IMG/VR virus record: IMGVR_UViG_3300021962_000091
Coordinates: 1-64,000 of that record
Source: a virus
Length of the DNA: 64,000 nt
Reading direction: 5' to 3' (one strand)
Made by a program: the position numbers and the translations under genes. The number at the start of each line of letters is the position of its first letter. Position 1 is the first letter of the stretch. Positions 1-64,000 of this stretch are shown here, piece by piece. The notes beneath the pieces are model-generated. The model made no database searches. It saw nothing but the letters and a program-made list of their open reading frames with translations, and had not been told where the DNA came from.

Positions 1-929
1 GTCACATTACTAATACGCAAGATGCGGTTGGCGGCATCCCACGACACGACCGTTCCCGTCGCGGTCGCGTCCGCCAACGTCCCGCCTTGAAAGACGTGCT
101 CTCCGACATCATACGTGCCCGAGCCGTCGGTTGCGGACAACTCCAAATCCATCTGGTATTCGTATTGCTGTGCATAGGCATCAACGTCAGGGTCACCCGT
201 TTCCAATACTTCGTGACTATACGTCCATGCTTCGCACGACACATCATAGAACGTCAGTTTCCCTAATGGATAAAATTGACCCTGCGCCTGCTCGTGCTGT
301 ATAAACTTGATTTCCATAATCACACTCAACGGGGCAGGAAAATAAATTAAATCCCCTTCCATTGGGCGTGCAGGCGCCACGGGTAAGTCCGCCGCGACGG
401 GCACCGAAAAGTATTCTGCGGTGACCGCGGCCGTAAATGGTGCGCTGACCGTCAACTTGGTGTTACTGACAATACTGACAATGGTGCGCGTTTGCCCACT
501 ACTGGTGGTGGTGATTTGATCGCCGGCGCGCAGCTCCTTTTTGAACTTGGTGTTGTTTCCCGTGACTTCGGTTTCGTTGACCGCCGCGGTAATTTGTCCC
601 GTGGTGCGACGCGCCGCCGGAATAATCTCCTCGAACCGTTCGCGTGAAATCATCAGGGTCATCTTATCATCGACGCGCAATCCAAACTTACTCAAAAAGT
701 CACCTTGACCATCCCATCCTTGCACGTTTTTTAAATACACTTCAATCGGATACGTCTGCGTGAACTTACTAAGAATGTCCTCATTGTAGAGAGTATCTTC
801 TCGCCGCATCGAGCGGGGCATATAAATGACATCCAAGCCATGAAACTTGATGGCTTCCGTCATCAGATTTTGAAGGAGCGTCTGTTCGTTTGTATCATTC
901 CACCAGCGAACGTAGGAGTTTGTCGGCAT
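1..929 (-). CDS. 14: Neck protein gp14 (partial, C-terminus off the window)
   Basis: Head-tail neck protein that works with gp13 to close the filled head and prepare it for tail joining. The minus-strand frame starts at an ATG at 929 (MPTNSYVRWWNDTNEQTLL) behind a GGAG ribosome site and stays open to the window edge, giving about 309 residues with no stop. The N-terminus, with its Asn-Glu-Gln-x-Leu stretch, the 'GLDVIYMPRSM' segment and a region 'TYPIEVYLKNVQGWDG', follows the gp14 pattern of aquatic T4-like phages. T4 gp14 is 256 residues, so this version is longer. The extra length appears as a central insertion with a TGNNTKFKKELRAGD segment that resembles the small beta modules seen elsewhere in this phage. 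It lies 10 bases after gp13, as in T4. The gp14 call rests on recognition and synteny. Confidence 0.8.
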   Translation of the reverse strand, partial: MPTNSYVRWWNDTNEQTLLQNLMTEAIKFHGLDVIYMPRSMRREDTLYNEDILSKFTQTYPIEVYLKNVQGWDGQGDFLSKFGLRVDDKMTLMISRERFEEIIPAARRTTGQITAAVNETEVTGNNTKFKKELRAGDQITTTSSGQTRTIVSIVSNTKLTVSAPFTAAVTAEYFSVPVAADLPVAPARPMEGDLIYFPAPLSVIMEIKFIQHEQAQGQFYPLGKLTFYDVSCEAWTYSHEVLETGDPDVDAYAQQYEYQMDLELSATDGSGTYDVGEHVFQGGTLADATATGTVVSWDAANRILRISNV

Positions 930-939
930 AGACAGTCTC

Positions 940-1911
940 CTACATCACAAGAAATTCTGGCGGTAGCTCAAACTTGGCCTGAATTGTTTCTTCGAGTTGT
1001 TGCACTTCGCGGTTCCCTTCGTCGTAAATGGCACGACCATTGAGCGTGACCCCGCCAGGCATCTGCACCCCTTCATACTTCACAAGATTTTGTCCCCATT
1101 GTTTCTTGACCAAGGCCGTCGCATAGTCACGCAGGAATCGATCGGACCAGATTTTTGTGTAGTCGTTGGGATTGAGAATGCGCTGGGCTTCGACGACCAC
1201 AAAATCGCCGGCCTTGACGCGTTGCTGCCAGTCAATATCCAAATACAATTTATTGACGTAGCGATTGAACCGTAACTGCGTGTCACCAATAAACAAGTCA
1301 TTGAGCATTTCCATGTGAGAGCGGGTCAAGAAATATGAAATCACACTACTGCTGGACAGCCAACTCAAGTCATTCATCAAGAACTGATAGTTCCATGAAA
1401 ACAATCCCGTGCCGCGGTCCACTGCGAACCCATCGAGGGCAAGCACGCGATAGATGTTCAATACAAGGTCGGAGATAGGAATATATTGATTATCCCAATC
1501 ACCCGTGTTTACCGCACTGACTATTCCCGAGGCATTGGATGTTTGACCCACCAATGTCTCTCCCACGCGAAACACTTGGTTTTGATTGACCCGTGCATAC
1601 GTAAACATTACAGAGGTATTTGACGACTGCACGAACACCTTGGCGGCGGTGTTGCTCGTCTGACCAATTACCAGTTCGTTATTGCTAAACGTGCCGGTGG
1701 TATTGGTCGTAAAGACCACATTCGAATAGGAGATTTGATGCTTGAGGTAGACCTTCTCGGACGCCCCAAAGTGATAATCTTGAAAAAAGGCGAGCGCATC
1801 ATCGATACGCTCTTCCAATTGGTCATCCGCCACGTTGACTGTAATAACGGGCTCTCCTAACCGACGCTTGATGTAGGTTTTGAGCTGTGTGCGCGTAGTC
1901 GGTAATGCCAT
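940..1911 (-). CDS. 13: Neck protein gp13
   Basis: Component of the neck with gp14. The 323-residue product (T4 gp13 is 309) begins MALPTTRTQLKTYIKRRLG and continues with 'ITVNVADDQLEERIDDALAF' and a 'DYHFGASEKVYLKHQI' stretch, a pattern I recognise from gp13 of cyanophage-type T4 relatives. A beta-rich insertion at about residues 65-125, with 'GQTSN' repeated twice, is probably species-specific decoration. The ATG lies only 6 bases after a CTAAATA late-promoter motif and no Shine-Dalgarno sequence is visible, so the late transcript may be essentially leaderless. gp14 follows after 10 bases, so the two are probably co-transcribed. Confidence 0.85.
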   Translation of the reverse strand: MALPTTRTQLKTYIKRRLGEPVITVNVADDQLEERIDDALAFFQDYHFGASEKVYLKHQISYSNVVFTTNTTGTFSNNELVIGQTSNTAAKVFVQSSNTSVMFTYARVNQNQVFRVGETLVGQTSNASGIVSAVNTGDWDNQYIPISDLVLNIYRVLALDGFAVDRGTGLFSWNYQFLMNDLSWLSSSSVISYFLTRSHMEMLNDLFIGDTQLRFNRYVNKLYLDIDWQQRVKAGDFVVVEAQRILNPNDYTKIWSDRFLRDYATALVKKQWGQNLVKYEGVQMPGGVTLNGRAIYDEGNREVQQLEETIQAKFELPPEFLVM

Positions 1912-1917
1912 ATACGG

Positions 1918-1924
1918 TATTTAG
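1918..1924 (-). promoter_or_regulatory. Late promoter motif CTAAATA before gp13
   Basis: CTAAATA on the minus strand ends 6 bases before the gp13 ATG. At the usual T4 late-promoter geometry, transcription would begin at or next to the start codon. Confidence 0.6.
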
Positions 1925-1968
1925 TGTTTTGCCACCCGACGCAGCGTGGACCTCGGCGGTAAAAGGGT

Positions 1969-3072
1969 CTACTGCTCCGATGGGTCTACTTCAACAAACG
2001 GGACGATGGGTTTGAACGATACCGACGCGTCGTCCTGTTGTGCCGCGAGTTCCTCCATCGCAGCGGTGCCATGCACATATGCACTATTCGCTTTGAGTTT
2101 TTCTTTGGTTTCTTCGAGCCGCCGTAGTCGCTCTTCCCTGTATTGTAATGCGTTGGCATACAGCTCGTCAAACTTGTCCTGATGCACATCTTTGAGCATG
2201 GCGACCGACCGATCCACCACACTCTGTCCCCATTCCAAATACCCGTCAAAGAAGTCTACTCCAGCCGGAGTCAACTTGGCATGCTGACGAATTTCCGCCA
2301 ACCCATCTTCAATTTTGGGTAAATTACCCATTAAATAAAATGAGGAGGCTTGTTGTGGAGTAATTTTCGCCTCGGGGTTTTTCGTATCGAACCCCGGCAA
2401 ATTCAATGCGCACTGCAAGTCGGCCTCACAAAACATAATCCACGAATACACGGCTTGCACCACAGCGGACATTGGTCGTTTGATATCCCATCGAATGGGC
2501 GAATCATACAGTTCGTCTGGGCCATTCAGTAACAACTGGTTGTCGTGTGAATCGATTTCAATACCAATTGACTCCAGTCGTGCATGACCCACTTCATGAT
2601 AGATGCCTTCCGAGCATCCTTGCCAATCATTCGCGGACACATAGACGGCATTCAGCACTAGCCCATGTGTATTACTATGTTCCCGTAGACAACTCTTTAT
2701 TTCGTAGTGACCCGACGCACAGCCACGTCCTTGACGATCCATAAACTTGGCCCACTTCGCCCAGTATTCGTCCAAGAAATGTTGCAGCATATACCCACCT
2801 TCGGGCCAGGCCATCAAAAATCTATTGATGCCGGCCACAACCTCGGGGGTCATATATTCCATGCCATCTTTCATTGGATTTGACGGAGAGGCCACTTGAT
2901 CGGGAGTGTATTGTTTATCTTGACACACGGCAACCGCCCCATCGCACAGGGTCAGCTCGGTTGTAGGTGTGAGTTTTTTCCACCCATACTTTTCACGTAA
3001 AATTTCTCCAATTACGTGTGAATCATATCCATCAGCTTGGGGTTTGGCAACCCGTTTCCATTCAATTTGCAT
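1969..3072 (-). CDS. Putative HExxH-type 2-oxoglutarate-dependent peptide beta-hydroxylase
   Basis: The 367-residue protein carries YHEVGHARL (HExxH at residues 159-163). About 25 residues later comes 'LYDSPIRWDIKRPMSAVVQA', then an aromatic helix 'VYSWIMFCEADL'. This order (HExxH, then Ser-Pro-x-Arg, an Arg-Pro, and a hydrophobic helix) is how I remember the aKG-HExxH peptide beta-hydroxylase family associated with radical SAM RiPP clusters. Those enzymes use iron and 2-oxoglutarate. A plain zinc metallopeptidase is the main alternative, because HExxH alone does not separate them. The start is set at the second ATG of an ATGATG pair because GAGG lies at good spacing and the longer reading needs a TTG. 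A perfect TATAAATA lies upstream. It sits downstream of a His-x-Asp repeat protein and in the same block as two radical SAM enzymes, which suggests that the repeat proteins are its substrate. Confidence 0.6.
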   Translation of the reverse strand: MQIEWKRVAKPQADGYDSHVIGEILREKYGWKKLTPTTELTLCDGAVAVCQDKQYTPDQVASPSNPMKDGMEYMTPEVVAGINRFLMAWPEGGYMLQHFLDEYWAKWAKFMDRQGRGCASGHYEIKSCLREHSNTHGLVLNAVYVSANDWQGCSEGIYHEVGHARLESIGIEIDSHDNQLLLNGPDELYDSPIRWDIKRPMSAVVQAVYSWIMFCEADLQCALNLPGFDTKNPEAKITPQQASSFYLMGNLPKIEDGLAEIRQHAKLTPAGVDFFDGYLEWGQSVVDRSVAMLKDVHQDKFDELYANALQYREERLRRLEETKEKLKANSAYVHGTAAMEELAAQQDDASVSFKPIVPFVEVDPSEQ

Positions 3073-3087
3073 CATCCACCTCAATTA

Positions 3088-3095
3088 TATTTATA
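3088..3095 (-). promoter_or_regulatory. Late promoter TATAAATA before the HExxH gene
   Basis: Exact T4 late consensus, 15 bases before the chosen start, with GAGG between. It gives the enzyme its own late transcription start. Confidence 0.7.
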
Positions 3096-3103
3096 TGGCG
3101 ATA

Positions 3104-4636
3104 TTACACAACTTCAGGTTTATCGATATGTGTTACGTCACTGTGCAGGTCCGTGTGAGCCGTGTCCGTGTGTAAGTCGGTATGGGCCGTGTCGGTATGA
3201 AGATCGGTATGCGCCGTGTCGGTATGAAGATCGGTATGTGCCGTATCTGTGTGTAAGTCAGTATGCGGTACATCGCTGTGCGTATTGACGAACGACACGT
3301 CGCTATGACTATTCACAAAGGACACGTCGGTGTGAGACACAACTTGCGCCACGTTTGTATGCGAACTACTGAACGGAGCATCGTAATGCGCATTACTGTG
3401 CGAACTACTGAACGGAGCATCGTAATGCGCATTACTGTGCGAACTACTGAACGGCGCATCATAGTGCAAGTTGCTATGCGAACTGCTGAACGGGGCGTCA
3501 TAATGCGCACTACTGAACGGCGCATCATAGTGCAGGTTACTATGTGAGTTAACGAACGGAATGTCCTCGTGGGGGTAATCCGTATACGCATTACCAAACG
3601 GTGTATCAGTATACGCATTACCAAACGGTGGACTGTTTGTATAACAGGTGCCGTCAGTGTGGTCGGCATACTCTTGCCACGACGACGGAAAATTAACTAG
3701 CGTATCGGTATAACAGCCATCGTTATGGGGATACTCATACGCCGGACCTTCATCGTCATGAAAAACTTCATACGTTGCCGGATGATCGCTATAATCACCA
3801 TACGCCACGTCATTGTGACTGTTTACGAACGCCACATCGTAGTGTGAGTCAATAAAGTAACTATCACTAAACGCCACATCGTAATGTGCATTGCTATGCG
3901 AACTACTAAACGGGGCGTCATAATGCGAACTACTGAACGGCGCATCATAGTGCAGGTTACTGTGCGAACTGCTGAACGGCGCATCATAGTGCAGGTTACT
4001 GTGCGAACTGCTGAACGGCGCATCATAGTGCAAGTTGCTATGCGAACTACTAAACGGGGCATCGTAATGGGCATCACTATGTGCAATGTCGGTATGGGCA
4101 TCACTATGCGCGGTATCGGTGTGGGCATCAGTGTGGGCCGTGTCGGTATGCGCATCCGAATGCGATACGTCGCTATGGCTATTCACAAAGGACACGTCAT
4201 TATGGCTGTTGACGAACGACACGTCATTGTGGGTGTTGACAAAGGACACGTCATTATGGCTGTTGACGAACGATACGTCATTGTGGGTATTCACAAATGC
4301 CGTATCATTGTGCGCCCAATGTTCGTGCTGTGCAGCTCCAATAAAATGCAACTGCCCATTAGCACTCGACGGCGCATAGGACGTTTCGATCCACATCGAC
4401 CCCGCCAATGCACCCGCGCCGGCACGGTCGGCGACATACGGGCCATCCACATATCGCTGAACCCCCGAGGCATCAATATAGTGAATGGTGTTTGCCGACA
4501 TCCACATCGATCCGATTGCGGCACCTGCGGGAGATGCAACAGACGTGCCTAAAAATCGAAACTGCGTGTTACTGGCATTCATCCAATGTAGGTAAGATCC
4601 GCTAACCCACATCGAACCATTTGCTTCATTCGCCAT
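3104..4636 (-). CDS. Aromatic-x-Asp repeat fibre protein A
   Basis: A 510-residue protein with two parts. Residues 1-105 hold three related modules starting GSMW (GSMWVSGSYLHW, GSMWMSANTIHYIDASG, GSMWIETSYAPSS), a style seen in phage fibre or adhesin heads. The rest is low-complexity repeats: HNDVSFVNS units of 9 residues, HYDAPFSSSHSNL units of 13, and HTDLHTDTA units of 9. I count about 44 His-x-Asp triplets, and much of the remaining sequence is Phe/Tyr/His-x-Asp/Asn/Ser (FVN, FSS, FGN, YTD, YGD, HSN). A central non-repetitive part (HPATYEV..., GTCYTNSPPFGN) is shared with the paralogue at 11738-12946. It lies 23 bases after a fibre-like gene and just before the HExxH gene. I infer a virion fibre, and a likely substrate for the neighbouring enzymes. 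A metal-binding fibre without modification is the alternative. Confidence 0.7.
   Translation of the reverse strand: MANEANGSMWVSGSYLHWMNASNTQFRFLGTSVASPAGAAIGSMWMSANTIHYIDASGVQRYVDGPYVADRAGAGALAGSMWIETSYAPSSANGQLHFIGAAQHEHWAHNDTAFVNTHNDVSFVNSHNDVSFVNTHNDVSFVNSHNDVSFVNSHSDVSHSDAHTDTAHTDAHTDTAHSDAHTDIAHSDAHYDAPFSSSHSNLHYDAPFSSSHSNLHYDAPFSSSHSNLHYDAPFSSSHYDAPFSSSHSNAHYDVAFSDSYFIDSHYDVAFVNSHNDVAYGDYSDHPATYEVFHDDEGPAYEYPHNDGCYTDTLVNFPSSWQEYADHTDGTCYTNSPPFGNAYTDTPFGNAYTDYPHEDIPFVNSHSNLHYDAPFSSAHYDAPFSSSHSNLHYDAPFSSSHSNAHYDAPFSSSHSNAHYDAPFSSSHTNVAQVVSHTDVSFVNSHSDVSFVNTHSDVPHTDLHTDTAHTDLHTDTAHTDLHTDTAHTDLHTDTAHTDLHSDVTHIDKPEVV
3125..4320 (-). repeat. Coding tandem repeats (27- and 39-base units) in fibre protein A
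   Basis: Nearly identical in-frame units encode the HNDVSFVNS, HYDAPFSSSHSNL and HTDLHTDTA blocks. Unit identity is high at the DNA level, so copy number could change by slippage or recombination. Confidence 0.85.
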
Positions 4637-4659
4637 ATGTTTGTGTCCCGTTTAATGAA

Positions 4660-5820
4660 CTATGTCGCCCACAAGTTAGTGCCAACCGGCAGCACAAAAC
4701 GGCCGTTCGTCGTATTTAGAGTCATTTTTGCATTGACCGTCGCGACACCCGAGCACAATAATGTGCTGCTGAGTGTGGTCGCTCCCGTGAACGTTTTCGC
4801 ACCGGCAAAACTCTGTGTGGTCGTATCCACCACACCATTGGCACTCGCACTCGCCGACGACAACCGCGCCAACGGCACAGTTCCTGTACTCAGCGCCGAG
4901 GCATTGATACCCGTGGTCGAAATTGTGGTGAGAAGTGTTCCATAGTTTGTTCCGTCGCTCGTCACTTCCCAGTTATCGCCCATTTCATTCCAACGGAGGT
5001 AGGTGTTCGCCGACGATCCGCGATTGATTTCAATACCCGCATTTTCTGAAGGTGCGGTAATTGCAGGCAAATCCGCATTCAGCGCAATGATGTTATCACC
5101 GATTTGCAGATTGGTAGTATTGATGTAGGTCGTGGTTCCACTGACGGTCAAGCTTCCGGTAATCGTCACATCTTGGGCGAACGTTGCGTTGCCCGAGACA
5201 CCCAGCGTACCCAGCGCGTTTGCCGCGCCGGTAATACTCACGGTGTTACTGAATGATGTAGTATTCTGGAATGTCTTGTTCCCCACAAAGGTTTGGGTGT
5301 TCGTATCTACGACGCCGTTCGCACTCGTGTTTGCTGATGTTAATCGATCAAGCGGTACTGTCCCTGTCGCCAAGTTACTGGCATTGGTATAGTAGGAACC
5401 CGGCTGACTGTTGAGGTTCGTCGCGTTGGTGGCCTGAGTGGCCGTCGTAGCACTATTGACGTTCAGTGCTCCTTCGCTCTTACCAAAGGCATAGGTGCTG
5501 TTGTTGGCTGTAATGAGCGTATAGGTGCCTGACAACCGACCATCGGGCACGGTACCCGTGGCTAACGCCGAGGCATTCATTGTCGTCAGAGATACGCCGT
5601 TTCCCGAAAACACATTGGCGGTGACGGTGCCATTGGCAGTCACGGTCACAATCGTCATGGTGCCGTTGATGGATACGTTCCCCGAACTGGTTGCCGGTGT
5701 CGCATTTTGTGCAACAAGAATGTATTCGCTTGTGTTACCAACGGCGGTAATAATTTGGTTAGTCGTATTGACCCACTGACCAAAGGTATTCGATAACTGA
5801 ACTTGTGACGGTAAGGGCAT
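4660..5820 (-). CDS. Tail-fibre-like protein A with VTG/TVP repeats
   Basis: A 386-residue Thr/Asn/Ala-rich protein. The N-terminus (NTFGQWVNTTNQIITAVGNT) and C-terminus (GRFVLPVGTNLW) match the paralogue at 12950-14347. Between them are repeated beta motifs: ASALATGTVPDGRLSG, NLATGTVPLDRL and ALSTGTVPLARL, and 'VSGNATFAQDVTITGSLTVSG'-type strands (quoted in part). Such repeats are typical of trimeric phage fibres and appendages. GGAG precedes the ATG and a CTAAATA motif lies 40 bases upstream. It is followed after 23 bases by the His-x-Asp repeat protein A, so the two probably form one appendage or one operon. No receptor-binding domain is identifiable. Confidence 0.65.
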   Translation of the reverse strand: MPLPSQVQLSNTFGQWVNTTNQIITAVGNTSEYILVAQNATPATSSGNVSINGTMTIVTVTANGTVTANVFSGNGVSLTTMNASALATGTVPDGRLSGTYTLITANNSTYAFGKSEGALNVNSATTATQATNATNLNSQPGSYYTNASNLATGTVPLDRLTSANTSANGVVDTNTQTFVGNKTFQNTTSFSNTVSITGAANALGTLGVSGNATFAQDVTITGSLTVSGTTTYINTTNLQIGDNIIALNADLPAITAPSENAGIEINRGSSANTYLRWNEMGDNWEVTSDGTNYGTLLTTISTTGINASALSTGTVPLARLSSASASANGVVDTTTQSFAGAKTFTGATTLSSTLLCSGVATVNAKMTLNTTNGRFVLPVGTNLWAT

Positions 5821-5858
5821 AGCGTCTCCAATAAAGAAGAATAATTGATATTCCTCTC

Positions 5859-6944
5859 TTATTTAGTATTGTGACTCGTTATACCCCAGACCTCATCGAA
5901 TAGTTGACGAATAAGACGGTGTGGTGCGGCAGCGCGCATTCGTGACTGTGCGTTTTTCGCAATCGTCACCGCCGCCGACTGATTATCCCGCAGTTCTCGA
6001 TACCGTGCCAACAGCGCAGCGGCGGCCGCTTTGGGGTCGCGGGGGCGTCCCACATTATCCGTTCCCCCCGGTGCGTCCACGGCGGCATAGTGCAAGTCGG
6101 GAATCAACGGCACCATCAGAGGATGTCGCGGATAAGTAAACCCGATGGTCGCGCACCCTAATGTCCACAGCTCATGCTCTCGATTACACCACGGACCCCC
6201 CGCCAAAAATAAGTTCCAGCGATGCTGACTGGCGAGCTTCCACCAGTCCTCGCGGGCGAGCTTTTGATGGCGGTCCCACATAACCACTTCCTCGGGCGCA
6301 AGGTCATATAAGTACAACCCCACCTCACGCCAAGGGCGGCGTTCCCCTGACTCGTTAGTATAGGAATACGAATACGTCTCGGACGAACCAATAGTGCCGG
6401 CAAAAAACAACCGCAAGTCGGTCGCAGTTTCGGCGGGTAATGCCGGTAATGCATCCGCATACGCCACGGTCTCATCGGGATACATGGTAAAATACCCAAA
6501 GGGTCGATATTTTTCTGGAGCTTTGGTATGCTGATACACCCAGTCGCGTTCATACATGGTCATATAGACCGCGAGACACTTGGGGCTGGCCGACCATTCA
6601 CGACCAAACGTCGGATAGTCCTGCATGTCGATGAGACAAAACGTATCCGAGTCTACCTCTCGAATACAGACGACATCACTATTATACACCCCACGGGTGG
6701 TAATGCCATCAGAGATAAAAGATGAGATGTAATGTTCGTCGCGGTCGGGTGGCGCGATGGACTCTCCCGTAACTTCATATCCACAGGCATGAAGATATTG
6801 CGCCATCTCCGCGACGAGCACATAGTTATAGCGGCGATGCTGGTGCAACAGTGTCGTCGGAAGTTGATACACATTTCCGTCTGGCAATAGAATATCACCA
6901 GGCGGAAACGCATGAACATCATACGAGGTAATATGAAATTTCAT
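5859..6944 (-). CDS. Glycosyltransferase-like protein
   Basis: A 361-residue protein. The C-terminal half has an arrangement typical of exostosin-like or GT-B glycosyltransferases: 'LFFAGTIGSSETYSY' (strand-Gly), 'FLAGGPWCNREHELWTLGC' and 'HPLMVPLIPDLHYAAVDA', followed by a helix. I recognise the last segment as similar to the nucleotide-sugar-binding end of several sugar transferases. The N-terminal half (MKFHITSYDVHAFPPGD...) is unfamiliar. The start codon lies 2 bases after the stop of the Cys/methyltransferase gene, and its ribosome site GAGGTAAC sits in that gene's last codons, so the two are translationally linked. Its place inside the modification block suggests that it decorates a fibre or peptide. 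Acceptor and donor are unknown. Confidence 0.5.
   Translation of the reverse strand: MKFHITSYDVHAFPPGDILLPDGNVYQLPTTLLHQHRRYNYVLVAEMAQYLHACGYEVTGESIAPPDRDEHYISSFISDGITTRGVYNSDVVCIREVDSDTFCLIDMQDYPTFGREWSASPKCLAVYMTMYERDWVYQHTKAPEKYRPFGYFTMYPDETVAYADALPALPAETATDLRLFFAGTIGSSETYSYSYTNESGERRPWREVGLYLYDLAPEEVVMWDRHQKLAREDWWKLASQHRWNLFLAGGPWCNREHELWTLGCATIGFTYPRHPLMVPLIPDLHYAAVDAPGGTDNVGRPRDPKAAAAALLARYRELRDNQSAAVTIAKNAQSRMRAAAPHRLIRQLFDEVWGITSHNTK
5860..5866 (-). promoter_or_regulatory. Late promoter motif CTAAATA for fibre A
   Basis: CTAAATA on the minus strand, overlapping the stop of the upstream glycosyltransferase-like gene and 40 bases before the fibre ATG. Confidence 0.55.
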
Positions 6945-6945
6945 G

Positions 6946-8316
6946 TTACCTCATATCAATAATACCTACAGCGACGTCACGGGCGGATTCGTTGCATATC
7001 ACGGTGAGTTGATCGACAGAAAACCCTGCCATCTCTACCCATTCCTGTAGTGGATGTTTTCGCAGGTTGTCCCCATACACATAGACAAGATGAAGTTTAT
7101 ACGGGTCGAGTGCGGCCCGCGTGGCCGTAGCTTCGTCCTCACTCATCTCCGTCAGTCGAACGGGGCACGATACCACGACGGTGCTATCCGGCTGAAACCA
7201 CTCGACCCACGTCAAATCTTGAATGCGCGCCGCACTCCATTTTCCGACTAACCCCGACTGCGCCGACGTGATAGCGGCCTCATTAATATCCACTCCACCA
7301 ATTTTAATGTCGGGTCGATTCAGCTTGAGTGTCTTGAGCAGACGACCGTTTCCGCATCCCAAATCAAGCACCGCACAATTTTCTGGGGCAAGAGTTTTCA
7401 ACTCGTGTAGAATCGGCGCGTGTGACTCTAACATGCCTGTATAGGAAGAAAATCCGTTATGCTTCCAAATATCTTCCGTGGGTTTGGAGTAGACCCCCTT
7501 GCGATGAAAATATCGTTTATCGGTCGGTGGTGCCCAATCGGTGCGCGTCGAAATCTTGAGTGCTGGTCCGACAATTTCACCGATACCATTGACGCCACTC
7601 CATCGAACCGGCCACGACAGCACCGCATCAATAATTTTTGCTTCTTCAACAAAGCCGTGCTTCTTGGCCGCCTCGCGCGTTTTTCGTCCAATTTCTACCG
7701 TGGCTTCACATTGGAATGAGCACGGCAAATGGGATACCCACCGAATCGCTTTCCACCGCCACAACATATTCGCTTCGATAGGACCATCCGCATTCCCCGT
7801 TTCGGCATACTGCTCCCATGTCGTATCCACCTGACCCGCGCCCCATGTGCGATGGAAAAATTCACGACAGCACTTAGGATAGCCCAAGACCTGACCGAGC
7901 ACTTCGTTATTGTGGGCAATGTCTGGGGTATTCGAGACGAGCGAGAGCACTTCGGGTCGCACAATCAGGACACGATACTCCCACGGCTTGGACGGATCAA
8001 ATCCCGACGCTCCACTGGCAGACGAGTATCCATCAGACGACTGTCGGTTGACTTGCGTCACCGGCACAGCGGTAAGTCCATGAGATGCCGCACGGGCGCC
8101 CACCGTCATCAATTGGTCGGGTCGCACAAACGTATACATGCCGGGACGAATGCCCTCAATGACGGTCAGCCATTCAATCTCCTCACGCGCTTTTGAGACT
8201 TTATCAAATAACGGAAGCCAATATTCTCGCTCGGTCATTGAGGCCCATGCCCATCGAGTCCACTCGGGCAACACGGGTCGGTTGGGGTCTAATACTGAAG
8301 TGGTAATTGCGGCCAT
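6946..8316 (-). CDS. Cys-motif domain fused to class I SAM methyltransferase
   Basis: A 456-residue two-domain protein. The N-terminal part contains 'GQVLGYPKCCREFFHRTWG' and then 'VSHLPCSFQCEATVEIGRK'. Paired CC and CxxxC motifs of this kind occur in a poorly understood family (it resembles DUF483, from memory) and could bind metal. The C-terminal part, from about residue 315, has the SAM-binding glycine loop VLDLGCGNGRLLKTL, then 'KIGGVDINEAAI' and a 'VVVSCPV' strand, a standard Rossmann methyltransferase. I chose the second ATG as start because AAGGA abuts the first one and is well spaced for the second. The gene begins 2 bases after radical SAM enzyme 1. This linkage suggests a further modification step (methylation) on the same substrate. 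The target residue is unknown. Confidence 0.6.
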   Translation of the reverse strand: MAAITTSVLDPNRPVLPEWTRWAWASMTEREYWLPLFDKVSKAREEIEWLTVIEGIRPGMYTFVRPDQLMTVGARAASHGLTAVPVTQVNRQSSDGYSSASGASGFDPSKPWEYRVLIVRPEVLSLVSNTPDIAHNNEVLGQVLGYPKCCREFFHRTWGAGQVDTTWEQYAETGNADGPIEANMLWRWKAIRWVSHLPCSFQCEATVEIGRKTREAAKKHGFVEEAKIIDAVLSWPVRWSGVNGIGEIVGPALKISTRTDWAPPTDKRYFHRKGVYSKPTEDIWKHNGFSSYTGMLESHAPILHELKTLAPENCAVLDLGCGNGRLLKTLKLNRPDIKIGGVDINEAAITSAQSGLVGKWSAARIQDLTWVEWFQPDSTVVVSCPVRLTEMSEDEATATRAALDPYKLHLVYVYGDNLRKHPLQEWVEMAGFSVDQLTVICNESARDVAVGIIDMR

Positions 8317-8317
8317 A

Positions 8318-9679
8318 TTATTCATCCTTTACAAGTGACATATCCGTGTGATCACCATGCGGCACCATATCCGTATGGTCGCCGTGACTATTTGCATGCT
8401 GACCGTATTGATGTGAATTCATATATGTATTAGCGTCCATTCCCGACTGCACGGCGCTGACCGCAGCGTTCAAATGAATACTCTTTCCCTGTGACCATAC
8501 AGTATACATCAATTTTTCAATTTTTTCTCTGTCGGGGGATAATGTAATCGGCAATTCTCCCACGCCGCGCAGTTTCTTTTCTTGAGACGCGAATTGTTCC
8601 TTGAGCACCGCACAATGCGTAGACCGTAATCTCCAGTCTCCTTCATACCCGTCTTCAAATTCTTCACCCGTGCCGGGACAGTGGCCTGTGCACACCACAA
8701 AAAAGCGACATCCCTGACACCCCCCGTGTTCTTGGGGTGTCACATACAGCGACAACTGTCGAATGTGCGCGCGGGTGCTTGGAAACCCCTCACCAATTTG
8801 CCATCGAGCGTTATATCCAAACCCCTCTCCTGGCAACCAATCAATACCATCCTTGACGGCTCGGGTGCAATTGCCCGGCGCACCGTCAGCACCAATACCC
8901 TGCACGGCGGCCGTGCTCCAGCCATCACACGCCGCATATACACACATTGCTTTGGACGCATCGCCGCGTAACAGTTGAATGGCTTCATCGAAGTTCAAAA
9001 ACTTCATCTGGGTCAGTTCGCGACTTAGCTCAGCCAATTCTTTTATCGCCTGTTTTAATTCTGCATCTGGCAAATACCATTTACCCGCATGATGATCCAT
9101 TTCAAGAAAATGGAAATTAATAAAACACACGCCTTTTTGGTCTAACTCACGAATCCACTGCTTAAATCGAGGCAATACCGCCGGTGCGCAGTTTCCCGAG
9201 TGGAGCGTCACGATAAGTGTTGGTCCGTGTCCCCAATAGGCCCCAGGCTCCTGTTGAAGCGCACACACCATATCAATTGCTCGTAGCGTTTTTTCAGTGG
9301 CTTTACGTGTTGCTTCAATTGTGCCCGCCCATCGAGAATCATTCAGGTCATCGGGACCGTCCAAACTAATACCGACCTGTGTATGATACTTGCGAAACAA
9401 GTCAATATGTTTGGGAGTAATCAATGATCCGTTTGTCTGGAGTCCTGATTGACCCCATTGGTCAAACGAGAGCTTTAATAGCTCTTCGAGGTCTTTCAGG
9501 TTCAACAATAACGGTTCGCCGCCAAACAGTTGCCAAAACCCCTTTGACTGTGACGCCGCTTGAAGAACTTTTTCGCGTTGATATTTTGCCGTTGGAGTGA
9601 CGCGACGACCCGCTTCTTCATAGCAGTAGTCGCAGCGTAAATTACAAGTAACGCCAACGGGTAAAACTTCAATTGACAT
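8318..9679 (-). CDS. Radical SAM/SPASM peptide-modifying enzyme 1
   Basis: A 453-residue protein. Radical SAM cluster CNLRCDYC (Cys12, Cys16, Cys19), GGEP at about 53-56, 'SGLQTNG' and 'GISLDGPD' follow the normal order of the fold. A SPASM-type region for auxiliary Fe-S clusters is visible: Cys246, Cys251, Cys271, then GGCQGCRFFVVCTGHC (Cys321, 324, 330, 334) and Cys356. Peptide-modifying relatives include sulfatase maturases and cyclophane-forming enzymes. The last 25 residues carry HGDHTD twice, the same His-x-Asp signature as the fibre proteins. It is a paralogue of the next gene upstream (6-base gap) and precedes the methyltransferase fusion. I infer that it modifies His/aromatic-x-Asp motifs. 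The reaction type is not shown by sequence. Confidence 0.85.
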   Translation of the reverse strand: MSIEVLPVGVTCNLRCDYCYEEAGRRVTPTAKYQREKVLQAASQSKGFWQLFGGEPLLLNLKDLEELLKLSFDQWGQSGLQTNGSLITPKHIDLFRKYHTQVGISLDGPDDLNDSRWAGTIEATRKATEKTLRAIDMVCALQQEPGAYWGHGPTLIVTLHSGNCAPAVLPRFKQWIRELDQKGVCFINFHFLEMDHHAGKWYLPDAELKQAIKELAELSRELTQMKFLNFDEAIQLLRGDASKAMCVYAACDGWSTAAVQGIGADGAPGNCTRAVKDGIDWLPGEGFGYNARWQIGEGFPSTRAHIRQLSLYVTPQEHGGCQGCRFFVVCTGHCPGTGEEFEDGYEGDWRLRSTHCAVLKEQFASQEKKLRGVGELPITLSPDREKIEKLMYTVWSQGKSIHLNAAVSAVQSGMDANTYMNSHQYGQHANSHGDHTDMVPHGDHTDMSLVKDE

Positions 9680-9685
9680 ACACTA

Positions 9686-11707
9686 TCACCATAATTTTTT
9701 TTCTGACCCATCAGGTAAAACGGCGCTTCGCGTGGGATCAGTATATGTTTTTTGTGTCACATCAGTATGGTCCCCGTGTTTATCGCCGTGCGGCCGATAC
9801 TGATTAGATCCAGATGCTTGCAGAGTTTTATTCCATGCGGGCTGCAAATTTTCCAAATGGGATGGGTGATCGTCAATATGATCCCCATGCTCAATAACAT
9901 CGGTATGGTCACCGTGCGGCACCATATCAACGTGGTCGCCATGAGGAACAGTGTCTCCCTCGACACACTCCACCGGCGCCGGCGGCAGAGGCGCAGGGGG
10001 TGACGATGGCCCTGTCCACAGGGTTTTTAATTTAGCGACCCACGCCCATACAACCGCCATTCCACGACGAACAATAGCGATCACCCGTGCGACACGGGAT
10101 GGGGATTGGTGCGTCAATATTACAGGAAGTGTCATATCTGTATGATCACCATGCGGCACCACATCGGTGTGGTCGCCATGGGGAACCGTCACATCATCCG
10201 TGTGGTCGCCATGCGATGTTGTTGGTATCAACATGTCGGTATGATCGCCGTGTGGGATTATCGTTTCCACGGGTTCGACCACCGGAGCGACTCCCGTGTC
10301 TACATGGTCACCGTGGGGAACGTCGCGAATCGTCGTATCGACGTGATCACCATGCGCATCGCCGTGTGGAATGTTTGCTACTTCGCGCGGCGGATTTGCA
10401 TCATAATGATCCCCGTGAAGCTGCCCGCCCAAACCCGATGTAATATGTTCGTACTTCATTTTTCCCTCGACAATTTTAAGGGCCGTCGCTAAACTGATTT
10501 CTTTATTTTCCACCCATCCTCGATACATGAGGTGCTCGATCTCTTTTAATTTTGGATGATGTGATAGGGGCAGTTCACCGACATCAATAAGACGACGCTC
10601 GGCTTCTTCTAACATATCCTTCCATGTTTGACAGTAGGTCGATCGTAACCGCCAATCCCCATAGGTGCCGTGCGATTCTTCACCCGTGCCGGGGCAATGA
10701 CCCGTGCACATAGACCAAAACCGACAATCCTTACATCCGCCGTGCTCCTGTGGTGTCACATAGAGAGAAAGCTGTCGTTCATGATAGCGCCGCGAGTCTT
10801 TGAACGTTCCAATTTGCCAGGGCGCATACACCCCCTGATTCTCTGGGCCTTCGGCGGGAATCCAATCGATTCCGTCCTTATTCGTGCGGGTGCAATGCGA
10901 CGGGGATCCATCCCCCTCTAATCCTTGCACCGCCGACGTGTTCCACGGATCACACGAATGCCAGACGCACATGACATCATCCGCCCCACGAAGTCGTTTG
11001 ACATATTCGGCAAAGTTGGTGATTTGCGTGGTTTCAAATTCGGTGCTCAACTCCCACAAATCCAACATGACTTCTTTCATTCGGTCGTGGGGCACATACC
11101 ATTCACTATCTTTCGTCGCTTCGTGATCCAGTTCCATTGTATGAAAATTGATACTACGAATACCTCGACGATCGCAGTCCACAAGCCATGCCCGCATCTT
11201 TGGCCAGGCTTCGACTGAGCAATTTTTCGCATGAAGCGTAATAATGAGGCTGGGAATTAATACCGGATTATTTTGTTCTTTGGCCGCCGTCAGCAGCATA
11301 TCAATCGCGGCGTGCGTTCGTGCCGTCGCTTTTCGTGTGGCGTCCAATGTTCCTGCCCAGCGGGAGTCATTAAGTTCGTCGGGACCATCCAAACTAATAC
11401 CCACGTTTGTTCTATATTTGGTAAATAATTCAATGTGGGCGGGAGTGATTAATGTGCCGTTGGTCTGGACACCGGAACTTCCCCATTTATCGTGGGCGAG
11501 TTTGAGTAACTCTTCTAATTCTGGTAGAGGAATAATTAATGCTTCGCCGCCAAATAAGGACCAGCGTCCCGTCACATGCTCTAACTGGGCCAAGACTTTC
11601 GTGCGATCATATTTGTGCACGGGCTGAATGTCTCGAATTGGCTGCTCGTAGCAATATGCACATCGTAAATTGCACGTCACTCCCACGGGTCGAACTTCAA
11701 TACTCAT
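9686..11707 (-). CDS. Radical SAM/SPASM enzyme 2 with long HGDHxD repeat tail
   Basis: A 673-residue paralogue of radical SAM enzyme 1, with Cys12/16/19 (CNLRCAYC), GGEA in place of GGEP, 'SGVQTNG', 'GISLDGPD' and a SPASM block 'GGCKDCRFWSMCTGHC'. From about residue 435 it extends into a tail of roughly 230 residues with about a dozen HGDHxD units (HGDHYD, HGDHVD, HGDHTD, HGDHID). The tail includes a Pro-rich linker and one hydrophobic stretch 'VARVIAIVRRGMAVVWAWV' that could be an amphipathic or membrane helix. The tail looks like a substrate region fused to the enzyme. AGAGGAT precedes the ATG, and CTAAATA lies 18 bases upstream of it. It lies between a repeat fibre gene and enzyme 1. The repeats might be self-modified, might guide substrate docking, or might place the enzyme in the virion. 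Confidence 0.85.
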   Translation of the reverse strand: MSIEVRPVGVTCNLRCAYCYEQPIRDIQPVHKYDRTKVLAQLEHVTGRWSLFGGEALIIPLPELEELLKLAHDKWGSSGVQTNGTLITPAHIELFTKYRTNVGISLDGPDELNDSRWAGTLDATRKATARTHAAIDMLLTAAKEQNNPVLIPSLIITLHAKNCSVEAWPKMRAWLVDCDRRGIRSINFHTMELDHEATKDSEWYVPHDRMKEVMLDLWELSTEFETTQITNFAEYVKRLRGADDVMCVWHSCDPWNTSAVQGLEGDGSPSHCTRTNKDGIDWIPAEGPENQGVYAPWQIGTFKDSRRYHERQLSLYVTPQEHGGCKDCRFWSMCTGHCPGTGEESHGTYGDWRLRSTYCQTWKDMLEEAERRLIDVGELPLSHHPKLKEIEHLMYRGWVENKEISLATALKIVEGKMKYEHITSGLGGQLHGDHYDANPPREVANIPHGDAHGDHVDTTIRDVPHGDHVDTGVAPVVEPVETIIPHGDHTDMLIPTTSHGDHTDDVTVPHGDHTDVVPHGDHTDMTLPVILTHQSPSRVARVIAIVRRGMAVVWAWVAKLKTLWTGPSSPPAPLPPAPVECVEGDTVPHGDHVDMVPHGDHTDVIEHGDHIDDHPSHLENLQPAWNKTLQASGSNQYRPHGDKHGDHTDVTQKTYTDPTRSAVLPDGSEKKLW

Positions 11708-11724
11708 CGTATATCCTCTGTCAT

Positions 11725-11731
11725 TATTTAG
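11725..11731 (-). promoter_or_regulatory. Late promoter motif CTAAATA for the radical SAM genes
   Basis: CTAAATA 17 bases from the ATG of radical SAM enzyme 2, with AGAGGAT between. It suggests the modification enzymes are made late, together with virion proteins. Confidence 0.6.
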
Positions 11732-11737
11732 TATGTG

Positions 11738-12946
11738 TTATATCGACTGTGGTTTGTCAATATGCGTGATGTCGCTATGGAGGTCCGTGTGTGCCGTATC
11801 GGTATGCGCATCACTGTGCGCCGTGTCGGTATGGAGGTCGGTATGGGCCGTGTCGGTATGGAGGTCGGTATGGGCCGTGTCGGTATGGAGGTCGGTATGG
11901 GCCGTGTCGGTATGGAGGTCGGTATGGGCCGTATCGGTATGGAGGTCGGTATGGGCCGTATCGGTGTGCGCATCACTATGCGCGGTATCTGTGTGCAGGT
12001 CAGTATGCGAATTCACAAACTCCTGATCGGAATATTCGTCGGCGTGCGATACGTCGCTATGACTATCAATGAACGGTGTATCAGTATACGCATTACTAAA
12101 TGGTGGACTGTTTGTATAACAGGTGCCGTCGGTGTGGGCGACATACAACTCAAATCCACCGTACTGCTCCGGAAACACAACTGTCTCATCGGTATGACAA
12201 AAATCGTTATGGGGATACTCACACCACGGACCTTCTACATCGTTATGACAAACTTCATACGTTGCCGGATGATCGCTATAATCACCATACGGCACATCAG
12301 TGTGATCGTTATAATATTCATCCGTGTGTAAGTCGGTATGCGATACGTCGCTATGCGTATTGTTGAACGACACATCGGTGTGGTCGTCAAGATGTGTGTT
12401 CACGAAGGACACGTCATTATGCGTGTTGACAAACGATACATCATTATGCGTGTTGACAAACGATACATCATTATGCGTGTTGACAAACGACACGTCGCTA
12501 TGGCTGTTGACAAACGATACATCATTATGCGTGTTGACAAACGACACGTCGCTATGGCTGTTGACGAACGATACATCATTATGCGTATTGACAAACGACA
12601 CGTCGCTATGACTGCTCACAAATGCCGTATCGTCGTGCACCCAATTTTCATATTGTGTTTCGCCTAAAAAGTGTAGCTGCCCGTTAGCACTCGACGGCGC
12701 ATAGGCAGTCTCAATCCACATCGATCCGGCTTTTCCCGTTTGTGGCGCAACGGGAGCACCGTTTGCGCGACGTTCGACTCCCGAGGCGTCAATATAATGC
12801 ACATTATTCGCCTCAATCCAAATGCTTCCGGCTTTGGCACCTGCGGGACTTCCGAGAGACGTGCCATCATAACGGAATCGCGTATTGGCAGAATTTCTCC
12901 AATAGAGGTAAATCCCCTCAATCCACATCGACCCGTTAGCTGCCAT
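11738..12946 (-). CDS. Aromatic-x-Asp repeat fibre protein B
   Basis: A 402-residue paralogue of the protein at 3104-4636. The N-terminal 100 residues hold three GSMW/GSIW modules (GSMWIEGIYLYW, GSIWIEANNVHYIDASG, GSMWIETAYAPSS). The remainder alternates HNDVSFVNT/HSDVSFVNS 9-residue units and HTDLHTDTA units, with a central part containing HPATYEVCHND and GTCYTNSPPFSN. I count about 40 His-x-Asp triplets, interleaved with FVN, FSN, YTD, YGD and YSD triplets. It ends THIDKPQSI, close to the THIDKPEVV end of protein A. It lies 4 bases after fibre B and 30 bases before radical SAM enzyme 2. It is a candidate substrate of the radical SAM and HExxH enzymes and presumably an outer virion fibre. 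Confidence 0.7.
   Translation of the reverse strand: MAANGSMWIEGIYLYWRNSANTRFRYDGTSLGSPAGAKAGSIWIEANNVHYIDASGVERRANGAPVAPQTGKAGSMWIETAYAPSSANGQLHFLGETQYENWVHDDTAFVSSHSDVSFVNTHNDVSFVNSHSDVSFVNTHNDVSFVNSHSDVSFVNTHNDVSFVNTHNDVSFVNTHNDVSFVNTHLDDHTDVSFNNTHSDVSHTDLHTDEYYNDHTDVPYGDYSDHPATYEVCHNDVEGPWCEYPHNDFCHTDETVVFPEQYGGFELYVAHTDGTCYTNSPPFSNAYTDTPFIDSHSDVSHADEYSDQEFVNSHTDLHTDTAHSDAHTDTAHTDLHTDTAHTDLHTDTAHTDLHTDTAHTDLHTDTAHTDLHTDTAHSDAHTDTAHTDLHSDITHIDKPQSI
11755..12640 (-). repeat. Coding tandem 27-base repeats in fibre protein B
   Basis: Two arrays of 27-base units: HTDLHTDTA units (about 11760-12010) and HNDVSFVNT/HSDVSFVNS units (about 12370-12640). Copies are almost identical in DNA, so length variation between isolates is likely. 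Confidence 0.85.
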
Positions 12947-12949
12947 GTT

Positions 12950-14347
12950 TTATACACTCCACTTATCTGCGCCCACCGGCAATACCAGACGACCATACGT
13001 GCTATTGTTCAAGTCCACGGTGTTTGCGACGTATAGTATACCACTAACGTTGACAGCACCGCTGAACGTCGCCGCTCCAGCGGAGGACAGGGTCATGCGC
13101 GTCGTGTTGTTTGTCAGAAACGCCAGGTCGCCCGTAGCTCCCGTGATCCCAATTTGCATCCCGGCTGTTGTGGCTGACAAAATGTTTGTAAAGTCGGTGC
13201 CGGTGAACGAGAGTTCATTAGTGCCCGATGCGTTGACGATACTGACTGGACCCGTGAATGTTTTGGCCCCCGCAAAACTTTGCGTCGTGGTAGTCACATA
13301 CCCATTGGCCGTGGTATTCGCTTCGGGAAACGATGTTCCAATCACGCGCCAACGAGTAATCGTTGTATCATAATACAAATGTGCGGCGCCCTGTCGCGGC
13401 AACAACGCGTTGGTGTTGGCCGCACAATAAAAGGCATTTGTTGTTGCCCCAGTATTCGCGTGCTCTAAAAATACATCCGTATCACCAACATTGACCAGAA
13501 TCAACGATCGCGGCTGTGCCGTATTCGCCTGTTCCACGCCGGCGATAGACTTGGAGACCGCACTAGAAAACCGATAGACCGAGGTGTTGGCCTGAACCGG
13601 CAGCGGAGCGGCGGTGCCGGCACCCGTTAATGCCGCATCGGTTTCAATAAACGTGCTCTTCCATTCAATCGGACCCCCAAGCACCATGCCCGCATTGAAG
13701 GTCGTTGTGCCGGTGATGGCCAAAGTATTACTGAGCGTGGTGGCACCGGTGACGCCGAGAGTATTACTGAGCGTGGCCGCGCCCGTGACCCCGAGGGTAT
13801 TACTGAGCGTGGTGGCGCCTGTCACGGCTAATGTATTACTAAACGTGGTGTTGCCCGTGACGGCAAGAGTATTACTAAACGTGGTGTTCCCCGTGACGGC
13901 AAGAGTATTACTAAACGTAGTATTACCCGTGACGACAATGGTATTACTAAACGTCGCACCAAGTGTGACCGCCAAATTTCCTGTGAGGGTTGTTTTTCCG
14001 TTAATAACCGTATTGGGAGCAATCGTTAAATCGGTTCCTGATATAACCGTATTAGTCGCGGCGATGCTGACGTTAGACGCAATGATAGCTGCGGTATCAC
14101 TCACCCCATTTGTGGTTAATTTAAACACTGGTGTGGTACAGCCCGTGGTCAATCCCCCGAGCACCACGTTGCCGTTTGCCACTAACGTGGCGGTCGTCAC
14201 GGTTCCAGTGACCGATACATTTCCTTGTGCGGTATTATTGACCAAGACATACGCACTGGTATTGGACACATGGCTAATTAAATTATTCGTCGCGTCAAAC
14301 CATGTATTAAACGTATCGGTTGGTTGAATTATGGGCGGTAAAGACAT
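12950..14347 (-). CDS. Tail-fibre-like protein B with VTG-TFSNTL repeats
   Basis: A 465-residue beta-repeat protein. Seven to eight copies of a 12-residue unit (TGNTTFSNTLAV and variants such as TGATTLSNTLGV) run through the middle. They are followed by a region with 'SRSLILVNVGDTDVFLEHA'-like strands (approximate) and a C-terminus GRLVLPVGADKW that matches fibre A. The N-terminus (DTFNTWFDATNNLISHV) also matches fibre A, so the two fibre genes are paralogues. A CTAAATA motif lies 31 bases upstream, inside the next gene. It ends 4 bases before the repeat protein B, repeating the fibre plus His-x-Asp arrangement at 3104-5820. It is probably a trimeric appendage subunit. The receptor is unknown. 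Confidence 0.65.
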   Translation of the reverse strand: MSLPPIIQPTDTFNTWFDATNNLISHVSNTSAYVLVNNTAQGNVSVTGTVTTATLVANGNVVLGGLTTGCTTPVFKLTTNGVSDTAAIIASNVSIAATNTVISGTDLTIAPNTVINGKTTLTGNLAVTLGATFSNTIVVTGNTTFSNTLAVTGNTTFSNTLAVTGNTTFSNTLAVTGATTLSNTLGVTGAATLSNTLGVTGATTLSNTLAITGTTTFNAGMVLGGPIEWKSTFIETDAALTGAGTAAPLPVQANTSVYRFSSAVSKSIAGVEQANTAQPRSLILVNVGDTDVFLEHANTGATTNAFYCAANTNALLPRQGAAHLYYDTTITRWRVIGTSFPEANTTANGYVTTTTQSFAGAKTFTGPVSIVNASGTNELSFTGTDFTNILSATTAGMQIGITGATGDLAFLTNNTTRMTLSSAGAATFSGAVNVSGILYVANTVDLNNSTYGRLVLPVGADKWSV

Positions 14348-14349
14348 GG

Positions 14350-14616
14350 TTAATCTCGCTTAGAAAGAGGGTCCGAATATTTAGCCGTCAATGCCGAAAC
14401 ATGCTGTACCAATTCCAGTAATAAACTTTCGCACCGATCTAACCGACCATGAATTATCTCAAACCGCGCATCCACATCCCGTTGTTGTTGCTTTAATTGT
14501 TTGAGCGTGGTGCGCGACCGACGATGTCGCTCTAGATCATCAAGATTTGTAGGCAATAATGCTCGCGTTTCCGTATCACGCACTACCCGAGGGTCGTCAG
14601 TTTGTACTAAAGCCAT
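14350..14616 (-). CDS. Small coiled-coil structural protein
   Basis: An 88-residue protein: an N-terminal 'MALVQTDDPRVVRDTETRAL' segment, a basic linker, then a predicted coiled coil with heptad hydrophobics (LKQLKQQQRDVDARFEIIHG and onward). Short proteins of this form occur beside fibre genes in aquatic T4-like phages, but I know no function. Its ATG is 5 bases after ATAAATA, with no visible ribosome site, one of several leaderless-type starts here. It sits between the giant baseplate protein and fibre B, so a fibre-attachment or trimerisation role is possible. Confidence 0.6.
   Translation of the reverse strand: MALVQTDDPRVVRDTETRALLPTNLDDLERHRRSRTTLKQLKQQQRDVDARFEIIHGRLDRCESLLLELVQHVSALTAKYSDPLSKRD
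14378..14384 (-). promoter_or_regulatory. Late promoter motif CTAAATA for fibre B
   Basis: CTAAATA on the minus strand, inside the end of the 88-residue gene and 31 bases before the fibre B ATG. Confidence 0.5.
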
Positions 14617-14621
14617 ACACG

Positions 14622-14628
14622 TATTTAT
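14622..14628 (-). promoter_or_regulatory. Late promoter motif ATAAATA, leaderless-type
   Basis: ATAAATA ends 5 bases before the ATG of the 88-residue gene. At T4 spacing the transcript would start at the A of AUG. Confidence 0.55.
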
Positions 14629-14631
14629 CCT

Positions 14632-17600
14632 TTACTCATCTAACGCAATCGCGCGCAGATTAGAAATTACTGGTACCGACACGGTATCGGCGGTATACGG
14701 GTCATTACCTTGCCCCGACCGCAACACAATTTTAATAGCAAATGTATGGAACCGTGTAAAGGTTGTGCCATTGGACGTATACGACGCGGTACTACCCACC
14801 GTCGTGTATTCGTATTCTCGCTTTGTTCGAGCGGACGTCGAATAGGCCGACGCTTGTTCGGGTTTGAGTTGCATCAAGACCCACGGTTTTTGTGCAAACG
14901 TCTCCGTGTCTCCCGTCGCCATCACCTTGTAATAGACTTCAATATTATGCTGCGGCCCTCGGCTGGCCGAGAGATAGACCTTCAAGTCCGACGCATCAAA
15001 CCCATCGGCCAAGCTAATCGCGCGTGTCGTGTATCGCGCTTTCTTCTCCCCAACAATCGCCGAATTTGGACTGGTTTCACCGACATACGTAAAGGTCGGT
15101 TGCACCGTGAAGTCCGTATTGGCCGCCAAAGAAATGACGGGGGTTTCGGTATACCCATATCCCGCATTTGCGACAGTGATGCTGGTGACATATCCCGTAC
15201 TGTTGGTCACGGCTGAAATTGTTGCGCCGGTACCGGTTGCGCTGGTGACTGTGAGGGGATAGGTATTCGGTGACGTTCCCGTTCCAGATGGCGTGCCTGT
15301 GGTAAACACAAACCCGTTGGCATATAAACACCCGTTATCAATATAATTTTCAATAGTTCTGACACTGGTGCGATCCACATCATATATCGGCGAAACGTGT
15401 GGGTTTGTGGTACGAAGCCGTGCGCGAACGCGAACCGATCCCGCAGTATTCGCACTTACTTCCATACGTTCAGGCATCACCAAGTTTTGATTGGGTATCA
15501 TTGTCAATGTCGAACTTGTACTATCAGTCGTCACGGTTGATACGGTAAACTGCGTATTATTACGAGTTGAGTCGAAGTCCAGATAATCCATGCCCACGTT
15601 CAACAAATCATACGACGCCGATTCAACCGAGTGATAGGTATTGTTTGCTAACTCGAATACCGCATATCCTTCGGAGGTCGCAAATTGGGCGCGATGGAGC
15701 ACGAACATCAAATCTTCCAGTGGCTCCGCCACCCATGTGCGCGCATTCTGTGATTTGAATAACGAACCTCCGTGGGGTTGTTCGGTAATAATAGCGGCAC
15801 TTCCAATCAGTTTCTTTCCAAGTTCGCCAACAAACACTTCATACTCGTTACTCTGAGAGAGCACGACTAACGCATACTCGGCATTGGGCGCCAAATATTC
15901 CGGTCGTTCAAACTCAAATCGCGTATAATGGTCAGCATTACCAATGTTTGGTGTTACACCCTCGGGCACCAGTTTAATTTTACTGGCCGGAAGTTCTACT
16001 TTAGCCAGTATCTCATCGGATGACGGATAGCCATTCACGGTACGACGCAGTTGCACCTCTACGGGCATACCACTTGTACCTTTTTTCGCAAAGAATAAGT
16101 CCGCGTGAGTTGCAAAGACCCCCTCGGGATACTGGTCATTTTGAACCACAAATGTTTGGGCTAATGGATCATAATACCCAACAGTCTCTGTGGTGGTCGT
16201 AGACTGATCGATGGTTGACGTACCGAACGTTTCAACCGTTCCAGTGATTCGACTATCAATTATTTGGCGCGTGCGAAGTAACGTGCGCTCTTTGGTTATA
16301 GTGGATCCCTGCGACACAAACGATTGACGGGCTTGAGAATCCGTATCACTGCTAATATTCATCAATTTGAAGATACGAGACCCCGTATTGAATTGCACCG
16401 AGCTACTAAGGGCGCGTTCATCGGGCGTCGTCGTCGGACGATATCCAGGCACACGGAACATTCCATAAAAAGTTCCGGGCACCACTAAAATACCAGTGCC
16501 CGTCGTGCTTGTCTCTGGGCGACCAATACTGTATCGAATCGGATGCGCGGTGGTATAACTAGTACGCTGTGCCGTAAACGCGTCCGTTGCTTCAGGCGAC
16601 AAGCTTTCTAATGTTACGGTGCGCGTGGCCGCATCGTAGCTTCGAATGGTTGCGGTGGTGCCGCCAACACCTGTTGGTGTATCAAGTACCGCAGGTCGAA
16701 GGAGACCCTCGTTTAAATTAATTCGGCTATTGTATCCACCATCCGTGAAGTAAATGACCTTTCCCGTATACGGATCGCCGGTTGTTGGAGCACCGGCATC
16801 TAATTGAACCGTCCAATATCCACCGGAGGAACCGACGGACTGTGCTCGTCCGTGCCAGTGCGTATATCCCGACACCGTGATGGAACTGGGCGCCGAGGAA
16901 CGGCTGGTTACATTAATAGTCGCGCCGGTAAATATCCCCGTCACGCCCGATACGTGCAATATTCCCGTGTTTCCACTCGTGCTAATACCGACAACTCGCG
17001 CGTCCCCACCGGCACTTGATTTAATAATATCGCCAATACGGAACGATTCAGCCGTGACAGCGGTTGTTGTTATTTCATTGGCACGTTCGACATAGGCAGT
17101 CACATCAATATCATCAAACGTCGCTTGAAGTTGTGCACCAGGCAACAATCCCCGCGCCGCAATGTCCACGTCGATGCCGCGCATTTTTGGCGCAATAGAG
17201 GTATCGACTATACGGTCCCCACCATCGGTCGTCGTAAATGAAAGACTTCGCTGTGTTTGTTGCAGTCGTCGGAAATTCGTCGTCGTCGTGGTTGTCGTTA
17301 ACGTCACATCTTGTTGAATTGGACGACCAAAATTAACGCCGTCGTCAACAAAAAAATCAAAACTTTCGACGTACTCTAACGGACCCCGTGTTTCGACCGG
17401 TGCACCCGTGGATGACGTAGACCAGTAATCCCAATGCGATTCAATGACCCCTTCAGCAACACCGTCGTTTTCATTAAATAAATTTAACGTAACGTCGGGG
17501 CGGGTAATTGTATCAATCCACGTATCACTGGAGGGCAACAACTCAATAGACCCGCGCCATGAAAACACGTTGAATGGGTTGATATTGACCGACTTTGACG

Positions 17601-20600
17601 CCAACGGCTGTTTTGTCAATATTTCGGTGGTGTAGGGTAGCGCAATCAATCCCGACCGCGCGGCCAGATGATTTGTGCCAAACGCTGCAACGTTTGATGA
17701 ATTGGTTGTATCTAACTGCACATTGTATGCACGATTGACTCGACCTAATGGACGCATTTCGTTATTGCGCGAATCAATGGCAATTTTGGTCTCGGGGTTT
17801 TTATAATTCACCACCCCGTGATTACTAAACATATCCGTGACAATACCATTCTTAAATCGCTCGTTATTGCTCTCATCAAACTCGGGACTGTTGAGCGACT
17901 GTAAGTCCATCGTGGATAGTGACGCATAGTATTCCAAATTTTCAATACGTTTTTCCAGTTTGCCAATATCTTTCATCGTGTATCGTTTGTATTCAAACGG
18001 CGTTACTGTCACAGCATCTGGGGTGGCGGTATAGGCCGGGAAATTTAAAATGTATAACGTAATCCCCGACGCAGAGTCTACAGGCATTTCAGGATTCTTA
18101 CTCGGCAATCCCGTAATGACTTGGAACCGCTTATCTTTTGTTACGACCAGCTTGTCAATACGCGGTAAGTAATACGCATAGTCGGCACGATACACTCCGT
18201 CAGCAATCGGCAATACCGTGGTTTCAAACGTCGTGTCGATTGAGTTGTACGGATTTGTGGCGGTATTCGCGTAGGTTAAGTTGGCGGCACGCACGGGACG
18301 GAAATCGACATAGTTGGCTAACGACACCGTATTACCCGTCTTGGGATTGATAAAGGACGGAATGTCTTCCAACTCCATTGCGGTATTGCTCGCCGTTCTA
18401 TAACTCGCCGGACTAAAATACGATAGGTTGGCAGCCGCGGCACTGTGCGCAAACATATCCACGACCACCAAGTACTGCGAACAGTTGGTGGTGTAATGCA
18501 CATACCCAGGCTTCAACGAAATGGATGCATGATCGTAGCACCAATCGCGCTGGCCCGTATCGAGCGTATATCGACTTGTGACATCGACGATTGCGGCGGC
18601 GTTGGTAGCAATTGTATTGGCATGTTTTACCGCGTATACTTTTTGCACACGATGCACATCGGCAATACCCAATCCAATCACCCCATTTGATGAGGTGTTA
18701 ATACTGTTAATCGCAATATGGCCTTTGTATGTTGTGGTACCGACATCGGACACCAAGTTTCCTGTCGCAACAGTTACACTCGACAGATTAGTATTACCCA
18801 CATATAACGTCTTTGTGCGAGGGGCGGTATTCGCATTACTTCGTTCCATTGGTGCATAGAAATGAAGCACCGATGATCCTGCCACTTGCGTGTTGGCAAA
18901 CTGCACCGTAATAGCTGCGGTAGATACGGCTGCGTTGGCCGTCACCAACGATAATACCTCACCGTTACTGTTACGCACCGCAATCATATGTCGCCATATG
19001 TCAAGCGTTTGGTCCGAGGACACTTCGCCGGCCGAAGGCGTGGCGTCAATGGTGAATCCAGTCACCCCTGTCGTACCCGCATTTCCCGTGACACTGCCCA
19101 CATAGCGCAACACCGAATAACTTTCGTCGCTCAATGAGGCGGGGTTAATCGGGGTTTCGCGATACTTAAACAACATGCCCGTCATGGTCGGTGACTGCAT
19201 CATGGTGTTCGCATTCGGGTCCAGCCCCACCTTTCCAAAGTAATGCACACTGGCACCCTTACTGGCGGCGTTGGAGTCGGCCATACCTCGAATACACTTG
19301 TCACTAAAAATCAGCGTGACATTCGCGGTGGTGTTAACTGTGGCTAACGACTGATCTGAAGCGAGCGTGAGCGTTTGTGTGCGACCCGTCGTGGCGTTTC
19401 CACTATACGTGGACGCCAGCACGGGGTAGCGAAGGGTCGCATTTTCAGTAGTGCGTAATTCAATAATAGCCCCCACATACGCATTGTTTGCCATGGCTAA
19501 TACTGACCCGTCAGATGACGCGGCATTTTGACTCAACACAATGGTTTTTGCGGTTGCATCCACCGCGACGGCCACGGTCAACCGACTATTGTTACCGGAC
19601 GCGTGTCCGCTGGTGTTGACTTGCAGCGTCTTGGTTTCAAACTCTGCGCCAATCAAATACATCTTATAGGTAGTGTTGGCATCACCAATACCCGAATAGT
19701 AGGCAAACCCACGGACGCGCGCCGAACCAATTTTACTCGAATGATAATTCCCCGACGTAGCATTAATCGCACTGGTATTGATGCCGGCAAACGGCACGCA
19801 ATGGAGTTCGGCCCGCTCTAACGTGTTGGTGTTGAACAACCCTTTGTTTAAGTTCACAATGGTATAAGGACCAAACGCGGTAGACTGTGCGCCATTATTA
19901 ATGTTCGCGGTGGTGCGAGCACGATTGGCCACCAGCTTGGTAGTGCCGGGGGTGCGCACTTCATACCCACGCACATACGCCACACCCTTCGACAATTCTA
20001 AATTGACTTTGTGGGGCGAAATAATGGTCGCGGGCGTATTGCTAAATTCTTGTGAAAACGCGTTGTTAACAATTAATACCGTATTATTTGTGACGGTCAC
20101 TACGTCACGAGATTCTCCGTTGACAACGAGCGTATCTCCAATAGCCACCTCAGAGGTAAACAACGTCGTTACATTGGCCGTTGACCCGTTGGCATACGTT
20201 ATTGATTGAACCGTATTGGCCGCGCTAATAACGGTGCTGGTTAAATTTCCGTTGATAAACCCCGTAATATTCGGAATCGACACCGGAGGATTGTGGTCTT
20301 TGACTTGTAACAAAAATGGACTTACAACGTAATCGCCCGATTCGTCATAGGTGCGGCGCGCCAACGTATCTTCAATAAACTCTTGCTGAAGTCGTTCGGG
20401 GATGGGTTGAATTATGCCCGCTTCAACGCGCAGTAATTCCACAAAATCCGCATCCGCATTAGGATCGATAGCATCATTTCGAATATCGCGGGCCACCAGT
20501 GTGGCGGTCAGTTTAAGACGATCTGCGCCAGGGCCGGCATAATTGGTTGTGCCCAGGGCGGGGTCGAGTAATGACTGATCTTCCAATGACGATACGATGG

Positions 20601-21255
20601 TTTCGGTGATCGCCAGACCAATGCGTTTTGATGGGCTATCCGTGGATAAACTTAAAATGATGGTTTGCTTTTGAACATCAACAAGATGTCCGCGCAAATA
20701 AAATACACCACTGGCTACCGAGAACGTACTGGCGGGCGTGGTTACTGGCGCCGTCGGTGTGCCTGGAGCCGCCACCATCGTCGCAATGGTGTCACCGCCC
20801 TCGATGGTCGAAAACTGAATACTCTCTCCACCTTCAAACTCGTTGACGTCCAATTTGGCGATCACAACGGCAGAATATGACGTACCCGTATTGGCGGTTA
20901 CCTGTGTAATAATACCCGTGGCGTTACTCGTGAGTCCTCGCACATAGGCACCAACAGCCGTCTCTGTATTATAAAAATTAGTAATATTTACCGACTCGTC
21001 GCGCGTCACATATAATGCGACACACGTATTCGATAACGTCTGCTGTCCGCCGCTAACGGCCGCACCCTCTCTATAAATGCTAGAGGTAACCTGTTCAACC
21101 TGATTTTGTAAAATGGATTGAATTTGGTTTAACTCACGCGTCTGTACTGGCACACGAGGCTTAATGAGCACTCGGTGAAACCGCTTATCGCGATTGTAAT
21201 CATCCCAGTAAGGCGAACTGCGTAAAACCTCTTGCGTTGTATTTGATAGCGGCAT
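14632..21255 (-). CDS. Giant baseplate/virion structural protein (DUF4815-like N-terminus)
   Basis: A 2207-residue protein, the largest in the window. The N-terminus (MPLSNTTQEVLRSSPYWDDY, then 'FHRVLIKPRVPVQTRELNQI' and 'QNQVEQVTSSIYREGA') is the pattern I associate with the DUF4815 structural proteins of T4-like cyanophages. The body is Thr/Asn-rich beta modules, including a 'GQRDWCYDHASISLKPGYVH' stretch and 'PLAQTFVVQNDQYPEGVFAT', which recurs in phage baseplate and fibre-attachment proteins. It follows gp8 in the minus-strand order, the place that gp9/gp10 occupy in T4, so it may combine peripheral baseplate and fibre-network roles. Gene density and codon use look like its neighbours, and I see no frameshift. 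Domain boundaries cannot be set by eye. Confidence 0.75.
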   Translation of the reverse strand: MPLSNTTQEVLRSSPYWDDYNRDKRFHRVLIKPRVPVQTRELNQIQSILQNQVEQVTSSIYREGAAVSGGQQTLSNTCVALYVTRDESVNITNFYNTETAVGAYVRGLTSNATGIITQVTANTGTSYSAVVIAKLDVNEFEGGESIQFSTIEGGDTIATMVAAPGTPTAPVTTPASTFSVASGVFYLRGHLVDVQKQTIILSLSTDSPSKRIGLAITETIVSSLEDQSLLDPALGTTNYAGPGADRLKLTATLVARDIRNDAIDPNADADFVELLRVEAGIIQPIPERLQQEFIEDTLARRTYDESGDYVVSPFLLQVKDHNPPVSIPNITGFINGNLTSTVISAANTVQSITYANGSTANVTTLFTSEVAIGDTLVVNGESRDVVTVTNNTVLIVNNAFSQEFSNTPATIISPHKVNLELSKGVAYVRGYEVRTPGTTKLVANRARTTANINNGAQSTAFGPYTIVNLNKGLFNTNTLERAELHCVPFAGINTSAINATSGNYHSSKIGSARVRGFAYYSGIGDANTTYKMYLIGAEFETKTLQVNTSGHASGNNSRLTVAVAVDATAKTIVLSQNAASSDGSVLAMANNAYVGAIIELRTTENATLRYPVLASTYSGNATTGRTQTLTLASDQSLATVNTTANVTLIFSDKCIRGMADSNAASKGASVHYFGKVGLDPNANTMMQSPTMTGMLFKYRETPINPASLSDESYSVLRYVGSVTGNAGTTGVTGFTIDATPSAGEVSSDQTLDIWRHMIAVRNSNGEVLSLVTANAAVSTAAITVQFANTQVAGSSVLHFYAPMERSNANTAPRTKTLYVGNTNLSSVTVATGNLVSDVGTTTYKGHIAINSINTSSNGVIGLGIADVHRVQKVYAVKHANTIATNAAAIVDVTSRYTLDTGQRDWCYDHASISLKPGYVHYTTNCSQYLVVVDMFAHSAAAANLSYFSPASYRTASNTAMELEDIPSFINPKTGNTVSLANYVDFRPVRAANLTYANTATNPYNSIDTTFETTVLPIADGVYRADYAYYLPRIDKLVVTKDKRFQVITGLPSKNPEMPVDSASGITLYILNFPAYTATPDAVTVTPFEYKRYTMKDIGKLEKRIENLEYYASLSTMDLQSLNSPEFDESNNERFKNGIVTDMFSNHGVVNYKNPETKIAIDSRNNEMRPLGRVNRAYNVQLDTTNSSNVAAFGTNHLAARSGLIALPYTTEILTKQPLASKSVNINPFNVFSWRGSIELLPSSDTWIDTITRPDVTLNLFNENDGVAEGVIESHWDYWSTSSTGAPVETRGPLEYVESFDFFVDDGVNFGRPIQQDVTLTTTTTTTNFRRLQQTQRSLSFTTTDGGDRIVDTSIAPKMRGIDVDIAARGLLPGAQLQATFDDIDVTAYVERANEITTTAVTAESFRIGDIIKSSAGGDARVVGISTSGNTGILHVSGVTGIFTGATINVTSRSSAPSSITVSGYTHWHGRAQSVGSSGGYWTVQLDAGAPTTGDPYTGKVIYFTDGGYNSRINLNEGLLRPAVLDTPTGVGGTTATIRSYDAATRTVTLESLSPEATDAFTAQRTSYTTAHPIRYSIGRPETSTTGTGILVVPGTFYGMFRVPGYRPTTTPDERALSSSVQFNTGSRIFKLMNISSDTDSQARQSFVSQGSTITKERTLLRTRQIIDSRITGTVETFGTSTIDQSTTTTETVGYYDPLAQTFVVQNDQYPEGVFATHADLFFAKKGTSGMPVEVQLRRTVNGYPSSDEILAKVELPASKIKLVPEGVTPNIGNADHYTRFEFERPEYLAPNAEYALVVLSQSNEYEVFVGELGKKLIGSAAIITEQPHGGSLFKSQNARTWVAEPLEDLMFVLHRAQFATSEGYAVFELANNTYHSVESASYDLLNVGMDYLDFDSTRNNTQFTVSTVTTDSTSSTLTMIPNQNLVMPERMEVSANTAGSVRVRARLRTTNPHVSPIYDVDRTSVRTIENYIDNGCLYANGFVFTTGTPSGTGTSPNTYPLTVTSATGTGATISAVTNSTGYVTSITVANAGYGYTETPVISLAANTDFTVQPTFTYVGETSPNSAIVGEKKARYTTRAISLADGFDASDLKVYLSASRGPQHNIEVYYKVMATGDTETFAQKPWVLMQLKPEQASAYSTSARTKREYEYTTVGSTASYTSNGTTFTRFHTFAIKIVLRSGQGNDPYTADTVSVPVISNLRAIALDE

Positions 21256-21270
21256 ACTTTGATTATCCTG

Positions 21271-23037
21271 TTAGAAAGCCAAAATAGTTCGTATAACTTC
21301 TGACTGATTGTTTCCGCGCACCACAGGGCGCACATGATTCACATAAAGCACTTCACCTGTATAGGGCACAATTTTTGGTTCTGTTATCGCCAAGACCGTC
21401 GCGGTAGCTCCCGACGCTTCTACTACAGCACTCGCAAACGGTTCAGGCATTGAAAACAAGGTATCTATTTGGGATTCATCACGCACGTCTTCAGTATTGC
21501 CGTTTCCAATCCCTTGAATAGTGGTATTAGCACCTTCTGCCGCGCTAAAAGACGTCTGTGAAAGATGGGTGAGTTTTAAGGTAGTGCTTGTTTGTTCAAC
21601 AACCACGCCATAGGCGCCCGTAAGCGGTTGATATACAATTTCGTCTTTAGTAAAAGTGGCACCCGAAGAAATGGTCAAATCTAATGTCATACTGTATAGA
21701 TTAGCCGTTGCAACTTCTCCGTTTTGTAACAGTGGGTTTTTTAAAATACCAATACGTCGATACTCATTTTCTGTGGTGACATTTCCGCCTTCGTCATCGA
21801 CCAGTTCTACATACAACATTACATGCTTAGCCAATAACTCATCTTTATTACTAATGTTATGATTGGACACATAGTGCAGTCCGCTGGTATTGGCAAATGT
21901 ATTCCGTGGAGAAATTATGGCTGTGGCCGTTGCCCCCGATCCACTGTTCGCAGTCGCGATCGTCACATTGGCAAAACTATAATTTTGCCCGTAATCCGTC
22001 ATATAAATTCCGGCGACCGCATTTCCTGTCACCACCAGACTGGCGGCCGCACCAGATCCATCACCAGTAATGATCACGGACGGGAGATTATTCGGATTAT
22101 AATTACGTCCACCCGTTTCTATTGCAATGGCATAGATAGCCCCATTTCCCGTGCTCCGTGCCTGATTAAAAGTTTGATAGAGCGCGGACGCTGACGCTTG
22201 GACATCGCCCGTTGCAGGGTCGAGCACATCGGAGGCGTCTCGCACGGGCATGTAATCACCCGTCAGATATTTTTCAATATCTTCGGTAGACAAACTATAC
22301 ATATATTTCCATTGGTATTCCCCGTCGTTTTCGGCAGCACTACCTATAATGCCTGATGGGGATGGTACATCACTAATCGTTGGTTCTTCAATGCTCGCAG
22401 GAATTGATGTGGCCGTAGCATTGGTCGGATAACGGCCGTTGTGAATGCATTTAAATACGTCATTGGTAGACGTTAATGCATACAAAAAGTGCGTCGTATT
22501 AGACAATACCGTATTGGAACTATTGCGATGGTCATACATTTGATAGGATGACCCGTTTGTCCAGTTATGACGAGGTATTACATAAATTAAATTATCGTCC
22601 GTAATACGACGCAATGCCAACGTATCTCGCAGATAATTATATGACGTATCCTCCACAGAATCGGTTGGAGTCTCGGGAGTTAATTCGGAATCCGGCCACG
22701 GGGTCGAACGACCAATAAACAAATAATACGAATCATACGCCGCCAGTGGTTCTCGTGTTTTGAACAACTGGGGCGATAACTCGGTCGAAAACGCCGTATT
22801 AACCGTCACCGCCGTGCCATTGGACGCGATGTTGGTGATGAGTCGCGATTCCGCGTTCACCATCAAAATATCACCGACCCGCAACGTATTAAACACGTTG
22901 CCAGAAATAGTGAGCACCGTACTATTGGCGTTGGCCGTAATGGTATTGGCGCCATATGTGCGGAATCCCTCGGTGAGCGATTCCACAAATTGCTTCGCAT
23001 TATGCGTGTGATACTTTTGCGTGGTCACGACTGGCAT
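21271..23037 (-). CDS. 8: Baseplate wedge protein gp8
   Basis: A 588-residue wedge protein, longer than T4 gp8 (334). The gp8-like core is clear: 'YYLFIGRSTPWPDSELTPET' then PTDSVEDTSYNYLRDTL, 'NLIYVIPRHNWTNGSSYQMY', 'DVFKCIHNGRYP' and 'ENDGEYQWKYMYSLSTEDIE', which follow the T4 gp8 order (FGRSEPW, PTDSV, VIPRRDW, YVWEYLFEI). An N-terminal insertion (GNVFNTLRVGDILMVNAESR) and a C-terminal beta extension account for the added length. A perfect TATAAATA and AAGGAGAG precede the start. It lies between the gp7-position protein and the giant structural protein, as expected for the 6-7-8-10 series. Confidence 0.85.
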   Translation of the reverse strand: MPVVTTQKYHTHNAKQFVESLTEGFRTYGANTITANANSTVLTISGNVFNTLRVGDILMVNAESRLITNIASNGTAVTVNTAFSTELSPQLFKTREPLAAYDSYYLFIGRSTPWPDSELTPETPTDSVEDTSYNYLRDTLALRRITDDNLIYVIPRHNWTNGSSYQMYDHRNSSNTVLSNTTHFLYALTSTNDVFKCIHNGRYPTNATATSIPASIEEPTISDVPSPSGIIGSAAENDGEYQWKYMYSLSTEDIEKYLTGDYMPVRDASDVLDPATGDVQASASALYQTFNQARSTGNGAIYAIAIETGGRNYNPNNLPSVIITGDGSGAAASLVVTGNAVAGIYMTDYGQNYSFANVTIATANSGSGATATAIISPRNTFANTSGLHYVSNHNISNKDELLAKHVMLYVELVDDEGGNVTTENEYRRIGILKNPLLQNGEVATANLYSMTLDLTISSGATFTKDEIVYQPLTGAYGVVVEQTSTTLKLTHLSQTSFSAAEGANTTIQGIGNGNTEDVRDESQIDTLFSMPEPFASAVVEASGATATVLAITEPKIVPYTGEVLYVNHVRPVVRGNNQSEVIRTILAF

Positions 23038-23058
23038 GTTCGCAATTCTCTCCTTGTC

Positions 23059-23066
23059 TATTTATA
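23059..23066 (-). promoter_or_regulatory. Late promoter TATAAATA before gp8
   Basis: Exact T4 late consensus on the minus strand, 21 bases before the gp8 ATG, with an AAGGAGAG ribosome site between. Confidence 0.7.
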
Positions 23067-23069
23067 CCG

Positions 23070-25877
23070 TTACACGGACGCGGGCGGCGCAGTAATTTCG
23101 ATTGTAACAGCATTCCAGTTAACCGCCGTCAGCAATTCCTCTCCGTCATACGGTAATATTGCATCTTCTCCGCGCGCAGAGATATACGTATCAAACGTTA
23201 CTGACACGCTTACTGATGCGGCAAGTGATACAACCGGAGCCGTAACGGTTATGTTAGTTGATGCGGCCAATGGAATTTGACTATGCCATATTTCTTCTTC
23301 ATTACGAAGGGTCAGTGTGTTGGAGTCCGTGGGTATTACTAAATGCTCGGTTTCTTCTTCATTACTAAGAACCAGTGTATTGGTGGCCGTGGGTATTACT
23401 AAATGCTCGGTTTCTTCTTCATTACGAAGGGTCAGTGTATTGGTTGTTGCCGAAACGGTTACGGGTGTTTCGACCAATACGTTGGCATTGACTACGGTCA
23501 TTTCCGCCGTACTTGTAGTTCTATTAATTGATGCGTATAGCACAGCGCCGGGTGCGGTTACAGTAATTGTATATAAACTTGGGGGGTCTGCTGTCGGGTC
23601 TTCTCGAACAACAATACTTAAATCGATACCCCCAAATGTAATTGTAGACACCAAGTCCAACTCGGTCGTAATTGTTTGTCGAGGAAGCAGTAGGCCACCG
23701 GCAGGGTGCACCAACTGTCGCACAATATCCGCATATCGCGTCAAGCTCTCTTCCACCGTCAAAATATATGAAAATGGCTGATACTTTGTTATATCTTGCA
23801 GATATTGATCGGCAGACGCAAAACTTCGCGTATTTTTAAAATACGGAATGCCATAACTTAACGCACCCAACGTCATACCTAACTGTGCATTATTACCCGA
23901 TTGTGTGGTAGACGTTGTGCTATTGACCGTAAACGCAACGTTGCTATATCCCGTACCACCCGTAAGAACATCAACCTGACCAATCTGACCAATGTCTTTT
24001 GATACGGAGATGTCTGCGATGTCAAACTCGTCTCCAAAAATTTCTCTATACGTTAGTGGATCGGTGCCGTCTTCATCTTTAGTAGGAACGACTGGCGTTT
24101 GCACAGCAACTGTTGGTAACCCTGCCACATACCCCGATCCAAAACTTTCTACCTGAATTGCACGAATTTCGCCGATCTCAGTTCGCACGCCATTGACGTA
24201 AATAGGATACGTTGAAAGAGATGAGGTCAGACCGATAATCGTGGATTGTAAATTGGCGCCATAAATGGCCGATCCGATAACAGCACTCCACGAACTAGCA
24301 TCTAATTGAATTGCCGATTCTTGAAGCAATTGTCGGCCCTCAGTCTCATCCACTAAATCATCCCCATCATTTTCTGGAGTGAGGGCATCGTTGAGCGAGA
24401 GTCCCCCAAACAAATCCGACAACGAAATACCCACTTGATAATAATCAATTGCTTCACGTTCGGCGGTGTATTCACTGCCGTTATCGACAAAAGTGAGAGT
24501 ATCCCCATCCGCAATGCCTGCGGTTCCATCATAGTGTAGTAGAATATTGCCAGGTGTGACTTCAGAAACATACCCCGCCAACCCCGAGCCACCACCCGTG
24601 CCGGTGTTATCGACCACCAACGGCAATCCCACATAGTAGCCCAACCCCGGATCATTAATATTAATTTCCGTCAAGTCCACATCGGTAAACGCGGCGATAC
24701 GACCCACGGCACCAAACCCACCCGTGAAAGGCGCACCATTGGCATATCGAGCCGGAGGATATATCAAATCGCCAATTTGATATTGCGAGCCGCGCTGATT
24801 AATTGTGAACCCCGTAATAGATCCCAGTAGTTGACCCGTAATGGCATTAGGATCGTTGGTAGGGAGGGTCGAGATTGTCTCCCCCGCCACAAACGTGGTA
24901 GATTTGACCAACTCTTGTACTAACGAATACGTATAAACTTCACTCGCTAACCCCTCGGGAGGTATACCAAATTTAGTGGCTAGTAATTGTGTGCCATCTT
25001 CAAGTAACAGCCCACCCACCTCGCGACTAATAATAGGTTCGCTAATGGACATGCGCACGACCCGTTGCGCACCTTCACGCGTTACCGAGGACCGCAGCAC
25101 CGTTGCACGCGCATTACTGGTTAATCCAATAATTTCACGCGTCTCCAACAGCGCCACGTTGCCGGTCACAGAGTTGGCATATGCATACCCCATTCGCAGA
25201 AGAATGGGCTTGACGTATTCATTATCGGACGTTGTAAAAACCGAGTCGCGCGGATACGAAAATTCTATCTCTTTGTCAAACACCGATCGAAACAAAAACC
25301 GATACGACTGTTCGCTGCCTTTGGCTTGATAAAAATCTAAAATGCGCGGCAATAACGTCGCGGTATCCGTCAATCCCTCGGGAATATTCCGTAGATACGT
25401 ATCTCGAAAATACGCGATAAAATCATCTAACGTGTGATCGACATCGTGAATAGATAAAATTTGACGAGCCGCACCTGACGCTTGACGAATTGACCGATCG
25501 GTTTCGACGGTGTGCGTGTTGGCAAAATACGACCGAATGGGTAATTCGTACACTGTCAACGACGTATTGTTCGCAATTGAACGAATGCGAAACTGGTCGG
25601 ACCCGACGCGAATCTGTACGTTATTGGCATAAATGCTGGTGTTCGCAAATTGCGTGCTGCCACCAATAATTGTCGAATTGCCCGTTTGGACAGTGACAAC
25701 GCCAGGCACACTTTCATACGTCGAAGTAGTCGGCAAATCATCGTATTGCTCAAGAAATTCATAATAGGCCGTCACAAACGACACAAACGCCGGATATTCG
25801 GACTCTACAAAATCCGGAATAATCTCGCCTATGCGAGTGCTGATTCGATGATGAACGTCGTTGGCAAAATGTGACAT
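23070..25877 (-). CDS. Baseplate wedge protein, gp7 position
   Basis: A 935-residue protein between gp6 and gp8, where T4 encodes gp7 (1032 residues). The N-terminus (ISTRIGEIIPDFVESEYPAF followed by VSFVTAYYEFLEQ) and 'YLRNIPEGLTDTATLLPRIL' with 'AKGSEQSYRFLFRSVF' are familiar from the large baseplate protein of aquatic T4-like phages. Many GTGYSN/GSGYVAG-type beta turns follow. Near the C-terminus a unit of about 22 residues containing TNTL(V/T)L(S/R)NEEETEHLVIP is repeated three times. I see no direct sequence match to T4 gp7, so the assignment is by position. The gene begins 6 bases after gp6 and ends 32 bases before the gp8 start. Confidence 0.65.
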   Translation of the reverse strand: MSHFANDVHHRISTRIGEIIPDFVESEYPAFVSFVTAYYEFLEQYDDLPTTSTYESVPGVVTVQTGNSTIIGGSTQFANTSIYANNVQIRVGSDQFRIRSIANNTSLTVYELPIRSYFANTHTVETDRSIRQASGAARQILSIHDVDHTLDDFIAYFRDTYLRNIPEGLTDTATLLPRILDFYQAKGSEQSYRFLFRSVFDKEIEFSYPRDSVFTTSDNEYVKPILLRMGYAYANSVTGNVALLETREIIGLTSNARATVLRSSVTREGAQRVVRMSISEPIISREVGGLLLEDGTQLLATKFGIPPEGLASEVYTYSLVQELVKSTTFVAGETISTLPTNDPNAITGQLLGSITGFTINQRGSQYQIGDLIYPPARYANGAPFTGGFGAVGRIAAFTDVDLTEININDPGLGYYVGLPLVVDNTGTGGGSGLAGYVSEVTPGNILLHYDGTAGIADGDTLTFVDNGSEYTAEREAIDYYQVGISLSDLFGGLSLNDALTPENDGDDLVDETEGRQLLQESAIQLDASSWSAVIGSAIYGANLQSTIIGLTSSLSTYPIYVNGVRTEIGEIRAIQVESFGSGYVAGLPTVAVQTPVVPTKDEDGTDPLTYREIFGDEFDIADISVSKDIGQIGQVDVLTGGTGYSNVAFTVNSTTSTTQSGNNAQLGMTLGALSYGIPYFKNTRSFASADQYLQDITKYQPFSYILTVEESLTRYADIVRQLVHPAGGLLLPRQTITTELDLVSTITFGGIDLSIVVREDPTADPPSLYTITVTAPGAVLYASINRTTSTAEMTVVNANVLVETPVTVSATTNTLTLRNEEETEHLVIPTATNTLVLSNEEETEHLVIPTDSNTLTLRNEEEIWHSQIPLAASTNITVTAPVVSLAASVSVSVTFDTYISARGEDAILPYDGEELLTAVNWNAVTIEITAPPASV

Positions 25878-25883
25878 GAACGT

Positions 25884-27824
25884 CTACACTCCAAACGATC
25901 CTGCACCTAGCTGACCACCACCACTGGTTCGACCATACGTCGTGTTGCGACGATTTAACAAATCATTGACAAGCGTGATGGTAATATTTTCAGTGGGCAA
26001 AAGTACAATCTGATCTCGGTTTGGAGCAATATCCGAGTTAAGTGGAATGGCGCGAATTTTTAATTCACTAATACGATTTGTGCTAATGTCTCTTGGCGTA
26101 AACGTTGTAAATGTCAGCGTCCCCGTCGCAAAATTGACGGTACCCACATTTGATTTAATTCGAAGAAGCGTATCGTCGGTATCAGTTTTATAAACATGCA
26201 GGTTTACCCCGTCATTTTGAATCCAACAATGTTTTTGCGACAACCCGCCTTCATCCACATGCGTAAACAATTGCGTGCCAACTTTACTGGTTACACTAAC
26301 GGTGTTCGATGACACCGCCCCAAACCGTGATTGTTGAAGGGATTGAAAAATAGGATTGGCAAATTTAACGGTGTATGTTGAAACCCCTTGGGCTACTCGT
26401 AATCGTTTTTCTAATAAAAGAGTCGTTAAATTACTAACAATACTAATTTCAGCATCATCAATCGCGGAGGATAGCTGTGAATACCGAAAGTATGAACCAA
26501 ACTGCCCAAGTTGCACACGGGCGTAATCTTCCATCGCCAGCCGCACTTGCTGTTGCAGTTCTTGCACCGATAACCCCGTGCGCGCAGGGGTATATCGCAC
26601 TTCAGTGTCGGCGGCCAAATAAATGTAGTCGGGATCGATGGCTTCAAACGAGAGAATTGGCGAGGCCTTCGGGCGCAATACGCGCTGAATAATATTGGTC
26701 TTTTGCGTAGGACCAAACCGCTCGGCATCGACGGGTTTCAAACAAATAAACATTTTTCCATAAGTCGGGGGGTCGTGGTCTTCACCGCCCCACACGGTCA
26801 ATGAATCAATGCCGCTGACTTCGGACAGCAGCACACTTCGTGCATCTTCTGGGGTGACCACGCGGCCCTGCGTTTGATAAATGTTCGGGGCCAACCGTTT
26901 GATGCTGTCAATACTTTCGCGCTCGGCGCCGCCATATGCGGGAATGTTCACGTTACTCAACGTCACCGTCACATTGGTCGTTTCACTGACCGCACCCAAT
27001 CCGACCCCGTCATAGGTAAACGTATTTGCTCCAGTACTGGCATTTCCACGGGACACCAAGTATTGAATCGTGACCCGCTGCCCTAAACTGAGATTGCGAC
27101 CTAACCGATCGTCGCCAAACTGAATTTCATAATCGCCGGCATTTGTTTCAAACAAGAAATACACATTCGACGTTGAGTTGACCGTGACCGCCGACGTGGC
27201 GCGAGTATATTCAAACGTAATCGGGCTGTTGGCGCTTGGACTGACCAAGACCGTCATCGTGGTGGTATCCACATTGGTATTCAACACCTGTAATGTGGTG
27301 CCAGTACTACTTCGATTTTGCGTCGTGACATCATACGTTTGCGTCAGCAGTGTGCCTTCGCGCAACGGTATCCCCCGCATAGTAATTGTGGTGTTACTGT
27401 TGGGGTACACTAAGGTGTCATCGAGTGTATAAAAATTGAACCGTGTGCCGGCGGCGTTACTTTGAAACCGCGTGTATTTGGGCAATAATAGTGTGGCTTC
27501 ACTTGGAGACACATTTCCTACCGTAATATCGACTTCCGCGCGCGAACCCGTCACCGACCGTGGAATATAGCCCACCTGTTTGGCCGCGGCGACAACCGAG
27601 TTGCGCAACTGTGCGGTTTGAAGAAACACCTCGTTGATGGCAAAATTGGTATACCACCCGTGGTAATACGCATCATAGGCTAGAATGTCAATGAGTAGCG
27701 ACAGGGCGGACCCTTGAAAATTGTAGTCCTGAAACTCTGCGCGGTTTTCCAAAAACCGTTTAAGGTCAGCGCGTACGCGGTCAAAATCAAGCGGAACGAG
27801 TTGAATGTCGGGTGTTGATGCCAT
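25884..27824 (-). CDS. 6: Baseplate wedge protein gp6 (baseplate J-like)
   Basis: A 646-residue protein (T4 gp6 is 660) that forms the wedge ring around the hub together with gp25 and gp53. Recognisable features are 'FQDYNFQGSALSLLIDILAY' near residue 40, 'AINEVFLQTAQLRNSVVAAA', 'DYEIQFGDDRLGRNLSLGQR' and 'RVVTPEDARSVLLSEVSGID', the baseplate-J signature, followed by GKMFICLKP. The C-terminal half with 'ARTGLSVQELQQQVRLAMED' is also typical. It is 6 bases downstream of gp25. The order gp25-gp6 is conserved in contractile injection systems. Confidence 0.92.
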   Translation of the reverse strand: MASTPDIQLVPLDFDRVRADLKRFLENRAEFQDYNFQGSALSLLIDILAYDAYYHGWYTNFAINEVFLQTAQLRNSVVAAAKQVGYIPRSVTGSRAEVDITVGNVSPSEATLLLPKYTRFQSNAAGTRFNFYTLDDTLVYPNSNTTITMRGIPLREGTLLTQTYDVTTQNRSSTGTTLQVLNTNVDTTTMTVLVSPSANSPITFEYTRATSAVTVNSTSNVYFLFETNAGDYEIQFGDDRLGRNLSLGQRVTIQYLVSRGNASTGANTFTYDGVGLGAVSETTNVTVTLSNVNIPAYGGAERESIDSIKRLAPNIYQTQGRVVTPEDARSVLLSEVSGIDSLTVWGGEDHDPPTYGKMFICLKPVDAERFGPTQKTNIIQRVLRPKASPILSFEAIDPDYIYLAADTEVRYTPARTGLSVQELQQQVRLAMEDYARVQLGQFGSYFRYSQLSSAIDDAEISIVSNLTTLLLEKRLRVAQGVSTYTVKFANPIFQSLQQSRFGAVSSNTVSVTSKVGTQLFTHVDEGGLSQKHCWIQNDGVNLHVYKTDTDDTLLRIKSNVGTVNFATGTLTFTTFTPRDISTNRISELKIRAIPLNSDIAPNRDQIVLLPTENITITLVNDLLNRRNTTYGRTSGGGQLGAGSFGV

Positions 27825-27830
27825 ATGTGT

Positions 27831-28235
27831 TTACCGTAAGCGGCGCAATAACACGCCGGTTGTAACAAGAGTTGGCAAATTACGAATCATAAACGCAATT
27901 TCAATCCACAAGGTATTGGAGTCAAGATATTCCCCTGTGGGTTTTTTATCAAAATGCATGTCCACATACTGTAACGTAATTCGGGGTTCGAATTGTTTGA
28001 GCACGTCCGCAATATATTGCGCCAACACAGCCGTAGTGACCGTATTCAACGGTTCAAATAACACGCGGTTGACTTCACTCCCCACGCCGGGCTGAAACAC
28101 CCGTTCATACAAACTGGTGAGCACTAACAGCTTCACGGACTGCTTGACCGACTCTTCGTCCGTCACTATTGCCACGTCCTTTGTAATAGGATCGGGTAAA
28201 AATGAAATGTCCACGTCGCTGTAGATGGCTGCCAT
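27831..28235 (-). CDS. 25: Baseplate wedge protein gp25
   Basis: A 134-residue protein (T4 gp25 is 132), the conserved wedge nucleator of contractile tails. It shows DISFLPDPITKDVAIVTDEE, then 'SVKQSVKLLVLTSLYERVFQ' and PGVGSEVNRVLFEPLN; the ER-x-F-x-P-x-x-G-S motif is the family signature. The ATG is 5 bases after CTAAATA and lacks a ribosome site, another leaderless-type start. It is followed immediately by gp6. Confidence 0.93.
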   Translation of the reverse strand: MAAIYSDVDISFLPDPITKDVAIVTDEESVKQSVKLLVLTSLYERVFQPGVGSEVNRVLFEPLNTVTTAVLAQYIADVLKQFEPRITLQYVDMHFDKKPTGEYLDSNTLWIEIAFMIRNLPTLVTTGVLLRRLR

Positions 28236-28240
28236 ATGCG

Positions 28241-28247
28241 TATTTAG
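28241..28247 (-). promoter_or_regulatory. Late promoter motif CTAAATA, leaderless-type, before gp25
   Basis: CTAAATA ends 5 bases before the gp25 ATG, and no Shine-Dalgarno sequence lies between. Confidence 0.6.
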
Positions 28248-28256
28248 CTACTCTGC

Positions 28257-30062
28257 CTAATAACATTGGTGTGCTTGCTCACACTCAGATTTCGAAGAAT
28301 AGTCGCCACAGCCATCGGTGCCGGTGCCACACTCACAATTGTCAAGATAATCCACCCCGCCTGGAATGCGGTCTGAACCACCCCAACATCCCCCGCTAGA
28401 AGGATCGGAATCTTGACAGGGGAAGTAGTCATCACCTGATATTAAAGCGCCGGTAACGGTATCGATAATAATACCCGCTGACCCTGCCTGAGTTACATCC
28501 CCAACACCACTGCAATCTCCAGCGTTCGAACGCTGAATTCGACTTTCCCAATAGCCATTCCATCCTACGCGCCAATATCCATCACTAAATAGATCAGGAT
28601 TTTGGGCTTTTTGTATCCAGTATGACACGTCAACGGGCTCACCGCATCCATCAATAATGGTTTCCGTTTCTGGATTTCTTCCATTAAACACCGTGCGAAT
28701 ATATGCCACAATAACCGACCGAAGATAGGATTCCGAAATATCCACCCCATCTGGAACTTTCCACGAATACTGCGTTCCATCGGGTCGCACACGAGTCTCT
28801 CCCGGTAGGGGAATGACGGGAATACACTCTCCCGCTTGACCAGATACACCAAATCTATTGTCCGCCATATCTTGTGGTGTGGCCGTGTCCAACCCTACTG
28901 GCTGTAACCGTTGTTGACGGTCGGCCAGCATTGTGCTAAATTGTTCACCAGAGGCCGCCAATTCTCGCCCTTCAGCACTTGCGGGTACCCATTGATACCA
29001 ATGAAGGCCCTCTACGTGCGTGTCGTTAAATGCTTTCGTGAGTACTTGTCGCCGGCGACCCTCGGCTCGAAACGACACATGAATCCATACCTGACCGCCA
29101 CCACTCACATCAAAACACAAAATTAATTGATCGTAGAGAATGTGATCGCGCATCCACTGTGCCAACGCAAAACATTTGCCCGCCTCAGTTAACGACCCCG
29201 ACCCAAACGTAATGTCCATTGCTTCGCCCGTTTCGTGAGGGCTGGTGGTCGAATTTTCTGCGCGAAACCCTTCTAAAATAGTTAACGACCCCCAGCCGCG
29301 GCCTATCGCATATTGATTGGTTGGGGCATACACGTTTTCGGCCAATAATACTAACCGATACATAATTTCATCTTCAAGTAATCCTCGTTGGGGATACAGT
29401 CGCTCGATAGGGGTACTAATCTGAACGTGCTTGATGGCTTTTTCGGCAAGTTTTTTATGCGTTTCGTCAATCTGGAATGTCTGATTTAACGGATTAAAAA
29501 ATCGCGGCGATTTCACTAATGACGCGGGGGTCTTAAACTGTCGGGGAACGGTTGGAAGCCCAGACCCAAGAAATCCCGATACTAAACTTGTTGCGGCTGA
29601 CGCAGCAACGGTCTTGACTAACGGTTCTGCCATGGCGGCGGCGGACGCCGACAGTCCTTCTTTTAACGGACGACGAATTTTGTCTGGATCTAATTCCTCA
29701 ATAATTTTGGCGCCTAGGTCTACCCCTCCGGCGATGGCCGTGACTTTCGACGCACCCCCACCTAATTTTCCAAATCCAAATTTTGGAAGTTTCACTTTTC
29801 CAAGTAACTTGGCGGCAAATGCTCCAGCCACCGGACCCAATGCCGCGCTGGCCGCCATAGATACGGCTTTGGATTTTAAAATTTTAGAGGTGGCACCTGC
29901 GACCTTATTTTTTAATTTGGATAATTTTTTAGATGTGCCACTGGCGGTTTTAATTTGTACAGATCGTGGAGGACGGCCGGACGCCAGTAAGGCGGCTACC
30001 GATCGAATATCACGAAATGCAAATTTTTTCTTTCCTGTGGTGTCTTTGGTATCAGTTGACAT
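28257..30062 (-). CDS. Hub-associated M15-type peptidase
   Basis: A 601-residue protein. Residues 1-170 are basic and Ala/Lys/Gly-rich. The central domain has an M15 (D-Ala-D-Ala carboxypeptidase/endolysin) arrangement: ILEGFRAENSTTSPHETGEA then MDITFGSGSL, and later GGGQVWIHVSF, giving His...Asp...His zinc ligands. The C-terminal part is unrelated to the peptidase and ends in a Cys-rich tail (DNCECGTGTDGCGDY, SECEQAHQCY). The gene sits between the spike gene and gp25, so the protein is probably carried on the baseplate and cuts cell-wall peptides during injection. AAGGAT precedes the ATG. The zinc-ligand assignment is by eye. Confidence 0.75.
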   Translation of the reverse strand: MSTDTKDTTGKKKFAFRDIRSVAALLASGRPPRSVQIKTASGTSKKLSKLKNKVAGATSKILKSKAVSMAASAALGPVAGAFAAKLLGKVKLPKFGFGKLGGGASKVTAIAGGVDLGAKIIEELDPDKIRRPLKEGLSASAAAMAEPLVKTVAASAATSLVSGFLGSGLPTVPRQFKTPASLVKSPRFFNPLNQTFQIDETHKKLAEKAIKHVQISTPIERLYPQRGLLEDEIMYRLVLLAENVYAPTNQYAIGRGWGSLTILEGFRAENSTTSPHETGEAMDITFGSGSLTEAGKCFALAQWMRDHILYDQLILCFDVSGGGQVWIHVSFRAEGRRRQVLTKAFNDTHVEGLHWYQWVPASAEGRELAASGEQFSTMLADRQQRLQPVGLDTATPQDMADNRFGVSGQAGECIPVIPLPGETRVRPDGTQYSWKVPDGVDISESYLRSVIVAYIRTVFNGRNPETETIIDGCGEPVDVSYWIQKAQNPDLFSDGYWRVGWNGYWESRIQRSNAGDCSGVGDVTQAGSAGIIIDTVTGALISGDDYFPCQDSDPSSGGCWGGSDRIPGGVDYLDNCECGTGTDGCGDYSSKSECEQAHQCY

Positions 30063-30068
30063 TGTCGA

Positions 30069-32279
30069 TTATCCTTTTCCACCCCATCGCGATCCGTTAT
30101 CGGGAGCACATACCGGTACAAACTGTGGGCGCGCCTCTGGACTATCCACAGAGAAAATAATATCCACTGGTTGATATTGTAGTCCATTGTACAATGGTAC
30201 CGGGCTGCGATACATAATGGCATCAACGGCATGACCGTTGTATTGATTTTGCCCGCTGGTTTTATTAATATGACCCCATTCTGATCCTGAGTGTTCAATC
30301 ACATATTCCGTAAACCGTCCCGCACCCGCATGGGTTCGAATATCATATTTGTCCGGATCTAGACCACTGGCGTCGTTATACAGTTTAACAATATCTAATG
30401 CCGGAATGTTTGCGGGAGTACCGCAAACACCTTCACCGCTGCTGACCCCTGCTCGACTTGATACCGTCAACATAGCCGTATTAATTTGCGGCACTTCAAT
30501 GACCGGACTGGTAAAGTTAACCATCATATCTCGTAGGTGCAACCCACTATGGCCCAGCGGGTCGGTATCCGAATACATAAATTTTCCAAAATAGTGTTGC
30601 AGCGGTCGAAGCCGATACACTTGCAATGTTCCTGTTTGCGACGTCTGTCCCCACGGTGCCGTCAAAATAGCGACGGTATTGGATGCAACAGATTCTATTA
30701 TCGCATTGGTGCCATTCAACTCAACGGTATCTCCAACCTCAAGGTCTTCATCAAATATCGTATTAGTGCCGCGCAGTTCACGGCTTCCCTCAGTCACTCG
30801 CACCGTGCCTCCCGATGGTAGTGGGAATGCGTGAGCGGGTTTGGGTTCAGCCGCGGGCGGAGTGGTATCGGATTGTAGAATTTGTCCAGCTTCGGCTTTA
30901 TCCTTTTGTTGAAAATCGCCCAGCTCCACACTCAGATTAATATGCGTGTTATAACTTTCTATATTACCCACATCCTCTGGCGTGTCAAAGGCCCGACCGC
31001 GCAATTTCTGATACACCGTCGGCGTAGACGCCGAACCCGTTTGTTGTCCTGCGCCCAGCACTTGCGCGGATCGATACAAGGTAGGATTCGACAGCGGTAG
31101 CTCGCCTGGCTGTTCGGTCAGTAAAGAAATCGCCGGCTCGCCCGACGCATCCATCGAGTTTTCTTTGAGAGCTTTGGCAATGGCCGCATCGAGCACACTT
31201 AATGTCGCCGTGGGCGCCGGTGTCTGTAGTCCATTATAGAGTAGCGTGGCTGCCTTTGTGGTGAGTGCGAGTTTTTCCACGGTATTAGCAGTATTGTTGG
31301 CGGCCGTGAGCGTCGTAGATACCCCATTAAATCGAATATCGGGAGCACCACTCGCTTGTTTAATGGCCGCCAACCCCTTAGCGTTAATCGGTAGATTAAC
31401 CTTCGGCACAAACGTTGGGTCGAGTGGATACTTATCATTAATCACTACACCGCCAGGCAACGACATCATGGGCGTGCCACCCGGACTAATTCCACCAATA
31501 TCCACTTTTGGTGCATTTAAAAATATCTTATTGATGGCTTTCATTTCAATGTTATCGGCCTGTATTTTTAATTTTCCTTTAACATTAATTGCGGCATCGT
31601 CCTTGGCGTCAATGATTAATTCGCCTTTTCGAACGTGTAGTGTATATCCACCTTCTACCACAATATTATAATCGCCGGAGATAAGAACTTCATTATCGCC
31701 TATGGTGACATCTTGACGTTTTTTTACAGACTTATACTTTACACCACCATCGGGTCGCATTTCAATGTGCGACCCCGACCGATGATAAATGTGTATCCGC
31801 TCGGCGCCAGGGCTATCATCAACTTCAATAAGATGCCCAGCTTCGGATTCAACCAATACCGTATTATATGGATATGTTGGATTATACGACGGGGCGTCTT
31901 CTTCAATCGAGCCGGATCCACTCCCCATTCCAACCGCTGCGGCTATGGCCCCATTTTTAGCAATCGCCGATTTTAATGCTCCGGCACGCGATACCGTAGC
32001 ACCGACCGCCGGCGCACCGGACCCCGTGGGTGTGCCGGTGCCTCCGGTGGTATCCGTAACCGTGAGCGCATTTAATACCGAGGCGGTAGGAGAAATGGTC
32101 TGATAGGGGCGAAATACCCGCGTATTTTTGTTTAACGCAGATGTGGGTTGTGCACTCGGTAATGGCGGCGCGGGTGCCGGCGGTGACCCTGTGGGGGTCA
32201 GTGGGCTTGGTTCGACCATCGACACCGGAGGAACAGTTACATCCGGGTCTTCTAGCTCTTCTTTGGTTAGTGGCGACAT
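30069..32279 (-). CDS. Central spike protein, gp5 C-terminal beta-helix type
   Basis: A 736-residue protein. After a Pro-rich N-terminus, residues about 135-270 carry short beta repeats of the gp5/VgrG spike type (HIYHRSGSHIEMRPDGGVKY, DVTIGDNEVLISGDYNIVVE, KIFLNAPKVDIGG). The C-terminal part has a KTSGQNQYNGHAVDAIMYR segment of a kind I have seen at the end of other phage proteins; its function is not known to me. No lysozyme domain like that of T4 gp5 is visible. The OB-fold part of gp5 is encoded separately in the gene just upstream. GAGGAAAT precedes the start, and the gp27-like hub gene is close by. Confidence 0.7.
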   Translation of the reverse strand: MSPLTKEELEDPDVTVPPVSMVEPSPLTPTGSPPAPAPPLPSAQPTSALNKNTRVFRPYQTISPTASVLNALTVTDTTGGTGTPTGSGAPAVGATVSRAGALKSAIAKNGAIAAAVGMGSGSGSIEEDAPSYNPTYPYNTVLVESEAGHLIEVDDSPGAERIHIYHRSGSHIEMRPDGGVKYKSVKKRQDVTIGDNEVLISGDYNIVVEGGYTLHVRKGELIIDAKDDAAINVKGKLKIQADNIEMKAINKIFLNAPKVDIGGISPGGTPMMSLPGGVVINDKYPLDPTFVPKVNLPINAKGLAAIKQASGAPDIRFNGVSTTLTAANNTANTVEKLALTTKAATLLYNGLQTPAPTATLSVLDAAIAKALKENSMDASGEPAISLLTEQPGELPLSNPTLYRSAQVLGAGQQTGSASTPTVYQKLRGRAFDTPEDVGNIESYNTHINLSVELGDFQQKDKAEAGQILQSDTTPPAAEPKPAHAFPLPSGGTVRVTEGSRELRGTNTIFDEDLEVGDTVELNGTNAIIESVASNTVAILTAPWGQTSQTGTLQVYRLRPLQHYFGKFMYSDTDPLGHSGLHLRDMMVNFTSPVIEVPQINTAMLTVSSRAGVSSGEGVCGTPANIPALDIVKLYNDASGLDPDKYDIRTHAGAGRFTEYVIEHSGSEWGHINKTSGQNQYNGHAVDAIMYRSPVPLYNGLQYQPVDIIFSVDSPEARPQFVPVCAPDNGSRWGGKG

Positions 32280-32294
32280 CTATTTCCTCGCATT

Positions 32295-32678
32295 CTAAAT
32301 GTCCATTTCGGGATACCTATTAAACTGCTTGGCGTCAATCACATCGCGCATTCGCACACCAGGCAATACTCCAAGCATGACTGGTTGTTGTGCAATTTGA
32401 CCATCCAGAAAAAACCCCAAGACCCACGAGGACTCTGCGGGAGACTTCACGCCGTATGGGTTGTTTAATGGTGCAACGGGAAGTGCCCACGGCAACTCTT
32501 CGGTAGGTAATAGCGTCTGGTCAGAGGTATGATAGCCAAAGATTCGCACTTTCGCTCGACCAATCTTCAACGGGTCGTTGCGGTCTTCGACCACACCAAT
32601 CCACCAAAAGAACCCATTTTTACCCATAAAGTCATGGGCGCTAATTGAGCCAATGCGGTGGTTTTCTTGAAACTCCAT
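32295..32678 (-). CDS. 5: Baseplate hub OB-fold protein, gp5 N-terminal domain
   Basis: A 127-residue protein equal to the N-terminal OB domain of gp5/VgrG. It has NGFFWWIGVVEDRNDPLKIG, then 'RAKVRIFGYHTSDQTLLPTE', LPWALPVAPL and 'SSWVLGFFLDGQIAQQPVML' with GVLPG, the standard gp5 OB order. In T4 this domain is fused to lysozyme and spike in one 575-residue chain; here it is a separate gene 15 bases upstream of the spike. The ATG lies 6 bases after CTAAATA with no ribosome site. gp27 is upstream, as in T4. Confidence 0.85.
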   Translation of the reverse strand: MEFQENHRIGSISAHDFMGKNGFFWWIGVVEDRNDPLKIGRAKVRIFGYHTSDQTLLPTEELPWALPVAPLNNPYGVKSPAESSWVLGFFLDGQIAQQPVMLGVLPGVRMRDVIDAKQFNRYPEMDI

Positions 32679-32684
32679 ACAAAA

Positions 32685-32691
32685 TATTTAG
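32685..32691 (-). promoter_or_regulatory. Late promoter motif CTAAATA before the gp5 OB gene
   Basis: CTAAATA 6 bases from the ATG, in the leaderless-type arrangement. It lies in the 14-base gap after the gp27-like gene. Confidence 0.6.
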
Positions 32692-32692
32692 A

Positions 32693-34072
32693 CTACAACA
32701 AAGAATCGGTTACGGCTTCAAATGTGGTTTCGTACAAAAATGACTGACCTTTTCCATCACTGACCAGCGAATGTTTCGCACTAATAATAATATATCGACC
32801 CGACGCAATATCCATAACGGGTGCGCCAAGATTTTTATTGTTAATTGTTGTAGGAAATTCAATATTAACAATGCTTCCCGCATGAAGTTCTGGAGCGCCG
32901 GCCACACTACCACGAACACATCGTAACTGTAACCCAAGCAATTCGCGATTTCGGCCATCTAACGTTTGTGCAATAAAATTGTTGCGGTATTGCGCATCGG
33001 GATCTAAGTCAGTGACTCTAGGATTTTTTGCGCTAATATGTGTTGTAGGAATTAAAAATATGCGAGATGTTGCTGGTGTGCCTTGCCCCATAATCGGGGG
33101 ATAAAAATCTCGACGATTTAATTTTTGGCGGTCGGCATATTCTACTGTGGATCCTGTTTGCGCAATACTAGACACTTCGACACTACACTGTCCTGATAAT
33201 ACATCAGGTCCGATAGTCACAGAAGAAAAATATCCCCGCGCTAACGCATACATGATATCAAATCCAGAAACGACTTGTAGTTGTTCGGCTTTAATTCGCG
33301 TCTTAGTGTTGCCTTGGTCGCGTAATCCCGCAAGCTCCGTATATAGTGTAGGAATATCTGGATTTTGTTTTGCAAGTTCTAACAATCGACGAAATGATGT
33401 AAAATGATATCCTTCTAATGTTTCAAAAAACATGTAGTTGGTTTCATTGGTTGCAGTTTGTCCTTGTAGCATCAGAAGTTGAATAACTTCCAACGGCCGC
33501 ATATATGGCACAACAAACCGTATTTCTTTGTTTGTGGGTTCTCGTTCAACAAACTTTTTTGTACTAGCTAATCCATATGGTTGTTCTACAATATCTCGAA
33601 CAATATTCTCAGGCTTGTCCCAATAAGAACGAGAAATTTTTCTGCCAGTAGAAGTTATAACTTCAGGGCTACAAATGCCTAACGTATATTCTTCATTGGC
33701 TCTATTGACTGGCGACCGATTAGATTGGTTATACACAGAAAACCCGTGTGGTCCAAATTTTCGTCGTTGTCCTGTTTCTCTATCTGGCACCGAAAATTCT
33801 AACCGTAACTGATCTAGTCCTCGCATAAATGCTAAGTTAGTAAGAGATTGAGTATCTCTAAAATATACTTGTCCCGTTAATCCTGGCGTAAACATATCTT
33901 CAAAAATGTCAATGCGGTTGACATATGACCGCACATCATCAAGAATTGCCTTTATTTTTTTTAAGTCGGGATCAGTAGGGTTGAGCAACAACGGCGATAA
34001 TAGTTGCAACCGATCCATCGAAACCGTTTTATCGGCTGCGGGAGATGTGGCCACAGAAGAGTTTACAGTCAT
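32693..34072 (-). CDS. 27: Baseplate hub protein gp27-like
   Basis: A 459-residue hub protein (T4 gp27 is 391). The N-terminal half has 'YVNRIDIFEDMFTPGLTGQV', a gp27/VgrG-like entry to the first barrel, then 'GLDQLRLEFSVPDRET' and 'YTLGICSPEVITSTGRKISR', 'IVRDIVEQPYGL' and 'FVVPYMRPLEVIQLLMLQGQ' followed by YMFFETLEGYHFTSF. This order matches hub proteins of the gp27 family, which trimerise at the end of the tail tube and hold gp5. It sits between gp53 and the gp5 OB gene. An AT-rich stretch with many TTT/ATT codons runs through the middle. Confidence 0.8.
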   Translation of the reverse strand: MTVNSSVATSPAADKTVSMDRLQLLSPLLLNPTDPDLKKIKAILDDVRSYVNRIDIFEDMFTPGLTGQVYFRDTQSLTNLAFMRGLDQLRLEFSVPDRETGQRRKFGPHGFSVYNQSNRSPVNRANEEYTLGICSPEVITSTGRKISRSYWDKPENIVRDIVEQPYGLASTKKFVEREPTNKEIRFVVPYMRPLEVIQLLMLQGQTATNETNYMFFETLEGYHFTSFRRLLELAKQNPDIPTLYTELAGLRDQGNTKTRIKAEQLQVVSGFDIMYALARGYFSSVTIGPDVLSGQCSVEVSSIAQTGSTVEYADRQKLNRRDFYPPIMGQGTPATSRIFLIPTTHISAKNPRVTDLDPDAQYRNNFIAQTLDGRNRELLGLQLRCVRGSVAGAPELHAGSIVNIEFPTTINNKNLGAPVMDIASGRYIIISAKHSLVSDGKGQSFLYETTFEAVTDSLL

Positions 34073-34073
34073 C

Positions 34074-34631
34074 TTATTTTACCAATGCATTAAATTGCGA
34101 TACAAATTGCTGAAATGTTGGCAGCGATAACCGTTTAATAGCCCGTCGTTGATTGTTTAATGACGTTTCATAATCAAATATGCTAATGGTGCGGCGTGTT
34201 GACGGCATTTGGTTATTATACAATTCTTCGTCCACCACAAACTCTTGGTTAGTTGTCGTCTCTCGCCACAAATATTGATAAACTTGCGAATTACTTGCTG
34301 TCACGCCGTTATTGGCTCCAGGCGCAGATTCATATTTCATATTCATATAATTATAAAATTGCACCTCGCTCATTGGCCAATCATACAAATCTTTCATGCC
34401 ATTGGATAGCATTACAACCCAAGCATACTCGGACGATCCATACCATTGGGCCGCCAAAGTATCGGGCCGATCACGGTCTTGAATTATATACGTTTCATAA
34501 GACCCCGCTTCAAAATCAACTAAAAATTGCAATGCCATATTTGGCACCGTACGCACAAACTCTTGGGCCACTCCATTAATAATTTCGGTGGTGTGATATT
34601 TAACGGCGGGAAAATTTTGAAAGTATCGCAT
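34074..34631 (-). CDS. 53: Baseplate wedge protein gp53
   Basis: A 185-residue protein (T4 gp53 is 196). 'YIIQDRDRPDTLAAQWYGSS' followed by EYAWVVMLSNGMKDLYDWP is the LysM-like core characteristic of gp53, which bridges wedges. The rest, with 'EELYNNQMPSTRRTISIF', is also typical. It is followed by the gp27 gene after 1 base and preceded by gp48. In T4, gp53 lies close to gp5 in the same way. Confidence 0.9.
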   Translation of the reverse strand: MRYFQNFPAVKYHTTEIINGVAQEFVRTVPNMALQFLVDFEAGSYETYIIQDRDRPDTLAAQWYGSSEYAWVVMLSNGMKDLYDWPMSEVQFYNYMNMKYESAPGANNGVTASNSQVYQYLWRETTTNQEFVVDEELYNNQMPSTRRTISIFDYETSLNNQRRAIKRLSLPTFQQFVSQFNALVK

Positions 34632-34642
34632 ATACTACTCAG

Positions 34643-35683
34643 TTAGAATCGAAACCGCAATCCCGTAGGCGCTGTTCCTTCAATATTGGTAACAATTGGG
34701 TCTATTCGTGCTTTATCTCCCGTAATACGATCTCGTGTCAGTAATACCATTTCTTTGAACGTCATATCTAACGTAATTTTGGCAGGATACTGTTGTTTGT
34801 TATTTTGTGGCACTAATAACTTTGGACTGTCGGCGCCACCACTGTAATCTACATTTAACGATTCGAGCACCGACGGCAATAACGTAAACGTCGTATCTTG
34901 AACAGAGTGTGTAATTTGAAATTCAAACGGAAAATCAAAAAACCCTCCGGCGCTTGTCAGTGCACCCGTTCCGGGTCTTGGATGCATTGCATACTTGAAC
35001 ACCGTAATAATGTCGTCAATAATCAAAGATTCATTTAGACTTCGTGGCATAAACACATACGAAAATGTGTGGTTTCGAAACCCCATATTTTGAAATACGT
35101 TTTCGGTATACGGATTATCAGCCACACCAAAAAACACGTTTAACGCTTGTGACGCATTCGACCCACCAGTTTGATTTGCAAAGTCATTAATCACCCCTGA
35201 CACGGCCGATTGAATTCCTATTGCACCTTGACTTACCGCGGTTTTTGCCACGGCTTCACCCAGACCCTTAGCCAAATTTCCAAGACCGGCATCGTTTGCT
35301 TGTGCTTTACCCGCAAGTTCTGCTAATACATTTCCCGCAGCACCCAATGACTGACCCAACTTAAACTCGCTATACGTAGCTGTATAATCGGTCTTTAACG
35401 CACTGGTTGGCGTTGGCAACGCAATCGCATACGTGGGTTGTGGTAAGTTGGTAAACAGCGCATCCGTCGTTTGAGTAGAATACAATCCGGCGGCTGCTCT
35501 CTTATACGGCATAAACAGCGTAAACGGAATTGTTTGAAGTGGAGTGCGGCCTTCAACGAGACGACCCCCAAGCCCCTCGGGATACGCAAGAACAGATCCG
35601 CTAGATGTAGTCGGTAGATTATTCAACGAACGACTTTGATACGCTCCGTTGTCTAGGTATTGCGTAAAGACGTTACTTGCCAT
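34643..35683 (-). CDS. 48: Baseplate tail-tube cap protein gp48/gp54 family
   Basis: A 346-residue protein (T4 gp48 is 364). The diagnostic part is NPYTENVFQNMGFRNHTFSY, VFMPRSLNESLIIDDIITVF and KYAMHPRPG, then 'GGFFDFPFEFQITH', the gp48/gp54 signature. These proteins join the baseplate hub to the first tube ring. I chose the ATG at 35683 (MASNVFTQYLDN) because GAGCGAGGAT precedes it; a longer frame to 35848 overlaps the divergent gp4 gene and is not coding-like. Whether it is gp48 or gp54 cannot be decided by eye, since the two are homologous. Confidence 0.8.
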   Translation of the reverse strand: MASNVFTQYLDNGAYQSRSLNNLPTTSSGSVLAYPEGLGGRLVEGRTPLQTIPFTLFMPYKRAAAGLYSTQTTDALFTNLPQPTYAIALPTPTSALKTDYTATYSEFKLGQSLGAAGNVLAELAGKAQANDAGLGNLAKGLGEAVAKTAVSQGAIGIQSAVSGVINDFANQTGGSNASQALNVFFGVADNPYTENVFQNMGFRNHTFSYVFMPRSLNESLIIDDIITVFKYAMHPRPGTGALTSAGGFFDFPFEFQITHSVQDTTFTLLPSVLESLNVDYSGGADSPKLLVPQNNKQQYPAKITLDMTFKEMVLLTRDRITGDKARIDPIVTNIEGTAPTGLRFRF

Positions 35684-35694
35684 ATATCCTCGCT

Positions 35695-35701
35695 CTAAAT
35701 A
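35695..35701 (+). promoter_or_regulatory. Late promoter motif CTAAATA, plus strand, for the gp4 operon
   Basis: CTAAATA in the divergent gap between gp48 (minus) and gp4 (plus), 22 bases before the gp4 ATG. Confidence 0.6.
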
Positions 35702-35723
35702 GAAGGGGCATCTTATTCTATAT

Positions 35724-36173
35724 ATGGCACTCAAAGGACGTTTCTTTCCGCGCAACCCGCACAAATACCTCGGGAATCCACAGAACATTGTGTTCCGTAG
35801 TGCCTGGGAACGCACCTTCATGGAATACTGTGATACGCAACAAAGCATTCTGCAATGGGCGTCCGAAGAGATGACCGTGCCGTATTACTTCACGGGCGAC
35901 AGCAAATGGCATCGCTATTACCCCGACTTTGTGGTCAACGTCATAACCAAAGACAACGAACGTCAAACATGGATGGTCGAGATTAAACCGTCCAAACAGG
36001 TCGCGCCACCGGTCACGCGATCGCGCGGCGGCAATCAGCGTCGCTATCTACGCGAAGCCGTCGAGTATGCCCGTAATCAAGCCAAGTGGACGGCGGCCAG
36101 AGCGTTTTGTGCCAACAAAGGCTGGAAGTTTGTCATCATTACCGAGAAGGACTTGTATCCCAATGCCCGATAA
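35724..36173 (+). CDS. 4: Head completion protein gp4
   Basis: A 149-residue protein (T4 gp4 is 150). MALKGRFFPRNPHKYLGNPQ then NIVFRSAWERTFMEYCDTQQ, 'WASEEMTVPYYFTGDSKWHR', YYPDFVVNV and 'TWMVEIKPSKQVAPPV' match gp4 almost motif for motif. The family has a nuclease-like fold (E...D...E-x-K: SEE, PDF, EIKP) and acts on packaged heads before tail joining. It is the first gene of the plus-strand run. Its stop overlaps the start chosen for the next gene by 11 bases. Confidence 0.93.
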   Translation: MALKGRFFPRNPHKYLGNPQNIVFRSAWERTFMEYCDTQQSILQWASEEMTVPYYFTGDSKWHRYYPDFVVNVITKDNERQTWMVEIKPSKQVAPPVTRSRGGNQRRYLREAVEYARNQAKWTAARAFCANKGWKFVIITEKDLYPNAR

Positions 36174-36909
36174 CATGCTCGACCTCATTATCGCTCGGTA
36201 CCTGCGTGGTGGGGTCAATGTGCGGGGAGCACTCCACGACTCGGTTCCTACGGAAAGTCCCGCCACGGGAGCGCCAGCGACGGCCAATACACTACCTACG
36301 ACACTGGGGGTCTCGTTCGTTCCTCTAACCAACCAGATTGGTTCCTCTCCGACCACCCTCGTGAGCGATTCGTCGGTACTGTGGGCACGACACGCGACCG
36401 AGATTCTGGGCGGCATTAAGGGGAGTGATCAAGCCGATATTATTGCCAAATACAGTGAGATGCGCAGTATGCTCATTGACCCGCGCGGCGTGGTGCCGGG
36501 GTTCTTCTATACGTTTCGCTATGAAGCGAAAACGGTGGACCAGTATGATCGCTATCCGCTAATGCTGGCCCTCAAGAAAGACAACAAGGGTATTTTTGGC
36601 ATGAACTTTCATTACCTACCCCTCAAGCTGCGGTTTGCGTTGTTTGAAGCCATGATGCCCCTGATTGTGCCGTTACCCGTGCAACAAATGAGTCTCATTT
36701 ATCTGACCTATGAAAAACTGAAGCGCCGGCGAATGGTCGGCAAATACCCGACCCTCAAGCGATATAGCTTTGCACAAATCAAAAGTCGCATGGTGTTTAT
36801 CTCACCGTTGGAGTGGGCGGTGGCGCTGGCGTATCCGAGTGAGCGGTTTATGCACACGACCCAAACTCGCGTATGGAACGAAAGCCGGAAAAACCTCAAG
36901 AGCTTATAA
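36163..36909 (+). CDS. Conserved phage protein, possible gp2-type DNA end protector (position only)
   Basis: A 248-residue protein from the ATG at 36163, which overlaps the gp4 stop and has GAAGGAC 8-10 bases upstream. A Thr/Pro/Ala-rich N-terminus is followed by 'VPGFFYTFRYEAKTVDQYDR', YPLMLALKKDNKGIFGMNFH and YLPLKLRFALFEAMMP, then 'RYSFAQIKSRMVFISPLEWA'. I have seen the YDR(Y/F)PL...G.N.HYLP pattern in proteins of other large myoviruses but cannot tie it firmly to a function. In T4 the DNA end protector gp2 is next to gp4, so that role is possible by position. A structural role is equally possible. Confidence 0.55.
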   Translation: MPDNMLDLIIARYLRGGVNVRGALHDSVPTESPATGAPATANTLPTTLGVSFVPLTNQIGSSPTTLVSDSSVLWARHATEILGGIKGSDQADIIAKYSEMRSMLIDPRGVVPGFFYTFRYEAKTVDQYDRYPLMLALKKDNKGIFGMNFHYLPLKLRFALFEAMMPLIVPLPVQQMSLIYLTYEKLKRRRMVGKYPTLKRYSFAQIKSRMVFISPLEWAVALAYPSERFMHTTQTRVWNESRKNLKSL

Positions 36910-36918
36910 CGAACCGCA

Positions 36919-36925
36919 CTAAATA
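36919..36925 (+). promoter_or_regulatory. Late promoter motif CTAAATA, leaderless-type
   Basis: CTAAATA ends 5 bases before the ATG of the tube-like gene, with no ribosome site between. Confidence 0.6.
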
Positions 36926-36930
36926 TTCAT

Positions 36931-37578
36931 ATGGCAAATCTTTTCGACCCTAACGCGTTTTTTCAAAAAACGGCATACTATGCCAGTCAGGGGCGGGGTG
37001 TATTTAAGCTCAACACGGTGCCTGGGGTATTACAAGCTGCCGGTATTACGGCAAATTCTCCAACATGGGCACTCTGTGCTAATGGATTGATGGCCAAATC
37101 CGTCAGCACGCCTGGCTATTCCCTTGCTACATTTGAAGAGTTTAGCTATATTGGACCGACACGCAAACACGCCCACACACAAATTTTCGGTCCTCTGACA
37201 ATTGAATTTTTCTTGATGGGGCAGACGCCACAAGAAGCCGAATCTATTTTCAACATCTTTACGCTATGGCAAGAAAAAATTGCCGGAGCACGGTGGGGAG
37301 CAAACGAAGCTGCACGAGGCTCGCGATCGGACTCTACATTTTTTGCGGTTGAATATTATGATAACTACCATACAGACGCAACGTTTGAAATTTATAGTCC
37401 GCACATAAGCCCTGGCGGCATTGATAAAGAAATTAAACCTATCATCTCAGTTAAGTATTTCGAGGTGTGGCCGCAAGCCATCGGGGGGTTTAATACATCG
37501 TGGGAGTCACAAGATACTCCAGCGACACTTTCGGTTACTTTTGAATACTTTCATTCAATTTCTCGTCCATCTACTTAA
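36931..37578 (+). CDS. Tail tube-like protein (gp19 fold)
   Basis: A 215-residue protein. 'GLMAKSVSTPGYSLATFEEF', 'HAHTQIFGPLTIEFFLMGQT', 'ESIFNIFTLWQEKIAG' and 'FFAVEYYDNYHTDATFEIYS', ending 'TLSVTFEYFHSI', follow the gp19-like tube pattern (beta strands, a central helix with Phe/Trp, and a last strand V-F-x-Y). In T4-like phages gp19 lies beside the sheath gene gp18, which is not here. This copy, in a gp4/gp26 neighbourhood, may be a tube initiator or second tube protein such as a gp54 equivalent. Its ATG follows CTAAATA by 5 bases. Confidence 0.7.
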   Translation: MANLFDPNAFFQKTAYYASQGRGVFKLNTVPGVLQAAGITANSPTWALCANGLMAKSVSTPGYSLATFEEFSYIGPTRKHAHTQIFGPLTIEFFLMGQTPQEAESIFNIFTLWQEKIAGARWGANEAARGSRSDSTFFAVEYYDNYHTDATFEIYSPHISPGGIDKEIKPIISVKYFEVWPQAIGGFNTSWESQDTPATLSVTFEYFHSISRPST

Positions 37579-37594
37579 TGTGTGAGGTTCAGTT

Positions 37595-38350
37595 ATGAAA
37601 TTACCCGTGCTCGATACGTATGCGTTCCCTATTACTTTGCCGTCATCTGGAAAAATTGTGAATCTTCGCCCGTTTTTAGTGCGCGAAGAAAAATTGTTGC
37701 TTATGGCACAAGAATCCGACAATTATGATGACCACATTGAAGCGATTGCTCAAATTATTAAAAACTGTTCTAACGATGAGGTTGATCCTCGATTAGCGCC
37801 CTATTTTGATATTGAATACTTGTTGCTTCAGCTACGCGCCCGCAGCGTGGGAGAAATTGCAACCCCCGTATATGTGTGCCATAACAAACCCAACGGAGAT
37901 GATATTGAATGTGGTGCGCGCACACCCGTCAACATCAACCTCACCGAAATTCCCGTGGAGCACATTAACACCGACCCCGAGGCGTTTTTGTTAAAGCTAT
38001 CGGATAAGTATACGCTGCATTTGAAATATCCGACTGTCTACACCATCCATCACCTTATTCTTGCCGCACAAAACGAGGGGCAAATTGGCGCTCAATCATT
38101 TTTGACGGCGTTGTGTGATGTATTTGATACGCTCGAAAACACCGAAACTCACGACACCTATAATTTTACAGATTATACAAGCGAAGAAAAAATGGAGTTC
38201 TTAGAATCGCTGTCGCCGCGCAACTACGCCGAATTAATTGAGTTCTTGGATACTCTTCCGACTGTGGAAAAGAATATTACTTTTACTTGCGAAAAATGTC
38301 AGTTTGAACATCATCTGTCGCTGTCGGGAGTCACGGATTTTTTAGACTAG
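37595..38350 (+). CDS. 26: Baseplate hub assembly protein gp26-like
   Basis: A 251-residue protein (T4 gp26 is 208). 'ITLPSSGKIVNLRPFLVREE' and KLLLMAQES are the entry signature of the T4 baseplate protein family (PF12322, from memory), followed by 'IAQIIKNCSNDEVDPRLAPY' and 'LEFLESLSPRNYAELIEFLD'-type helices (approximate). Two Cys pairs (CHN...ECG near residue 95 and CEKCQFEHH near 235) could form a zinc site. It is translationally coupled to the next gene: its TAG stop overlaps a GTG start by one base. Confidence 0.8.
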   Translation: MKLPVLDTYAFPITLPSSGKIVNLRPFLVREEKLLLMAQESDNYDDHIEAIAQIIKNCSNDEVDPRLAPYFDIEYLLLQLRARSVGEIATPVYVCHNKPNGDDIECGARTPVNINLTEIPVEHINTDPEAFLLKLSDKYTLHLKYPTVYTIHHLILAAQNEGQIGAQSFLTALCDVFDTLENTETHDTYNFTDYTSEEKMEFLESLSPRNYAELIEFLDTLPTVEKNITFTCEKCQFEHHLSLSGVTDFLD

Positions 38351-38544
38351 TGGCGCGGTATGATACCCTCGCCAACCATTATCAGACTATTTTTACCTTA
38401 ATGCAGGAACATCGCTGGTCGTGGGGAGACATTCAAAACATGATTCCGTTCGAGCGCGACATTTATATTATCCTGTTAAAACAATGGGTAGACAAGAAAA
38501 ACGAGGAAATTGCACAGCAGCAGCAATCTCGGCAACTACGATAA
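38350..38544 (+). CDS. Small hub assembly protein, gp51-like
   Basis: A 64-residue protein starting at GTG (TAGTG overlap with the gp26 stop). 'LMQEHRWSWGDIQNMIPFER' and DIYIILLKQWVDKKNEE resemble the short partner gene that follows gp26 in aquatic T4-like phages and is annotated as gp51, the hub assembly catalyst. It is much shorter than T4 gp51 (249 residues), so the name is by position and a remembered motif. The gene order gp26, small partner, tape measure also resembles the gpG/gpGT tape-measure chaperone arrangement, and a chaperone role is likely. Confidence 0.6.
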   Translation: MARYDTLANHYQTIFTLMQEHRWSWGDIQNMIPFERDIYIILLKQWVDKKNEEIAQQQQSRQLR

Positions 38545-38547
38545 ATA
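38541..38547 (+). promoter_or_regulatory. Late promoter motif ATAAATA, leaderless-type
   Basis: ATAAATA overlaps the stop of the small hub gene and ends 6 bases before the tape-measure ATG. Confidence 0.55.
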
Positions 38548-38553
38548 AACAAT

Positions 38554-41500
38554 ATGGCAAAAGGTTTACCTAAATTTAGCGAAGACGACATTCTCAAAGC
38601 GTTGCAGGAGCGCAAACGCACCGTAGACGCCACCCGAGCACTTAGAGGTGGCATGGTCGCGACGCTTGAAATTAAAAGTCAGTTTGATGACAGTCGAATG
38701 GACGTTATTCGTGATATGAGCCAAAAAGAGGCGGATCGTATCATAGGCGTTGTCCGTAATGAAGAAATGAAACTGGCCGGCGCAATGAAAAGTGCCGCAA
38801 CAAATCAAAACCAGCCACTAATTCAATTATTAAATTTTTATCGTGATAGCTTACAACGGATATATTATCAATCTACACAACAAAAAACTGCCGTAATTGG
38901 CGAGAGTGAAATTGAGCAAACGTATTTACCGCAAATTGAAAAACTCATTCAAGCTATTAAACAAGATAAAATTTTAAAAGAATATAAAGTCACTACGACT
39001 GTATTACAGTTGGCAGAAAAAATTAAACAAGAGTTAGTTAATCGCACCAAATTAAAAACCAAGTTAAAAGATTCGGCTAAAAATAAAATTTCTGGATTTT
39101 TAGGTAAAGACTCTGCATTTAGCAAGTCCAATTTAGTTGGATTAGCCCTAAGCGCATTTTTAAATCGAAAACAATCTAAAAATTCATATGCAATTGCGGC
39201 ACAAAATAATCAACAAAATTTAAATACGCAACAGGCGCAAACTCGTGCCGAAACTGACGCGGTTGAATTTGAACAGCAAAAACAGGATGCGGCCAAAAAA
39301 GAACGGGACGCAATTGCAGAAAAGGCGCGCCGGCAACGAGCAAAAAAAGGAAAAGGAGCCACGCCTGAAGCAACCACCACCAAAGTGAGCGACACTAATA
39401 TGGGGGTCAGCCCCATTCTTACTGCGGACGGAACAACACAACCGGCGGTTACTCCCGGTGGGTCGGGTCTAGTAGGTGCAGACGGTCAACCTCTTTCCTC
39501 ATTGCCAACCGCTCCAGAATTAAGTGCCCCCGTCTCTAGTTCGTTGGACGGGAGTGGCTCGGAGATCGTGAAAATTTTGTCGCAACACACATCATTGCTC
39601 GGCAAAATTTTTGGTGTCAACTCGCAAATGCTCAAGCTCCAGCAAGACAAAATGGCCAAAGATGCGGCGGCGGCTGAAGAGTCCGGACTTGAAACACAAG
39701 GTGGAGGCAAAGAAAGAACAGGTCTATTACCAACCGCCACGAAAGAAGAAGAAGAACAAGGTGGCGGCGGATTCATGGGATTAGCGATGAATTTGTTATC
39801 CAGTCGCTTTCCGATGTTACGTGGATTACGTGGAGCAGGTGGGTTACTTCGTGGTGGTGCTCGGCTCGGTGGTGGGTTACTTCGTGGTGGTGCTCGGCTC
39901 GGTGGTCGATTGGCGGGGTTAGGATTAGGCGCCGCGGCGGGCGCCACTGCAACTGCGGTCGCATCCAGTAGTGCAGATGATATTGCTAAAACCGCTACAA
40001 AAGCAATTGGCACAGAAACCGCCGAGGCCGCTACAAAAACATTAGGGAAAAAAGCCGCAGAAACTGGTGCTAAAAAAGGAATATCTGCGTCCATCAAAGG
40101 ACTAATCAAAAAGAAAGTGCCTTCAACTATTGGAAAAATAGTTGGTAAAGGAATTCCGGGTCTAGGTTGGCTTATTGGTGGTGGATTTGCGATTAGTCGT
40201 CTCGTGAAAGGTGACGTGGTTGGTGCGGGCCTTGAACTAGGCGCGAGTGCAGGATCATTACTTACCTCAATTCCGCTTACAATTGTTTCATTAACACGAG
40301 ACGTTTATACCGAATCATACGGCACTCCACCAGAAATAGATTCGGAAGCTGCCCCGCGATTAGGAGAAATTAAAACAGGAGTCACCGAAGCAGTTGATGA
40401 AGAACTTGAAAAATTAGGATTAAAAGAAAAAAAGAAAGACGACGCGGTCATACAAAAAAGCGAACAAGACCTTGAAAGTGCAAAAGCAGAAACACCACCA
40501 CCCACCAGTGGGGAAACAACGCCTACAGCAACTGAAGCGCCACCAGCACCCTCAAGCGCGCCGCCGACGGCGGGCCCGGCGGGCGGGCCAGCACCGACAA
40601 CGACGGACGCGCCCGCACCTTCGGCCCCACCGGCACCAAAACCTTCGGGGTTTTTTGGTCGTCTTGTCAAAGGAGCTACGAAAGCTCTTCAGTATGCAAC
40701 TCCAATTGGATTAACATATACCGCAACTAAAAAAATGATGTCGGATAAATTATTTGGTGGTGGACAATCGGGCGGTGGCGGAGCCACTGGTTCATTTGCT
40801 GGTAATCCATCAGAAGTATTAGAATTTGGTGGGGAATCGGGTCAATTACAAAATTTTCAAGGTCTACATCCTGCCATTCAAAATAAAGTGCTGGCCGCGG
40901 GGCAGGAATATCTTCAAAAAACAAAAAAGAAACTTAAAGTTAATAGTGCCAAACGAGATCCCGCAAAACAACAGCAACTGTGGGATGAATCCGTTAAAGC
41001 CGGACGTCCCGGACGTGGGCCTAGTGGAATGGCCATCGCTAGACCGGGAAGAAGTCGTCACGAACGTGGTTTAGCTATAGACATTCAAAATTATAGAGAT
41101 CCAATTGCGGTTGCAGCATTAAATCGACAGGGTCTTTTTCAAGGCGTTCCGGGCGACCCAGTGCACTTTCAGCTTGATGGAAATCCATCACTCGATCAAC
41201 CAGTAAGCCCCGCAGAGGGTGCTACAGATACCGGTGCGAGTCAATCTACCGGAGCGGCAACACAAGCACCACCAAATGTCGCAGAAACTGGTGGAGGAAA
41301 CGCCGGCTCGGCCCCACCCGCTCCCACCACAGCGAGTGCGGGGGGTGATACCACCGCGACAGGTCGTGCGGTGATTGCAGGAAGTATTGCAGCTCCTGCC
41401 GCGGCCCCCGCTGGTGGTGGAGGCGGCAATGTCACCAACATTATGCAAGGGGGAACGACTCTCGCCGGTGGTGGCGGTGGTGGTTCGGCATCAACGCCAA

Positions 41501-41562
41501 TTCCTGCACCCATCGACCGCGAACCCACCATCCGTCGCATTCTCGACGGTGCGCTGACCTAA
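38554..41562 (+). CDS. Tape-measure/hub protein with C-terminal M15 peptidase domain
   Basis: A 1002-residue protein. Residues 1-270 are helical and Lys/Gln-rich. The middle has Gly/Ala helices with two exact Arg-Gly-Gly repeats (GGLLRGGARLGGGLLRGGARL). A Pro/Thr/Ala linker precedes a peptidase domain at about 775-875: 'LKVNSAKRDPAKQQQLWDES', GRSRHERGLAIDIQNYRDP and GDPVHFQLDG, which give the M15/VanY-type ligands His, Asp and His. The C-terminus is Gly/Ala/Pro-rich and ends in PTIRRILDGAL. Position after gp26 and its partner, and the composition, fit a tape measure that also cuts peptidoglycan on entry. It ends before a strong terminator shared with convergent gp32. The exact length ruler function is inferred. 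Confidence 0.7.
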   Translation: MAKGLPKFSEDDILKALQERKRTVDATRALRGGMVATLEIKSQFDDSRMDVIRDMSQKEADRIIGVVRNEEMKLAGAMKSAATNQNQPLIQLLNFYRDSLQRIYYQSTQQKTAVIGESEIEQTYLPQIEKLIQAIKQDKILKEYKVTTTVLQLAEKIKQELVNRTKLKTKLKDSAKNKISGFLGKDSAFSKSNLVGLALSAFLNRKQSKNSYAIAAQNNQQNLNTQQAQTRAETDAVEFEQQKQDAAKKERDAIAEKARRQRAKKGKGATPEATTTKVSDTNMGVSPILTADGTTQPAVTPGGSGLVGADGQPLSSLPTAPELSAPVSSSLDGSGSEIVKILSQHTSLLGKIFGVNSQMLKLQQDKMAKDAAAAEESGLETQGGGKERTGLLPTATKEEEEQGGGGFMGLAMNLLSSRFPMLRGLRGAGGLLRGGARLGGGLLRGGARLGGRLAGLGLGAAAGATATAVASSSADDIAKTATKAIGTETAEAATKTLGKKAAETGAKKGISASIKGLIKKKVPSTIGKIVGKGIPGLGWLIGGGFAISRLVKGDVVGAGLELGASAGSLLTSIPLTIVSLTRDVYTESYGTPPEIDSEAAPRLGEIKTGVTEAVDEELEKLGLKEKKKDDAVIQKSEQDLESAKAETPPPTSGETTPTATEAPPAPSSAPPTAGPAGGPAPTTTDAPAPSAPPAPKPSGFFGRLVKGATKALQYATPIGLTYTATKKMMSDKLFGGGQSGGGGATGSFAGNPSEVLEFGGESGQLQNFQGLHPAIQNKVLAAGQEYLQKTKKKLKVNSAKRDPAKQQQLWDESVKAGRPGRGPSGMAIARPGRSRHERGLAIDIQNYRDPIAVAALNRQGLFQGVPGDPVHFQLDGNPSLDQPVSPAEGATDTGASQSTGAATQAPPNVAETGGGNAGSAPPAPTTASAGGDTTATGRAVIAGSIAAPAAAPAGGGGGNVTNIMQGGTTLAGGGGGGSASTPIPAPIDREPTIRRILDGALT

Positions 41563-41570
41563 CAAAAAAA

Positions 41571-41596
41571 CCCCACGGATGTTGCCATCCGTGGGG
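41571..41596. terminator. Bidirectional terminator between tape measure and gp32
   Basis: An 11-bp perfect stem (CCCCACGGATG / CATCCGTGGGG) with a TTGC loop, preceded by an A-run on the plus strand (41563-41570). The two genes converge here, so it can serve both strands. Confidence 0.85.
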
Positions 41597-41622
41597 CTTC
41601 TCATACTCAACACGCGCGTGAA

Positions 41623-42543
41623 TTATTCGTCGTCAAACTTCGACAACCGCGAATCCACATCCTCATCCTCATCATCAGACACCGCAGGCGGCGTCCACGG
41701 GCGTGCAGCCGACGGCGCAGGTGCCGCCAGTTCTTCCGTGCGACCCAACGACCGACGCACGGGAGCTTCGCTAGGCGCATCGTTCGGGGTGAGATACGCA
41801 CTCGTATCAAACCCCATGACGCGATCCAACTTCTTCTTCAGGTCATCGTAGGCCTTGAACTTCTCGGGTGCCACGATCTCCGTGAGCGACCGCAGGTTGT
41901 TCAGGGTCTGAAGAATGGCCTTCTCGTCACCCTTCAGGAGCGGCGACGGTGACTCAAACACCGAGTCATCATAGTTGGGATACCCTGCCTGCTTCTTCTG
42001 ACGCAGACGGAAGTTGGCTCCCTCAATGACGTGGAACGGATCAAACGGCGTATCCTGCTCGTATTCCGGTTCGATGGCCTTCTTGATCTTCTCGAAAATC
42101 TTCTTGCCATAGCGGAACAGAAACACCTTGCCTTCATTCTCGGGGTTGCCCTTGTCCTGAATGACATAGATGTTGGACACGTAGGTCTGCTTACGGGACT
42201 GCTTGCGCACCTGATCGCGCAGGGCTTCGTCCTTCGTGCCCCACAGACGGCTGTTGTATTCGCCGAGCGGATCGTTCTCTCCGAGCGTGGTGCGGCTCAG
42301 CTCGATATACCAGCCATTCGGGCCTTCAAACGCATGACGATAGAACGTCACGAACGGCAACGACTCGGGAGGCGGTGCCGGCAGAAAACGAATAATGGCG
42401 CTGCCATTACCCGCCTTATCGACGGTCGGCTTCCAATAGCCTTCATCGGAGTTAGAGTTTTCCCCCGTGGTCGTTTTAACGGCGGCACGGAGCTTATCGA
42501 GCGAGGTGGATTTCAAAAGTGAGTGAAACTGTGACGGGGACAT
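41623..42543 (-). CDS. 32: Single-stranded DNA-binding protein gp32
   Basis: A 306-residue protein (T4 gp32 is 301). The core OB-fold pattern is clear: 'NGSAIIRFLPAPPPESLPFV', 'GWYIELSRTTLGENDPLGEY', 'RKQTYVSNIYVIQDKGNPEN' and EGKVFLFRYGKKIFEKI, then 'DPFHVIEGANFRLRQKKQAG' and YPNYDDSVFESPSPL. The C-terminus is acidic (DDEDEDVDSRLSKFDDE), as needed for interaction with replication and recombination partners. The Cys/His zinc site of T4 gp32 is absent, since no Cys occurs in the protein. It has its own sigma70-like promoter upstream and the shared terminator downstream. Confidence 0.93.
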   Translation of the reverse strand: MSPSQFHSLLKSTSLDKLRAAVKTTTGENSNSDEGYWKPTVDKAGNGSAIIRFLPAPPPESLPFVTFYRHAFEGPNGWYIELSRTTLGENDPLGEYNSRLWGTKDEALRDQVRKQSRKQTYVSNIYVIQDKGNPENEGKVFLFRYGKKIFEKIKKAIEPEYEQDTPFDPFHVIEGANFRLRQKKQAGYPNYDDSVFESPSPLLKGDEKAILQTLNNLRSLTEIVAPEKFKAYDDLKKKLDRVMGFDTSAYLTPNDAPSEAPVRRSLGRTEELAAPAPSAARPWTPPAVSDDEDEDVDSRLSKFDDE

Positions 42544-42607
42544 ACAGACTTTCCTTTCAAATAAAATGACATAGGTAACATAGGTTCATCGGTAACAAAC
42601 AGCGCAT

Positions 42608-42637
42608 AGTATACCACTAACCCAACTTATCTTGCAA
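42608..42637 (-). promoter_or_regulatory. Sigma70-like promoter before gp32
   Basis: Minus-strand TTGCAA and TATACT separated by 18 bases, about 65 bases before the gp32 ATG. The same TATACT-type -10 box recurs before several other early or middle genes here. Confidence 0.55.
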
Positions 42638-42898
42638 GAACGAATTATCTTTGAGCATCCGTTTTTGTGCCAATTCCTCCATGAGCGCGACTTTGAGTTT
42701 TGACGTGAGTAATTTTTTGATGGATTCGTATTCCCGATCGTGATGTTCACACAGGGCCAAAATGGCATCAAAATAGGAAAGGTGATACCGACGCACCAGC
42801 GTTTCTACCACACGCGTGAATTCCTCGGGTGTCGGCACTGGTGCCGTTAAACACTCATCGGGGCGAGTAAACATTTTGCCATAACCATTCATACGCAA
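42617..42898 (-). CDS. 33: Late transcription accessory protein gp33-like
   Basis: A 93-residue protein (T4 gp33 is 112). 'RYHLSYFDAILALCEHHDRE' then YESIKKLLTSKLKVALMEEL and AQKRMLKDN fit the gp33 plan, in which a helix pair with a (Y/F)-x-(D/E)-A-I motif is followed by 'I..LI...L...L...A....LLK'. gp33 links RNA polymerase to the sliding clamp for late transcription, which agrees with the CTAAATA/TATAAATA promoters throughout the window. It lies between gp32 and the endolysin, and the gp32 promoter overlaps its last codons. Confidence 0.65.
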   Translation of the reverse strand: MRMNGYGKMFTRPDECLTAPVPTPEEFTRVVETLVRRYHLSYFDAILALCEHHDREYESIKKLLTSKLKVALMEELAQKRMLKDNSFLQDKLG

Positions 42899-42904
42899 TC
42901 CACA

Positions 42905-43471
42905 TTATAATCCATAAAATCGATGTTGCCCTACGGTCGCCACATACGTCAGGGTCTGTGACCACTTGGGAGAAATATCCACGCGATGAAAATGGGTCAC
43001 GGGATATTCTTCGGTAATTATATCACGTTCTCGCAGAAGTTGACGTGCCAATTGCACAAACGACGCCGGCGGACGGCGTGACCAGTTTCGATAATTCAAC
43101 GTCCATGAATACTGATACGGCTGATAGACGACGCCACACACGGACTGTGGATAATTCGCACTTGTCATGCGATTGAATACCGTGGCCGCCACCGCCACAA
43201 TTCCTTCATGCGGTTCGCCCCTCGCTTCAAAATAGAGATTCTGGGCCAAGCACACGATGGACTGTGTGGGTCGTTTGGGGGCCGCAGGAGTCTTGGTGGA
43301 TGGTCGTGCCGGCGCCGACGAGACCGGCGCCACGCGGGCATCGAGTCCGTCGCGCAGAACTCCAGCGGTGGACGTCTGTGCGGGGGACAACACATAGGCG
43401 GGCAGAAAGCATAGCAATACTATTCCACACGCCAACATACGACTTCCCCATATACGAAGTGCGTTGATCAT
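42905..43471 (-). CDS. SleB-type cell wall hydrolase (endolysin) with signal anchor
   Basis: A 188-residue enzyme. The N-terminus (MINALRIWGSRMLACGIVLL and onward) is a positively charged, hydrophobic signal anchor. After a Pro/Ala/Ser linker comes 'SIVCLAQNLYFEARGEPHEG', IVAVAATVFNRMTSANYPQS and VCGVVYQPYQYSWT, the cell wall hydrolase (SleB, Hydrolase_2) signature with the catalytic Glu in YFEARGE. The start at 43471 is chosen because AAAGGAG sits before it. A signal-anchor endolysin would reach the periplasm without a holin pore. A TATAGT box lies 30-40 bases upstream. The neighbour upstream is the tmRNA gene. Confidence 0.85.
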   Translation of the reverse strand: MINALRIWGSRMLACGIVLLCFLPAYVLSPAQTSTAGVLRDGLDARVAPVSSAPARPSTKTPAAPKRPTQSIVCLAQNLYFEARGEPHEGIVAVAATVFNRMTSANYPQSVCGVVYQPYQYSWTLNYRNWSRRPPASFVQLARQLLRERDIITEEYPVTHFHRVDISPKWSQTLTYVATVGQHRFYGL

Positions 43472-43550
43472 ACAAACTCCTTTCGAGGAAATGCGAACGA
43501 TTATCATACACTATACTCACTCACTGTACACGCGGTCGTGCCGCGCCAAT

Positions 43551-43583
43551 AAAAAATGCCGGGTTGGGTGCAGCGGAGCCGGC
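43551..43583 (-). terminator. Putative tmRNA terminator
   Basis: On the minus strand a GCCGG...CCGGC stem (43558-43583) is followed by six T residues (43551-43556). The loop is large (16 bases), so efficiency is uncertain. Confidence 0.5.
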
Positions 43584-43850
43584 GCGCTGTTGTGAACACT
43601 TCTGTTGCCAGGTGGCTCACGGGAACCCCTGATACCCGTAGGTATCAAGTAGCAGCACTAGGCTGCCATAGCGAACTGATATTGGTCAGTTCTGGGTGTC
43701 TCTGTTTAACGACAGCGACTTGTCGAGTGCCTCCATCGCATTCCAACTCCGCCGAATCGATTCTACGTCACCCCCGTAACTGGATTGGTGGAGGTGTCGG
43801 GCTCTGCCCCCGAGTCTTCTTGCGGTCAAACACGACTTCATCGAACACTA
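43558..43850 (-). ncRNA. ssrA: Circularly permuted (two-piece) tmRNA
   Basis: Transfer-messenger RNA for rescue of stalled ribosomes. Minus strand order is the 3' acceptor piece first. A T-arm-like TCGGG-GGCAGAG-CCCGA is followed by CACCTCCACCA, ending at 43786. A 10-base spacer (43776-43785) follows, then the 5' part starting GGGGGTGAC at 43775. CACCTCC pairs with GGGGGTG over all seven positions (one G-U), giving the acceptor stem with A-CCA, and 'GAATCGATTCGGCGG' resembles the conserved tmRNA GATTCGACGG. The tag frame ends GCT ATG GCA GCC TAG (stop at 43658-43660), encoding ...TDQYQFAMAA, a typical hydrophobic-Ala-Ala degron. An in-frame TAA at 43706-43708 limits the tag to at most 15 residues; the resume codon is uncertain. 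Serial hairpins follow, one including the stop codon. The permuted layout is known from alphaproteobacteria, cyanobacteria and some betaproteobacteria. Confidence 0.85.
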
Positions 43851-43862
43851 TACTCTATTTAG
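43847..43862 (-). promoter_or_regulatory. tmRNA promoter: CTAAATA late motif plus TATAGT
   Basis: CTAAATA (43856-43862) overlaps the stop of the upstream gene. TATAGT (43847-43852) follows and could act as a sigma70 -10. Either would start the tmRNA precursor just ahead of the acceptor piece. Confidence 0.5.
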
Positions 43863-44062
43863 ACGACCTCATCCCCAATATGTTCCTCGGGTGTGTCAAT
43901 CAACTCGTGGCCTTCCTCCAGATGCAGCACTGAGGCAATTTTGCTCACGGCGTCGGCAATGGCCTGATTGTTACCGGCAATATTGGCGTAGTAAATCTTC
44001 GTGATGATGCTGTCACACCACGCGTGATATTCTGCAATCGTGCGAAATTTTCCTCTCGGCAT
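43859..44062 (-). CDS. Small hypothetical protein
   Basis: A 67-residue acidic protein (MPRGKFRTIAEYHAWCDSII...) with one probable helix pair and an acidic end (EEGHELIDTPEEHIGDE). It begins 4 bases after the nuclease gene with AGGATAAC as ribosome site, so the two are co-expressed. I recognise no family. Its stop overlaps the late promoter motif before the tmRNA. Confidence 0.6.
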   Translation of the reverse strand: MPRGKFRTIAEYHAWCDSIITKIYYANIAGNNQAIADAVSKIASVLHLEEGHELIDTPEEHIGDEVV

Positions 44063-44066
44063 AGGG

Positions 44067-44828
44067 TTATCCTAACTGCGTGTTCACTAAGGTGGCAAAT
44101 TTGTCAATCCGTTCGCGCAACAACGGACGATGCACCGCCACATCACTTTCTTGCCAGAGAATACGATCCGGTAACAACTGCGCAATCACAATAGTATCAA
44201 TGATACCAGACTTCCAGTGTTCTGTCAACGCATCGGCATAAAACGCGGCTTGAATGCCGTAGTTCTGCAAGCGATTGCCGGTCTTCGGTTTTTTGCCGGT
44301 CTTGAAATCCAGAATCGCATACCGGCCGTCGTGCAACTGAATGGCCATATCCAAGCGACCCGCCAGCCCATACGTCGAGGACACCACCCGCGTTTCCGAG
44401 GCAATGACGGACGCAATCCGCGCATTCAACGTCTGCCCCAGCAACGCCGCATACGATATATCGTTGGGTTCGGTCAAATTGGCCCACGCCACGGGCTGTC
44501 GAGCGACGAACTGTTCGCAGAAGGTATGCCATTGCGTGCCTCGCCTTGCGGCGGTGGATGTAATGCGCGTCGCGGCGTCATGCCCCACGGCGGTGCGCCA
44601 CTGTTTCAACGCGTTATTGCCTTCGTCATCGGTGGCACTAATCATTGTCGTGATCGACGGATAGTATTCCCCCTGATACACATACCAACGTTTGCCGTCG
44701 CGCATCGTTTCATTGAGCGTGATCGGCAACGACACCGGCGCAAACGTAATCTGCGACGGCGGCAACACCGCCGCGTGCGGTGCCGGCTGAAACGGAATCG
44801 AGGTGGAGCGCCAGAGGGTCGTCGTCAT
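44067..44828 (-). CDS. PD-(D/E)XK nuclease (RecB/Cas4-like)
   Basis: A 253-residue protein. The nuclease core is 'RRGTQWHTFCEQFVA' (a conserved His near residue 100), then 'STYGLAGRLDMAIQLHDGRY' and AILDFKTGKKPKTG. The GRLD and DFKT motifs give the Asp...Asp-x-Lys catalytic set, followed by the conserved 'NYGIQAAFYADAL' (QxxxY-type motif IV). Such stand-alone exonucleases act in phage recombination or genome processing. A TATACT -10-like box lies about 10 bases upstream of the start. No helicase fusion and no Cys cluster like that of Cas4 are visible. Confidence 0.8.
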   Translation of the reverse strand: MTTTLWRSTSIPFQPAPHAAVLPPSQITFAPVSLPITLNETMRDGKRWYVYQGEYYPSITTMISATDDEGNNALKQWRTAVGHDAATRITSTAARRGTQWHTFCEQFVARQPVAWANLTEPNDISYAALLGQTLNARIASVIASETRVVSSTYGLAGRLDMAIQLHDGRYAILDFKTGKKPKTGNRLQNYGIQAAFYADALTEHWKSGIIDTIVIAQLLPDRILWQESDVAVHRPLLRERIDKFATLVNTQLG

Positions 44829-44853
44829 ATGGCACCTAGTATAGCACGGATTC

Positions 44854-44860
44854 CTAAATA
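44854..44860 (+). promoter_or_regulatory. Late promoter motif CTAAATA, plus strand
   Basis: CTAAATA 18 bases before the ATG of the small membrane protein, with AAGGAG (44867-44872) between. Confidence 0.6.
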
Positions 44861-44878
44861 GCGTATAAGGAGACGTCT

Positions 44879-45067
44879 ATGGATATTCATGCTCTTGCTG
44901 TTATTGGTATCGCGTTTGTTCTTGGCTGGGCCACGTCCCGCATCGTGTCCTCATGGACGCGCACACGCACCCTTGATTTACCGCACATGCCGCCGGGGCC
45001 GGATGGCGGAGATCTGGGCGATATCGACGACATCGACGACGGGAACACGCCGCCGCTGGCACGATAA
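44879..45067 (+). CDS. Small single-pass membrane protein
   Basis: A 62-residue protein with one N-terminal membrane segment (residues about 4-24, IHALAVIGIAFVLGWATSRI), a short basic part and an acidic, Gly/Asp-rich C-terminus (DLGDIDDIDDGN). It has a full late promoter and a strong AAGGAG site, and it stands alone on the plus strand among minus-strand genes. These signals make it a real gene. A holin- or spanin-like role in late lysis is possible but not supported by a recognisable motif. Confidence 0.65.
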   Translation: MDIHALAVIGIAFVLGWATSRIVSSWTRTRTLDLPHMPPGPDGGDLGDIDDIDDGNTPPLAR

Positions 45068-45078
45068 CATCGGCCGTA

Positions 45079-45357
45079 TTAGATCATTCGTTTGCCTGGC
45101 ACAGGCACGTGCATCGTGCTTCGATGATGCTTTGATTTAATTTGTGATAATTTATCGGTCCATGCCGAGGGAAGCTGTGTGCGTCCCAGTCGCATGGCAT
45201 CGCCAATATTCGGTGCCGACACACATAACTCGACCGTCTCGGTGTGTTCACACAGCGGACAGGGTTCCTGTGTCGGTTGCTCGCGTTGTGCAATGGGTAA
45301 TAATACGTCGAGAAAAACCGCATCACAATGTCGGCATCGATAATCATACATGGGCAT
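45079..45357 (-). CDS. FmdB-like zinc-ribbon protein
   Basis: A 92-residue protein. It begins with the FmdB/CxxC regulatory zinc-ribbon pattern MPMYDYRCRHCDAVFLDVLL followed by PCPLCEHTETVEL (two CxxC pairs). The C-terminal half is basic (KLSQIKSKHHRS). Members are small DNA- or protein-binding modules, common but uncharacterised in T4-like phages. A TATAAATA lies 57 bases upstream. A second FmdB-type gene is at 50542-50724. Confidence 0.75.
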   Translation of the reverse strand: MPMYDYRCRHCDAVFLDVLLPIAQREQPTQEPCPLCEHTETVELCVSAPNIGDAMRLGRTQLPSAWTDKLSQIKSKHHRSTMHVPVPGKRMI

Positions 45358-45413
45358 ACGTTAGAACTTTCTCAAAAAAAGAAAATCGCCATACCGGATC
45401 ATAGGTACATTAG

Positions 45414-45421
45414 TATTTATA
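45414..45421 (-). promoter_or_regulatory. Late promoter TATAAATA before the FmdB-like gene
   Basis: Exact T4 late consensus on the minus strand, 57 bases before the start of the FmdB-like gene. It lies just beyond the structured RNA region. Confidence 0.65.
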
Positions 45422-45429
45422 TGATATCT

Positions 45430-45780
45430 GTATGATGACTTGCTAGGTTGCGGGTGAGGACACCTCTCCCATTACGGGAGTAAGTGTACCTCACGACTTG
45501 CTTCGGCGCGGTGCCATCAGTCGGATCACTGGTAAGAGGAGATTACTGCCGGCGGTTATCCTGTACCGGCCCACGGTCGAACAATGGCTCCAGCCTCTCG
45601 CATTACTGCACAACGGGATGACAAACAACCATTACCAGCTAATCATTTGTCACTGTGGGTCGTCAGGCGTGACGTGGTCCACATCTTTGTCGTTCATTAT
45701 GATGTTCCCATCATACACGCGGGGTCTCCGCTCGCACGGGTTAAACGGGCATAATAGCCGTCGCACCGTACTGACTGTGT
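45430..45780 (-). ncRNA. Structured non-coding RNA of unknown type
   Basis: A 350-base region with no open frame of useful length but many compact hairpins. On the minus strand, in order, these include: GCGG-AGACC-CCGC; ATGATG-GGAA-CATCAT (GNRA-type loop); CGTCA-CGCC-TGACG; a TGACAAA/TTTGTCA stem enclosing ATTA-GCTGG-TAAT; GCCGG/CCGGC; and a long imperfect stem GTGAGG...CCTCAC enclosing CTCCC-GTAAT-GGGAG. A good sigma70-like promoter lies directly upstream on the same strand. The pattern resembles a stable structured RNA rather than a spacer. I cannot match it to tRNA, tmRNA, RNase P or group I intron signatures. Confidence 0.5.
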
Positions 45781-45783
45781 TAT

Positions 45784-45812
45784 AGCATACTAAACAATTA
45801 CGTCACTGTCAA
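45784..45812 (-). promoter_or_regulatory. Sigma70-like promoter of the structured RNA
   Basis: Consensus TTGACA (45807-45812) and TATGCT (45784-45789) with a 17-base spacer on the minus strand. Transcription would start near 45777. Confidence 0.6.
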
Positions 45813-45821
45813 GCGATTTGT

Positions 45822-47084
45822 TTACCGAAATCGCCCTTGCGTTAAATTTAATCTCGAAAACTCTGCCCGGTCTACTAATTTGACAAAGTTTCCCCGACGA
45901 TCGGAGGCGACAAACCCTTCATGGTTTCCCGCCACCATCCCCATATCTGACGTATAGAACGTCTCTAAGGTTCCCACCGTATTGAGTTTTTGAATGACAA
46001 ACGTTTTAATCGTGGTGATCGCCTGCTGCCAGGCTAACACCTCCACGAGCGCATCTTCCTGTTCCATCACCAGTTTGCCGAGCAGCGCATACTTCTCGGT
46101 CGCCGTTTGTTTGCCGGCGGCGCTACTCTTTTTTGCGGCATCCTGCTCACCGCGCGTGGTCAGATGGGACACAAACCGCGCCACAAACACTTTGGGGCTC
46201 AGCGTAATCGGATCGCCGCCGCGCACCAACGCATTTTGAAAAATCATAAACTCGGATTGCAGTAATGGCGTGTTTCGCAGGGCCGACAGAAATCCATTCC
46301 CCGAGAGTTTTGTGGTGCGACTCTTTGCGTCGGCAATCAACGTGTTGAGCGTTTGCGTCTCGGATGCGGTGAAACTCAGCGACCCCGATAAATCCTGATA
46401 GCGCGACGAAATGAGCACGACCGTACGTGGGGGTCTCAGCGTCGAGATCTCCGCGCCAGGCGCAGCGTGGAGGGTCGCCAGCGAGCTTCCAGTGTAGGTG
46501 GTGTGAAAGCAGACACCAAACGTTGCAGCCGTAATTTGTTTGCCAAATACACTGTCGCTCGGGACACCATACACGATGGTATTGGGTTTGAAGGTGACAT
46601 ACGAGCGACCCTCAATTTCTTGTGTTTTCTTCAATGCGGGCGTGAAGAGCACGTCCCCTTGTAGAATGCGGGGAAACGTCATGCCCTTGAGTGCCGTGAA
46701 GGCCACCGTCATGGTGTCAATCAAGCCATCTTTGCCTGCGTAGAGCGTTTTGATGTCGTCCACCGACTTAGCAATGCGAGGCGTTTTCGCAAACGCACCT
46801 TTGGTGCCGACAAAAAAGCGGCCATCCGCAGGGTCATTCCCGACCACGATGGCCGGTGCCCCATCCACCTTGACGGTCAGGTTGACAGGTGCGTTTGCGT
46901 GACCCGCGAAGAATGCTGTGAGACCGTTCAGCATCGTGATAGCACGATTGGCGCCCGCCGCATAGTCGGTAATAACCAAATCTTCGATGTGGGTCAAATG
47001 CGTAATGACATTTCGACTCGATGCTTCACGAAGCACCGGCGCGACATGAACGGTGTTCCACACAGAAAAGGGGAGGACGTTCAT
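45822..47084 (-). CDS. Ligase-like nucleotidyltransferase of unknown substrate (DUF6267-like)
   Basis: A 420-residue protein of a type common in T4-like cyanophages. 'THIEDLVITDYAAGANRAIT' is followed by 'PVNLTVKVDGAPAIVVGNDP' and 'RFFVGTKGAFAKTPRIA', 'MTFPRILQGDVLFTPALKK' and 'YVTFKPNTIVYGV'. KVDGAP resembles motif I (KxDG) of ATP-dependent DNA/RNA ligases and capping enzymes; the later RILQGDVLF and FKPNTI segments could be ligase motifs III-IV. I infer a nucleotidyltransferase fold, but the known polynucleotide ligase motifs V-VI are not clear. A substrate other than nucleic acid is possible. It lies 1 base after the Dps gene. Confidence 0.6.
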   Translation of the reverse strand: MNVLPFSVWNTVHVAPVLREASSRNVITHLTHIEDLVITDYAAGANRAITMLNGLTAFFAGHANAPVNLTVKVDGAPAIVVGNDPADGRFFVGTKGAFAKTPRIAKSVDDIKTLYAGKDGLIDTMTVAFTALKGMTFPRILQGDVLFTPALKKTQEIEGRSYVTFKPNTIVYGVPSDSVFGKQITAATFGVCFHTTYTGSSLATLHAAPGAEISTLRPPRTVVLISSRYQDLSGSLSFTASETQTLNTLIADAKSRTTKLSGNGFLSALRNTPLLQSEFMIFQNALVRGGDPITLSPKVFVARFVSHLTTRGEQDAAKKSSAAGKQTATEKYALLGKLVMEQEDALVEVLAWQQAITTIKTFVIQKLNTVGTLETFYTSDMGMVAGNHEGFVASDRRGNFVKLVDRAEFSRLNLTQGRFR

Positions 47085-47085
47085 A

Positions 47086-47541
47086 TTAGGATATGTCCTT
47101 CAGGGCGGAACGGAGTTTCCATGCCCACTTGTCGTGGGCGAAGATACGGTCTTGTAGCTTATTCTCTATGCCCGTATCTCCCACCGCCGCGGCGGCGTCT
47201 TTAGCGCGACGAAGGGATTCCAGCACGACGGTGTTCGCCTGAGACAGGTCGTCGAGTAAGAGCTTGGGCGCGCCGGAGTTAAGCGGAAGGGCATGCACGG
47301 TGCTGAGGGCCGCAATTGCGTGAATAGAGTCGGGGGCATAGTGCGAATGAAACCGAATCGCTTCCGCAATCATGTCCACCGAATCGAAGGTGTCCTGATA
47401 CAGTTCTTCGAAGAAGGTATGCAGCGGACCAAACAGCGGACCCTCGACATTCCAATGGGCACTATGCGCACGAAAATACATGCCATAGACGTTGGCCAAT
47501 AAGTCAGATAGGGTTCCAATAAATGTTGTGGTTTGCTCCAT
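47086..47541 (-). CDS. dps: Dps-like ferritin
   Basis: A 151-residue ferritin-fold protein. 'LANVYGMYFRAHSAHWNVEG' followed by PLFGPLHTFFEELYQDTFDS and VDMIAEAIRF is the Dps core, with ferroxidase ligands expected from the His in AHW, the His in LHTFF and acidic residues in the helix. Dps proteins bind and oxidise iron with peroxide and shield DNA. Phage copies are uncommon; iron storage could matter here, because radical SAM and HExxH enzymes in the same genome need iron. A TATAAATA late promoter precedes it, and the ligase-like gene follows after 1 base. Confidence 0.88.
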   Translation of the reverse strand: MEQTTTFIGTLSDLLANVYGMYFRAHSAHWNVEGPLFGPLHTFFEELYQDTFDSVDMIAEAIRFHSHYAPDSIHAIAALSTVHALPLNSGAPKLLLDDLSQANTVVLESLRRAKDAAAAVGDTGIENKLQDRIFAHDKWAWKLRSALKDIS

Positions 47542-47556
47542 TTGGTGCTCTCACTC

Positions 47557-47564
47557 TATTTATA
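47557..47564 (-). promoter_or_regulatory. Late promoter TATAAATA before dps
   Basis: Exact late consensus on the minus strand, 15 bases before the dps ATG, adjoining the T-run of the HSP20 terminator. Confidence 0.65.
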
Positions 47565-47572
47565 AAAAACAA

Positions 47573-47596
47573 CGGGGGGAACTTGCGTTCCCCCCG
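47573..47596 (-). terminator. HSP20 gene terminator
   Basis: Ten-base stem CGGGGGGAAC/GTTCCCCCCG with a TTGC-type loop, followed on the minus strand by TTGTTTTTT. It ends the HSP20 transcript directly before the dps late promoter. Confidence 0.85.
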
Positions 47597-47603
47597 ATTC
47601 ATG

Positions 47604-48086
47604 CTATACCGCAGCCGATAGCGTCTGAGAGATAGGAATGGTTCGTTTGCGGTCCTTTTCGGGAAGCACGTTCTCCACGGTAATCGTGAGAATACCGTCC
47701 TCTAGGGATGCGTTCCGCACTTCGGCGGTTTCCACAAGGGGAATATGCTTTTCAAACGAGCGCAGCGCCAATCCTCGATAGAGGTATTCCTGTTCGGCGG
47801 ACGGGGCGGGTTTGGTGCCAACAATCGAGAGCACTTGCTTTTCGACGGTAATCTGCAAGTCGGACTCACGAAATCCCGCGACGGCAATATCCAACGCATA
47901 CAGGTGTTCTCCGACCTTTCGAATATTATGCGGCGGATAGTTGGTCGTGGATTCGTTGACATACGAAATGTTTCGTCGTAGGTCATCGAGCAAACGGTCA
48001 AACCCAACCGTATGCTGATAGAGTTCCGCAGGAACGGAGTGGTCTTGCAGGGCATTAAACAACGAACGAAGGGCGAGCTGAGTCAT
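47604..48086 (-). CDS. HSP20 small heat-shock protein
   Basis: A 160-residue small heat-shock protein. The alpha-crystallin domain is visible: 'YPPHNIRKVGEHLYALDIAV' and AGFRESDLQITVEKQVLSIV, then 'YLYRGLALRSFEKHIPLVET' and 'ASLEDGILTITVENVLPEKD'. It holds unfolding proteins in solution. HSP20 genes are typical of T4-like cyanophages and their relatives. The start at 48086 is fixed by AAAAGGAGG. A TATAAT box lies about 75 bases upstream, a stable hairpin sits in the leader, and a strong terminator follows, so it is a stand-alone transcript. Confidence 0.92.
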   Translation of the reverse strand: MTQLALRSLFNALQDHSVPAELYQHTVGFDRLLDDLRRNISYVNESTTNYPPHNIRKVGEHLYALDIAVAGFRESDLQITVEKQVLSIVGTKPAPSAEQEYLYRGLALRSFEKHIPLVETAEVRNASLEDGILTITVENVLPEKDRKRTIPISQTLSAAV

Positions 48087-48117
48087 AATAGTCCTCCTTT
48101 TGAGCGACTGTAATTCG

Positions 48118-48163
48118 TTCACTGCCCCCGAAGGCAACAGTGAACTACGGTTATACTATTATA
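48118..48163 (-). promoter_or_regulatory. HSP20 promoter -10 box and leader hairpin
   Basis: TATAAT at 48158-48163 (minus), followed by a leader hairpin at 48118-48144 (TTCACTG/CAGTGAA with inner GCC/GGC pairs and a TTCG-containing loop). The hairpin ends about 30 bases before the ribosome site, so it does not obviously mask it. Confidence 0.45.
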
Positions 48164-48668
48164 TAGCAGTTTGTGCACATACTGACTGCATAAATGTCGG
48201 CACGTCACGTTTTTTCCACGAGGCAAATCCACGTTTATATTCGCGGTAGTATTGCTGGTAGGCCGCAATGGTGGCATCCCAACTATTTCCCGGAACTCGG
48301 CAATCGTCCGGCATACATTGCGGTGGCGGCACCGCAGCCCCACCCCCCACAATGGACGGCGTCACGGCCAGCAGGTCGCGTAGTCGTGCGGTGCTGTGCA
48401 CTTTTCCATAGCGATACGTATACTCATCGAGCAGCGCACAGTAGAGCTGATATGCCCATGCATAGTGTTCGGGATGGTCACCCACCCACTTGGTCGAGGG
48501 ATGGTTCTTGTGTGTGACTTTATACAGCGACTCGGCCAGCGGAGAGTTCCAGCGATGATGCGCCGACGACAGCAGTTGCGCGGTTTCAAGAATCATTTTA
48601 ACTACGTGTTTATCAACGTGTAGTTCGGCTGCACGAACGGGATTGTGATCGAGCACAAAAATATTCAT
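48159..48668 (-). CDS. Conserved phage protein of unknown function
   Basis: A 169-residue protein starting MNIFVLDHNPVRAAELHVDK, then 'HVVKMILETAQLLSSAHHRW', 'KVTHKNHPSTKWVGDHPEHY' and 'DEYTYRYGKVHST'. I know this N-terminal D-x-x-P...CDKHVVKM...ETAQ pattern as a widespread phage family. It has sometimes been linked with pyrimidine-dimer glycosylase names, but its sequence is not like T4 DenV. Conserved His and Lys residues suggest an enzyme. A TATACT box lies about 6 bases upstream of the ATG. The function is not assigned. Confidence 0.7.
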   Translation of the reverse strand: MNIFVLDHNPVRAAELHVDKHVVKMILETAQLLSSAHHRWNSPLAESLYKVTHKNHPSTKWVGDHPEHYAWAYQLYCALLDEYTYRYGKVHSTARLRDLLAVTPSIVGGGAAVPPPQCMPDDCRVPGNSWDATIAAYQQYYREYKRGFASWKKRDVPTFMQSVCAQTAI

Positions 48669-48680
48669 GTCAATAGTATA

Positions 48681-48992
48681 TCACTCTTGTGGAGCATCCG
48701 GTGGTGTAGGATTACATTTGCCACAAACACATGGACACGATTTCTTTTCAAAATTTGTGCCAAGTAGTCGCGCTTCTTCGTCCGGTGTCACATATCGCAT
48801 GAACGCGACGACATACTTGCCGTCATCGTCTTTCGCGACTTCAACCGCCCAATTATATCTTGGAGGAGGATTCCAGCCAAAATATGCGCCGATTTGGTCA
48901 ATAAATTTGCCACGGTCAGATTCGGAAATTTTTTCGGCACCTGCCCGTGGACCCGCGTCAAACCCAAACTGGGTGACCCAATTTCGCAGCAT
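48681..48992 (-). CDS. Hypothetical protein with CPCVCGKC end
   Basis: A 103-residue protein. The middle (FIDQIGAYFGWNPPPRYNWA and VEVAKDDDGKYVVAFMRYVT) looks like a small alpha/beta fold, and the C-terminus has a tight Cys cluster CPCVCGKC that could bind metal. It starts 3 bases after the 39-residue gene. I know no family. Confidence 0.55.
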   Translation of the reverse strand: MLRNWVTQFGFDAGPRAGAEKISESDRGKFIDQIGAYFGWNPPPRYNWAVEVAKDDDGKYVVAFMRYVTPDEEARLLGTNFEKKSCPCVCGKCNPTPPDAPQE

Positions 48993-48995
48993 GGG

Positions 48996-49115
48996 TCAAT
49001 CGAAGCCGTCGGACGTAATTCCTCCAAAGCCTCCATGTGCTGTTAGAATGTTTGTCAGCAGCTTGTAGCCACCAGAACTTTTTAATCCGACGATGGGCTT
49101 ATTGGTCTCAGACAT
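48996..49115 (-). CDS. Small protein, 39 residues
   Basis: MSETNKPIVGLKSSGGYKLL... ends HGGFGGITSDGFD. It is short but well supported: AAGGAGA lies directly before the ATG, and the frame fills the gap between the coiled-coil gene (8 bases) and the Cys-cluster gene (3 bases) exactly. It is Gly/Ser-rich with no recognisable motif. It is probably co-translated with its neighbours. Confidence 0.6.
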   Translation of the reverse strand: MSETNKPIVGLKSSGGYKLLTNILTAHGGFGGITSDGFD

Positions 49116-49123
49116 ATGTCTCC

Positions 49124-49882
49124 TTATAGTAAATCAGGAAATGCTTTCTTGACAAGGTCTTTCGTAATAGGAAACGCTTTATTCAACGTTTTGTTTTTGG
49201 CCCCGAGTAACACTTTGACCTCGTCGGGGTGCAGGGATTCGAGCAGTTGAATGAACTGCATTTCCAGTCGATACTTTGGCACGTTGCGGTGCTGGTCGGG
49301 TGTGCTACGGTTCATGAGTTCCGCATTCGCCCCGAGCATTGACTGGCGCACATTGCCCACATACCGATTGAGTTGCTCAACCTTGGCGTTGAACTCTTGC
49401 CCTTCTTTCTGAAGCGTCTTGGCCCGTTCAATCGCCTTATTCAGTCGCACCTTCGCTTGCTCAATCGCCTCGCGGGCGTCGGTGATTTCTTGTTCGGCTG
49501 CACGATACGCAGCAATCATTTCCTGAAGTTCCTTGCCCTTCTCTTCTTGTTGGGCTTCAAGTTCTTCCAGTTGAGTGCGCTGTGTCTGCGTCAGGTCTTC
49601 CAGTGCCGAATCACTCGCTTGCAACCATAGATAGCCGAGCTTGCGGGTTTCCGCAAACAACGTGGTTTCCGTCTGGTCAATCTGATTCTTGTTGGGGGTG
49701 AATGGAGGGTCACCCTCGGGGAGATTATACGCAATTGAGGGGTCGAACGCGTGCTTGAGCATCAGGCGTAGCGTCGTGCTATCATTTTGACGGAGCCACT
49801 CGACCTTCTTTGCGACGGCACCTTCCCCCGTAAAATCTTTAAGTTTGCTGAGAATCTCCGAAATCTGTAGCTTCATCGCCAT
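49124..49882 (-). CDS. Coiled-coil protein of T4-like phages (DUF6433-like)
   Basis: A 252-residue protein. Its N-terminus (KLQISEILSKLKDFTGEGAV then 'KKVEWLRQNDSTTLRLMLKH' and AFDPSIAYNLPEGDPPFTPN) and C-terminus ('YRLEMQFIQLLESLHPDEVK' and VLLGAKNKTLNKAFPITKDL) fit a conserved protein of aquatic T4-like phages known to me as DUF6433. Between them about 90 residues of Glu/Gln/Ala-rich coiled coil (residues about 85-175) appear as an insertion. The function is unknown; co-occurrence with replication and late genes suggests an intracellular role. AAAGGAT precedes the start. Confidence 0.7.
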   Translation of the reverse strand: MAMKLQISEILSKLKDFTGEGAVAKKVEWLRQNDSTTLRLMLKHAFDPSIAYNLPEGDPPFTPNKNQIDQTETTLFAETRKLGYLWLQASDSALEDLTQTQRTQLEELEAQQEEKGKELQEMIAAYRAAEQEITDAREAIEQAKVRLNKAIERAKTLQKEGQEFNAKVEQLNRYVGNVRQSMLGANAELMNRSTPDQHRNVPKYRLEMQFIQLLESLHPDEVKVLLGAKNKTLNKAFPITKDLVKKAFPDLL

Positions 49883-49929
49883 ACATATCCTTTTCTGCTC
49901 ACAAGAGCATGATATAGATTACCTACGAG

Positions 49930-49936
49930 TATTTAG
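49930..49936 (-). promoter_or_regulatory. Late promoter motif CTAAATA
   Basis: CTAAATA on the minus strand in the gap after the SpoU gene, 47 bases before the coiled-coil gene. Confidence 0.5.
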
Positions 49937-49952
49937 ACATCTCGCCAATTGC

Positions 49953-50537
49953 TCACGATAGCCAGATCGAGCGCGACAAGCTCATCATTGTATGCCACAT
50001 TGCGATACCGGCCGCGGTTGACACATTGAGCGACCGCAGAATGCCAGGTTGCGGAATTGTATAACAGAGTTCCGCACGACACACCTCTTCAGGAATGCCC
50101 TGTTCTTCTGACCCAAAAACCAAGCAGGTGGGCGTAGCAATACTTTCGGGCTTAAAGTCATAGACGGGAGCACCGCCCTGTTCAATGATGATAGGTGTGT
50201 ACCCGTTCACGCGAATAATTTGCATGGCCTCAGACCAGTCAAAAAGTTCCGTTTCGGTGGGCGACTCAAAGTGCGCCAGTTCGATGTAGTTGTGGGCACC
50301 GACAGTGCTACGCCGGTCGTATTTCTTTTTGCCAAAAATAAACACCCGCTCGGCACCAAGCACACACGCGGTGCGAATGATCACCCCCGTATTGAGATCG
50401 CCGGTGATATTGGCCAATGCGACCGCATATGGTAGCTGCCGTGTTTTGGCGACTTCACGCAGATCTTCCACCGAAAGGTGCTGCAACTCGGTCATAACAT
50501 TGAACGGGGTGAGTTTAGGCGGTGAATCCGTGTGCAT
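49953..50537 (-). CDS. SpoU-family RNA ribose methyltransferase
   Basis: A 194-residue SPOUT methyltransferase. The three family motifs are present: 'LANITGDLNTGVIIRTACVL' (motif 1, N-x-G-x-x-x-R), 'CLVFGSEEQGIPEEVC' (motif 2) and 'LRSLNVSTAAGIAMWHTMM' (motif 3, S-L-N-V-x-x-A). These knotted enzymes 2'-O-methylate tRNA or rRNA. A phage copy may protect or retune host tRNA or rRNA during infection; the target is unknown. It begins 4 bases after the second FmdB-like gene and lacks a clear ribosome site, so it is probably translated by coupling. Confidence 0.88.
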   Translation of the reverse strand: MHTDSPPKLTPFNVMTELQHLSVEDLREVAKTRQLPYAVALANITGDLNTGVIIRTACVLGAERVFIFGKKKYDRRSTVGAHNYIELAHFESPTETELFDWSEAMQIIRVNGYTPIIIEQGGAPVYDFKPESIATPTCLVFGSEEQGIPEEVCRAELCYTIPQPGILRSLNVSTAAGIAMWHTMMSLSRSIWLS

Positions 50538-50541
50538 GATA

Positions 50542-50724
50542 TTATTTTTTACTGTAATGATTCTTGGCGTTATAGCCGTTCACGACAAAACTTCCGGCGG
50601 CGGGTTGCCGCACGACGGGCGCGTGACAGTGAGGGCACACGGCGTTTTCAGAGGCCGCATAGGAGGGAAAGAACAGCTCCGATGTGCGGTTGCATGTCGC
50701 GCAGAAAAAATCCCACAGAGGCAT
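50542..50724 (-). CDS. FmdB-like zinc-ribbon protein 2
   Basis: A 60-residue protein. 'MPLWDFFCATCNRTSELFF' and AVCPHCHAPVVRQPAAG give the CxxC...CxxC zinc ribbon, and the end NGYNAKNHYSKK matches the C-terminal consensus of FmdB-type phage proteins. It is followed by SpoU after 4 bases and preceded by another small zinc-binding gene after 1 base. The function is unknown; it is perhaps a nucleic-acid-binding adaptor for the neighbouring methyltransferase. Confidence 0.75.
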   Translation of the reverse strand: MPLWDFFCATCNRTSELFFPSYAASENAVCPHCHAPVVRQPAAGSFVVNGYNAKNHYSKK

Positions 50725-50725
50725 A

Positions 50726-50929
50726 TTAGCGTCCGTCGTTCATGCAATGCCACGCCGAATAGCACACCTTTGAACAAAACACATGCGTGTCCCACTCGCC
50801 AGTTTTTTCATTGATGTACTGATAATTCATCGGTTGATCTTTGCTGTTACTTTTCGCGCGGCCACAAAATTCACAATCACGAAATGCATTACCGTGTACA
50901 GAACGACGTGTCAAAGTTTCAGTTGCCAT
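50726..50929 (-). CDS. Small zinc-binding protein
   Basis: A 67-residue protein from an ATG with TGAGGAG upstream: MATETLTRRSVHGNAFRDCE, FCGRAKSNSKDQ..., ending 'THVFCSKVCYSAWHCMNDGR'. The spacing CxxC...CxxxC resembles a treble-clef or MYM-type zinc finger. A longer frame exists but lacks a ribosome site and crosses the gap. TATACT lies about 25 bases upstream of the start. No specific function is known. Confidence 0.65.
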   Translation of the reverse strand: MATETLTRRSVHGNAFRDCEFCGRAKSNSKDQPMNYQYINEKTGEWDTHVFCSKVCYSAWHCMNDGR

Positions 50930-50969
50930 GATACTCCTCAAAAAATCACAGGTGCATAGTATATCAAAA

Positions 50970-51866
50970 TTATTCGAATTTGCGAAGAAGATGTTCGGGA
51001 ACGTCAGTGCGGTTACGACTGTTCGGCTCGGAGGCAATACTGAAAGATTGCTCTTCTGCCGATAGTATTGTGGGTGGTAAGACTGAAGACGAGGGGGCAT
51101 CCAACGTATTGCGAGTGAAAAGAATATTTGCGGCAAGTAATAGCATGATGGCCAAGGGGTCAAACACTGATATCAGAATGAGGGTAAGCCAGACCACCGA
51201 TTGGCGCACGGTTTCAACGTCGTCGGTGCCGTAGAGTGTTTGCGCCACATACCGAAGCGGTCCAATATCTGCGGTGGCTTTGTTTGATTCCGTTTCTGTG
51301 GTCACGCGCTCTTGCTGCACGGCACTCAGTTGGGCATTCAGCCCTCGAAGCTCATCAAATAACACATTACGGCGATTGGCGTTTTCTCGTTGCACATTTA
51401 CCGCGCCCTGCGCCGTGGTTAATCGTTGTGTCGCCGTTAATTGTGAAATGATCGACGTAGATTGTTCGTTCAGGATTTTAATCTCAGTGTTTATTTGGTC
51501 TATCTGACTTTTGAGTTGTCCTTCTCGCTGACGAATTTCGTCTAACGTAAGTTGCGCCGTCATATAGGTGCTTTCGCTCTCGACGTGCGCGCGAGTCAGA
51601 TACCCAAAAATGCCCATTGATGTAATGAGCATAAGCACAATCGTCGCGGTATAAAAATATAAACGGATCCACCGTCCCGCAAGATAACGATATCGGTACA
51701 TCCACGAAACGGCCACCAGTTTCGAGAGTTCCAATATACTCGCCAAGACAATGACCGGCACAAACGCACCAGAAAAAATCATTGCCAACCCGATCACCGA
51801 ATAGAATCCCGCGACGGCCGAAAGTGCAAGACCTGTGCCAAAGGTTAACCAGGCAAATTTACGCAT
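50970..51866 (-). CDS. Membrane protein with central coiled coil
   Basis: A 298-residue protein typical of T4-like cyanophages. It has membrane segments near residues 5-25, 30-50, 70-90 and 225-250 (for example GLALSAVAGFYSVIGLAMIF and 'VVWLTLILISVFDPLAIMLL'), with a long periplasmic or cytoplasmic coiled coil between (IRQREGQLKSQIDQINTEIK). The conserved 'SILELSKLVAVSW' and 'ITSMGIFGYLTRAHVE' stretches mark the family. It is expected in the inner membrane; its function is unknown, with host envelope stress or exclusion as possibilities. The ATG is 6 bases after CTAAATA. Confidence 0.8.
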   Translation of the reverse strand: MRKFAWLTFGTGLALSAVAGFYSVIGLAMIFSGAFVPVIVLASILELSKLVAVSWMYRYRYLAGRWIRLYFYTATIVLMLITSMGIFGYLTRAHVESESTYMTAQLTLDEIRQREGQLKSQIDQINTEIKILNEQSTSIISQLTATQRLTTAQGAVNVQRENANRRNVLFDELRGLNAQLSAVQQERVTTETESNKATADIGPLRYVAQTLYGTDDVETVRQSVVWLTLILISVFDPLAIMLLLAANILFTRNTLDAPSSSVLPPTILSAEEQSFSIASEPNSRNRTDVPEHLLRKFE

Positions 51867-51872
51867 ATAAGA

Positions 51873-51879
51873 TATTTAG
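51873..51879 (-). promoter_or_regulatory. Late promoter motif CTAAATA, leaderless-type
   Basis: CTAAATA ends 6 bases before the membrane-protein ATG, with no ribosome site between. Confidence 0.6.
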
Positions 51880-51919
51880 GGATATTCGGCAACCAACAGA
51901 CGTTGGCGGGTGGGAGTAA

Positions 51920-52336
51920 TTACCGTTGACCACCGCGTCGAATTGGAGGCGTCGGAATCACCGCTGGACAGGGATCCGGCGAATCACACGCACCGAGCCA
52001 CGCACGGTCATCGACCTGACCCTGACCCCCACGTCCCCCACGACCCGCAGGAGGACGAGGAACCGCGACGGACGGGGGTGCGGTGCGCGGACGCCGCATC
52101 GCAGGAGGCATATTCGGTATGCCGCGGCGCAGACCGGGGGTCGGTACACAAATCCAGCCGGTCTCCCAGTAGGACGAAATCCAAACCCACTGACACGGTG
52201 GTGCCGGCACGTGGCGATGGGCGCTCGGCCGATAGGCGATATCGACATACGCATCCGTGTGGACGCGCAGACCCGCACACGCAGACGAGAGCACGAGGGT
52301 GGTGAGCAATGTGGCGAACAGCAAACGTGAGGTCAT
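51920..52336 (-). CDS. Putative lipoprotein, Pro-rich
   Basis: A 138-residue protein with an N-terminal signal 'LLFATLLTTLVLSSACAGL' that contains a lipobox (LSSAC). The mature part is short and rich in Pro, Arg and Gly, with 'PPCQWVWISSYWETGWICVP' in the centre. GC content is higher than in the neighbouring genes, but the frame is intact and AAGGGC precedes the ATG. A spanin-type outer-membrane lipoprotein is possible. The Pro-rich tail is unusual and the function is not shown. Confidence 0.55.
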   Translation of the reverse strand: MTSRLLFATLLTTLVLSSACAGLRVHTDAYVDIAYRPSAHRHVPAPPCQWVWISSYWETGWICVPTPGLRRGIPNMPPAMRRPRTAPPSVAVPRPPAGRGGRGGQGQVDDRAWLGACDSPDPCPAVIPTPPIRRGGQR

Positions 52337-52367
52337 ACAGGTGCCCTTATTATTGAAGAATATAATG

Positions 52368-52856
52368 TTACTTCACATCAACCGGAATAACTTTTCCAGA
52401 CGGACCAATCAGCGACTTGATAGCGGGATGATTCTTGACCTTCTCGACCGCTTGCGTATCCGTAAGACGACCCGGGTTGTTCCACGCTGCCATGTGCAGA
52501 CCCACCGTGCGATTGCTCGGAAAATACCAGAGTTCGACGGCGAGTGCGTTTGAAAAATTCACGGAGATTTTTTGCTCCCGTGCGGATTTCTGCACCGCTT
52601 GTTCCACGTTCATGTGGTCGTCGGAAGACGCAGACCAAATGAAGAGCTGCTTGTCGGTGACCCATCCGCGGCAATAATACGCGGTCGGCGCCGGCGCTCC
52701 GACAAAGTGGGCGTCTACCCGTATCTGTCGCTTTCGCGCAGCTTCAGCCACTTCATTGGACGTGGGGTCGATCCAAACTTCAGTATAGCCCATATAGCCG
52801 TGGCCTTCGTAGCCATCGAAGAACTTTTCTGTGAGAAACTCTTTGAATGACCGCAT
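52368..52856 (-). CDS. Putative internal head protein with capsid-targeting N-terminus
   Basis: A 162-residue protein starting MRSFKEFLTEKFFDGYEGHG, which resembles the T4 capsid-targeting sequence of internal proteins (for example MKTYQEFIAE in IPIII), cut after Glu by the prohead protease. The rest ('AYYCRGWVTDKQLFIWSASS', 'NALAVELWYFPSNRTVG', ending PSGKVIPVDVK) is unfamiliar. A longer frame to 53063 reads through the next gene and is not supported. The first 36 residues are almost repeated in the truncated frame at 53117-53227. It lies 1 base after the next gene and ends 31 bases before the lipoprotein start. Confidence 0.6.
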   Translation of the reverse strand: MRSFKEFLTEKFFDGYEGHGYMGYTEVWIDPTSNEVAEAARKRQIRVDAHFVGAPAPTAYYCRGWVTDKQLFIWSASSDDHMNVEQAVQKSAREQKISVNFSNALAVELWYFPSNRTVGLHMAAWNNPGRLTDTQAVEKVKNHPAIKSLIGPSGKVIPVDVK

Positions 52857-52857
52857 G

Positions 52858-53124
52858 TTACTTCCAATCTTTCGTTTTCCTATAATGCGTGGCGTGCACC
52901 GCGTTCCAGTAGCGGGTGAAGTGTGCAAACGACGACTCCCATCGTTTGTCCATCGGCAGACCGTGCGTGTCCATGCCACCCTTGACGGATGCGCGATAGA
53001 CCTCGGTGCCGATTTTCCAGAACCCTTTGCCGTCGCCGTGATGCGGATCTTTCGGGACCGCAATCAACACGGCGTTTTGACTCGCTTCGTGAAGATACTC
53101 GTGAAAGGTGATCATCTTACGCAT
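52858..53124 (-). CDS. Small protein with capsid-targeting-like N-terminus
   Basis: An 88-residue protein. It starts MRKMITFHEYLHEASQNAVL, where 'MITFHEYLHE-A' matches the T4 internal-protein targeting pattern with a Glu-Ala cut site. The remainder ('VEGKGFWKIGTEVYRASVKG'-like segment, then KRWESSFAHFTRYWNAVHAT) has no known match. The ATG at 53124 overlaps the stop of the truncated duplicate (ATGCGTAA); an ATG at 53115 is an alternative start. It is likely packaged in the head. Confidence 0.6.
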   Translation of the reverse strand: MRKMITFHEYLHEASQNAVLIAVPKDPHHGDGKGFWKIGTEVYRASVKGGMDTHGLPMDKRWESSFAHFTRYWNAVHATHYRKTKDWK

Positions 53125-53227
53125 CCACGCTCGTGGGGTTGATCCAGACTTCAGTATAGCCCATGTAGCCGTGGCCTTCGTAGCCGTCGAAGAACTTTTC
53201 TGTGAGGAACTCTTTGAAAGACCGCAT
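53117..53227 (-). pseudogene. Truncated duplicate of the internal head protein gene (36 codons)
   Basis: The frame MRSFKEFLTEKFFDGYEGHG... ends after 36 codons in 'INPTSVDA' followed by TAA. It copies the first 36 codons of the gene at 52368-52856 and then breaks into unrelated sequence. It may be a remnant, or a short capsid-targeting peptide that is still expressed; its ATG lies 18 bases after the stop of the polyprotein-like gene. Confidence 0.6.
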
Positions 53228-53245
53228 ATTATTTCCTTTGTGTGG

Positions 53246-55636
53246 TTAGCGGAGAGTATAGCCCATGTCCTTGAGTACCGCGACATGGGAGAGCGGATTG
53301 TTAATGTCGGTCAGTGTGTTACGCGGTTCCGTTGTACCACGCGTAGACGCTGGCAGTTCTGTCCACGAGACTGGCGCGGTGCCGGTAGCATCCGCCGGAA
53401 ACACGTACGTTTCCCATCCCGTATGCGGCACATGAGTCGTGGAGAGAATGACGTACTGATAGGAACGGTTGCGGTGGTCGTGTGGATTCTTGTAGGGCGG
53501 ATCAAGTTTGTATTTTGCCGCCGTCGCCAACGTGAATTTCGGCAACTTCTGGTTGACGCGTGTAGCAGTATTCGTGTTCGTCGCCTCGCGCATTTCTTTC
53601 ATGATCTTCACTTCAAGGCTGGGGTGCAGACGCTGATCGATATCGTCGTAGCGATAGAGCTTCATCGCATACGCGAGAGCTTTATCCAGTGCCGCTTTTG
53701 CGGATTTTGCGTCGATGGTATAGGGTGTGCGCTTTGAACTCCATGATCCGCGCTCGTCCTGTACGGAAAAATCGATGAGAATACGATACCGTTCATTAAT
53801 AGGAAACCCCGCCTCAGTCATCTTGCTCACGGAGGTATCTGACCACATGCGACAGGACCAGTAGTTCGCCTTCCACTTGGGACCGGGGTCCGAGCAGTTG
53901 TGCCGATCGCGATACGCTTTACGGCGGTCAGGGTCATCCCGCTTGATTTCCATGTTGGGGTCACCGAAGCCGAGCTTGATGACGTTGCCCTTGTCGTTCT
54001 GCACATACACGTAGAACTTGTGCTTTCCGTCACTGCTCCGAAACGGATCGTTGAGCGTGACTTTACGCCCTTGATATTCGGCTTCTTCGAGCGGCTGCAC
54101 ACTTTCCCCGATCGGCTTTCCAGAGCTATCCAGAAAATCCACATTCAGTAGAATGACTTCTTCTTTGGGATGACGCTTTCGCAGATACGCTAAGACGGCC
54201 GACTCCGAACGTGCTTGTGGGCGCGCCAAGTTAGAGACCGCCAAGACTGAACGTGTCTGCGCCATTGACCCACCCGCTTTTCCGTGCATATAGTCTACCA
54301 CAACACGACTAATCGGTTTCTTGGGAACGCTCAGAGCTTCCTTGACGGGTTCATCGCATCCACAATCCTCGGTGGTGTAGGCATCAGTCCAGCGAACATC
54401 TTCGTCATACACATCATCGCTATCTTTGCCCCATATCTTGCCTTTGTTCTTCTTGATGCAGGCATCACACACGCGGGCGCCGAGCTTGAGTTCACGCGGA
54501 GAGAGTTTCTTCTTGCACTGCTGGCAGGTCGTAATCTTTTCCCACGCGTCACTGAGGGAGAGAAGTTCTGTAAGAGCAACCGCTTCCTTTAACTTCTCAA
54601 TACTATCGCCCCCCGACCCTCCCGAAAAGCGAATGGCGGCGTATTGGTCATCTGAGGCATTAATGACAATCGAATCACGCCGAGCACCAAACACGGTAAT
54701 CGGTTTATCCAACTTGACATAAAAGATTTGGATTTTGTGATTTATCGAATGGGGTCGTTGGTCGTACACTTTTCCCGTGAACGGGAACTGGTTCATATAG
54801 CGACCTTTGACACGATCCCCTGTCTCGATCTGGTGAATGCTGGGCTTCGCCGCTTCTTCGAGTTCACCCGGCGTATCCATCTTGTAAATTTTGGTGAGCG
54901 AGTCCGTGCCCCACTCGCGGTCGGCTGAGGTGTTTTCAGCAAGACGCGTTTCTAACCACTTGATCGCATCGTCTTCGTTGTTGTCCCAGCCGAGAAACGA
55001 ATGCACTTTGGTCGTTCCCTCATACCCATACCAATTTCCCCAGGCATTTGAACGGACACTGATGCTTTTTCCCGACTTTGTTCGCCCGCGATATTCCATT
55101 TGACCCGCGCTTCCCATCACCTTACTGGTGTAGGGAGATTTCTTGGCTTCGTCAACTTTTGTGGAAAGATTCTCTTCGTTTTTTGGCACACAGTTCGGCA
55201 CTTCTTTTCCGTCCTTCATTTTCATGCCAACCATTTCGTAGCCATCCCAACACGGCGCCGGAGCGATCTCTTCACTGACGTCTACTGTATCAGTTTTGAC
55301 AGTGTTTGATGCGTACTCACCGCCGTGTTTTACATACCAGTCTACGGCAAACTTGGTCGATTCAGGAGTGGGATGATCGGGATATTCGTCCTTCGCCATC
55401 TCTTGGGCGGCGGCCCACAGCTCGACATCCAGCGGTGTCTGTTCTTCCGTGAGGCCACTCGGCACCAGTTCTTTGGGAACGTGGAGTTCGGCTTTTTGCT
55501 GGTCCTGCGTCCGCTTCTTCTTTCGCGCCCGCATGTCCACACCGGGTTCGCCGTCGGGCCCGACACCGATACCAGCAATCTGACCAGACCCCGCGCTCAT
55601 GGTGGGAACATCTTCGTGTAGTTTGAATGATTTCAT
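53246..55636 (-). CDS. Possible internal head polyprotein with prohead protease sites
   Basis: A 796-residue protein starting MKSFKLHEDVPTMS; GAGG lies before this ATG, so I prefer it to the one 21 bases upstream. Along the chain are Glu-Ala sites of the prohead protease type: VDE163-A, LEE261-A, LKE351-A, VKE433-A, LEE518-A and MTE608-A. They separate compact modules: a DUF-like region with 'KVMGSAGQMEYRGRTKSGKS', a KOW-like 'ETGDRVKGRYMNQFPFTGKV', a zinc ribbon (CQQCKKKLSPRELKLGARVC) and an 'AEYQGRKVTLNDPFRSSDGK' domain ending in 'HNCSDPGPKWKANYWSCRMW', which I have seen in T4-like phage head proteins. I infer packaging in the head and cleavage into parts; cleavage is not proven. Confidence 0.55.
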   Translation of the reverse strand: MKSFKLHEDVPTMSAGSGQIAGIGVGPDGEPGVDMRARKKKRTQDQQKAELHVPKELVPSGLTEEQTPLDVELWAAAQEMAKDEYPDHPTPESTKFAVDWYVKHGGEYASNTVKTDTVDVSEEIAPAPCWDGYEMVGMKMKDGKEVPNCVPKNEENLSTKVDEAKKSPYTSKVMGSAGQMEYRGRTKSGKSISVRSNAWGNWYGYEGTTKVHSFLGWDNNEDDAIKWLETRLAENTSADREWGTDSLTKIYKMDTPGELEEAAKPSIHQIETGDRVKGRYMNQFPFTGKVYDQRPHSINHKIQIFYVKLDKPITVFGARRDSIVINASDDQYAAIRFSGGSGGDSIEKLKEAVALTELLSLSDAWEKITTCQQCKKKLSPRELKLGARVCDACIKKNKGKIWGKDSDDVYDEDVRWTDAYTTEDCGCDEPVKEALSVPKKPISRVVVDYMHGKAGGSMAQTRSVLAVSNLARPQARSESAVLAYLRKRHPKEEVILLNVDFLDSSGKPIGESVQPLEEAEYQGRKVTLNDPFRSSDGKHKFYVYVQNDKGNVIKLGFGDPNMEIKRDDPDRRKAYRDRHNCSDPGPKWKANYWSCRMWSDTSVSKMTEAGFPINERYRILIDFSVQDERGSWSSKRTPYTIDAKSAKAALDKALAYAMKLYRYDDIDQRLHPSLEVKIMKEMREATNTNTATRVNQKLPKFTLATAAKYKLDPPYKNPHDHRNRSYQYVILSTTHVPHTGWETYVFPADATGTAPVSWTELPASTRGTTEPRNTLTDINNPLSHVAVLKDMGYTLR

Positions 55637-55647
55637 ATGTGCCTCGT

Positions 55648-56814
55648 TTAGACCCACAAGTAGTTGGTGCGACCGTAGGTGCGACTCGCGGCTAACGGTT
55701 TCTTTTCCGCAGGTTTCTTTTCCGACTTTTCGGCACCTTCCGCACTCGCGCCCATGCCCTTCCGTTCAAGACCATACTTGTCGCCAAACGCATTCGACGC
55801 ATCGACGAGTTCCTCGATGTCCATGTTGATCTTGATCACCGGCACGTCGGTCGGTGTTTTTTCTCCTCGCATCACATCATAGGTGGCGAGCGCCGCCCAC
55901 CGATGGTGCCCGTCGAGCACATACCCGTCGTTAGACACAATCAGCGGTTGACGGAGCGGATGCTTCGGATCTTTGGTCGCTTCATTCGAATACAACGCCC
56001 ACGCCATGCCTGCGACCTTATCCGCATTCAGTTGGTTCTGCGTGGCCTTCATCTCTGTCGCGGGCATACTTTCACCGCGAGTGACTTCGACGCCCTGTTT
56101 GCCAAGATATTCAAGGAACGCATTCTCCGCGTTGATTTCCACATCTTTCGGGTCGATACCCTTTTTCTTGGCTTCTTCTTCCGCTTTCTTCCATGCGGGC
56201 GTGCCTGGCACCGCTTTGGTCTTGAGTTGCGGCATATTATCGCGGGGAATTTCCTTGTTACCACTACAGAACAGGTTCGTGCCGGGAATACTGACCGCGC
56301 ACAAATCATAACTCGGGGGCTTCGGAACGCCACGCTTCTTGACCTCGGCCTTGGCCGCGTCTTGAAGTTCCTCATCCGACATGTTCGGATTCTTTTGCTT
56401 GAGTTCGGTTGCTGCGGCCTTGACGGCGGTCAGATAATCGGCGGATGCTTTTCCGAGTTGCGCCATGCGGGTCGCCAGTCGCTTTTCGGCTTTGGGTTTA
56501 GTTCCAATCGCTTGTTCGGGAGACTCGGGACCGATATCCTTAGGAACGCGAATTTTCTTCACGGACGCGACCGCGGCCGGATCCGCCTTTTTATTAGCCT
56601 TGAGTTCTTTTTTTCCTTGCGCGGCACGTGCTTTTTGGCGTCCTGACTCAAAGTCTTGAATGTCTTTGTGCGAGAGATTCGGCTTGACCAGTTCATGCTT
56701 GACTGGATTGACTCGCTTGACTATGTAGGTTGCCCCCGACACTTTGTTGGTGACCAAATCATCTTCTTGGAGCATTTGCTCCAATAAGGTATCGATAATT
56801 CGAAATGTGCCCAT
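55648..56814 (-). CDS. ParB-like (Srx fold) domain protein
   Basis: A 388-residue protein. The N-terminal 150 residues are Lys/Ala-rich ('QKARAAQGKKELKANKKADP'). A C-terminal domain carries 'KHPLRQPLIVSNDGYVLDGH' and HRWAALATYDV, the G-H-(H/x)-R-x-x-A motif of ParB/sulfiredoxin-fold nuclease or ATPase-like domains, preceded by 'ITEMKATQNQLNADKVAGMA'-type helices (approximate). Such domains occur in phage head-packaged proteins and in DNA-binding enzymes. It begins 23 bases after the large upstream gene and ends 11 bases before the polyprotein-like gene, so it is probably part of the same internal-protein set. The substrate is unknown. Confidence 0.6.
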   Translation of the reverse strand: MGTFRIIDTLLEQMLQEDDLVTNKVSGATYIVKRVNPVKHELVKPNLSHKDIQDFESGRQKARAAQGKKELKANKKADPAAVASVKKIRVPKDIGPESPEQAIGTKPKAEKRLATRMAQLGKASADYLTAVKAAATELKQKNPNMSDEELQDAAKAEVKKRGVPKPPSYDLCAVSIPGTNLFCSGNKEIPRDNMPQLKTKAVPGTPAWKKAEEEAKKKGIDPKDVEINAENAFLEYLGKQGVEVTRGESMPATEMKATQNQLNADKVAGMAWALYSNEATKDPKHPLRQPLIVSNDGYVLDGHHRWAALATYDVMRGEKTPTDVPVIKINMDIEELVDASNAFGDKYGLERKGMGASAEGAEKSEKKPAEKKPLAASRTYGRTNYLWV

Positions 56815-56837
56815 ATTCGTATCTATCCTCGCAAAAA

Positions 56838-58898
56838 TTAACGGCGGCCCTTTGCTTGCTGTGCTTGTTGGCGTTTGATTTGCTGCTGACGAATTTTTTC
56901 TTCAGCATCTTTTTCCTGCTGCACGGCCTTTTCACGTTCCTGACGGAGAGCTAACTGATCTTTTTCGAGGGCTTGTCGTTGACGCAGGGTATCCATGCCC
57001 GAGGGTGCGCTCCCTTCGGCTTCGCCCAGACCGAGCTTCTTCAGCGTTATCGGTGCGAGCTTCCCTTTGAGAAGTTTCTCGTCCCAGTTGATGCCCATGT
57101 GCTTCGCGAGCTTGAGCATCTTTGCACCGAGCGCCCAGCCTTCGTTCGTGTGACTCCCCTGTAACCACACACGAATCGCTTGATTGACGATGGACTCGGG
57201 CGACCCCCCAGAAATTTTGATATCGGGAGCTATTTGACCTGTCCCCTTGACGCTGCCCAGTGACTTTGCAATCACCATCGCGGCTTGCAACCGCATCGGA
57301 ACGACAGGATCTTCGGCTTCCTTGAGCGGCTCGTCTTCATGCGAGACAATCGGGTCAGACTCTTCGAACATCATGTAGTCCAGAATGGCCGTGATATCGG
57401 CAATCGCGGTTGCGACTTTGGTCTGAATCCACGCAGGAATATCACGATGGTCGGCCGTCTTTAATAGCTCATGAATCGTGGCCGACTTGGTCGCCAGTGC
57501 ATGAAGCTGTGAGGACATCATGTCTTGGTCATCCGACGCACGGTACGATTCCGCTTCCGTCATCGTATCGACTTCAAATGACTTCATCGTTTCGGTCTTC
57601 GCGCTGTAGCCCGCATCGACGGCCTTAAAGAAGTCATCCTTTTTGTCGTCGGGAATATCAGCGGGGGAGTCGTAGCCGTGCTTCTTCAACTGCGCACGGA
57701 AGTATTCCTGATACTTGGTGTCCTCTTCTTTTAGTGCGGTCAGTTGACGATAGTATTTCTGGTGCAACTGATCGACCACGTTCACGAGACTCTTATATTT
57801 ACCGACATTAATTCCACCTTCCTTCTCGCGAATCTTATATAACTTCTCAACGACGGCGATTTCCTGTGGAGTGCCGAACAAACGGGCGAGGAGCAGCGCA
57901 TTGCCGGTGTGGTCGTTTTCGGCTTCGTTTTGACGGTAGACGCGCACCAACACGGCTTTGGGGATATCGACCGCTTCTTGGAGCGAGACATTCTTGATGG
58001 GGGCTTTGATAATACGGTCACCCCACTTGGCGATCGGGTCATTATTGAATCGCACGGACTTATCTTTATTGACATTTACATACACATAGTTGCCGTCAAT
58101 CTTGTCCACGCGACCCGAGAATCCGGCACCACCCTTGACGGCAAGTCCAGCGTGCACATAATCTCCGACCTTGAGTGGTCGCTCGACAGCCTCACCCATC
58201 GCTTGCTTGGTCGCGGTCGCATACATGACTTCCTTCCAGCGGTCGCCGTAGCGATCCTTGAAGTCCGCTTCCTTGTCCTTCATGGACTTGACGATCTCTT
58301 CGCGCTTCTTCATCTGCGCGTCGGTCATCTCGGCTTCGGTGATGGCGGCGCCCGGCTTGAACACCTTCACGATTCTTCCGCCCTGATTCTCAACCGAGAT
58401 GGTCGCTTTCGGATGTTCCTTACGCGCCATTTTGGCAGCTAATCCAATTTCATTTTTGGCTAATCCCCACATCTGCCACACCACTTTTTGTTCGGGGGTA
58501 TGTCCGGAGCCTTGTTTCCACACGGGTGAGGGGTCATCAATCGCCATCACCGCAAAGGTTTCGGGCGCTTCCATCAGGGCGGATTCGACCACCGGAGACT
58601 CGGGGTGTACACGATCCACAGGAACTTTGACGGATTCATATTCGCCAGTGTCAATGACATAGAAGGGCCATCCACCCGTTCGCACGCCTGGAACATACCC
58701 ACCCTTATCAAACCGCACGACTTTTCCGCTCACCATGCGACCCCGATGCGGCACGCGCACACGCGTTCCCTTAGACAGAATCGGTGAACGGGGAGTGAGG
58801 CGATCCGCATTCCCGAACCCCGGGCTGTAGTGCGCTTCCCGTAAATTTGACGGCGATTCCTGACGAATAAGTTCAGACCACAGCGGAAATTCAGACAT
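56838..58898 (-). CDS. Possible internal head polyprotein 2
   Basis: A 686-residue protein with regularly spaced (L/I/M)xE-A sites: LRE21-A, LME110-A, ITE188-A, LQE308-A, MTE448-A, LKE527-A and LGE626-A, leaving pieces of about 60-140 residues. Recognisable modules are a KOW-like region 'GTRVRVPHRGRMVSGKVVRF', a second one 'LKVGDYVHAGLAVKGGAGFS' and coiled segments. Before the 448 site there is an internal 'MKSFEVDTMTE' that resembles a capsid-targeting N-terminus. This fits an internal-protein polyprotein processed by the gp21-type protease, which lies outside the window. A hairpin and a CTAAATA lie in the leader. Ordinary multidomain function is the alternative. Confidence 0.5.
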   Translation of the reverse strand: MSEFPLWSELIRQESPSNLREAHYSPGFGNADRLTPRSPILSKGTRVRVPHRGRMVSGKVVRFDKGGYVPGVRTGGWPFYVIDTGEYESVKVPVDRVHPESPVVESALMEAPETFAVMAIDDPSPVWKQGSGHTPEQKVVWQMWGLAKNEIGLAAKMARKEHPKATISVENQGGRIVKVFKPGAAITEAEMTDAQMKKREEIVKSMKDKEADFKDRYGDRWKEVMYATATKQAMGEAVERPLKVGDYVHAGLAVKGGAGFSGRVDKIDGNYVYVNVNKDKSVRFNNDPIAKWGDRIIKAPIKNVSLQEAVDIPKAVLVRVYRQNEAENDHTGNALLLARLFGTPQEIAVVEKLYKIREKEGGINVGKYKSLVNVVDQLHQKYYRQLTALKEEDTKYQEYFRAQLKKHGYDSPADIPDDKKDDFFKAVDAGYSAKTETMKSFEVDTMTEAESYRASDDQDMMSSQLHALATKSATIHELLKTADHRDIPAWIQTKVATAIADITAILDYMMFEESDPIVSHEDEPLKEAEDPVVPMRLQAAMVIAKSLGSVKGTGQIAPDIKISGGSPESIVNQAIRVWLQGSHTNEGWALGAKMLKLAKHMGINWDEKLLKGKLAPITLKKLGLGEAEGSAPSGMDTLRQRQALEKDQLALRQEREKAVQQEKDAEEKIRQQQIKRQQAQQAKGRR

Positions 58899-58913
58899 AG
58901 TAGCTCCTTGAGA

Positions 58914-58929
58914 CCTGTCACATGACAGG
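58914..58929 (-). other. Leader hairpin of the 686-residue gene
   Basis: A perfect 7-bp stem CCTGTCA/TGACAGG with a 2-base spacer, between the late promoter and the AAGGAG ribosome site. It is not followed by a T-run, so it is not a terminator; mRNA stability or translation control is possible. Confidence 0.5.
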
Positions 58930-58947
58930 GATGACGATTCTATGTCT

Positions 58948-58954
58948 TATTTAG
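58948..58954 (-). promoter_or_regulatory. Late promoter motif CTAAATA
   Basis: CTAAATA 49 bases before the start of the 686-residue head protein gene. Confidence 0.55.
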
Positions 58955-58968
58955 TGTTTAGAAAGAGT

Positions 58969-59208
58969 TTACCGCGACCACTTAGCCTTGGGGCACGCAG
59001 CGGGTCCGACCACGGGAGAGAATATCTTTTTATGTAATGGGCACCCACATGCCCCACACTTATAGCTATTTCGCGACGGGACTGCGGTTTTATATTCACA
59101 AGTATCACACACCGTCAATCGTTCCAGTGCAATCTCTTGTTGTTCCACGGTTGGATTTGCGGCGCGATACCAGGCAATGGCAATCTCCCCTAAATCACTG
59201 AACCTCAC
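58969..59208 (-). CDS. Small zinc-binding protein
   Basis: A 79-residue protein. 'IALERLTVCDTCEYKTAVPS' and NSYKCGACGCPLHKKIFSPV give CxxC...CxxC plus a later Cys, the zinc-binding pattern of a widespread phage family. The N-terminus (DLGEIAIAWYRAANPTVEQQ) is helical. Its ATG overlaps the stop of the upstream gene by 4 bases (ATGA), so the two are translationally coupled. No function is known. Confidence 0.7.
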   Translation of the reverse strand: MRFSDLGEIAIAWYRAANPTVEQQEIALERLTVCDTCEYKTAVPSRNSYKCGACGCPLHKKIFSPVVGPAACPKAKWSR

Positions 59209-59456
59209 TTTATGTTCCTCGCTTCCGTAAACGACATTTCATCAATCAACATGATTGGGCCGTCGGTTTCAATCCATGCGCGGGCTCCACAGCTTAATTG
59301 ACGACCAGTATACACAAGACGGCTCGGTCCATTGATATGCACTTCTCGCGCATACCGAGTGCTCCGTCCCGTTTTAATGGTATAGACGGGTCGGTTTTTT
59401 CCGTCCTTTGCATTCATCGCAATGTGCTGTCGATTCACATGAATGATGTGCCGCAT
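59205..59456 (-). CDS. Conserved hypothetical protein of T4-like phages
   Basis: An 83-residue protein: MRHIIHVNRQHIAMNAKDGK, then 'RPVYTIKTGRSTRYAREVHI' and 'RQLSCGARAWIETDGPIMLI'. I recognise the start and the CGARAWIET segment as a conserved short protein of aquatic T4-like phages with no assigned role. It overlaps the zinc protein gene by 4 bases and follows the methyltransferase-like gene by 3 bases. Confidence 0.7.
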   Translation of the reverse strand: MRHIIHVNRQHIAMNAKDGKNRPVYTIKTGRSTRYAREVHINGPSRLVYTGRQLSCGARAWIETDGPIMLIDEMSFTEARNIK

Positions 59457-59459
59457 AGA

Positions 59460-60086
59460 TTATGCTCGGGTTTTGGTATAGGCCCACTTCCGTGTGGTTT
59501 GCTGGTAGCATGACCATCCAAGTATTTGGAGATACGCATCAATTTCCGAGTGGTTATATAATGCCACGTCATCAAACACCCACACGGCTCCAAGAGGAGA
59601 TCGCGAATGGAAAAAATCAATTTCTGTTTCAACGTGACGAACGGTATGGGGCCCATCAAAATGCACGAACGCATACTGATTGATAAGCTGTTTTTCTTCG
59701 TTGTATACCGGCACGCCATCTGCGAACCGAGTAAAAAATTCCGTATCCTCTAAGTTAAAGAAAAGAAACGGCATTTTCTGTATCCGACAATACAGATACA
59801 TGTTGATAAGGCACATATTACGCATATCATTGGTGTAATCTAATTGTAATACTTCACCCGCATCACCTTCGGGATATGCAATATGCCCATACGGATCAAT
59901 TGCGATATGCGTTTTATTTTGCTGTGTGTTTCTGAGCGTTTCCATAATATGAAAACTGCCGCCCCCGCGACGTAGTCCAATTTCACACGTCAACCCCTCA
60001 ATAGCAGCCACTTTTTCGACACCGGTGACTAATACGTCATAGTTATCGCTGTCGCATTCAAACTCGGGAACAATATCGACCTTCAT
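59460..60086 (-). CDS. Class I methyltransferase-like protein (sugar or small-molecule type)
   Basis: A 208-residue protein. 'AIEGLTCEIGLRRGGGSFHI' (glycine-rich SAM-binding loop E-I-G-x-x-x-G-G), 'KTHIAIDPYGHIAYPEGDAG' (acidic end of strand 2 and the following loop) and 'NQYAFVHFDGPHTVRHVETE' then 'LGAVWVFDDVALYNHSEIDA' follow the order of the TylF/Methyltransf_24 class, where metal-binding Asp residues follow strands 4-5. It is 5 bases downstream of gmhA, in the sugar block, so a sugar or glycan substrate is likely. The substrate is not shown. Confidence 0.65.
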   Translation of the reverse strand: MKVDIVPEFECDSDNYDVLVTGVEKVAAIEGLTCEIGLRRGGGSFHIMETLRNTQQNKTHIAIDPYGHIAYPEGDAGEVLQLDYTNDMRNMCLINMYLYCRIQKMPFLFFNLEDTEFFTRFADGVPVYNEEKQLINQYAFVHFDGPHTVRHVETEIDFFHSRSPLGAVWVFDDVALYNHSEIDAYLQILGWSCYQQTTRKWAYTKTRA

Positions 60087-60091
60087 CTTAC

Positions 60092-60679
60092 CTACCTCCT
60101 GTTTGTTTGTAATAGTTTAGCCAGGGCGTGCATAATCGCCCCATGCACATCTTCAACCGCTTCATATTCTGTGAGATTGACGTGGAGGTTGACGTCACTC
60201 AAACTGCGGAGCGGTTCGCCTAAAAATCCGGTCAAACTAATAAGACGTATATTTGGTCGTTCATGTTTTACAAAATTGGCCGTGTGCACCACATTCGGGG
60301 ATTTGCCACTCGCGCTAATCAACACCACCACCCCTTCGCTGTGTTTGCGCGTCTGGTGCTTCAGTTGATCGGTAAACACACGGTCGTATCCCAAATCATT
60401 GCCAATCGCTGTGAGTAGCGCGATATTACTCGACAGACTAATCACATTATGGGAGATGAGTTCTCCCGACGCGCCCTTGAGGTGGTCGCACGCCCAATGC
60501 TGTGAGAGGGCCGCTGACGCCCCATTTCCCGCGACAAACACGGGGGCACCAGCCTCGGCGGCATCCAGTAAGAGCTGGGCCGCGTCTTCAAGGTCATGCG
60601 GTGTAATTTGATGCAGTCCGAGAATGAGCGCCGACTTATGCTGTTCCCATTGCGCCTCAATTATGTCGCGTGTCATCAT
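60092..60679 (-). CDS. gmhA: Sedoheptulose-7-phosphate isomerase (GmhA-like)
   Basis: A 195-residue SIS-domain protein that converts sedoheptulose 7-phosphate to D-glycero-D-manno-heptose 7-phosphate. The family core is 'APVFVAGNGASAALSQHWAC' then DHLKGA, 'SLSSNIALLTAIGNDLGYDR' with VFTDQL, 'GVVVLISASGKSPNVVHTAN' (phosphate-binding SxSGxS-type loop) and 'EYEAVEDVHGAIMHALAKLL', including the catalytic/zinc His and Glu. The start is the ATG at 60679 with GGAG upstream; the longer frame would need a TTG. It overlaps the hddA end by 23 bases. Confidence 0.88.
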   Translation of the reverse strand: MMTRDIIEAQWEQHKSALILGLHQITPHDLEDAAQLLLDAAEAGAPVFVAGNGASAALSQHWACDHLKGASGELISHNVISLSSNIALLTAIGNDLGYDRVFTDQLKHQTRKHSEGVVVLISASGKSPNVVHTANFVKHERPNIRLISLTGFLGEPLRSLSDVNLHVNLTEYEAVEDVHGAIMHALAKLLQTNRR

Positions 60680-61655
60680 AGACAATCTCCACTCCTGTGT
60701 GTGTTGGACTTACATTATACCACACATGGTCGGCAAACACCGTGCGTTGAATGTGCTGTTTTTCCTCGGGAGACTTCGCGCAGAGTAGCAGATAGCCGCC
60801 ATTCCCCGCCCCCAGTAGTTTTCCCCCAAGCACCCCCGCCCGACGCGCACGGTCGTAGGCCTCGTCGATGTCGGGGGTCGAAATGGCCGAGTGCATTTGC
60901 TTCTTCTGCATCCACCCTTCGTGCAACAGCTCCCCAAAACCAGCAATATGTTGGCGCTCGAACAGCGGCTTGGCTTGATACGCCATATTCACCAGTCGTT
61001 CGACGTGCGTCGAAGACATGCCCTGTTGTAGTATTTGATTTGCACTTATTTGTCGGCTCGGCATTTTCACGAGAAACAAACACGCAAATAATTCGGGGGC
61101 GGGGGCCAGACGCGTCACCGTAAAGGGATGGGTAAAGGGAGGGGTCGTCATCGGGTTTGCATGATATTCCACAAACAGCGAGCCTCCATACGCGGCGGCC
61201 ATATGGTCTTGATACCCAATAGGCGAACCGACGTCATGAATTTCCAAATGCCCTGCGGTCGTGGCCGCCCAATAGGGGTCGGGGGGAAATGGCGTGTTAT
61301 ACACATAGCGTTGCAGTCCCGACAATAATGCGACAATGAAGGCGCTGCTGGCGCCAAGTCCCGTCCCAATGGTCGGGATATCCGCAAACGAACTGATCTC
61401 AATGTGTTGTGCAATCTTGGCCCAGCGAAGGGCGGAACGCACGCTGTTATGTCGCACGGACTCGGCAGTATCATGATACTCCGTAGTAGAGTAGGCAACT
61501 TTGACGTGCGGCTGCGGAGTATGGATAATGGTTGCGTACACCCACTTATCAAACGTTGCCGAGAGTGTGGCTCCCCCGTAGGTCTCAAAGTAGGACGGAA
61601 TATCCGACCCTCCGCCGAAGAAACTGAGGCGAAGCGGCGCCTTGACAAGAATCAT
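60657..61655 (-). CDS. hddA: D-glycero-alpha-D-manno-heptose 7-phosphate kinase (HddA-like)
   Basis: A 332-residue GHMP kinase. The substrate loop 'APLRLSFFGGGSDIPSYFET', the ATP loop PTIGTGLGASSAFIVALLSG and the C-terminal 'GGKLLGAGNGGYLLLCA' are in GHMP order and resemble HddA, which makes heptose 1,7-bisphosphate for the GDP-heptose route. It follows the glycosyltransferase gene by 1 base and overlaps gmhA. With GmhA, GmhB and a nucleotidyltransferase end, three consecutive steps and possibly the activating step of heptose synthesis are present. Confidence 0.88.
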   Translation of the reverse strand: MILVKAPLRLSFFGGGSDIPSYFETYGGATLSATFDKWVYATIIHTPQPHVKVAYSTTEYHDTAESVRHNSVRSALRWAKIAQHIEISSFADIPTIGTGLGASSAFIVALLSGLQRYVYNTPFPPDPYWAATTAGHLEIHDVGSPIGYQDHMAAAYGGSLFVEYHANPMTTPPFTHPFTVTRLAPAPELFACLFLVKMPSRQISANQILQQGMSSTHVERLVNMAYQAKPLFERQHIAGFGELLHEGWMQKKQMHSAISTPDIDEAYDRARRAGVLGGKLLGAGNGGYLLLCAKSPEEKQHIQRTVFADHVWYNVSPTHTGVEIVYDDTRHN

Positions 61656-61656
61656 G

Positions 61657-62655
61657 TTAGACCGCCTTTACTTCTGCGATCAGATTCTTCCACTTGCGAA
61701 TGACTGTGGGCCATCCGAAACGGGTTGTGGCGACCGTGTGCGCGATCTTACGACGATTGGTGAGACCGGTGCTCTCCCACACATCCGTGGTGCGCAGCAC
61801 ATTGATAATTTGCGCCAGCACTTCGGCGAACTTTGTCGCATGGGCCTGTGCGTTCTCATCGCCATCATACCAGTCCGTCAACCCACTGCTGGTGTCGGGT
61901 AAGGCGGCATAGTTGGGATGGACACAGAGACATCCCGCCATCATCGCTTCAATCAAGCAGCGACAGGAGGTCTCCGGCCAAATCGACGGATAGGCAAAAA
62001 TATGGGCGTCCTGATAGGCTTTGGTGATGGTCTCACGATCGACGGTGCCGTGATAGCGAATCTGAGGATGTGATTTGCACCGCTCGAAGAGCTTTTCATA
62101 CTGCTTGTCGCGTTCATCCCACCCGTAGAGCTTGAAGGATGAATAGACATCCAATTCAATAAACGGAAAGAGGTCCGCCAAGCGTTCAAAGACGGGCACC
62201 AAAATTTCCAGTCCGCGATGCGGTGTTGACGTGTAGATGAGACGAATCGGATTGGTGCGTGGGTCGGTCTTCTCCGCAAACGGAATCGGCTCCACACCGG
62301 TTTCAATCACGCGGCACTGGTCAGAAAACGGCAGTTTGAGTGTGGTGATAAATTGCTGATATTGCCAGTTTGACGAAAACACGATGCGGTCAAAACGGTC
62401 ACGCGAGGCTTGGTCGCGCAGATGTGCGGCTTCGGGGTCGCCGGGTAAATCGTGAAGATGGTAGATACGAACGGCATCGGGGTCGAGATCGCGCACCCGC
62501 GACGTAATAATCTGGATTCCGTCGAGTTCTTCAGGTGACAAATAGTGAAAGAGTTCTCTGGTCGTCACCTCGGTGCCGCCATTGGCGTTTTTGTTGAGTT
62601 CGTTTTTGCCGATAAGGTTTTGATTGCGAAGTTCAGAAACAGGTGGTAGCGCCAT
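61657..62655 (-). CDS. GT4-family glycosyltransferase
   Basis: A 332-residue GT-B enzyme. It has 'NKNANGGTEVTTRELFHYLS' at the N-terminus, 'DRIVFSSNWQYQQFITTLKL', 'PIRLIYTSTPHRGLEILVPV' and the donor-binding end 'AHIFAYPSIWPETSCRCLIE' followed by AMMAGC, the E-x7-E type motif of GT4. The order TGxEP-like 'VIETGVEPIPF', then Y-T-S-x-P-x-R-G is standard. Its place before the heptose genes suggests transfer of heptose or a related sugar onto a phage or host glycan. A CTAAATA and a TATACT box lie upstream. Confidence 0.88.
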   Translation of the reverse strand: MALPPVSELRNQNLIGKNELNKNANGGTEVTTRELFHYLSPEELDGIQIITSRVRDLDPDAVRIYHLHDLPGDPEAAHLRDQASRDRFDRIVFSSNWQYQQFITTLKLPFSDQCRVIETGVEPIPFAEKTDPRTNPIRLIYTSTPHRGLEILVPVFERLADLFPFIELDVYSSFKLYGWDERDKQYEKLFERCKSHPQIRYHGTVDRETITKAYQDAHIFAYPSIWPETSCRCLIEAMMAGCLCVHPNYAALPDTSSGLTDWYDGDENAQAHATKFAEVLAQIINVLRTTDVWESTGLTNRRKIAHTVATTRFGWPTVIRKWKNLIAEVKAV

Positions 62656-62715
62656 TATGAAATCTCCATTCCGTAGTAGTATAGCACATCATCCGATGTT
62701 GCCGCATCAAATCAA

Positions 62716-62730
62716 CTAAATAGTATTTAG
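62716..62730. promoter_or_regulatory. Palindromic bidirectional late promoter CTAAATAGTATTTAG
   Basis: A perfect palindrome giving CTAAATA on both strands: plus toward the GIY-YIG gene, minus toward the glycosyltransferase gene. Confidence 0.6.
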
Positions 62731-62733
62731 AGC

Positions 62734-62765
62734 GGGTAGAAATGAGCAGGAACTCATCTCTACCC
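62734..62765 (+). other. Leader hairpin before the homing endonuclease gene
   Basis: GGGTAGA/TCTACCC stem with an inner ATGAG/CTCAT stem, between the late promoter and the GIY-YIG ribosome site. Leader hairpins are known to control T4 homing endonuclease expression, but this one ends before the GGAGG site. Confidence 0.5.
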
Positions 62766-62795
62766 TAAACGCTAACAACCTGATCGGAGGCTGTC

Positions 62796-63395
62796 ATGTC
62801 TGCTATTATTTATCTTCTCACCAATACCATCAACGGAAAACAATACGTCGGGCAAACTGTCTATAGTCTAAAAAACCGATGGTGGAAACACTGTTGGAGT
62901 GTGAGAAATGGTTCTAACTTACACCTACACAATGCCATGCGGAAATACGGACCCGATGCCTTCACCCGAGAGATACTGGAACACACGACCATTGAGGATG
63001 TGAATGCTCGTGAAACCTATTGGATCGCGGAACTGAATACGCGGGAGCACGGCTATAATATGACGGAGGGTGGAGAGGGCACCCGCGGCATCATACGGAG
63101 TGAAGAATATCGGGCAAAACAACGGGTGGCTAAGACAGGCAAAAAATATTCTAACGAAACTCGGTCGAGGATGAGCGCAGCACACATAGGCAAGAGATTC
63201 TCTGATGAAAGCCGAGCGAGAATGTGCATCGCGCAAAAAGGTCGAAGAAAGTCAGCCGAACATCGAGCGAAGTTGAGCGCAGCAAATATGGGCAAGAAAC
63301 TTTCACCCGAGACTATCGCAAAGCGCACGGCCACCTATAAACTTCACCGACGCATGAAGAAGTTTATGGCTCCGCCCGCGACGATTGTTTCATAA
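62796..63395 (+). CDS. GIY-YIG homing endonuclease with NUMOD3 repeats
   Basis: A 199-residue mobile endonuclease. The GIY-YIG domain is degenerate at the start (IYLLTNTINGKQYVGQTVYS: Y-L-L...Y-V-G-Q), then 'KNRWWKHCWS' with the catalytic Arg, 'AMRKYGPDAFTREILEH' and the catalytic Glu region 'ARETYWIAELNTREHGYNMT'. The C-terminus carries four NUMOD3-like DNA-binding repeats (for example KTGKKYSNETRSRMSAAHIG, HIGKRFSDESRARMCIAQKG). GGAGG precedes the ATG. It is on the opposite strand to the heptose genes and overlaps the gmhB end by 32 bases, which fits insertion as a free-standing element. Confidence 0.9.
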   Translation: MSAIIYLLTNTINGKQYVGQTVYSLKNRWWKHCWSVRNGSNLHLHNAMRKYGPDAFTREILEHTTIEDVNARETYWIAELNTREHGYNMTEGGEGTRGIIRSEEYRAKQRVAKTGKKYSNETRSRMSAAHIGKRFSDESRARMCIAQKGRRKSAEHRAKLSAANMGKKLSPETIAKRTATYKLHRRMKKFMAPPATIVS

Positions 63396-63915
63396 TGAGT
63401 TCACACGCATCATAAATGTCGAGGGCTTGATAATCGGGAAGAATATCCTGATACGGAGATTCTCCACACACATATTTAGACCCCACAAATATCGTGCGTG
63501 TTCCCGCATTACGTCCGCATACGATGTCCTTCCAGCGGTCGCCAATCATGTAGTGCTGTCGCATCACGCGTGAGAGTTGATGCCGCGCGACTAAATCCAA
63601 TATCATGCCATGATTCGGTTTGTAGTGGGAACTGCCTTGTACGGAGCAGTAGGCAATTTCACGAATCTCCGGCACCCAGTGTTGGAGTTGAGCGTTGATG
63701 ACGTCCATATCGTTCTCTGTCATCTCATGGCCGACATGGGGTTGATTGGTGACGACAAAGCACTGGTAGTGTGGCGCGACAAGCGCAAACGCGTCTTGCA
63801 CACGCGGAAGCAGCACGAATTCGTCGATGCACCACGGAGAGGTCATGCGACCGTCCGCCCGTGGAATCAGTGGGTTAATTACTCCATCACGGTCGAAGAA
63901 GATGGCACGGTGCAT
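63364..63915 (-). CDS. gmhB: Heptose 1,7-bisphosphate phosphatase (GmhB-like, HAD family)
   Basis: A 183-residue HAD phosphatase. RAIFFDRDGVINPLIPRADG (DxDGV nucleophile motif), 'HYQCFVVTNQPHVGHEMTEN' (motif with TNQ), then 'SSHYKPNHGMILDLVARHQL' (Lys motif) and 'QHYMIGDRWKDIVCGRNAG' (GDRxxD) are the GmhB pattern. The usual zinc-binding Cys/His loop is only partly evident ('YCSVQGSSHY'). It removes phosphate from heptose 1,7-bisphosphate, the step after HddA. It overlaps the GIY-YIG gene at its end and the nucleotidyltransferase end at its start, with TTGGAGG as ribosome site. Confidence 0.85.
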   Translation of the reverse strand: MHRAIFFDRDGVINPLIPRADGRMTSPWCIDEFVLLPRVQDAFALVAPHYQCFVVTNQPHVGHEMTENDMDVINAQLQHWVPEIREIAYCSVQGSSHYKPNHGMILDLVARHQLSRVMRQHYMIGDRWKDIVCGRNAGTRTIFVGSKYVCGESPYQDILPDYQALDIYDACELIMKQSSRAEP

Positions 63916-64000
63916 GAGGCGGCCTCCAATAAACGAGTGCGAATACTACTGGAGCTAAACGAGTGATGTCGCGGCACATAGATGGTCGTCATGTTCAACT
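63879..64000 (-). CDS. Nucleotidyltransferase, C-terminal end (partial)
   Basis: The frame enters at the window edge and ends at a TAA at 63879-63881, overlapping gmhB by 37 bases. The visible end is 'NMTTIYVPRHHSFSSSSIRT' and RLLEAASCTVPSSSTVME. An (I/V)xxPRxxxxS-S-S-x-(I/L)-R ending is typical of CTP/ATP-dependent sugar-1-phosphate or glycerol-phosphate nucleotidyltransferases of the HldE-C type. It would complete activation of heptose 1-phosphate. Too little is present to name it. Confidence 0.5.
   Translation of the reverse strand, partial: LNMTTIYVPRHHSFSSSSIRTRLLEAASCTVPSSSTVME

Follow-up and report, generated by a model that had tools for sequence, protein, structure and literature searches.

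A tail-fibre block of a T4-like phage combines His-x-Asp triplet arrays with radical SAM/SPASM enzymes: a candidate module for virion-protein maturation

Introduction

Radical SAM cyclophane chemistry is so far known from small peptides. In the His-Xaa-Ser system (HxsABCD), a protein with a His triplet repeat is encoded with radical SAM genes. The sulfatase maturase oxidises a residue and forms no cross-link. The triceptide synthases XncB, OscB, MscB, YxdB, HaaB, and YhhB link an aromatic residue at i with the beta carbon at i+2, and i to i+2 cross-links have been described with His, Tyr, Phe, or Trp as the aromatic partner (PMC11002830). Dynobactin contains one C-C and one C-N cross-link (PMC11002830). 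For the ChlB/ChlH pair, the available text of PMC12636437, citing a Nat Chem 2024 paper, describes cyclophane formation followed by beta-hydroxylation of Asp and His.

In this study, a stretch of 64,000 nucleotides from a T4-like phage (the window; positions 1 to 64,000 of IMG/VR record IMGVR_UViG_3300021962_000091) was analysed. One of its gene blocks is probably a virion-protein maturation module, in which the triplets of the fibres would be cross-linked by radical SAM enzymes. No prior report of HxD arrays or of HxD fibre modification was found in the literature covered, which took in few subscription journals or preprint servers.

Results

The block in the tail-fibre slot

The block lies on the minus strand in the tail-fibre slot. 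It encodes two array proteins, a pair of radical SAM/SPASM enzymes with intact motifs, a protein of the aKG-HExxH type, and a fusion of DUF483 with a methyltransferase (Table 1). All of these main elements were confirmed where the initial annotation had placed them. The gene at 5859–6944 had also been labelled glycosyltransferase-like; Pfam, NCBIfam, and PHROGs gave no family match, and this label is not supported. Synteny and gene order suggest that the array product likely sits in the virion. In a BFVD structure search, the N-terminal domain gave a single significant match, a 342-aa phage protein, and the rest was noise. The fibre B array was unfolded in the AlphaFold model, with pLDDT mostly about 40.

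Table 1. Features of the block and its context in the window.
Feature	Position	Strand	Length (aa)	Remarks
Head-tail adaptor Ad2-like neck protein	940..1911	-		Context
aKG-HExxH-type protein, HEVGH	1969..3084	-	371	Candidate peptide beta-hydroxylase; accessory
Fibre A	3104..4636	-	510	N-terminal GSxW beta domain, then array; proposed substrate
Fibre A triplet array	3122..4312	-		Residues 109-505; 44 HxD plus FxN/FxS/HxN triplets
Fibre-like protein without HxD array	4660..5820	-	386	Neighbour
Protein with no family assigned	5859..6944	-	361	Kept in the L002 relative
DUF483 + class I methyltransferase fusion	6946..8325	-	459	Conserved Cys152, Cys153, Cys202, Cys206
Radical SAM/SPASM enzyme B	8318..9679	-	453	Paralogue of A; short HGDHTD tail
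Radical SAM/SPASM enzyme A	9686..11707	-	673	
Enzyme A C-terminal tail	9689..10417	-		About residues 431-673; HGDHTD type
Fibre B	11738..12946	-	402	Fibre A architecture; C-terminal HxDxPxxV conserved; proposed substrate
Fibre B triplet array	11756..12637	-		Residues 104-397; 40 HxD
Fibre-like protein without HxD array	12950..14347	-	465	Weak PHROG tail fibre match; neighbour
Phage protein, phrog_358	14632..21255	-	2207	Context; beside baseplate wedge genes

Triplet arrays

Roughly 44 and 40 His-x-Asp triplets had been reported for the two fibres, and exact counting returned 44 HxD for fibre A and 40 for fibre B. Shuffled sequences of the same composition (1000) contained on average 6.3 and 5.2 HxD, respectively, with a maximum of 13. 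Asp is located at +2 of 75% of the His residues in fibre A and of 93% in fibre B, and at other offsets within 5 residues of His it reached 28% at most. Triplets follow one another at irregular distances (3, 4, 5, 9, and others). Therefore, the triplet is the unit rather than a coil.

Part of the array in the window is made up of DNA tandem repeats with periods of 27 and 39 bp, and the length of fibre A differs between the near-identical contig L001 (484 aa) and the window (510 aa). Both observations favour a simple tandem repeat expansion at the DNA level, with the triplets under no selection. However, both His codons and both Asp codons are in use, distinct triplet 9-mers number 25 and 19 in the window arrays, and 42 different 9-mers were counted among 101 triplets in other phages. 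True simple repeats also never occurred with radical SAM (0/12). Such an expansion is hardly credible. As a full explanation it was refuted by the Asp +2 profile in the diverse arrays, and this profile, the shuffles, the simple repeats, and the triplet diversity together ruled out chance or simple repeat as the array origin.

An offset test was performed with 54 non-redundant phage arrays. Asp was found at +2 of 93% of the His residues. For Tyr, Phe, and Trp, the figure was 165/600 (27.5%), whereas for non-aromatic residues it was 239/7628 (3.1%), giving an odds ratio of 11.7. The odds ratios at every other offset, -2 included, were from 0.6 to 1.7. In the bacterial arrays, Asp occupied +2 of Tyr, Phe, or Trp in 47/96 cases and of non-aromatic residues in 55/1525 (odds ratio 26). 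As judged from sequence, this one-way enrichment is the pattern that marks substrates of three-residue cyclophane synthases.

His and Asp serve as metal ligands, and iron-binding phage fibres with HxH are known. The arrays might thus be metal-binding or beta-structured fibres working unmodified, with radical SAM and DUF483 doing something else. This explanation is quite improbable, because Asp is enriched after Phe, Tyr, and Trp as well and in one direction only (odds ratio at -2, 1.2), the spacing is irregular, and radical SAM is present in 69/83 array records against 0/62 of the comparison records. The aromatic +2 signature and its direction indicate neither metal binding nor beta-strand alternation, and with the irregular spacing they removed the metal-only and beta-strand readings as the main explanation.

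Enzymes of the block

Both radical SAM/SPASM enzymes recognised in the initial annotation matched PF04055 (5e-15 and 3e-12) with intact motifs. The CX3CX2C motif and the SPASM pattern CX2CX5CX3C are present in both and invariant across 22 relatives. The two paralogues share 54% identity. In the model search they resembled the peptide maturases AmcB, DynA, PapB, and YhhB and the sulfatase maturase, and their match to ChlB was 4.6e-14. Among the features of a triceptide system, the radical SAM and SPASM motifs, an i/i+2 substrate, and gene linkage were found, and membership in a curated family was not. Against the curated cyclophane-forming families AmcB, YhhB, GrrM, FxsB, and XyeB, the enzymes scored 27–60 bits compared with cut-offs of 310–450, which would weigh against the cross-linking of triplets. 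None of the Hxs models was among the best 25 matches listed.

Among relatives of known structure, the best full-length match was the anaerobic sulfatase maturase anSME (4k36, E 1.3e-20). By analogy, a relative that forms no cross-link would also weigh against cross-linking. The enzymes do not belong to that family (TIGR03942, 63.6 bits vs a cut-off of 349). At the position following the SPASM cysteine, the alignment shows Thr in the window enzymes and the catalytic Asp in the sulfatase maturase.

Radical SAM might instead modify the triplets by another reaction, namely by forming a dynobactin-like bond between the His nitrogen and the Asp beta carbon, by epimerisation, or by an oxidation that leaves no cross-link. 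DynA is indeed among the nearest curated families, and the oxidation performed by the sulfatase maturase involves no cross-linking. We consider these reactions unlikely. A nitrogen bond does not fit the enrichment of Phe-x-Asp and Trp-x-Asp, since Phe has no side-chain nitrogen; epimerisation needs no aromatic residue two positions earlier; and the Thr described above argues against oxidation of the sulfatase maturase type.

Triplets of the fibre type, absent from the initial annotation, were also seen in the C-terminal tails of both radical SAM enzymes. Enzyme A contains 24 HxD over the whole protein, almost all within the tail, and enzyme B contains 5.

The HExxH protein was verified by a match to TIGR04267 (aKG-HExxH peptide beta-hydroxylase; E 2.5e-6), although its 27.6 bits are below the curated cut-off of 40. 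The same model matched all 19 homologues at E 0.001, the best with 1.4e-26. The protein has an HEVGH motif; H163, E164, H167, and R203 are invariant among the homologues, and its profile matched ChlH (8s5f) with 9.5e-6. These features make it a candidate peptide beta-hydroxylase. It was present in 9/50 phage records, which ruled it out as a core part of the module. Accordingly, of the two enzyme families that had been paired with the fibres, radical SAM stood and HExxH turned out to be optional.

The remaining enzyme had been described as a Cys-motif methyltransferase fusion. Its class I methyltransferase part was recovered, and its Cys-motif part is a putative DUF483 domain (PF04467, 24.8 bits vs a gathering score of 25; 14/34 homologues match at E 0.001). 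Its structural model was good (pLDDT 90.8), and the structure matches listed fall to methyltransferases. The DUF483 protein is carried by 41/50 phage records. By gene content, DUF483 is the constant partner, and the core of the module is composed of substrate, radical SAM, and DUF483.

Co-occurrence and distribution

In a repeat-first search, viral records were picked by the His-x-Asp repeat alone and then checked for radical SAM. The radical SAM family was found in 69/83 records with diverse HxD arrays, in 0/12 with simple tandem repeats, and in 0/50 controls. Most of the 14 array records without radical SAM are short fragments; the larger ones are one of 46 kb (L137) and two of 64 and 78 kb. 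These 14 records would weigh against maturation, and 3 of them carry the HExxH protein. Loss of both enzyme families with the repeats kept, which had been named as the outcome contrary to modification, was thus mostly not observed. The array gene adjoins the maturase gene in most viral loci, and it is directly upstream of radical SAM in unrelated phages, Thermus phages included.

The module is not limited to the window phage. It is also present in the cultured Thermus phages phiLo, phiMa, and Cumys and in many bacteria. Fusions of radical SAM with DUF483 were identified at 13 loci, and 3 loci encode bacterial proteins that unite radical SAM, DUF483, and HExxH in one chain. A Bradyrhizobium operon adjoins a RiPP radical SAM C-methyltransferase (607 bits vs a cut-off of 282). 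The bacterial array proteins have export-signal-like N-termini. On the other hand, no array protein was obvious nearby at about 24/54 bacterial loci, which would weigh against maturation, and a substrate gene looked for at Bradyrhizobium, Nannocystis, and some other loci was not found.

In the available text of PMC11437467, modification of phage DNA by radical SAM and DUF483 was proposed for Cumys and phiMa because some cyanobacterial homologues adjoin deazapurine genes. We regard this as very improbable. The third gene of the module encodes an HxD array protein, a point absent from that text, and the bacterial versions come with export-signal-like array proteins, a peptide hydroxylase homologue, and a RiPP maturase.

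Discussion

The modification of the fibres by radical SAM at aromatic-x-polar triplets, as put forward in the initial annotation, was strongly supported by the co-occurrence, the +2 enrichment, the fusions, and the RiPP operon. From the genomic evidence, it is very likely that the radical SAM enzymes act on the arrays. By analogy with known maturases, the product is likely a cyclophane. A mechanical role of the modified fibre as a stiff shaft is a guess.

In the proposed mechanism, the array proteins would belong to the tail as fibre-like components, attached through an N-terminal domain and carrying behind it 40 to 50 or more aromatic-x-Asp/Asn/Ser triplets. Triplet after triplet would be processed by the radical SAM/SPASM enzymes, which would bond the aromatic ring at i with the beta carbon at i+2, with a loss of 2 Da each, and a string of three-residue cyclophanes would result. 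DUF483 would be an obligatory partner, perhaps in substrate binding or a further metal-dependent step. Where encoded, the HExxH protein may add beta-hydroxyls to His or Asp. The duplicated radical SAM in the window clade may go with the extra Phe-x-Asn/Ser triplets. The end product would be a stiff, protease-resistant shaft.

The recurrence of the gene set in other phages and in bacteria suggests a whole class of virion proteins that undergo chemical modification. The broader proposal, on which we are evenly divided, is an unrecognised and widespread class of modified proteins comprising fibres of phages and exported proteins of bacteria. Each chain would have from dozens to about a hundred of its triplets converted into cyclophanes by enzymes of a new radical SAM/SPASM family, for which DUF483 would be an obligatory partner and which would sometimes also modify their own HxD tail, and covalently stiffened structural rods would result. 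If true, cyclophane chemistry would operate on a large scale on viral structural proteins and exported bacterial proteins. It would be a new form of covalent maturation in phage tail assembly and would give DUF483 a role. The published DNA-modification guess for the Thermus phage module would be corrected, and a genetically encoded route to stiff peptide rods would be available. The carriers of the module include cultured phages of Thermus thermophilus HB8.

Cumys and phiMa, whose array proteins measure 343 or 342 aa, have the same three-gene module; in the available text of PMC11437467, its third product is an unknown protein next to radical SAM and DUF483, and the HxD array is not mentioned. 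The HxsABCD repeat has Ser as the third residue, whereas the repeat here is His-x-Asp. The sulfatase maturase anSME is the best full-length structure match, yet the window enzymes are far below its family cut-off and differ at the residue that follows the SPASM cysteine. One of the nearest curated models is DynA, but it has a single small peptide as substrate, and the window enzymes reach 59–63 bits against its family cut-off of 450. The ChlB/ChlH pair, as far as it is described in the available text, is a fused system in which a radical SAM maturase likewise comes together with a hydroxylase of the aKG-HExxH family, both homologous to the window enzymes. However, its precursor peptide is short, its radical SAM is only distantly similar, DUF483 is not mentioned in that text, and the system is non-phage. 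The triceptide systems share radical SAM/SPASM enzymes, the acceptance of His, Tyr, Phe, and Trp, and third residues that include Asp, Asn, or Ser (PMC11002830). The window enzymes differ from their synthases as a separate family below all curated cut-offs with a DUF483 partner. Triceptides contain few rings in small peptides, whereas dozens of triplets are found here in large fibre-like proteins.

Results

Fibre A and fibre B, the two array proteins of the block (see the table), contain 44 and 40 His-x-Asp (HxD) triplets, in agreement with the initial annotation. The arrays are not a product of chance: shuffled sequences gave mean counts of 6.3 and 5.2, respectively, with a maximum of 13. Across 19 array proteins, Asp was found at +2 of His in 63-100% of cases, and Pro was almost absent from the middle position (2/877). 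The distance between successive triplets was irregular (n = 858: 3 in 91 cases, 4 in 157, 5 in 212, 9 in 122, and 6 to 8 in 44-48 each). Therefore, the conserved unit is the triplet itself. Although the array DNA in the window is partly a tandem repeat, synonymous codons are used and the triplets are diverse, which shows that selection acts on the array residues. The fibre A version in the near-identical contig L001 (7174-8628) is 26 residues shorter; therefore, array length varies by expansion and contraction. In the AlphaFold model, the first 105 residues of the fibre were mostly confident and the array was unfolded, a low confidence that alone proves nothing. A C-terminal motif close to HxDxPxxVG (window 11738-11770) is common to the GSxW-type fibres of many phages (alignment A7) and is perhaps a recognition or assembly signal.

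Features of the block in order of transcription
Feature	Position	Strand	Order
Fibre-like protein	14347-12950	minus	1
Fibre B	11738-12946	minus	2
Radical SAM A	9686-11707	minus	3
Radical SAM B	8318-9679	minus	4
DUF483-methyltransferase	8325-6946	minus	5
Protein of unknown family	6944-5859	minus	6
Fibre-like protein	5820-4660	minus	7
Fibre A	3104-4636	minus	8
HExxH protein	3084-1969	minus	9 (last)

If the enzymes are builders of three-residue cyclophanes, aromatic residues besides His should also precede Asp by two positions. For this test, 54 non-redundant phage arrays were used, and each Asp already part of an HxD was excluded. Asp stood at +2 of Tyr/Phe/Trp in 165/600 cases and of non-aromatic residues in 239/7628 (odds ratio 11.7), whereas offsets -4, -3, -2, -1, +1, +3 and +4 gave odds ratios of 0.6 to 1.7. 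In 11 bacterial arrays the values at +2 were 47/96 and 55/1525 (odds ratio 26), and -3, -2 and +3 also showed signals, though weaker ones. The p-values (5e-87 for phage, 2e-35 for bacterial arrays) assume that positions are independent and therefore exaggerate the certainty. Arrays working as metal-binding proteins would not predict Phe-x-Asp. Beta-strand alternation would give a signal at -2 too, where the phage arrays stayed within the above range. The arrays are highly likely to be substrates of the module's radical SAM family, and a cross-link joining residues i and i+2 is fairly probable.

Co-occurrence was assessed from the repeats, avoiding an enzyme-first start, by scanning IMG/VR with DNA patterns of four spaced HxD. 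At least 97 loci with HxD-rich frames were found and 95 were tested as whole records, some of them close relatives and thus not fully independent. Records were split by triplet diversity with a threshold set after the hits were seen, the simple repeats being plain on inspection. Among the matches listed, radical SAM was present in 69/83 genuine-array records and 0/12 simple-repeat records; it was absent from 50/50 control records of the same scans lacking an HxD-rich protein. DUF483 was found in 41/50 tested records and HExxH in 9/50. The proposed association of arrays with radical SAM held for most array records; the 14 negatives are mostly short fragments, and three of these 14 (L101, L134, L139) hold an HExxH gene. 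Two of these negatives share the fibre of L236, whose 105-kb record holds radical SAM. Collagen-like phage proteins (GPPGPPGPAG) with a short HxD array at the end were seen at L187, L212, L232 and L236.

At their C-termini, both radical SAM enzymes carry tails of the HGDHTD type, which contain the same triplets as the fibres; radical SAM A has 24 HxD in total and radical SAM B has 5. Such tails occur on Thermus phage and some bacterial homologues, and many others have none. The proteins match the models of sulfatase maturase and of four peptide maturases (AmcB, DynA, PapB, YhhB), always far below cut-off, and therefore form a separate family. In the tree, the radical SAM duplication predates the divergence of the window, L002, L064 and L065, which retained both copies, and phage clades are intermingled with bacterial ones. 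In the two-enzyme clade of the window, Asn or Ser follows Phe at +2 in 87/112 cases, compared with a background level of 17.8% in single-enzyme phages. This suggests, from only one clade and from repeats that are tandem duplicates, that the Phe triplets passed to one of the paralogues.

Among 50,697 phage records (E 1e-3), radical SAM A matched only the Thermus phages phiLo, phiMa and Cumys. In phiMa and Cumys, the gene directly upstream of radical SAM encodes an array protein (342 or 343 aa; 53 or 54 HxD), and DUF483 is encoded downstream; phiLo has three array proteins (55, 101 and 72 HxD). The radical SAM core profile (A3) retrieved 25 viral loci and 54 bacterial loci from many phyla. DUF483 adjoins or is fused to radical SAM in nearly all of those not cut by a contig end. 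The fusion is found at 13 loci, and Nannocystis (L020, L028, L032) joins radical SAM, DUF483 and HExxH in a single 882-888-aa protein. The DUF483 cysteines 152, 153, 202 and 206 (window numbering) are conserved, the third being His in Thermus versions, and may hold a putative metal site; the DUF483-methyltransferase gave a good AlphaFold model.

An HExxH homologue was present in 26/54 bacterial loci and an array protein nearby in about 30/54; neighbourhood inspection identified no substrate in about 24/54. The bacterial array proteins include short peptides, proteins whose N-termini resemble signal sequences and, at the upper end, 900-1400-aa proteins with HxD-rich C-termini. In Pseudoalteromonas (L026, 8957-9241; L027), a 94-aa protein upstream of radical SAM has a stretch in which Asp alternates with hydrophobic residues, surrounded by HTD, HSD and HTD, and is a candidate small precursor. 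In Bradyrhizobium (L043, 8073-13430, and others), the radical SAM, DUF483 and HExxH genes adjoin a RiPP maturation radical SAM C-methyltransferase (607 bits, cut-off 282). No HxD array was found within 9 kb, and this module likely has a different substrate.

Discussion

The block lies in a virus record of 66,748 bases between an Ad2-like neck protein on its left and T4-like baseplate wedge, hub and tube-cap proteins on its right. In pelagimyophages, a variable host-recognition cluster that includes tail fibres, and in some cases radical SAM cassettes, is situated between VrlC and the gp14 neck gene (PMC7029224), and the block occupies a position comparable to this slot. It is quite likely that the phage array proteins are virion components. 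For Cumys, PMC11437467 presents the module as made up of an unknown protein, DUF483 and radical SAM, and proposes a role in DNA modification.

In a structure-linked sequence search, the best match of the radical SAM proteins was sulfatase maturase (1.3e-20, nearly full length), followed by ChlB (4.6e-14). TIGR04267 matched 19/19 HExxH proteins, and the HExxH protein profile also matched ChlH. In this known pair, ChlB makes cyclophanes and ChlH afterwards hydroxylates Asp and His (PMC12636437).

Follow-up and report, generated by a model that had tools for sequence, protein, structure and literature searches.

A divergent two-piece tmRNA gene with a shared locus among related T4-like phages

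Two-piece (circularly permuted) tmRNAs have already been described from phages. A survey of 18,146 phage genomes found tmRNAs in 402; their 133 unique structures included 53 of two-piece form, 50 of these from marine or aquatic phages (PMC9004378), and the 2025 tmRNA database contains 79 bacteriophage tmRNA sequences in all (PMC11915505). The closest described systems include the SsrA of Melnitz (Methylophilales phage EXVC044M, Kyanoviridae), an alpha-type permuted tmRNA in a T4-like phage, which its authors propose acts early in infection to keep the hijacked machinery running or to recycle host proteins (PMC9004378). The others are the Caulobacter-type permuted tmRNA of alphaproteobacteria, represented by the Rfam model RF01849, and the tmRNA_permuted family, RF04321 (PMC11915505). 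The gene analyzed here is a new, divergent member of the published phage two-piece tmRNAs. It lies in a stretch of 64,000 nt (the window; positions 1 to 64,000 of IMG/VR record IMGVR_UViG_3300021962_000091), and the 66.7-kb virus record is a fragment of a T4-like myovirus.

The window gene shares its locus with Melnitz, with a PDDEXK nuclease upstream in both phages; gp33, gp59, and a single-stranded DNA-binding protein follow in Melnitz. The two tmRNAs have no similarity at the blastn level, and the intervening segment between the two pieces is 142 nt long and contains an unannotated ORF in Melnitz but is only 10 nt long in the window. In Melnitz, a sigma-70-like -35 box precedes TATAAATA, whereas the window has no such box. 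With the Caulobacter type, the window gene shares the two-piece layout, the G3-U70 acceptor, a GGCAG-type T-loop, the 3' ACCUGGCAACAGAA domain, and a tag ending in -AA. It differs in being phage-borne, in a tag that starts (R)TDQY rather than ANDN, and in a late-promoter-like motif that appears to set the 5' end.

Gene and fold of the window tmRNA

The minus strand from 43850 to 43591 is a circularly permuted tmRNA gene, in which the acceptor piece comes first, then a 10-nt intervening segment, and then the coding piece. A cmscan of the whole window gave just two matches above the gathering score, both at this locus. RF04321 matched at 43849-43658 over its full length (model positions 1-213; 71.9 bits, E 7.4e-12, gathering score 47), and RF01849 (alpha_tmRNA) at 43903-43591 (68.1 bits, E 1.8e-16, gathering score 50); the latter ranked first in its clan there, with two lower same-clan matches dropped by the tool. 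The original prediction of a permuted phage tmRNA, for which a covariance-model search had been proposed as the check, was therefore borne out by both models, and the strand, which it had left out, can be added. ARAGORN missed the window tmRNA and called three close homologues (tags ATDTYQFAMAA, ATDNYQLAMAA, and DNYSYAMAA), and the RF04321 score of 71.9 in the window is below the 82-97 obtained in relatives. Two other IMG/VR contigs (L122 and L123) carry the same region at 99.7% identity over 371 nt; with two independent contigs holding this copy, the gene is not an assembly artefact. The window tmRNA is confirmed as real, far above chance. Its parts are as follows.

43786..43850, minus strand: acceptor piece (3' part of the mature tmRNA), from cmscan with helix arms checked by script; 5' end taken from the promoter motif
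43849-43844, 43836-43832, 43825-43822, 43819-43817, minus strand: acceptor-piece P2 arms AGUGUU, GUCGU, CCGC, and GAA
43813-43797, minus strand: T-arm TCGGG-GGCAGAG-CCCGA, with a stem of 5 pairs (43813-43809/43801-43797) and loop GGCAGAG
43796-43786, minus strand: acceptor 3' end CACCUCCACCA, from the sequence
43796-43790, minus strand: acceptor 3' strand CACCUCC, followed by A73 and a CCA ending at 43786
43776..43785, minus strand: intervening segment ATCCAGTTAC, 10 nt, from the sequence; predicted to be lost on maturation
43591..43775, minus strand: coding piece (5' part of the mature tmRNA), from the RF01849 cmscan match, 3' end by RF01849 alignment; contains the GGGGGUG acceptor strand, a tRNA-like D region, P2 partner arms, the tag frame, and the 3' domain
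43775-43769, minus strand: acceptor 5' strand GGGGGUG, pairing 7/7 with CACCUCC, including G3-U70
43756-43754, 43752-43749, 43739-43735, 43731-43726, minus strand: coding-piece P2 arms UUC, GCGG, GCGAU, and GGCACU
43658..43690, minus strand: tag frame TDQYQFAMAA-stop (TAG), from the sequence and homologous tags

The tRNA-like domain has seven acceptor pairs, five T-stem pairs, G3-U70, A73, and CCA; G3-U70 is the pair that marks tRNA-Ala and tmRNA for alanine. The predicted mature ends at 43786 (CCA) and 43775 (GGGGGUG), the 10-base spacer, and the seven acceptor pairs all agree with the sequence. The absence of TTC from the T-loop, which had been presented as unusual, is ordinary for this type, since many of the listed viral alpha-type genes have GGCAGTA-like loops and GGGGCAGTACCC-type arms are abundant among them; it is a common variant of alpha-type tmRNA and not a defect. 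The window's nearest relatives have the T-loop TTCGAAC, unlike its GGCAGAG, and its T-arm and D region diverge from theirs.

The two pieces are joined by P2 helices, and the evidence for these is covariation across ten distinct sequences. In all ten, the outer P2 helix forms 6/6 pairs and its spacing from both CCA and GGGGG hardly changes, even though different bases make up the arms: AGUGUU/GGCACU in the window, GUAGCU/GGCUAU in L129, AUUGUC/GACAGU in L127, AUUGUC/GACAAU in L226, and ACAGUU/GACUGU in L131, with a single GU-to-AU step from L127 to L226. When arms were swapped between phages, a mean of 4.9/6 pairs remained (3-5 for the window's acceptor arm), and the mean duplex energy was -24.6 kcal/mol for matched and -19.1 kcal/mol for mismatched arms; in these tests the sequences share ancestry, and the arms of the pair counts were read by hand. 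The middle and inner P2 helices behave likewise and are mostly fully paired, with one mismatch in the middle helix of L214 and L213. Because MAFFT and covariance-model alignments misplace P2 between subfamilies, pairing was judged sequence by sequence, and the non-standard pairs marked for the window in the Rfam alignment reflect a different placement of P2 rather than a broken helix. That the joining helices have been rebuilt with different bases in each relative indicates that selection keeps the RNA.

The predicted tag frame ending in QYQFAMAA-stop was found at 43690-43658 on the minus strand, with codons ACT GAC CAA TAT CAG TTC GCT ATG GCA GCC TAG. The resume codon is uncertain, being either ACU at 43690 or AGA at 43693; AGA would be unusual. 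Homologous tags are (R)TDQYQFAMAA in L225, as in the window, (A)TDTYQFAMAA in L129, (A)TDNYQLAMAA in L128, (V)TDNYSYAMAA in L127, (R)TDNQFALAA in L213, (R)TDYQFALAA in L214, (R)KDNFALAA in L211, and (I)DNYSALPLAA in L131. The window frame ends in a hydrophobic residue, -AA, and a stop, and in all relatives read, the -AA end follows a hydrophobic or aromatic residue. Two hairpins in this region, compared by eye, have bases that vary in step: a tag-region hairpin (AACUGA...UCAGUU in the window, GUAACUG...CAGUUAC in L127) and a stop-codon hairpin (GCAGC/GCUGC, against GCGGC/GCCGC in L124).

Genomic context and expression

Genes of T4-like type in the record encode baseplate wedge and hub, tube cap, and tail proteins, gp32, a PDDEXK nuclease, and Hsp20; of the two proteins searched, neither the tail protein nor gp32 reaches 60% identity to any annotated phage. 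Among the baseplate genes is one for a 2207-aa protein (14632-21255, minus strand) that matches phrog_358 with 1091 bits, a match that assigns no function. The surroundings of the tmRNA are listed below.

44067..44828, minus strand: PD-(D/E)XK nuclease gene upstream of the tmRNA (PF12705, E 7e-9)
43859..44062, minus strand: 67-aa ORF between the nuclease gene and the tmRNA, without a family match; its TAA stop overlaps the CTAAATA motif
43856..43862, minus strand: CTAAATA, a late-promoter-like motif of T4 type; a 6-nt gap separates it from the start of the outer P2 helix
43551..43583, minus strand: terminator-like GCCGG...CCGGC followed by TTTTTT, just after the tmRNA (sequence, alignment)
42905..43507, minus strand: endolysin-like cell-wall hydrolase (Hydrolase_2; PF07486, E 3e-22; phrog_938) downstream of the tmRNA
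41623..42543, minus strand: gp32 single-stranded DNA-binding protein (PF08804, E 7e-42)

Searches of IMG/VR with gp32 and with a tmRNA-specific pattern yielded a family of homologues in which the tmRNA immediately precedes gp32. Same-locus homologues were found in L122/L123, L129, L128, L127, L131, L225, L226, and L210-L214. PDDEXK lies upstream of the tmRNA in eight relatives (L129, L131, L213, L222, L127, L225, L211, and L258). Downstream are the same cell-wall hydrolase in L129, L127, and L225, gp59 in L258, and gp32 in L131, L213, L222, L226, and L244; the order in the cultured phage Melnitz is PDDEXK, two small genes, ssrA, gp33, gp59, thyX, and the ssDNA-binding protein. This synteny suggests that the tmRNA locus is old and has been kept vertically in this branch of T4-like phages. 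By blastn with the window and L129 tmRNAs, no homologue of this lineage was found in the annotated phage collection. A family-specific DNA pattern searched in 84,980 prokaryote genomes gave two matches, neither with a tmRNA match, and a donor or host was thus not found. The original prediction of an alphaproteobacterial-type permuted tmRNA borne by a phage holds, given that RF01849 is the best of its clan and that the gene is set among T4-like baseplate, tail, and gp32 genes. Its further step from the RNA to the host group does not, because Melnitz infects a gammaproteobacterium (OM43) and yet carries an alpha-type tmRNA (PMC9004378), so the window's host group cannot be safely read from the tmRNA.

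The sequence MTAAATA occurs at 25 sites in the window against 13.9 expected, and 21 of these lie just upstream of a same-strand ORF start (expected fraction 0.10, p 1e-17), an association that no other permutation of TAAATA approaches. A T4-like late-promoter motif of the TATAAATA type is therefore present upstream of ORF starts, and MTAAATA is, to judge from sequence, the T4-type late promoter expected here. In front of the tmRNA, the motif is separated from the outer P2 helix by 6 nt in L129 and L131, as in the window, and by 5 nt in L127/L226; its position suggests that this promoter defines where the acceptor piece begins and makes late expression likely. L211, L213, and L214 instead have TATAAT 7 nt before the helix. 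The window clade would then express its tmRNA late and the other clade from a host-type promoter. On the 3' side, CAGCG/CGCUG pairs across GCCGG...CCGGC form a possible pseudoknot (43589-43551, minus strand), kept in L129, L128, L225, L127, L210, and L124, and most of the window and these six have a T run after it; the element could be a terminator or the last tmRNA pseudoknot. A consensus scan, with terminator loops limited to 3-8, returned no sigma-70 promoter and no terminator for the tmRNA.

Elsewhere in the window, MTAAATA lies 5-6 nt before ATG at seven sites: 36919 and 38541 on the plus strand, and 51879, 32691, 28247, 14628, and 1924 on the minus strand. These seven late mRNAs would be leaderless or nearly so, provided that the start site lies as in T4. 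Rescue of ribosomes on leaderless phage mRNAs had been suggested as a possibility; the late genes do look leaderless or nearly so, yet nothing ties them to the tmRNA.

The intervening segment as a small-gene slot

The intervening segment varies from 3 to 159 nt among homologues (93 nt in L127, 115 in L226, and 159 in L213) and at 10 nt is empty in the window. Phage two-piece tmRNAs are common, a general pattern scan of IMG/VR having given at least 120 matches; scans for permuted tmRNAs with segments of 120-150 nt and of 84-114 nt likewise gave at least 120 each. The matches listed contain 208 distinct long segments in 125 clusters. Among these, 28 clusters hold an ORF longer than in shuffles at p<=0.05 (6 expected), 165 of the 208 segments have a terminal inverted repeat of at least 6 (9 in shuffles), and ARAGORN predicts a tRNA inside two segments (Val in L254, Arg in L450). 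Seven ORF families have pN/pS of 0.12-0.37 in the predicted frame, denoting purifying selection, mostly with an excess of third-position change, and a Shine-Dalgarno-like GAGG or GGAG precedes the ATG of several intervening ORFs. Long segments are thus found in many phage permuted tmRNAs, Melnitz included, and often hold a small protein-coding ORF; there are several such families, unrelated to each other and located inside the terminal inverted repeat. One family has a frame, ...YYYTPSEWSRSIGWG.VPDERN..., that is stop-free from the acceptor piece across the intervening segment and into the coding piece, and may be a protein frame overlapping the tmRNA in sense.

L213 (minus strand, upstream of 10535), L215, L218-L220, L224, L228: intervening small ORFs
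L352 (Melnitz), 1317-1458: intervening segment of SsrA with an unannotated ORF, predicted product MFKWLSKTRLVVITRDYFRERNRKADAKIPKYLSG...
L249, L253, L255, L236, L237, L259, L296, and others: intervening small ORFs
L239, L240, L268, L270, L275, L276, L280, L282, L291, L292, L300, L309, L344: carriers of the sense-overlapping frame

No convincing match to the intervening ORFs was found in PHROGs. The literature searched, mostly without subscription papers, yielded no report of protein genes in tmRNA intervening segments; the tmRNA database paper speaks of a tRNA and of a repetitive element within intervening sequences, but of no proteins (PMC11915505). On balance, we favor the view of the permuted-tmRNA locus in phages as a conserved cargo site, in which the discarded segment is reused as a slot for unrelated small proteins, and sometimes a tRNA, inside a terminal inverted repeat. 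One transcript would then give both a ribosome-rescue RNA and a mini-mRNA. The window would represent the empty state and the L213 type, from the same group and with the same PDDEXK-gp32 synteny, the filled one. Immediately downstream of the permuted tmRNA, two of these loci have a glutamine riboswitch (RF01739; L236, 1019-1072, and L259, 1303-1351, both minus strand), as also reported for Melnitz.

Proposed function and rival explanations

The reading that best accounts for these observations, with a probability of about 0.83, is a working phage-encoded two-piece alpha-type tmRNA, passed on within a group of T4-like phages at one fixed locus. The gene would probably be transcribed late as its own short unit, from the T4-type late promoter to the terminator; an early role was proposed for the Melnitz tmRNA (PMC9004378), whereas the window motif points to late. 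In the precursor, host tRNA-processing enzymes would cleave behind CCA (43786) and ahead of the G at 43775, leaving two pieces that the acceptor stem and three P2 helices keep together. The acceptor would be charged by host AlaRS via G3-U70. No SmpB gene was found in the record or in eleven related records, which are fragments and make this absence weak evidence; the tmRNA would accordingly use host SmpB, which would load the charged RNA onto stalled ribosomes. Translation would move on to the (R)TDQYQFAMAA frame, freeing the ribosome and giving the stalled product an -AMAA end for host proteases. The benefit may be that ribosomes stay in use while mRNAs of host and phage are being cut or damaged.

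An RNA that mimics host tmRNA and binds AlaRS or SmpB could instead block or redirect host rescue without tagging. A tag-less phage form (DS6A) that inhibits host tmRNA is cited in PMC11915505, and the divergence of the T-arm and D region in the window would fit such a role. A decoy would not need a tag, however, and relatives keep the frame, its stop, and its hydrophobic -AMAA end, using different codons and conserving a hairpin, which makes this explanation improbable. It is less probable still that the locus serves mainly as a regulatory or processing unit, controlling its neighbors or releasing upstream mRNA by its tRNA-like ends, with tagging secondary. The glutamine riboswitch after the tmRNA in related loci and the position of the gene between conserved replication genes would suit that idea, but a terminator-like element stands directly 3' of the tmRNA, and the tag and tRNA-like identity elements are conserved. 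Least probable of all, by a small step, is a decaying, functionless copy of a recently captured host gene. Although the covariance-model score below those of relatives and the ARAGORN miss could be taken as signs of decay, the three P2 helices, acceptor stem, T stem, and tag frame are intact with compensatory changes, the locus is common to distant T4-like phages, and the family-specific pattern brought up no clear bacterial tmRNA in the 84,980 genomes.

The window thus provides a tmRNA locus of divergent sequence that one branch of T4-like phages has retained, its structure backed by covariation. It also cautions against inferring a host group from a phage tmRNA. Small protein genes within the segment that phage permuted tmRNAs discard would amount to a new type of gene arrangement. 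The tie of the tmRNA to a late-promoter motif makes viral ribosome rescue testable, with phage-specific tags predicted late in infection.
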